Positions 1 to 20,289 of a stretch of 20,289 bases of DNA are shown in pieces. The translations under genes and the position numbers were made by a program. Every line of letters starts with the position of its first letter. Positions within the stretch are counted from its first letter, which is position 1. This DNA is from Bryobacterales bacterium (GTDB lineage Bacteria; Acidobacteriota; Terriglobia; Bryobacterales; Bryobacteraceae). Location of the stretch: contig DNFG01000229.1 of the NCBI GenBank assembly GCA_003487005.1, positions 1-20,289 of the forward strand. The letters run 5' to 3'. The notes under the pieces were generated by a model. That model searched no databases and was not told the DNA's origin. It was given only the letters and a program-made list of their open reading frames with translations.

Positions 1-824
1 TGCGGCAGATACCGCCCTTCCACGCGCTGGATCATCGGTCGAACCTGTTGCGCCCCAGCCGTAACGGCCGTCTGGGAGCGCACAAAAACGAGCGAGGACT
101 TGCCGAGTTGGGGGACTTCCTTCACGGGCGGCGCAGCAGGCTGAGCATTCGCCTGCTTCTGCTGGCGGCTCTGATGTTCCGAGATGGCCTCTTCCCAGTT
201 GGTCACGTTGCTGGGTTGCCGCGGCGGCGCAATGTTCTGGCGGCGGTACGCCTCCATGAGTGCGGGATCGGAGAAGTTCGCCGATGCCAGATCCCTGGCC
301 GGTGAAGGTTCTGGTTTGGAGGGACCGGCCGACGGCGGGTCAGGTGGCAGCGCTGTCGCACGATTCCGCATCGTTCCGAGTAGATCCTGTTCGGTCAATT
401 CGTTCGGCTCCTCATTCGGCTGCTGGTTGACGCTCAATTGAGGAACCGCCGATCGTTGTGCGACCTCCGGATTTGCTGGGATCGATGATGGTCTTCCTAG
501 ATTGGGACTCGTTCCTCGCGGCTTCTTTGTGCTGTCAGCGTCCGTAGTGAACAGCCCGACAAATAGAAACAGGCACGCCACGCTCGCCCCGACCAGGATG
601 ACGAGCCCGCGTGTTCGCTCCGCCGACTTCAGGTCGCGGCTCTCCGGAACCGGCCCAAGGCGGGCGCGAATCCTGTCGAGCAGCGAAATCGGCTTCGCAG
701 CCTGATTCGATGGCTCGGCTTCTGTACTCTCCGACCCGGGAGACTCCGGATTGTCCGTGGTCTTGGATAGGTCGGTCGCGACATCCTCTTCGTGATCGCG
801 CTGCGGGATCTGTTCATTGGCCAT
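1..824 (-). CDS. VirB10/TrbI-like membrane protein, C-terminus cut by window edge
   Basis: The frame is open from an ATG at 822-824 to the window edge, giving about 274 residues of a longer protein. A GAGGAGG Shine-Dalgarno lies 6 nt before this ATG, and the start overlaps the end of the upstream gene by 11 nt, so translation is probably coupled. The N-terminus is polar and acidic, followed by one transmembrane helix at about residues 73-91, then a long Pro/Gln/Ala-rich stretch. The last visible part reads LVFVRSQTAVTAG, then RVEGRYLP at the edge. VirB10/TrbI proteins have this order: short cytoplasmic tail, one TM helix, proline-rich periplasmic linker, then a C-terminal beta domain that begins near a GxxLPxGTxIPA motif. 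Here the frame stops just where that domain should start, so the family call rests on architecture and on the VirB9-like neighbour. A TonB-like or other envelope-spanning protein is the main alternative. Confidence 0.6.
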   Translation of the reverse strand, partial: MANEQIPQRDHEEDVATDLSKTTDNPESPGSESTEAEPSNQAAKPISLLDRIRARLGPVPESRDLKSAERTRGLVILVGASVACLFLFVGLFTTDADSTKKPRGTSPNLGRPSSIPANPEVAQRSAVPQLSVNQQPNEEPNELTEQDLLGTMRNRATALPPDPPSAGPSKPEPSPARDLASANFSDPALMEAYRRQNIAPPRQPSNVTNWEEAISEHQSRQQKQANAQPAAPPVKEVPQLGKSSLVFVRSQTAVTAGAQQVRPMIQRVEGRYLP

Positions 825-1770
825 GGGAAGCCTCCTCACGAGTTGCTGAAACACCAAAACCAATCGGGGCCAGGGCAGGCCGGTCAACCGCTCCGCTCTC
901 GGCGACTTGCAGAAACAAGCTCTCGTGCGATTGCTTAAATCCCGGCCGTGAAAACACCACCACGCCATCCACCCGCTCCCCAGGGCCGAGCCGCCGCCGC
1001 GACAGTCGGAAGTCCTGCACCGGGAGTTGCTCGCTGGTCGTCCAACGGTCCTTGCGGATCACAGCTCCTTTCCGTGTCTTCCCGGCTAGTTGCACCTGCG
1101 GTGGCATGATCTCGATCGCGTTCGGCTGCGGGTTGACGGCCGAGAAGAGGACCATCACCGTGCGCCCCTGATCGACGACTTCGGAGACTCCCGCTCTAAC
1201 CCGATCGCCTTCGCCAGACACTGTTGGAGGCTTGCCTCCGTAAAGTGTGGGGAGTGGGGCGAGCTTCTGCTGGTTCAGGATCTCCTGAAGTGGGTCAAGG
1301 GCCTTCTCTGCATCAACAGCCTTCGGAGTCGCGAGACCAGAGACGGGTCTGAGCACGTCGGTTCTGGCGACCTCTGAGGACGTTGGAAACGCCTCGCCCA
1401 CGAGAAAACTACCGGCCGGCTTGTAGACGAGGACGAAATCCACCCTCTTCGGGCCGGTGGGATCCATCCGCAACAGAAAACTCAGTTGTCTGCCGCTCGT
1501 GGTGACAACCAGGAGGTTCGATTCGCCAGGTTGCTCAGTGACGGGTTTGACAAGGACGAGGGTTGGCTCCTTCTCGGAATGCTCCGCAAGGAACCGCTCG
1601 GGGTCACCGATGACCATTGAACTCACCGGTTCGGGAACGCGAATCGCCGTCGCAAATCGCGGCGCCACACGCACCACCTGCACTTGATCCGTCAGGTTCC
1701 GCTTGCTCACCACCGGCTCGATCTGGGCGCTGAGTGTCTGAATCGCGACGAGTAAGAGAAACGCTCTCAT
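814..1770 (-). CDS. VirB9/TrbG-like secreted protein
   Basis: 318 aa with a short signal peptide (about residues 1-15, ending in LSA). Residues 25-105 resemble the VirB9/TrbG N-terminal beta domain: a basic-hydrophobic start (VVRVAPRFATAIRVPEPV), then the conserved 'I-GDPE' turn, a 'TLVLVKP' strand and 'SNLLVVTTSGRQLSFLL'. The C-terminal half (about 195-305) is another beta-rich, Ig-like region ending in a 'LGPGERVDGVVVFSRP' turn. It is not an obvious VirB9 C-terminal domain. VirB9/TrbG proteins sit in the periplasm and form the outer part of the type IV secretion core with VirB7 and VirB10; the next gene downstream encodes a VirB10-like protein, which fits. It overlaps the transglycosylase gene by 4 nt upstream and the VirB10-like gene by 11 nt downstream. 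The N-terminal match is good but the full family assignment is tentative. Confidence 0.6.
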   Translation of the reverse strand: MRAFLLLVAIQTLSAQIEPVVSKRNLTDQVQVVRVAPRFATAIRVPEPVSSMVIGDPERFLAEHSEKEPTLVLVKPVTEQPGESNLLVVTTSGRQLSFLLRMDPTGPKRVDFVLVYKPAGSFLVGEAFPTSSEVARTDVLRPVSGLATPKAVDAEKALDPLQEILNQQKLAPLPTLYGGKPPTVSGEGDRVRAGVSEVVDQGRTVMVLFSAVNPQPNAIEIMPPQVQLAGKTRKGAVIRKDRWTTSEQLPVQDFRLSRRRLGPGERVDGVVVFSRPGFKQSHESLFLQVAESGAVDRPALAPIGFGVSATREEASHGQ

Positions 1771-2243
1771 TCAGCAGGCTCCTTTCGCTGGGTCAGCATC
1801 GACTCCCGCCGATTCCGTCGGAACAGGTAGGCGACCCGATGCGTGAAGTTCACCGTTTCCGGGTTCCGGTATCGCAGCCCGGCCTTCAGCACTCGACCGT
1901 GGCCGGCGTTGTAGGCGCCAACGACCAGACGCAGATCGCCACCGCACTCCTCCATCAAGAACGCGAGGTAGGCCACACCGCCTCGGATGTTCTCGGCCGG
2001 ATCGAATCGGTTTCCGACGCGAAAAGCTGCCGCGGTATCCGGCATCAGCTGCATCAAGCCGATAGCCCCGGCCGGCGAAACCGCGCGCGGATTCCAGTTC
2101 GACTCCGCTTCGATCACCGCCCGTACCAACTCTCTCGGTACGCCGAAGTGTCCGGCCCAGCGGTCTGCGAGAGCTACGAGAGCCGAAGTCTGGGCCCAGA
2201 CACTGCTGACGACTAACGCAATCAGGATGAACCGCCAAGTCAC
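1767..2243 (-). CDS. Lytic transglycosylase (SLT domain, VirB1-like)
   Basis: 158 aa with a signal peptide (about residues 1-17, cleavage near VWA-Q). It contains a compact SLT/goose-lysozyme-type domain: the catalytic Glu is E47 in the 'IEAESNWNPRAVSP' motif, followed by 'GAIGLMQLMP' (59-68) and 'GAYNAG' (109-114). These are the three standard SLT motifs. The enzyme cleaves the MurNAc-GlcNAc bond of peptidoglycan in the periplasm, forming 1,6-anhydro ends. At this small size, and next to VirB9- and VirB10-like genes, it probably opens the wall locally for an envelope-spanning complex, as VirB1 and the phage/plasmid transglycosylases do. It overlaps both neighbours by 4 nt. The enzyme call is very secure; the VirB1-like role is inferred from context. 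Confidence 0.92.
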   Translation of the reverse strand: MTWRFILIALVVSSVWAQTSALVALADRWAGHFGVPRELVRAVIEAESNWNPRAVSPAGAIGLMQLMPDTAAAFRVGNRFDPAENIRGGVAYLAFLMEECGGDLRLVVGAYNAGHGRVLKAGLRYRNPETVNFTHRVAYLFRRNRRESMLTQRKEPAE

Positions 2244-3178
2244 GCGACGGCCTCCTCTGGCCTTTGCGACATTGCCCGCAGGGCCTGATCGCGGTACTCA
2301 CGAGCCGTCGCGACAAGGCTGCTGAATCCGTCGCGTAGCAAGAGGCGCTTCACGTCTTCTTCGGTCTTGGCCAGGAACGGAAGCAGCACATCCCGGTCTT
2401 CCGGGCGGATCTCGGATCGTCCCAGAAGCTGCAGTGCCCGAACGAACTGAACGATCTCGTCGATTGAGGGCGGCTTGACCAGGTTGTAGCCCCGCAATGC
2501 CTGCGCAAGTCCGACCGCCTGGGCCTTCAACTCAACCGGGGCATCCACCGTTCGGATGTCGAGAATCTCGGCTTCCTTCTTCACATCGGGATGCTCGATC
2601 CGCTGGTAGAGACTTCGACGGCGCAGCGGGTCCCCAAGCCGTCGTTCCTGGTTTGAAGTCATGACAACGAACGGAACGGATTGAGCCTTCACGGTCCCCA
2701 GTTTCGGCACGGTGATCTGCCAGTCAGAGAGGATTTCGAGCAACAGCGCCTCGAACTTCTGATCAACTTTGTCGAGCTCGTCGATCAGAAGCACCACCGG
2801 CTTCGGCTGGAGCACTGCCTGCAGCAACGGCCCTTGGGTGAAGAAATCAAGGGTATGCAGTCGGGTACGGAGGCTCTCCCACTGGCGGTCGACGACCTGC
2901 GCCTGCGTCTCCAGGAACAGCCGCTGCAGGGCTTCGTCAAAGGAGCCAATCGCCTGACGCTCCGTGATCCCCTCGAAGCATTGGAGGCGAATCAACTCCG
3001 TCTGTGCCGCCGCCGCGAAGGCCTGTGCAAGGTACGTCTTGCCCGTACCGGGCGGACCTTCGATCAGAACGGGCTTCTGCATCTGCGTGGCGAGCCAGAT
3101 GATCTGGACCAAGACGGGGTCAGCAGCGTACCCAGCGATCCGCAAGCCGCATCCCACCAATTCAGGCGAGGTGAACAT
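2240..3178 (-). CDS. MoxR-type AAA+ ATPase
   Basis: 312 aa. Walker A is GPPGTGKT (41-48), Walker B is VLLIDE (129-134), sensor 1 is N176 in MTSN, and 'LGDPLRRRSLYQRIEHPD' (181-198) carries the arginine-finger region with the DPLRRRxLY signature of the MoxR/CoxD-like AAA_5 branch. The C-terminal part is the usual helical lid. MoxR ATPases are cytoplasmic chaperone-like remodelers, mostly paired with VWA-domain proteins; no VWA gene is visible here. Instead it is the first gene of an operon with envelope (type IV secretion-like) proteins, and it overlaps the transglycosylase gene by 4 nt (ATGA). It could power assembly of that complex in place of a VirB11-type ATPase, but this is a guess from context. 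The start ATG at 3178 faces a 93-bp divergent spacer that holds a perfect palindrome. Confidence 0.9.
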   Translation of the reverse strand: MFTSPELVGCGLRIAGYAADPVLVQIIWLATQMQKPVLIEGPPGTGKTYLAQAFAAAAQTELIRLQCFEGITERQAIGSFDEALQRLFLETQAQVVDRQWESLRTRLHTLDFFTQGPLLQAVLQPKPVVLLIDELDKVDQKFEALLLEILSDWQITVPKLGTVKAQSVPFVVMTSNQERRLGDPLRRRSLYQRIEHPDVKKEAEILDIRTVDAPVELKAQAVGLAQALRGYNLVKPPSIDEIVQFVRALQLLGRSEIRPEDRDVLLPFLAKTEEDVKRLLLRDGFSSLVATAREYRDQALRAMSQRPEEAVA

Positions 3179-3271
3179 GCTGGCAGTCTAGGATGCCTCG
3201 CTCTCAGCCCCAAGCGAGTTTCCCGAAACTCGTTTTGCCAAAACAGTGTCTTGCACTACGTTGAAGCCATC
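3179..3271. promoter_or_regulatory. Divergent spacer between AAA+ operon and lipoprotein/DUF362 operon
   Basis: This 93-bp gap separates two divergent operons, so it must hold both promoters. It contains a perfect 18-bp palindrome at 3215-3232 (CGAGTTTC, CC, GAAACTCG), directly followed by a second short dyad at 3232-3244 (GTTTT, GCC, AAAAC). Operators of small dimeric repressors often look like this. The first dyad is followed by TTTT on the plus strand and could be read as a weak terminator hairpin, but its position between divergent starts favours an operator. No clear -35/-10 pair was picked out. Confidence 0.45.
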
Positions 3272-3466
3272 ATGTGCAACCAAGGTCGTGCTTTTCTCCT
3301 TGCTCTTGCCTCGATTTGGCTGAGCGGCTGCGGCCTCCTTCCTCGTCCATGCGAGATGACGAACACGGGATGCCCCGCGAAGCCGGACAGGCCCGACTGC
3401 AAGTGGGAATGGCTGCTTCGTGCCCGTACTACGTCCTGTGAGTCGGACTCGGGAGGCGATCGATAA
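3272..3466 (+). CDS. Small Cys-rich lipoprotein candidate
   Basis: A 64-aa frame starting at ATG 3272. It has a classic lipoprotein signal: a positively charged start (NQGR), a hydrophobic core (AFLLALASIWL) and a lipobox LSGC with the lipidated Cys at residue 20. The mature part is about 45 aa and holds four more cysteines (C27, C34, C43, C56), so disulfides are possible. It would sit in the outer or inner membrane facing the periplasm. It ends 4 nt before the preferred start of the next gene. The RBS is weak (TTGAAG), and the longer frame that contains it upstream is antisense to the ATPase gene and not real. No family was recognised. A chance lipobox cannot be excluded. Confidence 0.4.
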   Translation: MCNQGRAFLLALASIWLSGCGLLPRPCEMTNTGCPAKPDRPDCKWEWLLRARTTSCESDSGGDR

Positions 3467-3470
3467 CACT

Positions 3471-4313
3471 ATGGACACGCCAGCCCATACTGAGCTCCGA
3501 ACGCGCACGCCGCGAACCATTGAGGAGATGGCTCTTCAGCGACTGGCCCTTCGGAAGTTCGCGCCAAACACAGGAGACCTGCTGGGCGCGCAACTCCCCT
3601 GTGGCGCCTGGTCGAACCGGCCGGTCACAGCTATACCCAACGCCTACACAACCGGCCTCGCACTCATCGCACTCGCGAACAGTCCCTGGGCTCCAGAAGT
3701 TCGATCGGCGGTGGAGCGTGGGTTCTCATGGCTCGAACGGACGCGGGGGCGCGAGGGCCACTGGCTATGGCAGTGGAAGTTCCGTCTCTTCGACCGCCAG
3801 GTGCGCTTCGACCCGAGCAAGTTCGGGTGGCCATGGGTTGAGAACACACTCAGTTGGGTAGCACCGACCTCTATCGCCCTGCTGGCATACAGGGCCTGGC
3901 ATCGGCCGTCTGAGAGAGTGCCTTCGGCACTCGCAATGCTCGAAGATCGGGCATGTTCGGCAGGCGGATGGAATGCCGGCAACGGTCATGCCTTTGGCGT
4001 AGATCTTGATCCCCACCCCGACTTCTCGGCCATGGCCCTGTGCGCGCTAAGAGCCCATGGCGAGGGCGGGTCATCTCTCGTCGAAGGAACCGCGCAGTTA
4101 CTTGGTCGGCGGCTTGAAGAGTGCGGGTCGGCATACTCGCTGGCGTGGGGTGTACTCGCGTTGCAGAGGTCGTCCGGCCGGCACTTGGGCACACTCGTAG
4201 AGTCCTTGCATCGGATCTCCGACCCTAACGCGGCAACGCTGAACACCGCGACGCTCGCGCTAACTGCCCTTGCCTTGGAGTCGCCAGCCTTCGACTTCGG
4301 AACCCGCGCATGA
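3471..4313 (+). CDS. Prenyltransferase/squalene-oxidase repeat protein
   Basis: 280 aa from ATG 3471. A GTG at 3420 (297 aa) is the alternative start and would overlap the lipoprotein frame by 47 nt. The protein has repeated alpha/alpha-toroid motifs of the prenyltransferase/squalene cyclase superfamily: 'GAWSNRP...TTGLALIALAN', then 'PWVENTLSWVAPTSIALLAYR', 'SAGGWNAGNG...HPDFSAMALCALR' and two shorter copies near the C-terminus. The DxDD acid motif of hopene cyclases is not visible, and the protein is less than half the length of a cyclase, so a cyclase activity is not supported; it is probably a binding or scaffold barrel. It overlaps the DUF362 gene by 4 nt, which argues for joint function. 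No signal peptide is apparent. Confidence 0.75.
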   Translation: MDTPAHTELRTRTPRTIEEMALQRLALRKFAPNTGDLLGAQLPCGAWSNRPVTAIPNAYTTGLALIALANSPWAPEVRSAVERGFSWLERTRGREGHWLWQWKFRLFDRQVRFDPSKFGWPWVENTLSWVAPTSIALLAYRAWHRPSERVPSALAMLEDRACSAGGWNAGNGHAFGVDLDPHPDFSAMALCALRAHGEGGSSLVEGTAQLLGRRLEECGSAYSLAWGVLALQRSSGRHLGTLVESLHRISDPNAATLNTATLALTALALESPAFDFGTRA

Positions 4314-5263
4314 CGAATCGCCGAAATGCCATCGGAGCACTGGCGCTTGCCGGAACAGGCGGGTGGGCGGTGCGTCAAAGCCTCACTCGCAGAATTCCGG
4401 CAAAGCCACGACCGCTGTCACGTGTGGCGGCGCTTCGATGCGAGTCCTACGACAAGGCTATTGAAGTTGTCTGGGATGGCCTCAAGTTGCTCGCACCGGC
4501 CGTCCGGGGGAAGTCCGTTCTCCTCAAACCGAACCTTGTCGAGTACTCGTCCACGGCACCGATCAACACCCATCCCACGGTCATCGCGGCGGCCGTGGAG
4601 GGCCTCTACCGCTTGGGCGCCGCCCAGGTGACCGTGGGCGAAGGGCCGGGTCACGTCCGCGACACCGAGCTCCTGCTGGAAGAATGTGGTCTCGGCGCGG
4701 CGCTCCGCGATGTCGGCAAAGCGACGTTCGTGGATCTCAACAACGACGAGGTCCACCGTGTGCAGACCACCACGTCACTCACCGCGCTTTCCGAACTCTG
4801 GTTGCCCAAGTCCTTGCTGACAGCTGATGTCGTGATCTCGATGCCCAAGATCAAGACCCATCATTGGGCCGGAGTGACCCTCAGCCTGAAGAACCTCTTT
4901 GGCGTGGTCCCGGGTTCGGTCTATGGCTGGCCGAAGAACGTCCTCCACTGGCAAGGAATCGACAATTCGATCGTCGAACTTGCTGCCACGATTCCGATCC
5001 ACTACGTGATCACAGACGGTATTGTGGCGATGGAGGGTAATGGGCCCTTACATGGCCCTGCAAGAAATCTGGGATGTCTCGTCTTTGCGGATGATCCGGT
5101 CGCCGCCGACGCCCTCTGTTGCGAGCTCATGGGCATTGCCCGGGAGTCGATCCGGCACTTGGTGCTGGGCACCAGACTGGGAAACCCGTTACCAGACGAC
5201 TGGCTGATGTGCGGCGAAAGATACGAAGCCCTGCGACAACGCTTTCTAGTCTGTCCACATTGA
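4310..5263 (+). CDS. DUF362 domain protein
   Basis: 317 aa. The N-terminus (NRRNAIGALALAGTGGWA) looks like a twin-arginine-type or uncleaved signal sequence. The DUF362 core follows: 'VLLKPNLVEYSSTAPINTHPTVIAAAVEGLYRLGAAQVTVGEGPG' (about 70-118), 'LTADVVISMPKIKTHHWAGVTLSLKNLFGVVPG' (about 170-202) and 'ITDGIVAMEGNGPLHGP...VFADDPVAADALCCELMGI' (about 238-277). These are the three family signatures. DUF362 proteins often carry ferredoxin-type Fe-S domains; none is present here. The biochemical role of the family is not established. It is translationally coupled (ATGA) to the prenyltransferase-repeat gene and ends the operon. Confidence 0.88.
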   Translation: MTNRRNAIGALALAGTGGWAVRQSLTRRIPAKPRPLSRVAALRCESYDKAIEVVWDGLKLLAPAVRGKSVLLKPNLVEYSSTAPINTHPTVIAAAVEGLYRLGAAQVTVGEGPGHVRDTELLLEECGLGAALRDVGKATFVDLNNDEVHRVQTTTSLTALSELWLPKSLLTADVVISMPKIKTHHWAGVTLSLKNLFGVVPGSVYGWPKNVLHWQGIDNSIVELAATIPIHYVITDGIVAMEGNGPLHGPARNLGCLVFADDPVAADALCCELMGIARESIRHLVLGTRLGNPLPDDWLMCGERYEALRQRFLVCPH

Positions 5264-5568
5264 GAGTCCCCTGAGAATTCCTCTCTTCCTTTACCAGAAC
5301 ACAACAAGAGCTAATTGGTACGGCTGACATTCCCCGGAGCGCGTCACCAGGATCAGGCGACAGAAACACGCAAGCCGACTTCACGTTCCTAATCCGGAAC
5401 GAGCAGAAATCGCTCCGAGACGTGTATTCCCGGGTGCTGCCACACATGCAGGAGATGGCCGATGAAAGAGTACAAGCCTTATTACGTGACAACGGCGGCG
5501 GCTGAGCCTTTGCCCCACTCGTGAAGCCGACGATTCAGTGCGATGAACACCAGATATACCTCATGGCA
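5264..5568. other. Intergenic stretch at left edge of the conjugation/MBL locus
   Basis: No intact gene. It lies between the ends of two convergent operons (DUF362 on plus, MBL on minus). A weak inverted repeat GAGAG/CTCTC at about 5262-5286, followed by TTCCTTT, could act as a poor terminator after the DUF362 gene. Most of the stretch is covered by the start-less open frame described separately. Confidence 0.4.
5275..5505 (+). pseudogene. Possible gene remnant, open frame with no early start
   Basis: After an in-frame TGA at 5272-5274 the plus frame stays open for 76 codons to TGA 5503-5505. Its second half reads like a real protein C-terminus (QADFTFLIRNEQKSLRDVY, then RVLPHMQEMADERVQALLRD), amphipathic and helical. 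No ATG occurs before the internal methionines near the end, and there is no RBS, so it cannot be an intact gene. It may be the tail of a gene truncated when the neighbouring 5569-11635 block was inserted. It could also be chance, because open frames of this size are common in GC-rich DNA. No family was recognised. Confidence 0.25.
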
Positions 5569-6372
5569 TCAACGTCCCTTTCGGATCGTAAAAGCCTGCC
5601 CGAGCGTCTTATCAATGACGATGTGCCCGTCCCAGCGCGTCGTCAGCACATAGCGCCAACCATCACGGGAGAAGTTCAGCCCTCGTGCATGACGATCATA
5701 GCAGTGCTGTTGAGAGTCGTGTTGGATGGGGCCATCCGAAATGACGACGATGTCCGGATGGCAGTATTGGAACACCTCCTCGCAATAGCCGTTGTCTCGG
5801 CCATGGTGCGAGGCCACGAAAACATTTACCGCCGCGAGCTGCTGGCGAAAGTCATGGTTCTCAAGCAGCGCGAGCCAGCCCGCGCGCTCAATGTCACCCG
5901 GTATGACTGCACAAAAATCACCGTACCTGACGAACGCCACGATGCTGAGATTGTTCATGTCCGAAAAGCGCGGGCCGTAGGGAAGATAGAAATAGGGAAT
6001 AGAGATGCCGGCGAGGTCGGCTTCATTCTGTACGGCTCCGAATCTGCTCTTCATCTCGAGCAAAGCAGCCATCCCCGGCGTGAGCGGGCCTTCCTGCAGC
6101 TTGAGCTGGCGGATCTCATTGACGCTGATCGAAGGGTTCGACAGCAGCCGCTCTATCGGCATCCGCGCCCGCAGATTCGCCAAATCGCTAACATGGTCGC
6201 TGTCGTAGTGGCTGACGACCAGTTGTTGCACCGCCCGCCAGTTCTGCGGTAAATAGACGGATGGTCGGAATCCGTTCGCATCGTGGCCGCAATCGAAGAG
6301 CACCAGGTTGTTGTTATCGGCCACCACCAGTGCCGCCGCGCCGTGTCCGACGTTGAAGATGTCAATTCTCAT
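5569..6372 (-). CDS. ComEC-like metallo-beta-lactamase fold protein (second MBL of the locus)
   Basis: 267 aa with an MBL-fold core like the C-terminal domain of ComEC/Rec2: 'IDIFNVGHGAAALV' (3-16), 'LVLFDCG' (23-29), the metal motif SHYDSDH (H55, D57, D59, H60), 'VIPGDIE' (D160) and 'VASHHG' (H189, H190). All metal ligands expected for an active hydrolase appear present. No signal peptide, so it is cytoplasmic. Family members include nucleases, phosphodiesterases and nucleotide hydrolases; the substrate here is unknown. It starts 8 nt after the stop of the 4-TM gene with AGGG as RBS, so the two are co-transcribed behind the WYL regulator. Its presence with another MBL protein on the divergent side suggests two related hydrolases in one defence locus. 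Confidence 0.88.
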   Translation of the reverse strand: MRIDIFNVGHGAAALVVADNNNLVLFDCGHDANGFRPSVYLPQNWRAVQQLVVSHYDSDHVSDLANLRARMPIERLLSNPSISVNEIRQLKLQEGPLTPGMAALLEMKSRFGAVQNEADLAGISIPYFYLPYGPRFSDMNNLSIVAFVRYGDFCAVIPGDIERAGWLALLENHDFRQQLAAVNVFVASHHGRDNGYCEEVFQYCHPDIVVISDGPIQHDSQQHCYDRHARGLNFSRDGWRYVLTTRWDGHIVIDKTLGQAFTIRKGR

Positions 6373-6380
6373 TTTCTGCC

Positions 6381-7154
6381 CTACCGTTCCAAAACGTCAC
6401 AAGCGCGCAGCAACGTTTCCGCGTAGGTGAATGCGGCCGTGCGGACGGTCGCTTTTGTAAAGAAGAAGAGCCATGCGGCGAGCATCGCGACGGAGACGAT
6501 CAATGATGCAGCCACATTCTCCGGTAAGCGCCAAAGTGCTCCGATATCGTTGAACGGACAAGCCGAGGTGAAAAGGATGAGCGCCTGCCGCACCAATACC
6601 CAGAGAAGGCAGCCCACCGCGATCGTCAGGCCCATGGGTTTGATGCCGAGCGCGTTTCGGCGGAAGCCATAGGAGATGTTCTCCTTGAGAAGCAGATCGA
6701 ATCTCTTGGTATCGTCTGGTCGCGTGTGGTTGAGGAGCCATCTCACTCCCGACTGATAAAGATCATCCGCCTTTTCCGGGTTCTGGGTCTCCTGCTCGCT
6801 ATCCGGAAAGGCCCGGCCAATCTTGGCGGCGAGAAACGCGTGATAGCGCAGCTTGGTTACGCTCTCGATCGTCCGGTCGCGGTGTCGTAGCAATAGGGTG
6901 CTTGGCTTGCCGCCCCACTCGCCGTATAGGCGCTCCTCAAGGCGCTTGCCAAATTCGCGACAGACACTCGTCATGAAATAGAGTCCCCCGCACGACACCA
7001 ACACGGTCAAAGTGCCGGCGAGCGCCGTCGTGGCCGGTGCATAGAGAAGCCCAAGCATGGCCAGCAACGGCAACAAGGCCAACAGCGCCGGATAGAGACG
7101 TGCCTGACGCTCGTAGGGATCGGTTACCTTCGAAACAACATCATCTATCGTCAC
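6381..7154 (-). CDS. 4-TM membrane protein of unknown function
   Basis: 257 aa if it starts at GTG 7154; an AAAGGG site lies 8 nt upstream. The longer frame from ATG 7232 would overlap the WYL gene and adds an Arg-rich extension (RSLRRPRRGR), so it is less likely. It has two hydrophobic hairpins: TM1-2 at about residues 22-63 and TM3-4 at about 175-233. Between them is a polar, helical cytoplasmic region of about 110 residues (FGKRLEERLYGEW..., DDTKRFDLLLKENISYGFRRN). No catalytic motif was recognised. Defence loci often end in membrane effectors that break the inner membrane, and this layout would fit, but that is inference from context only. It lies between the WYL regulator (43-nt gap) and the second MBL gene (8-nt gap) on the same strand. 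Confidence 0.7.
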   Translation of the reverse strand: MTIDDVVSKVTDPYERQARLYPALLALLPLLAMLGLLYAPATTALAGTLTVLVSCGGLYFMTSVCREFGKRLEERLYGEWGGKPSTLLLRHRDRTIESVTKLRYHAFLAAKIGRAFPDSEQETQNPEKADDLYQSGVRWLLNHTRPDDTKRFDLLLKENISYGFRRNALGIKPMGLTIAVGCLLWVLVRQALILFTSACPFNDIGALWRLPENVAASLIVSVAMLAAWLFFFTKATVRTAAFTYAETLLRACDVLER

Positions 7155-7197
7155 AGCCAACACCCTTTCATCTACAATTCCCGCTGGCCCCGTGGTC

Positions 7198-8067
7198 TCA
7201 CGCCCCCTCCTTGGTCGCCGCAAGGATCTCATCGCGGTTCAAGAGAACCAAATGCTGCGAACGCGGGCCATCCGCATCCTCTTCGATGCCCAGTTGGCGC
7301 AAGACATAAAACGCGAGCGCACGTCTCGACTTCAGCACCAGGCGTTCGTCTTTCATCCCGTAATCGAGCGCAATCGCTTTCCGTTGTGCTGCCGCAAGAT
7401 TGGGGTGCGGGGCCAGCACCACGTCCACCATGCGATGCCACGTCGTGTCGGTTAGCGGATCAATCTCGGATGGTTCGGAGCCATGGACTTTCAAGATCCG
7501 CGCGAAAACGAAATCACGATAGGTCTTGTGCTCGTAACAATAGGCCCTTGCGTGCCAGCGAAAGCCGTCAAACGCGATCGCGTGCGGGCTGATTGCGCGC
7601 TCGGTCGGAGCCGGTCGGGTCATGGACTGATAATCGATGCGCAGCTTTGCGCCCTCCCGGATGGCCTGCAATACCGGCCGCAGCACCGAGGGCTTCACCT
7701 GCCGATTGGGGACCTTAAGGAAGCCCAAAGGTGGCATCCACCCGACAAAGTTGGACAACGGCCGTTCCGGCGCCAGGAGTAGGTCGAGGTAGGTTGCAGC
7801 CTCGGGCGATGACACCACCGGCCGGAAGCGCCGCGCCGGCAGATAAGCCTTCAGGGTCTTGTCATAGGCGATGTTCTCGGGCGCAATCTCCATATAACGC
7901 GCCAGATCGAGCGAGGCCTGCGGCGTCGAGATGCCGAAGAAATCGACCAGATCGCTGCGATTCAGCCTCCCCTCCCAATAAACGCGAAACTCAATGAATT
8001 CCAGGCGCTGCGCCTGTCCCCACTTCGTGAGTCGCGCCGCGCCCCTCTGATTGCTGCCCTTCACCAT
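7198..8067 (-). CDS. WYL-domain transcriptional regulator, CapW/BrxR type
   Basis: 289 aa with the three-part CapW/BrxR layout. An N-terminal winged helix (about 20-80) has 'RLEFIEFRVYWEGRLNRSDLVDFFGIS' and 'PQASLDLARY'. A WYL domain (about 130-195) has 'LRIDYQSM', 'SPHAIAFDGFRWHARAYC' and 'RDFVFARI', and a C-terminal WCX-like extension spans about 210-280. CapW and BrxR are dimeric repressors beside CBASS, BREX and other phage-defence operons. They bind inverted repeats in the promoter and are thought to release on a nucleic-acid or damage signal. The GGAGGT RBS lies just before ATG 8067. It starts 126 bp from the divergent MBL/E2-E1/JAB operon, so it probably represses both sides and itself. 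The family call is strong; the regulated set is inferred. Confidence 0.9.
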   Translation of the reverse strand: MVKGSNQRGAARLTKWGQAQRLEFIEFRVYWEGRLNRSDLVDFFGISTPQASLDLARYMEIAPENIAYDKTLKAYLPARRFRPVVSSPEAATYLDLLLAPERPLSNFVGWMPPLGFLKVPNRQVKPSVLRPVLQAIREGAKLRIDYQSMTRPAPTERAISPHAIAFDGFRWHARAYCYEHKTYRDFVFARILKVHGSEPSEIDPLTDTTWHRMVDVVLAPHPNLAAAQRKAIALDYGMKDERLVLKSRRALAFYVLRQLGIEEDADGPRSQHLVLLNRDEILAATKEGA

Positions 8068-8193
8068 CGCACCTCCACATGTTGTGCTCGTCGCCTGACA
8101 ATGAGTATAATAAATATATGGGTATAAAAGCTAGATGTATGTTGGGCGGCCGCATGAGCGCTTAAGGCTTGCGCTGAAAAGGAGAAGTTCCAG
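8068..8193. promoter_or_regulatory. Divergent control region of the defence-like locus
   Basis: 126 bp, much more AT-rich in its middle than the flanks. On the plus strand a consensus TATAAT (8106-8111) follows TTGTGC (8082-8087) with 18-bp spacing, a good candidate promoter for the MBL/E2-E1/JAB operon. Two direct copies of GTATAAxA (8105-8112 and 8122-8129), 17 bp apart, lie over and after this -10 and may be operator half-sites for the WYL regulator. A weak inverted pair AGCGC/GCGCT (8157-8161, 8171-8175) precedes the AAGGAG ribosome site of the MBL gene. Minus-strand promoter elements are not clear, though TATACT is present in reverse near 8105. Confidence 0.45.
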
Positions 8194-9414
8194 ATGGGTA
8201 CCACAATCACGTTCTTTCCCGTCGCTAACGGCGACATGACCCTGATCAAGTTGGGCGACGCTGCCGAAACGACCATTCTGATTGACTGCAATATTCGCGA
8301 AACCGGAGGCGGACAGGACGAGCCGATCCGCGATGTGGCGGTGGACTTGCGAAAGCGCCTGAAACGCGACAAGAAAGGCCGCCCTTACGTCGATGCGTTC
8401 CTTTTGAGCCATCCGGACAAGGATCACTGCCGGGGCATCCGCAATCACTTCTACCTCGGCGCGCCGGCCGATTATCCCGACGACAAGAAGGAGGACGCCG
8501 AGAAGAAAATCTTCATCCGTGAAATCTGGTCGTCACCCATAATTTATCGCCGCGCGTCGAAGAACCACCCTCTCGGTGCCGATGCTGTTGCTTTAAACAA
8601 AGAGTCGAAGCGCCGCGTCCAGGTGAACCGGGACGAGTATTTCGACGTCGAGGACGGTGACCGCATCCTCGTCCTCGGCGAAGACGAGGACGGAAAGACC
8701 GATGATCTCGACCCGATTCTCATCAAGGTTGACGAGGTGATCACGCAGATCAACGGCGCGGAAAGTAACTGCTTCTCGGCCACTCTACTCGCACCCCTTC
8801 CGGGCGCGGACGACGAAAGCGAAGAGGAACTCCGCAAGAACCATTCGAGCGTCATCCTGAATATCGAACTCGCGGCCGATGAAGATGGCGGCGCTACCTC
8901 CTGCTTTCTCACCGGCGGAGATGCCGAAGTGCTCATCTGGGAACTGCTCTGGCAGAAGCACGAGGAAAGCTCGGAAGTTCTGGAATACGACCTCTTGCAG
9001 ACGCCCCACCATTGTTCCTGGCATTCTTTGTCTTACGATAGCTGGTCTGAACTGCGTGAAGATGCGGAAGTCTCGCAGGATGCGCGTTCCGCCCTATCCC
9101 AGATCCGCGACAAGGGCAAAATCGTCGCCAGCTCTGCACCCATTAAGGATGACGATTGCGATCCGCCCTGCTGGGGCGCGAAGCGCGAATACGAAGACAT
9201 CGTCAAAGGAGCCAAGGGGACGTTCTATTGCACAGGCGAGTATCCGAAGGCCGATGCGGTCGCCCCTCTGGAATTCACCATCGGCGATTCCGGGTTCGAT
9301 GTGAAGCCCCTGGCGAAAGCCGCCGCTTCCACGCTGCGTGGCTCCGTTACGACATCCGGGCTGACCTTCCCTCCCAAGCCTGTCCAGCCCAACAAGCCGG
9401 CGGGGTTCGCGTAA
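8194..9414 (+). CDS. MBL-fold protein of ubiquitin-like conjugation operon, with C-terminal tail
   Basis: 406 aa, cytoplasmic. The MBL core shows 'ITFFPVANGDMTLIKL' (5-20), 'TILIDC' (27-32), the metal motif SHPDKDH (H73, D75, D77, H78), 'LTGGDAE' (D243) and 'LQTPHHCSWHS' (H272/H273). A large acidic insertion (about 90-235) separates the halves. After the last core strand near residue 371, residues 380-406 form a Ser/Thr/Pro-rich, presumably flexible tail ending in NKPAGFA. It is the first gene of the operon and is followed after 5 nt by the E2-E1 fusion. Operons joining an MBL protein to E1, E2 and JAB proteins have been noted in comparative genomics of prokaryotic ubiquitin-like systems. The hydrolase substrate is unknown; DNA, nucleotides or a signal molecule are all possible. 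Its tail could be what the E2-E1 protein conjugates. Confidence 0.88.
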   Translation: MGTTITFFPVANGDMTLIKLGDAAETTILIDCNIRETGGGQDEPIRDVAVDLRKRLKRDKKGRPYVDAFLLSHPDKDHCRGIRNHFYLGAPADYPDDKKEDAEKKIFIREIWSSPIIYRRASKNHPLGADAVALNKESKRRVQVNRDEYFDVEDGDRILVLGEDEDGKTDDLDPILIKVDEVITQINGAESNCFSATLLAPLPGADDESEEELRKNHSSVILNIELAADEDGGATSCFLTGGDAEVLIWELLWQKHEESSEVLEYDLLQTPHHCSWHSLSYDSWSELREDAEVSQDARSALSQIRDKGKIVASSAPIKDDDCDPPCWGAKREYEDIVKGAKGTFYCTGEYPKADAVAPLEFTIGDSGFDVKPLAKAAASTLRGSVTTSGLTFPPKPVQPNKPAGFA

Positions 9415-9419
9415 TAGCC

Positions 9420-11174
9420 ATGACGTGGATCGTGCGTCAACCGACGCGGTTCCTTCAAGAGCGCGAGGTCCTCGACACACTCGCCCGAGAAGTCAGTTGG
9501 ATTCGCGGCATCCACTGGCGGATCGGGGATGGCCTTATCGTGGCGGTAGATATCGACCTCGACATCCACGGGCGCATCTGGGAGGTCGATTTGACCTACC
9601 CGGACGCGTTTCCGGATACCCCAGCGTATATTCGCCCACGCGACCGGTCTCAGCGCTGGTCGATCCATCAATACGGCGAAGGCGGTTCGTTCTGTCTCGA
9701 GTGGCGCGCTGACAATTGGCATCCGGGCGTGACCGGTGCCGATTTGGTGCGAAGCCTCCATCGCCTCCTATCTGCTGAAATGCATCCGGAAAGCCCAACG
9801 GCGGTGCCCTCGGCGCATGCGCTCACGGTCGGCCAGGAACGTCGTTCGGATACTCATCGCCTCATTGCGACCCCTCGCCTGATCGAGATCGTGGGCGCTC
9901 TGCCGCCCAACACGGTGAAACCGATCCAAGTGCGCAGCCTTCTTCATCATTCAGGCCTCGACAAGGTTGTCACGGTTGCCGTAATTAGCGACATCGAAGG
10001 TGCCACCGGGAAGATGGACGCCATCCCCGACGTTCCCAAGGGCCTCAGCTCCTACATCCCCTTGTTTGCCTGGCGATCTGACGGATTTGTGATGCTAAGC
10101 GACGCCTTTAATGCAGAGGCCCGGATCAAAACGGTCGAGGACCTCACAGGCCTTATTGCCGATCTCGGCTTTGCGGATCGCGTTTCCCTCACCCCCGATT
10201 CCGGCTACACGACTCTGGGTGATCGTCTCGTGGTGGTGATCGGTGCGTCGCCTTCCTCCTTTCGATGCTGGGGCATCGAGGGCACGAGCCTGAACACCTA
10301 TGCGGTCATTGAAGCGGAGGATTTCGCCCGTCGGTTGCCCGCGAGCTACGCGCATCTGAAGGATTTTCGGATTGGCATTGCCGGGCTCGGCTCGGTGGGC
10401 AGCAAGATTGCGGTCTCGCTCGCCCGCGCCGGATGTCGAAAGTTTCTCCTCATCGACGAAGATATTTTCCTGCCCGAGAACATCTGTCGAAACGAACTGT
10501 CGTGGGATGCCGTCGGCGTGCACAAGGCGGAAGCCGTCAAGGAAGCCCTAAGCCTGATTGCGGCTGACATCGATACGGATGTACGGGTGTACCGGCTGGC
10601 CGGGCAGGAATCGTCCGTGGCCGCAGCCTCGGTCCTCAAAGCGCTTGCGTCCAGCGATCTCATCATTGATGCGACCGCCCGACCGGAGGTGTTCACGCTT
10701 CTCGCCGCCGTCGCCAAAGCCCATCAGCGCCCCATGTGTTGGGGCGAGGTCTTTGCCGGAGGAATCGGCGGCATGATCGCCCGCGCGCGACCGCGCCTGG
10801 ACCCAACGCCTTTGGCGGTACGCAATGGCATTCTGGAGCATCTTCAAACGTTGCCCCCCGCGCCCTACGTCAATGCGACGCGTTACGACGTGGACGGCGA
10901 CGAGCCGCACGTCGCAGACGACGCCGATGTCAGCCAGATTGCATCCAGCTTGGCACGTCTCGCTCTGGATACGCTCATGCAGCCAAAGCAAAGTTCCTTC
11001 CCCTATCCCGCCTACCTCATTGGCCTTCGTCCGGAGTGGGTATTCTCAGGTTCCTTCGATACCCACCCCCTTGCGATCGAGGGGGAAGGCTGGGATGCAG
11101 ACGCCCCTACCGATGATGATCGCAATGCCGCTATCGCGAGCCTGCTTGAGATTCTGAAAAGAGAACACCGATGA
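9420..11174 (+). CDS. E2-E1 fusion enzyme for ubiquitin-like conjugation (Cap2-like)
   Basis: 584 aa from ATG 9420. An in-frame extension back to 9156 lies inside the MBL gene and is rejected. Residues 1-122 are an E2-like domain: 'YPDAFPDTP' (60-68), H83, then catalytic Cys92 in 'GGSFCLEW' and 'DNWHP' (98-102). Residues about 140-300 are a linker domain. Residues 310-584 are a ThiF/E1 adenylation domain: 'GIAGLGSVGS' (319-328) is the nucleotide loop, 'LLIDEDIFLPENICRNEL' (343-360) carries D348, N354 and R357, K369 is the conserved lysine, and 'IIDATAR' gives D417. It resembles Cap2 of type II CBASS, which adenylates a C-terminal carboxylate and passes it to the E2 cysteine for ligation to targets. 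The usual E1 cysteine position near the C-terminus has no Cys; only C339, C356 and C440 follow the start of the E1 domain. The JAB gene overlaps by 4 nt. Confidence 0.92.
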   Translation: MTWIVRQPTRFLQEREVLDTLAREVSWIRGIHWRIGDGLIVAVDIDLDIHGRIWEVDLTYPDAFPDTPAYIRPRDRSQRWSIHQYGEGGSFCLEWRADNWHPGVTGADLVRSLHRLLSAEMHPESPTAVPSAHALTVGQERRSDTHRLIATPRLIEIVGALPPNTVKPIQVRSLLHHSGLDKVVTVAVISDIEGATGKMDAIPDVPKGLSSYIPLFAWRSDGFVMLSDAFNAEARIKTVEDLTGLIADLGFADRVSLTPDSGYTTLGDRLVVVIGASPSSFRCWGIEGTSLNTYAVIEAEDFARRLPASYAHLKDFRIGIAGLGSVGSKIAVSLARAGCRKFLLIDEDIFLPENICRNELSWDAVGVHKAEAVKEALSLIAADIDTDVRVYRLAGQESSVAAASVLKALASSDLIIDATARPEVFTLLAAVAKAHQRPMCWGEVFAGGIGGMIARARPRLDPTPLAVRNGILEHLQTLPPAPYVNATRYDVDGDEPHVADDADVSQIASSLARLALDTLMQPKQSSFPYPAYLIGLRPEWVFSGSFDTHPLAIEGEGWDADAPTDDDRNAAIASLLEILKREHR

Positions 11175-11635
11175 TCACCCTGATTCTCCCGCGGCCACTC
11201 CAGGACACAATTAGAGCAGCGTTGCTTAAGGCCGGTCGGCGCGAAATCGGCGGCATTCTCATGGCGGAGCACGTTGGTCCTAACGAATTTGAAGTCAAAG
11301 ACCTCACGGTTCACCGGCGCGGGACCGTTTTCAATTTCGTTCGGGTCCTCGAAGACGCGTTAAGCCGCTTGCGCGCGTTCTTTGAGCGCGCAGAACACGA
11401 CTATACGAGGTTCAACTACATTGGCGAATGGCACTCCCATCCCAGCTTTGTACCGTCCCCCAGCCCGCGCGACGATGCCTCGATGCGCGAGATCGTCGAG
11501 GATCCGAAGGTGGGCGCTAACTTCGTTGTGCTCCTGATTGTTAAGCTGGAAAGCCCGCATGAGATGGCGAGCTCGGTTCACACCTACCTCCCGGACGGAA
11601 CGAAACACACCTCGATCTTAGTCTGCAGTGATTGA
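11171..11635 (+). CDS. JAB/JAMM isopeptidase (Cap3-like deconjugase)
   Basis: 154 aa, a single JAB/MPN domain. The catalytic Glu is E25 in 'REIGGIL', and the zinc motif is complete: H88 and H90 in 'GEWHSHP', S98 and D101, fitting H-x-H-x7-S-x2-D. JAMM metalloproteases cut isopeptide or peptide bonds after ubiquitin-like C-termini. In type II CBASS the equivalent (Cap3) removes the conjugated CD-NTase from its targets, and in Bil systems BilC processes the ubiquitin-like protein. Here it overlaps the E2-E1 gene by 4 nt (ATGA), so the two are made together. It is the last gene of the operon. The enzyme class is secure. Its exact substrate depends on what the E2-E1 protein conjugates, and no separate ubiquitin-like gene is visible. 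Confidence 0.92.
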   Translation: MITLILPRPLQDTIRAALLKAGRREIGGILMAEHVGPNEFEVKDLTVHRRGTVFNFVRVLEDALSRLRAFFERAEHDYTRFNYIGEWHSHPSFVPSPSPRDDASMREIVEDPKVGANFVVLLIVKLESPHEMASSVHTYLPDGTKHTSILVCSD

Positions 11636-11980
11636 GTCCTCGACGATGCCGATCTGATGTTGACTGGCTTGTGGGCATCCGCGTTCGCCCGAGTCGCAGT
11701 CGTGTTCGGAATCCGACACATGCCACCTGTGCGCAGAGGAAGGGTCCAAGGCGCTCGGCATCACCACGCTGCGGATTCCACAGGTCCTTTCGGGGCTGAC
11801 GCAATAGGGAACGATAAACGCCCTTCAGTGTTCATACCGCACGCTCGTCCCCAACACGGAAGTAGGGCGTTTGTGTCTGGGCGCTCCGTGAACACTGGCA
11901 GCGTGGGACGTTCTGTCAGATGGTCTGCGCCGAGGCTCTCCGGCGCTCCGGGGGCACGCGCTTTCATCCTCACTGGTAGC
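11636..11980. other. 345-bp spacer at right edge of the locus, no gene seen
   Basis: It lies between the ends of two convergent genes (JAB on plus, HTH on minus). Frames that cross it give low-complexity Arg/Ala/Pro-rich products and are shadows. It contains a near-perfect dyad with no loop at about 11700-11717 (GTGTTCGGA/ATCCGACAC) and the interlocked inverted repeats at 11816-11910. No tRNA, IS end or clear rho-independent terminator was found. Confidence 0.6.
11816..11910. repeat. Interlocked inverted repeats
   Basis: Two perfect 9-bp complementary pairs are interleaved: AAACGCCCT (11816-11824) with AGGGCGTTT (11864-11872), and CAGTGTTCA (11826-11834) with TGAACACTG (11889-11897). Shorter 6-bp pairs keep the same order: CACGCT (11840-11845) with AGCGTG (11900-11905), CGTCCC (11846-11851) with GGGACG (11905-11910), and CACGGA (11855-11860) with TCCGTG (11885-11890). 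The order A-B-A'-B' allows a pseudoknot or alternative hairpins if transcribed. It could be a structured RNA, a recombination site or a relic of mobile-element ends; nothing in the sequence decides between them. Confidence 0.5.
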
Positions 11981-12538
11981 TTACTCCAACAACCCCCTCA
12001 CGCTCGGCGCTTTCACCGCGAGAGTCTGATCGGGAAACCCGTTGAGAACCAGCCACTCTCTCTGCGCTGGAGCCAGCTTTGCGTAGGGCACAAGATGGGG
12101 ATGTTTCCTCAGGAACGCTTCAAATGACGACTCGGCAATGCCACCCTTGAATCGACGCAGGTAGCCGTTCTTCAGCAACCGCTGAACTGTCGTCCGCGAG
12201 CGGCCGATATCCCGCGCCACCTGGCCGACGGTCAGGGGTTGATGCTCCAGTTCGATCTCGCGCTTCTGGATTCGCTGCTTGTGTTTCCTCATGGCAGCCT
12301 TGCTGCGTCGATTCGGATTCTCCCCCTGCTCGATACCATCCCATTCATGGCGATCCCAGCGTGGCTTCCTCCGCCACGGCCACTGTTCGCGCGGGAGCAC
12401 GCGTCGAAGAAACTCCTTGATCGCCTCCGGTGTCCTCTGCAACTCATCGGCCACGGCAGTCAACGGTCGACGCAGATTCTCGGCTTCCATTGCCCAAGCC
12501 ATAGCCACTCGCGATTCTGATGTCGTCCAGTTCCGCAT
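11981..12538 (-). CDS. HTH DNA-binding protein, Myb-like plus C-terminal HTH
   Basis: 185 aa. The N-terminus (NWTTSESRVAMAWAMEAENLRRPLTAVADELQRTPEAIKEFL) looks like a Myb/SANT-type helical unit. A basic linker (about 50-98) follows, then an HTH at about 101-145: 'PLTVGQVARDIGRSRTTVQRLLKNGYLRRFKGG', followed by 'HPHLVPYAKLAPAQREWLVLNGFP'. The same C-terminal layout (HTH, 'G-I-E-S', 'HP', 'L-P-WLV-GYP') is found in the protein encoded at 13791-14582, so the two are related. It is probably a cytoplasmic transcription factor; its target is unknown. The start ATG 12538 has AGGAG about 17 nt upstream, and that AGGAG sits in the loop of a 7-bp hairpin. The gene ends opposite the conjugation operon. 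Confidence 0.7.
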   Translation of the reverse strand: MRNWTTSESRVAMAWAMEAENLRRPLTAVADELQRTPEAIKEFLRRVLPREQWPWRRKPRWDRHEWDGIEQGENPNRRSKAAMRKHKQRIQKREIELEHQPLTVGQVARDIGRSRTTVQRLLKNGYLRRFKGGIAESSFEAFLRKHPHLVPYAKLAPAQREWLVLNGFPDQTLAVKAPSVRGLLE

Positions 12539-12937
12539 GCTCGACGACCCGCGTTCTCCTGCGGGTCTCGAATGGCATGCTAGGTTTCCTCCGCGGTTTC
12601 AACAATTGCCACGATTTGCGTTTCTGGCGCGGGGCGCGGAGCGTGGCGCGCAACGCCTACAGCTGCGTAACTACCTGCATGGACACACCTTAGGCTCCCA
12701 TCGGCGCCATTCGCCTTGGGGCCGCGGGGTTGTCCGCGGTCTTGGTCGAAAATTATCGATCAACCCGCGCGTACGGGCTCCCGGAATGGCCATTGCGCCG
12801 CCATGTGTGGTTGCATAGACCCTGGGGCCGTTTTAAGCTGAAGCCTCTCACCCGAGTCATTCCAAACGCCGCCCTGGGTCCTCCGCTCAAGGGTTGAAGC
12901 CGCTTTGGCATCTCGAGCGAAGTCCGGTGCACTGGTA
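12539..12937. other. 399-bp divergent spacer
   Basis: Between the minus-strand HTH gene and the plus-strand unknown gene. It must contain promoters for both, but no convincing -35/-10 pair was identified. Visible structure: the hairpin at 12546-12567 near the HTH start, and two CCGCGG blocks at 12722-12727 and 12734-12739, 6 bp apart, which can form a hairpin on either strand. The rest appears non-coding in all frames; the long frame 12279-12818 is antisense to the HTH gene. Confidence 0.5.
12546..12567 (-). promoter_or_regulatory. Hairpin with Shine-Dalgarno sequence in its loop, before the HTH gene
   Basis: On the minus strand the mRNA leader reads GACCCGC, AGGAGAAC, GCGGGTC, so a 7-bp GC-rich stem presents AGGAG in an 8-nt loop just upstream of the HTH start (ATG 12538). 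No in-frame start codon lies closer to this AGGAG. The hairpin could modulate ribosome binding, or serve as an operator dyad for the HTH protein itself. Confidence 0.4.
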
Positions 12938-13804
12938 ATGAACGAACCGCGTCCTGAGCGAGCCAAGAACGCCGCCACCGCATTGATTGATCGCAGGATG
13001 CTCGAACAATCGCTGCGAGTTCCATGGAAGCAGTTGTCGGCGGCAGTAGACCAGATCGTCGAATGGCGGGCATTCTCTCTGTGGGTGAGAGCCATCGCTG
13101 ACACCGAGGGATCGCTGCCGCGAGTTGTATGCGAAGCGATCAAGAAGCGATGTCCTGGCTATCTGGAAGCAAGGTCCGGAGGCCCGGTGGGCAAACTGTG
13201 GACCGAGCTGCTCGCTTGGTCCGAACGAACCGTGTTCGCGCAAGCTGTGCGGGGTGGTTGGATCGAAGCGGCGCATTACTATTCCGGCACCGATCCCCGC
13301 TCAGAGCCAGTGTGGCAACACTGGGAACGATTCACCGCTGCTTGGGCAATCACCAAGCCGGAGCGGTACCCATCCTTCGCGGAGTGGTGGACCGAAGCAC
13401 AGCATACCGACGCCGAAGTCGAGGGCCCGCTCGTCGAACACGCCATTGAGTCTGCGGCCTACTCATATTGGGCCGTTCTTGTCTTGATGACGAACGGCGA
13501 TCAGCCAGCCCTTCGAGAGCACATCGAGCAGCGTTGCCCAGCTTTCTTCACAAGGAACTTCCTCCCTGCCGGAAGCGACGATGCTGCAGTAGATCGATTC
13601 CGCGAGGCGCTGGAAGCCGATCTAATCGGCAGCGGCCCTCGTCTCGATGAGGCAAGATCCGCCGCTCGTTCGCACCTTCGGCTCCTGCGAGTAGCGGCCT
13701 ACTTTGCGGTCTGCAAGGAACAAGCGCGTCTGACTCCCGCCGCACCTATCCCGGCTTTTGAGGCATGGCTGCAGCAAGCGGACAACTTTGTCATCGCCCC
13801 GTAG
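12938..13804 (+). CDS. Hypothetical protein, no family recognised
   Basis: 288 aa from ATG 12938; a TTG at 12905 would add 11 residues, and neither has a strong RBS. The protein is rich in Trp, Ala and Glu and looks all-helical and soluble, with no signal peptide or TM helix. The two halves look loosely alike: 'LWTELLAWSERTVFAQAVRGGW' and 'AHYYSG...WQHWERFTAAWAITKPERYPSFAEWWTEAQ', then 'AIESAAYSYWAVLVLMTNGDQPALREHIEQRCPAFF' with an earlier 'VCEAIKKRCPGYLEARSGG'. The 'I-x-x-RCPxF/Y' motif occurs twice (about residues 67-75 and 197-205), suggesting an internal duplication. It lies between two related HTH genes and its end overlaps the downstream convergent HTH gene by 14 nt. Coding is likely because the frame is long and protein-like; function is unknown. 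Confidence 0.6.
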   Translation: MNEPRPERAKNAATALIDRRMLEQSLRVPWKQLSAAVDQIVEWRAFSLWVRAIADTEGSLPRVVCEAIKKRCPGYLEARSGGPVGKLWTELLAWSERTVFAQAVRGGWIEAAHYYSGTDPRSEPVWQHWERFTAAWAITKPERYPSFAEWWTEAQHTDAEVEGPLVEHAIESAAYSYWAVLVLMTNGDQPALREHIEQRCPAFFTRNFLPAGSDDAAVDRFREALEADLIGSGPRLDEARSAARSHLRLLRVAAYFAVCKEQARLTPAAPIPAFEAWLQQADNFVIAP

Positions 13805-14582
13805 CACTCGCCTTCTTCTGCTGCTGTTGGCTTCTCGGATATCCATGGACAGCCACGAGCCAGTATTGCGTTTCGGGTGGAAGCTTCTCGAATCCGATTT
13901 CTGCCGGATGTTCCTTACAGAGTACGGAGAGCGATGCTTCCGTGATTCGACCTCTGCGCCGGCGAATCCAGCCGTGCCGCTGCCAGCGCCGGACATCGGC
14001 TTCCGAAGCTTGCAGGACCTCCATCAGTTCCTTTGTCTTGAAGCCGCCGAAGAAATCGGCAGACTTCCCCAGTCGCCGTAGGCGCGCGACGACGGACCCA
14101 ATTGTACGCCCAAGCCGGCGGGCGATGAGTTCTTTGGGTTGACGGGCGAGGGATAAAAGCGCCAGGTCCGATCCGCGATCCCATTGCTGACGTTGTGCCG
14201 GACGGCTGCTCCGTAACCCGAGGGCTCGGGCTCTCTCGGCAATGTCGCGTCGAGTCCAGTCTGGGTGTCGGACTTGAAGTTGGGTGATCGCGGTAGTCGC
14301 GGACTTCTTGCCAAGCGGATATCGGATCCGCAACAGGTTGTCGTCTTCGGTTGTCCAGGGCTCGCCGGAGGAATGTTCCTCGGTGGGTTGCGTGGCAGAG
14401 GCGATAGGCGAGTTACTGATCGACCCGATTCGGTAGGTCAATGCGCGAGTTCCGTTGGTTGGCGGCTGAACTTGATTGCGCTCAGCACACTTGCCGAGTT
14501 CGGGGACCGAGAAGACACTGTTTGCCGGGGCTCCAGAATGCCCGGGGGAGGGAGGGCGCTGGGAGAAAGTTCCCTTCGGCAT
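13791..14582 (-). CDS. Myb/SANT-like DNA-binding protein with C-terminal HTH
   Basis: 263 aa from ATG 14582, chosen because AGGTGG lies 5 nt upstream; a GTG three codons earlier overlaps this site. The first 70 residues are low-complexity. Then come two Myb/SANT-like units: 'PWTTEDDNLLRIRYPLGKKSATTAITQL...TRRDIAERARALGL' (about 75-123) and 'QWDRGSDLALLSLARQPKELIARRLGRTIGSVVARLRRLG' (about 133-172). An HTH follows at about 183-226 (LMEVLQASEADVRRWQRHGWIRRRRGRITEASL), then 'KEHPAEIGFEKLPPETQYWLVAVHGYP'. It is a longer relative of the HTH protein encoded at 11981-12538. It is likely a DNA-binding regulator; whether it controls the unknown gene, the conjugation operon or the sigma operon cannot be told. 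Confidence 0.72.
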   Translation of the reverse strand: MPKGTFSQRPPSPGHSGAPANSVFSVPELGKCAERNQVQPPTNGTRALTYRIGSISNSPIASATQPTEEHSSGEPWTTEDDNLLRIRYPLGKKSATTAITQLQVRHPDWTRRDIAERARALGLRSSRPAQRQQWDRGSDLALLSLARQPKELIARRLGRTIGSVVARLRRLGKSADFFGGFKTKELMEVLQASEADVRRWQRHGWIRRRRGRITEASLSVLCKEHPAEIGFEKLPPETQYWLVAVHGYPRSQQQQKKASATGR

Positions 14583-14932
14583 GGCTACCACCTGTTGAAT
14601 CTCTACATGGGTTGGTTCCGGCTACGGCACAGCGATTCTGATCTCCAACGAGACACCTCGGGCCGCAACTGCTGGCTCCCTCAGGTCGGGAATGTGGACA
14701 AGTTGCCCCTACCATCACAAGAGCTGAAGCTGGCGAAATGTCCAACCTCACCCTCTTTGGCTGTTGGATGGCTCGTGTTTACAGGGATTTGGGGACCTGA
14801 GGCCGTGAGCCTCAAGCAAAGCGAAAATATTCGGGACTTTTTCCTGCGCTCAGACCTTTTAATAGATAGAGGGGATGTCGCTCAATCGACACGACTCTCT
14901 TGCACGTCGGCCAAGGGTCGGCAGGGATTCTC
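14583..14932. promoter_or_regulatory. 350-bp divergent spacer before the sigma/CHAT operon
   Basis: It separates the minus-strand Myb gene from the plus-strand sigma operon and so should hold both promoters. A perfect dyad TGAGGC-cgtga-GCCTCA is at 14798-14814, and an AT-rich TTTTAATAGATAG block at about 14858-14870 could be a -10 region about 65 bp before the sigma gene start. No matching -35 was identified. A long plus-strand frame that runs through it (from 14265) is antisense to the Myb gene and not protein-like. Confidence 0.35.
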
Positions 14933-15553
14933 ATGGCAACAGACCACGAAAATCGCCCTGGCAACTTCGACTCGGAAGCAATCCCACCCTTTTGGCTGCG
15001 CGACGACGAAGAGGGCAAGCAACTGCTCGATGTCAGGGTTGTCAAAGTGGCGGAGGAGAACTGGCCATGGGCGTTTCGGCTAGCCAGGAGCGAGCTGCGC
15101 GACGGTGCGGTCGCTCTTGAGGTCGTCGAGTTCATCGCCATCGAAGTCTCCAAGCGCCTGAGAGTCGAGCCTGCCGTCGAAACGAACCTCTCGGCTTACT
15201 TCAGAACGGCCTACGTCCACAGAGTGCGGGCGCTGGCTGTACGCAACGGCCGAATCCGGTATGAAGGCAGTCCCCACGATCTCGAATCGAACCACCAGCC
15301 GGTTGCGTCGGACTGGTTCAAGGTCTTTGAAGATCGAATGGTTCTCAAGGCGCTACTTCCGTTCACGTCGGAATCTGTGCGCCGGATTCTGCACTACCGC
15401 CTGCTCGACTACTCCTGGAAACAAATCGCCAGGCAGCTCGCGGTTTCGGAGAAGCAGGCGAAGTCCCGTTTCTACTACGGAGTGCACCAAGCGCGGGAGG
15501 AGCTCTCCGCCGCCCAAGAGGAGCGGGCCCGTAGAGAGGAATCCGCACCATGA
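14933..15553 (+). CDS. RNA polymerase sigma-70-like factor (ECF-like)
   Basis: 206 aa from ATG 14933, with CAGGG 6-7 nt upstream; an in-frame ATG at 14900 has no good RBS. The N-terminal half (about 45-115) is helical and could be a divergent region 2 (LVAxYFRTAYVHRVRALAVRNGRIR). The C-terminal half (about 135-195) is a clear sigma region 4 HTH: 'LPFTSESVRRILHYRLLDYSWKQIARQLAVSEKQAKSRFYYGVHQAREEL'. It is followed at once (4-nt overlap) by a zinc-finger anti-sigma-like membrane protein, the standard pairing for extracytoplasmic-function sigma factors. It would direct RNA polymerase to a small regulon, most likely including this operon. The region 2 match is weak, so a sigma-like regulator that does not itself open promoters remains possible. 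Confidence 0.8.
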   Translation: MATDHENRPGNFDSEAIPPFWLRDDEEGKQLLDVRVVKVAEENWPWAFRLARSELRDGAVALEVVEFIAIEVSKRLRVEPAVETNLSAYFRTAYVHRVRALAVRNGRIRYEGSPHDLESNHQPVASDWFKVFEDRMVLKALLPFTSESVRRILHYRLLDYSWKQIARQLAVSEKQAKSRFYYGVHQAREELSAAQEERARREESAP

Positions 15554-16296
15554 CGATGAGGGATCCAGAGCGAAGTTTCACCCGCCGCGAGGAAAAACGG
15601 CTACTTGAGAGTGCCGCGGCGCTGCTTCGATCCGATTTTCCGCAACCTGACAGAACCTGGTGTCCATCGAAGACGGAACTGAAGAACTTGGCCTCCCGCC
15701 GCCGCGGCTTGGCTGATTCCACGGCCTTGGTCGACCACATCGGAAGCTGCTCTCCGTGCTTCGAGCAATATTCTTTGTACCGAGCGAGACACAAGCGGAG
15801 CATGCGGATTGTCTATGGGGCCGGTGCAATGGCGGCTGGAATTATCATTGCGCTGCTGGCATGGCTTCCTGCGCGTCAGCATCCAATTCCCGTCCCCACA
15901 CCGCCTGCGCCAAGCATTGCCAAACGCAGCGAAGCGCCTAGTCAACCTGTTCGAATGACCCTCGACTTGTCTCAACGCGGCATTGCACGCAGTGATGAGC
16001 CCAGTATGAGTGGCGCCTCACCGGATATCGTGCTGCCATGTGCCAGACTGCAGCTCTCCGTGCATCTGCCAATCGGAAGTGAAGATGGCAGATACGATGT
16101 CGCCGTGATCAATGCAGCCGGGGGGAATGTCCTCGAATCAGGCGGGGAAGCACGGCTCAGGAATTACGTTGAAATTCTGGAGGTTGAATTGGATCTGGCC
16201 GAATTGAGTCCGGGCAATTACAAGCTTGGCGTCAGGCGAGCCGGATCAAGCTGGAGGCTGTACCCGATCGTACTGAGTCGAAAGGAGGTGCCATGA
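15550..16296 (+). CDS. Anti-sigma-factor-like membrane protein
   Basis: 248 aa. The cytoplasmic N-terminus has a zf-HC2/ZAS-like zinc site: C38, then H63-x3-C67-x2-C70 (WCPSKTEL...VDHIGSCSPC), typical of anti-sigma factors. A single TM helix is at about 88-107 (YGAGAMAAGIIIALLAWLPA), followed by a Pro-rich linker and a periplasmic beta-rich domain (about 150-245) ending 'NYKLGVRRAGSSWRLYPIVLSRK'. It would hold the upstream sigma factor at the membrane and release it on an envelope signal sensed by the C-terminal domain. It overlaps the sigma gene and the S41 gene by 4 nt each. Its last codons carry AAAGGAGGTG, a near-ideal ribosome site for the next gene. Confidence 0.82.
   Translation: MTMRDPERSFTRREEKRLLESAAALLRSDFPQPDRTWCPSKTELKNLASRRRGLADSTALVDHIGSCSPCFEQYSLYRARHKRSMRIVYGAGAMAAGIIIALLAWLPARQHPIPVPTPPAPSIAKRSEAPSQPVRMTLDLSQRGIARSDEPSMSGASPDIVLPCARLQLSVHLPIGSEDGRYDVAVINAAGGNVLESGGEARLRNYVEILEVELDLAELSPGNYKLGVRRAGSSWRLYPIVLSRKEVP
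16281..16290 (+). promoter_or_regulatory. Near-perfect Shine-Dalgarno for the S41 peptidase gene
   Basis: AAAGGAGGTG lies inside the last codons of the anti-sigma gene, 4 nt (from GGAGG) before ATG 16293. It fixes the start of the peptidase gene and suggests that this gene is translated more strongly than its upstream neighbours. Confidence 0.8.
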
Positions 16297-17513
16297 CGGA
16301 ACACGCAACCGAGTTCTCGCCGTCACTTCGCGAACAGATCCTCGAAGCTGTCTCTCGGACTGTCCAGACGCGGTTCTTCGATCCCAACTTCAATGGCCGA
16401 GACTGGCAGTCCCTCGTCCAGAACGCCCGAGATCAAATCCTTCGCGCACAAGAACCGGTCGAGTTCGAGTCCTCAGTGGACGAGCTTCTGAAAAGGCTGT
16501 CAGTCCATCCAGTCGGTTTCTTTCATCAGACGCGCGCTAAGGTTCCCTTCCACCACGTGCTTCGCGCCACGCTGTTTCCGCGCAATGGCAACTGGGTGTT
16601 CCAGGATGTTCAAGAGGACGGGGCGGCCCATGCCGCGGGCATCAAGCCCGGCGATTCACTCACGGCGGTCAATGATGAACCCGTCGTACCACCGGAGTCG
16701 GTTCGATTCCCAGCAGGGAGGGAGGCTTCTATTGTCATCCGCCGTCGTGGTGGAGCAGAAGAGAGGATTGTACCGTCTGCTCCTCCGGCCGCCGTGGCAC
16801 GTAAGCAATCTGTACGGGCCTCAGTTCTCCATGATGGAGTCGGCTATTTGAAGATCACGCGGTTCCCCGGGTTGGTCGGAGTTGATATGGCCAGAGACAT
16901 CGACTCAGCCATACAAGAGCTCTCCGAGTGTCGGGCAGCGGTGATCGACCTCCGCGGAAACCCGGGAGGGGGTTCGGCGAATCTGCGGCTGATGAGCTAC
17001 CTGACCCCCGACAAGCGGCCTGTTGGCTACAGCCTCACCAGGCCACGCGCCGAACGAGGCTACCGTCGAGAGGAGTTGGCGCAGTTCCGGAGAATCCCGT
17101 ACAACAAGCTCGCGCTGGTCTGGCTGGCGCTTCGTTTCAAGTTCGCGGACAAGTCTATCGTTGTCGTCACGGAAGGAATGAAGCCGCCTCGCTTTCAGGG
17201 CCGTGTCGTGCTCCTGGTAAATGAACACACGGTCAGCGGCGCCGAGATTGTTGCGGGTTTCGTCAAGGACCACCGCTTGGCCGTGATCGTCGGAAGCAGG
17301 ACGGCTGGCCGACTCTATGGTTGGAGTTCGTTTCCAATTCAGCAGCAGTACCGGCTGACGATTCCCGTCAGCAATTACCTCACGTGGGAAGGAAAGTGCT
17401 TCGAGGGATCAGGCATCGCTCCCGACGTCGAAGTGCCGTTCTCGCCCGAAGCCGCCTTGGAGGGGCGCGATCACCAATTGGAGGAAGGAACCAGAATCGC
17501 GGCCAGTCTTTAA
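16293..17513 (+). CDS. PDZ-containing S41 family peptidase (Ctp/tricorn-like)
   Basis: 406 aa, no signal peptide, so probably cytoplasmic. An N-terminal helical bundle (1-80) is followed by a PDZ domain (about 95-160, 'GAAHAAGIKPGDSLTAVNDEPV') and the S41 catalytic core: 'VGYLKITRF' (183-191), 'AAVIDLRGNPGGGSANL' (215-231), nucleophile S315 in 'NEHTVSGAEIVAGF' and 'VGSRTAGRLYGWSSF' (333-347). In CtpA-type enzymes the base is a Lys in the last motif (T-x-GKG); here the place is Arg340, so it either uses the Ser-Glu/His tricorn-type arrangement (E318 is present) or is altered. S41 enzymes cleave near protein C-termini. In this operon it could cut the anti-sigma factor or process the CHAT protein. 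The start is set by the strong AAAGGAGGTG site. Confidence 0.88.
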   Translation: MTEHATEFSPSLREQILEAVSRTVQTRFFDPNFNGRDWQSLVQNARDQILRAQEPVEFESSVDELLKRLSVHPVGFFHQTRAKVPFHHVLRATLFPRNGNWVFQDVQEDGAAHAAGIKPGDSLTAVNDEPVVPPESVRFPAGREASIVIRRRGGAEERIVPSAPPAAVARKQSVRASVLHDGVGYLKITRFPGLVGVDMARDIDSAIQELSECRAAVIDLRGNPGGGSANLRLMSYLTPDKRPVGYSLTRPRAERGYRREELAQFRRIPYNKLALVWLALRFKFADKSIVVVTEGMKPPRFQGRVVLLVNEHTVSGAEIVAGFVKDHRLAVIVGSRTAGRLYGWSSFPIQQQYRLTIPVSNYLTWEGKCFEGSGIAPDVEVPFSPEAALEGRDHQLEEGTRIAASL

Positions 17514-17548
17514 TCACAAAACGGAGTCTCACCGGAGGGAGACCGCCC

Positions 17549-20239
17549 ATGACTGTCCTTTCACAGATCCTGATTCGTGCTGCCCGCTTGCGTCTGGCCG
17601 TTGGCCTTAACGCGCTCCCTGCAATGGGGCAGCTTTGCATCGGCCTATGCGTGGCTTGGCCCGCCATGCTACTAGCCCAACCGGAGGACCCAAACGCTCT
17701 GATGACCGAGGCGGAGCGGCTCTATTGGCTGGACAACTGGGTGAAGGCTCGTCCTTTGTATGAACGCGCCGAAAAGCTCTTCGAGGCCAAGGGAGACGCT
17801 CGCAACGCCGCGCTGGCACGGATCAGTCGTCTGCGCGCCGACGCTGACCGCCACTCCTATCCTGAAGCGAGCCAACAGTTGACAAAGGAGCTAGAAAACC
17901 CGACTGTTGCGAACGATCCTCACGTTCGACTTCGATGCCTCATGGTGAAGGCGACAATTGACCTCAGCATCGATCCGCCCTCGTCTGCTGATACGTGGAG
18001 AGAGGCCCTGGAACTCGCAAACACCATTGGTGAGGCCCGTTGGGTCGCGCGCATCCAAGGCGAACTCGGAATCGTTGCCTTTCTTGAGGGCAATAGCACG
18101 GAGGCTCGCGGGCTCATGACCAAAGCCATCATGTCAGCGGCGGCCGCAGGCGACCTTGCCGGTCAGATTCGCGCCCTCTCGCTCATCGGTGTGGGGCTAT
18201 CCGAACTCGGCGAGTATGAGCGTTCCCTCCGTTACTTCGACCAAGCGTTGGATCTGTCCCAGAAAAACCCGGAGATCCGCTTTCCACTCATGGCCCACAT
18301 GGGCAAAGCGCATTCTCTCAACGTGTTGGGCAGGAGCCGAGAGGCGCAAGAGTTTCTGGAACGGGCCGTTCGGTTCGTTGAGGATGCGGAGATGAACGTC
18401 TACAGGGCCGACATTTTGCAGGCCCTCTCCGAAGGCGCCATCCGGACCAAGGACTATAAGTCCGCCGTGTCCCTGCTGACAGAGGCAGTTCAATCCGCGA
18501 AACGCTTCGACATGCCTCGGCCGCGGGCAGCGGCGCTTCTGACTCTGAGTCGTGTCTACAAAGAGCTGGGCGAGATGGAGAAAGCCGACGAGTGTGCCTC
18601 CGAGGCCGTCATTGCCGCACGGGAACTTGTGGATATGTATGTTCTCCCGCGGCACCTTGCCGCAGCCGCGGAAATCAAAGTCCACCGCGGCAAGATCACC
18701 GAAGCGGATTCGCTCTACGAGGAGGCGGGTGATCTGATCGAGGCTATGCTCGTCAATGTTCCGAGCGCGAGAATGCGCAGCACACTGATTGCCGCGATGA
18801 GCGAGGTTTATGTTGGCCACTTCGCACTCGCGGTTGAGAAGCAGGGCAATCCGGCAAGGGCCTTTGAGATCCTGGAGCGTGCGCGCGGACGCGCCGCCGC
18901 GGACGCACTCCGTGCCATGCCTGTGCAGCAATCGCGCCGAGATGGAGAAAAGGCGCAAGCCGAGAGGCAGGTGGTTGCCCTTCAAATCCGGCTGCAGCAG
19001 GCTGCCACACCCCGGACTCGCAAGGAATTGCTGGATCAACTGGCAGCCGCGGAAGAGGCGCTTGCTCCCCTCCATTTGGAGCAACACCGCTTCAACAGGT
19101 TTCTGCGAGGGGAGCCGGTTTCGCTTGATCAGCTTCGCAAGGAACTACGAGCAGACGAGTTGGTCGTTGAGTACCTGCTTGCCGAGCCGGCGTCTTTCGC
19201 GCTGGTCATCTCGAAGACAACACTTCGCGTCCAGAAGCTCTCGAGTAGAAGGGCGATCTCTGATTTGGCGCAACGCTTTCACAACGAGGTCAAGACGAAG
19301 AGCGCGACGTCGGCCGCGGCTGGTGCGAGCCTGGCCGCTGAAGTGATCCGTCCCATCCCAGAGATCTTGAAGAGCAGCCGTGTGATCTTCGTTCCGGACG
19401 GCCTGCTCCATCTCACGCCCTTCGACGCTCTCCCGTTCGGGCGGAGCGCCTACCTGGGGGATCAGAGGACAATCTCGGTGGCGCCTTCGGCGACGGTTCT
19501 CCAACTCATTCGTACTAACAGGCCATCGCACGCTCAATCTGCTCGTCTTTTGGCAGTGGGGAATGTGGCGTATCCCGTTCGTGGTGGCACAACCGATGCC
19601 GCCCGGGAAACTCGCGGCATGTTTGATCCAACGGGGAGCCGCATCACCAGGCTGCCTTCCACCGCGGACGAGGTTGCAGCTGTCGCCGCGCACGCGGGGT
19701 CGGGGGCTGTCGTCCTCGACGGGAGGTCGGCGACCGAGACTGCGTTCAAGTCCCAGCCCCTCCATTCGTTCTCGATTCTCCATCTTGCCGTGCATGGAGT
19801 CGCGGACACGAAGTTTCCGGACAGATCGGCGCTGGTGTTCGGCTCGGATCCAGCCTCCCACGAAGACGGACTGTTGCAAGTCCGCGAGATCGATACCCTG
19901 CAATTGAACGCCGACCTTGTCACTCTGTCGGCCTGCGACACGGGCGCCGGCAGACTTCAGGGGCAGGAAGGCGTCGCCAACGTCGTCCGGGCGTTCCTAT
20001 ACGCCGGCGCACGCTCCATCGTTTCCACTCTGTGGGAAGTCGACGACACCTTCACCGCGGCGTTGATGAAACGCTTCTATGCCAACCTGGGCGCCGGTCG
20101 TGACGTCAGCGAGTCCCTCCGGCTCGCCAAACTGGAAATGCGCCGCAGGCTCGGCCCCAACGCCACGCCATATTTCTGGGGACCATTCACGGTGGTCGGT
20201 GACGGTCTGACGAAGATCCACTTCTCCGCCGCCCGTTGA
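17549..20239 (+). CDS. Exported TPR-CHAT protein (caspase-like peptidase)
   Basis: 896 aa from ATG 17549, with GGAGGGAG upstream; the frame continues upstream to 17321 inside the S41 gene and that part is rejected. A long signal sequence (hydrophobic core about 28-43, cleavage near LLA-Q) suggests export. About seven or more TPR-like helix pairs fill residues 50-480 (for example 'ALSLIGVGLSELGEYERSLRYFDQALDLSQ' and 'AALLTLSRVYKELGEMEKADECASEAV'), then a coiled, Arg/Glu-rich stretch near 450-530. The CHAT domain fills about 580-890, with catalytic His749 (LHLAVHG) and Cys796 (LSACDTG), and the typical 'GQEGVANVVRAFLYAGARSIVSTLWEVDD' and 'PYFWGPFTVVG' motifs. Both catalytic residues are present, so it should be an active cysteine peptidase. 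TPR-CHAT proteins are linked to regulated proteolysis and cell-death systems. The operon place suggests sigma-controlled expression. Confidence 0.92.
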   Translation: MTVLSQILIRAARLRLAVGLNALPAMGQLCIGLCVAWPAMLLAQPEDPNALMTEAERLYWLDNWVKARPLYERAEKLFEAKGDARNAALARISRLRADADRHSYPEASQQLTKELENPTVANDPHVRLRCLMVKATIDLSIDPPSSADTWREALELANTIGEARWVARIQGELGIVAFLEGNSTEARGLMTKAIMSAAAAGDLAGQIRALSLIGVGLSELGEYERSLRYFDQALDLSQKNPEIRFPLMAHMGKAHSLNVLGRSREAQEFLERAVRFVEDAEMNVYRADILQALSEGAIRTKDYKSAVSLLTEAVQSAKRFDMPRPRAAALLTLSRVYKELGEMEKADECASEAVIAARELVDMYVLPRHLAAAAEIKVHRGKITEADSLYEEAGDLIEAMLVNVPSARMRSTLIAAMSEVYVGHFALAVEKQGNPARAFEILERARGRAAADALRAMPVQQSRRDGEKAQAERQVVALQIRLQQAATPRTRKELLDQLAAAEEALAPLHLEQHRFNRFLRGEPVSLDQLRKELRADELVVEYLLAEPASFALVISKTTLRVQKLSSRRAISDLAQRFHNEVKTKSATSAAAGASLAAEVIRPIPEILKSSRVIFVPDGLLHLTPFDALPFGRSAYLGDQRTISVAPSATVLQLIRTNRPSHAQSARLLAVGNVAYPVRGGTTDAARETRGMFDPTGSRITRLPSTADEVAAVAAHAGSGAVVLDGRSATETAFKSQPLHSFSILHLAVHGVADTKFPDRSALVFGSDPASHEDGLLQVREIDTLQLNADLVTLSACDTGAGRLQGQEGVANVVRAFLYAGARSIVSTLWEVDDTFTAALMKRFYANLGAGRDVSESLRLAKLEMRRRLGPNATPYFWGPFTVVGDGLTKIHFSAAR

Positions 20240-20289
20240 TCAAGCGACTTACGCAGCTGGCTGTCGCTGGCCTGGGGCCCCCACAGCAG

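What the first reader, a model, noticed from the sequence alone, without database searches (positions are those of the whole stretch)
5569..11635. Defence-like locus: MBL + E2-E1 + JAB, divergent from WYL regulator + 4-TM protein + second MBL
Six genes form two divergent operons around one 126-bp control region. E2-E1 and JAB are the conjugation and deconjugation parts of type II CBASS or Bil systems, yet there is no CD-NTase and no free ubiquitin-like gene; an MBL protein holds the first position. A CapW/BrxR-type regulator is a strong marker of phage defence. The MBL-E2-E1-JAB combination has been noted in comparative genomics. The link with a WYL regulator, a 4-TM protein and a second MBL protein looks less described.
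Basis: partly seen in the sequence, partly recalled or inferred. Interest (0 to 1): 0.85.

Follow-up and report, generated by a model that had tools for sequence, protein, structure and literature searches.

The report
Nuclease-like protein tagged for protein conjugation
A bacterial anti-virus gene cluster seems to use a DNA-cutting-type enzyme as its "ubiquitin": the enzyme carries the same short tail that related systems use to glue a different enzyme onto other proteins, which suggests that the tail is a swappable tag.

Summary
The six genes are real and at the stated places. The right arm (MBL1, E2-E1, JAB) belongs to the class that NCBIfam calls the anti-phage 6A-MBL system, but in an unusual form. 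Its E2-E1 (Cap2) and JAB (Cap3) are separate genes of the type II CBASS lineage, and MBL1 is a composite: a 6A-MBL body (to about residue 370) with the C-terminal tail of a CBASS CD-NTase (about 375-406, ending KPAGFA). The same GFA tail ends the gene upstream of related Cap2s at all 38 loci where it could be read, on CD-NTases, Pycsar-type cyclases and MBLs. A B. cereus CBASS cyclase ending KPGGFA is conjugated through that Ala (published). Other tails go with other Cap2 lineages. So MBL1 is most likely the conjugated protein, which explains why no ubiquitin-like gene is found. The left arm has a CapW regulator, a 4-TM protein and a second MBL; 4-TM/MBL2 is a recurring module, found alone or with 6A-MBL operons. 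A same-genus genome has other DNA in place of all six genes. Conjugation, nuclease activity and phage defence are untested here.

The parts
5569..6372 (-). MBL2: second ComEC-like metallo-beta-lactamase-fold protein (267 aa, PDC-M48B type); no Gly/Ala conjugation tail
6381..7154 (-). 4-TM protein (257 aa from GTG; ORF opens at 7232); helical membrane family without a Pfam, NCBIfam or PADLOC name, recurrent partner of MBL2 and of 6A-MBL operons
7198..8067 (-). CapW/BrxR-type WYL transcription factor
8068..8193 (.). 126-bp divergent control region
   Evidence: no inverted repeat found
8194..9414 (+). MBL1: 6A-MBL family, ComEC-like MBL fold, predicted conjugated protein
9316..9411 (+). MBL1 C-terminal tail, residues 375-406, ends KPAGFA: shared with CD-NTases and Pycsar-type cyclases beside related Cap2s; low confidence (as if disordered) in the model
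9420..11174 (+). Cap2-type E2-E1 fusion (584 aa from ATG); conserved E2 Cys95 and candidate E1 Cys443 in the numbering of the ORF from 9411
11171..11635 (+). Cap3-type JAB/JAMM isopeptidase, separate gene
5370..11949 (.). variable stretch: in same-genus G568 1963 bp of other DNA stand in its place; left flank conserved over 3.7 kb, right flank only over one HTH gene (11950-12598)

Best explanation
It is a chimeric 6A-MBL anti-phage locus. CapW keeps the divergent genes low and releases them on a stress or infection signal (inferred from CapW). The E2-E1 protein activates the C-terminal Ala406 of MBL1, carries MBL1 as a thioester and joins it to lysines of target proteins; the JAB protein takes it off again (inferred from the experimentally studied Cap2/Cap3 and the shared tail). 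MBL1 thus plays both parts that CBASS gives to its cyclase: it is the modifier and the enzyme, here a ComEC-like phosphodiesterase or nuclease instead of a nucleotide cyclase. Conjugation would prime or place the enzyme. The 4-TM protein with MBL2 is a membrane-linked executor module (least certain). Shown here: homology, shared tail, tail and Cap2 lineage going together, gene association, replacement of the whole locus in a same-genus genome. Inferred: every biochemical step and the defence function.
For: Upstream ORF readable at 38 of 40 Cap2 loci; all 38 carry the tail (36 end GFA, 1 GFG, 1 GFA+R), over three CD-NTase groups (25), Pycsar-type cyclases (10) and MBLs (3). Window tail against 35 non-MBL tails: mean score 65.5; highest of 500 shuffles 31.4; internal control 15.6. 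PMC11153139 (passages): a cyclase whose last peptide is KPGGFA is joined to PspA lysines, and A331E loses immunity. PMC10097602 (passages): C-terminal Gly/Ala conserved in operons with full Cap2 and Cap3, not in those without. Among the 120 listed MBL1 relatives 67 end GFA, 1 GFG, 45 RYA, 7 HG or HG+2; 7 tail changes on the body tree. Contig lengths of window-type Cap2 hits recur for 21 of 50 GFA/GFG-tailed MBLs and 0 of 36 others (p 1.4e-6). The model is confident to about residue 370 and under pLDDT 50 at 375-406. Regulator, Cap2 and Cap3 match by sequence. Replacement in G568.
Against: No biochemistry. A shared tail could be a docking peptide without conjugation. In fused 6A-MBL systems many MBLs have 1 to 6 residues after the last Gly, and one (L089) has no fitting end, so the rule is clean only for the GFA and RYA classes. 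The fuller motif KxxGF(A/G) holds in 26 of 38 upstream proteins; only the last three residues are near constant. Anti-phage function rests on the NCBIfam name, PADLOC and CapW; the source paper was not found. The roles of 4-TM and MBL2 are guesses; the 4-TM model is poor (pLDDT 51). The right edge of the variable stretch rests on one duplicated gene.
Confidence: 0.68

Rival explanations
1. Two independent defence systems side by side: a CapW-controlled MBL1-Cap2-Cap3 system, and a separate 4-TM/MBL2 pair (PDC-M48-like), sharing a site but no mechanism.
For: In the 14 4-TM loci of the two Acidobacteriota surveys, 8 have an MBL2 next to 4-TM and no 6A-MBL operon in the fetched stretch; two of these stretches (L088, L090) stop well short of their contig's end, one MBL2 (L087) is a weak match, and one locus (L060) has a lone E1-like ORF nearby. 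The nearest hybrid locus with context, L002, and 6A-MBL loci L062 and L063 do without this 4-TM family.
Against: In G148, G350, G961, G791 and G980 4-TM and MBL2 follow MBL1-E2-E1-JAB in the same direction; in the window 4-TM follows CapW; other 6A-MBL loci have another small membrane protein beside WYL or after E2-E1-JAB; the six genes are replaced together in G568.
Confidence: 0.3
2. The tail is a non-covalent docking peptide: Cap2 and Cap3 bind and regulate MBL1, but MBL1 is not transferred to targets.
For: Only sequence supports conjugation here; a docking function would also conserve a tail.
Against: In CBASS, Cap2 makes a covalent link through the last residue of such a tail, and changing that residue lowers or abolishes it (PMC10097602, PMC11153139; passages). 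E2 Cys and the JAMM motif are kept.
Confidence: 0.17
3. Cap2 conjugates some ubiquitin-like protein coded elsewhere, and MBL1 is only a target or a downstream enzyme (Bil-like).
For: E2-E1-JAB sets with free ubiquitin-like proteins exist (6d, 6e in PMC1779556; passages).
Against: No such gene among the 26 window ORFs scanned, and the tail sits on MBL1 and changes with the Cap2 lineage.
Confidence: 0.08
4. Housekeeping operon without a defence role.
Against: Patchy: 7 of 396 genomes of the phylum, 10 of 389 of the class, 8 of 398 Pseudomonadota, own or centre genome included; relatives on 245 plasmid records; replaced by other DNA in the same genus; CapW.
Confidence: 0.05

Closest known systems
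Type II CBASS (CD-NTase, Cap2, Cap3, effector, at times CapW)
   Same: Cap2-type E2-E1, separate Cap3-type JAB, CapW-type divergent regulator, C-terminal Ala tail on the first gene's product
   Different: First gene is a ComEC-like MBL, no CD-NTase, so no cyclic nucleotide is expected; 4-TM and second MBL instead of a known CBASS effector
6A-MBL system (NCBIfam NF058524/NF058523; Iyer 2006 type 6a)
   Same: MBL body, 412 bits over a cut-off of 220; E2, E1 and JAB domains
   Different: E2-E1 and JAB are separate genes of another Cap2 lineage (86.6 bits against a cut-off of 320 for the fused protein), and the MBL carries the CBASS-type GFA tail
ComEC-like MBL nucleases of Hachiman (HamM), Avs, Lamassu, DRT (PMC12799240, passages)
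   Same: MBL fold of the ComEC type next to a defence module
   Different: [quoted passage not shown] no such protease family was seen in the locus, which has a conjugation and deconjugation pair
PDC-M48 (PADLOC candidate)
   Same: MBL2 matches PDC-M48B at 208 bits
   Different: The 4-TM partner and five relatives match no PADLOC model

Membership tests
6A-MBL anti-phage system | MBL protein over NF058524 cut-off | tested here: met
   412 bits, cut-off 220
6A-MBL anti-phage system | fused E2-E1-JAB (Cap2_3) protein over NF058523 cut-off | tested here: not met
   86.6 bits against 320; two separate genes
6A-MBL anti-phage system | protects against phage | not testable with these tools
   no bench work; the name's source paper was not found
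Type II CBASS | CD-NTase | tested here: not met
   first gene is an MBL; no CD-NTase among the 26 window ORFs scanned with Pfam or the six locus genes scanned with PADLOC; only the tail of MBL1 matches a cyclase model
Type II CBASS | Cap2-type E2-E1 fusion | tested here: met
Type II CBASS | Cap3-type JAB | tested here: met
   PADLOC JAB 193 bits; NCBIfam Cap3 model only 31 bits, below its cut-off of 200
Type II CBASS | C-terminal Gly or Ala tail on the first gene's product | tested here: met
Type II CBASS | effector that answers a cyclic nucleotide | not testable with these tools
   no known CBASS effector found; 4-TM and MBL2 of unknown role
CapW/BrxR WYL regulators | near full-length match to solved CapW | tested here: met
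   7tb6, residues 13-283 of 289, 241 bits
Bil (ISG15-like) systems | free ubiquitin-like protein gene | tested here: not met
   none among 26 window ORFs scanned with Pfam; no ORF of 50 aa or more lies clear of the six genes inside the locus; a gene elsewhere in the genome was not sought
PDC-M48 | M48B MBL | tested here: met
   208 bits
PDC-M48 | M48A partner | tested here: inconclusive
   4-TM protein and five relatives have no PADLOC match at E<=1; what M48A is was not seen

The most novel reading that the evidence does not exclude
Cap2/Cap3 is a portable conjugation module defined by the tail, not by the enzyme. Short C-terminal tags (GFA type, RYA/RHA type, others) are transplanted between unrelated folds (CD-NTase, class III cyclase, ComEC-like MBL), and whichever enzyme carries the matching tag becomes a ubiquitin-like modifier. 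The window shows the swap: a 6A-MBL body wearing a CBASS tag beside a CBASS-lineage Cap2.
Probability: 0.7. Interest if true: 0.88.

Novelty: new variant of a known kind. Interest (0 to 1): 0.78.

Why it matters
It is not settled what conjugation of the cyclase does in CBASS (the physiological targets remain to be determined, PMC10097602, passages). If nature puts the same tag on a nuclease-like enzyme and on another class of cyclase, conjugation cannot be specific to cGAS signalling: it would be a general way to prime or place an immune enzyme. That makes the question testable by swapping tails between bodies. It also gives a substrate to the MBL-E2-E1-JAB operons described in 2006 that lack any ubiquitin, and it points to a membrane-protein/MBL module without a family name.

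Tried and rejected
Fixed six-gene system: rejected as too strong. In 17 genomes found by MBL1 (rows dropped before the count: own genome; G748, chosen as a centre because it had the locus; the repeat of G225; fragment G955; weak hits G607, G485, G708) the 4-TM family is in 8, another small membrane protein (hydropathy only) in 5, a patatin-like ORF in 1, none found in 3 (one of them at a contig end); MBL2 in 7; CapW in 5; all of 4-TM, MBL2 and CapW in 2.

One family for all the small membrane proteins: A2 against A6 gave probability 0.3 percent in hhalign; not supported, though the profiles are thin.

Operator palindrome in the control region: none found. The 4-TM structure model is too poor (pLDDT 51) for a fold search; none was made. 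No tRNA and no RNA family at gathering score in the window. The literature for a published MBL conjugate, for '6A-MBL' and for 'PDC-M48': nothing found in the held open library; subscription papers and preprints were not searchable. Other papers seen in passages: CapW (PMC9122588; one remark on other defence-associated WYL regulators), BrxR homologues (PMC9122601; 48 percent beside known defence systems), shared defence domains (PMC10952713; no MBL mentioned).

The tail test was also run on MBL2: none of 7 has a comparable end, so the tail is not a general MBL feature. Both trees are quick trees (SH-aLRT only), with long branches flagged. The body tree holds 76 rows: the window, 64 of the 120 listed hits (every second GFA/GFG and RYA row, all 7 others) and 11 loci. 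The Cap2 tree holds the window and 34 of the 40 loci. For the RYA lineage 6 plasmid loci were read of 40 listed (290 records matched).
Full report
Observation. The six ORFs exist as described. MBL2: Lactamase_B 28.1 bits and the ComEC MBL domain 9ic4. 4-TM protein: no family over its cut-off in Pfam or NCBIfam and no PADLOC match; four long helices in a poor model. WYL: CapW 7tb6, 241 bits. MBL1: NCBIfam '6A-MBL_enzyme', 412 bits against a cut-off of 220. E2-E1: PADLOC E1-E2 607 bits, solved Cap2. JAB: Prok-JAB. Two starts differ from the ORF list: by comparison with relatives the 4-TM protein begins at GTG 7154 and E2-E1 at ATG 9420.

The tail. The first hint was that residues 374-406 of MBL1 match the last 34 positions of a PADLOC CD-NTase model. 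One scan of GTDB genomes with the E2-E1 alignment gave 40 loci. tblastn showed that in several of them only the C-terminus of MBL1 matches, directly upstream of E2-E1. An upstream ORF that ends near the E2-E1 start could be read at 38 of 40 loci; all 38 carry the tail: 36 end GFA, one GFG, one GFA followed by Arg; the fuller motif KxxGF(A/G) ends 26 of them. Without the last 45 residues the 38 and the window fall into five groups that BLAST does not link. Ten of the 38 were scanned with PADLOC, one to three of each group: three groups are CD-NTases (distantly related to each other), one is Pycsar cyclases, one is MBLs; Pfam finds the class III cyclase domain in the one cyclase tried (L015). 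The MBL group is the window, L002, L017 and L037. The window tail scores 65.5 on average against the 35 non-MBL tails, at most 31.4 over 500 shuffles, and 15.6 against an internal control stretch.

What the tail does elsewhere. [quoted passage not shown] PMC10097602 (passages): Cap2 forms a thioester with the C-terminal residue, Cap3 cuts there, and the Gly/Ala end is conserved in operons with full Cap2 and Cap3 but not in those without. The window's MBL1 ends NKPAGFA. The commentary PMC10449767 was read in its first of two parts.

Tail and Cap2 go together, bodies do not. The 120 listed MBL1 relatives (of 3320 hits) end GFA (67), GFG (1), RYA (45) or PHG with or without two more residues (7). 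On a tree of 76 bodies (tails removed) the tail type needs 7 changes; the window (GFA) lies in a well-supported set of nine with four RYA rows. On a tree of 35 Cap2s the body type needs 8 changes and MBL bodies appear at least twice. In the second lineage, represented by L062 (MBL1 tail SRYA), related Cap2s on six plasmids (read of 40 listed) stand beside CD-NTases or a class III cyclase that end GGGRYG, GGGRHA (two loci, one with a split CD-NTase), GGRYA plus five residues, GDERYA and GGTRHA. So two tags are each shared by the same three folds. In systems with a fused E2-E1-JAB the MBL ends RAG, HG, GFG or GYG, either exactly or with 1 to 6 further residues; L073 (YG plus four) and L089 (no fit) are the poorest cases.

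The other arm. In the two Acidobacteriota surveys by the 4-TM protein (396 and 399 genomes) 14 loci outside the own genome were found. Six have MBL1-E2-E1-JAB (one of them, L059, shows only the end of E2-E1-JAB at a contig end), ten have a PDC-M48B-like second MBL, two have both, none has neither. Over all 23 4-TM loci read (L017 and L037 nearly identical; some found through E2-E1 or MBL1, so not an even sample) 17 have MBL2, 14 the MBL1 operon, 8 both. The window's layout, 4-TM and CapW divergent from MBL1 and E2-E1-JAB, recurs on Acinetobacter plasmids: in the 12 records listed for both searches the 4-TM and MBL1 hits lie about 1 kb apart on opposite strands, and the one read in full has WYL between them and a PDC-M48B MBL after E2-E1-JAB. 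G961 and G791 have all components with a fused E2-E1-JAB. In G148 the order is MBL1, E2-E1-JAB, 4-TM, MBL2 in one direction. Other 6A-MBL loci have another small membrane protein beside WYL or after E2-E1-JAB (L002, L062, L063, L067, L068, L069, L070, L071; hydropathy only), or a patatin-like ORF (L064, seen by motif only; no PADLOC match). This looks like an effector slot.

Replacement in the genus. In the same-genus genome G568 the window's 1658-5369 aligns at 92 percent to one contig, and 11950-12273 and 12482-12598 align at 92-93 percent further on. Between them G568 has 1963 bp with two other ORFs (331 and 245 aa, no Pfam or PADLOC match) instead of 6580 bp. Right of 12598 the contig no longer matches the window, and the HTH gene at the right edge is duplicated there, so the right border is less sure than the left. 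Two further same-genus genomes had no 4-TM or 6A-MBL match, but they lack a close copy of the left flank gene too. So the six genes are present or absent together in the one comparison that can be made.

Mechanism and limits. Best reading: CapW-controlled expression; Cap2 activates Ala406 of MBL1 and conjugates MBL1 to targets; Cap3 reverses; 4-TM and MBL2 execute at the membrane. The first and last steps are analogy; the middle step has strong sequence support; nothing was measured. The held library has no paper with '6A-MBL' or 'PDC-M48', and none of the searches for MBL with Cap2, Pycsar with Cap2, or metallohydrolase with CapW listed a title or abstract that reports MBL conjugation. Iyer 2006 (PMC1779556, passages) described MBL beside the triple E2-E1-JAB protein as type 6a and proposed that such systems add ubiquitin-like or ThiS/MoaD proteins to targets; the passages seen do not name the MBL as the conjugated part.

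Noticed in passing
L014, L015, L019, L020, L022, L025, L027, L028, L039, L041; L095 2257-3858: Pycsar-type class III cyclases carry the Cap2 conjugation tails (GFA or RHA) beside E2-E1: a Pycsar/CBASS hybrid that I did not find described in the held library. Two of the ten GFA members were scanned with PADLOC; the rest cluster with them by BLAST.
   Followed up: partly
L064 12176-13357: A patatin-like ORF (motif only) sits between E2-E1-JAB and a second MBL in a 6A-MBL locus; patatin-like phospholipases are effectors in CBASS.
   Followed up: partly
L106 3712-5674: In the same-genus genome G568 the site holds two unrelated ORFs (331 and 245 aa) without any family match: perhaps another, unknown cassette at a variable spot.
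   Followed up: partly
window 11981-12538 and 13791-14591: Two HTH-type or HTH-like proteins lie on the right side; the first is duplicated in G568, next to the variable site.
   Followed up: no
L066 5639-6846, L083 12946-14064: 6A-MBL loci without WYL have an HTH plus IrrE-type peptidase pair or fusion upstream, which recalls the other CBASS regulator pair; L057 has a LexA-like protein there.
   Followed up: partly
L092 2792-3837: The CD-NTase upstream of Cap2 on a Rhizobium plasmid is split into two ORFs.
   Followed up: no
L069 10440-11132: The small membrane protein after a 6A-MBL operon on a Rhizobium plasmid matches Csx27 of type VI-B CRISPR weakly (17.8 bits).
   Followed up: no
window 14900-20239: Sigma-factor-like ORF, an unnamed ORF, S41 peptidase and a TPR-CHAT protein form a cluster with a distant copy (28-39 percent) in G568 (L107).
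   Followed up: no
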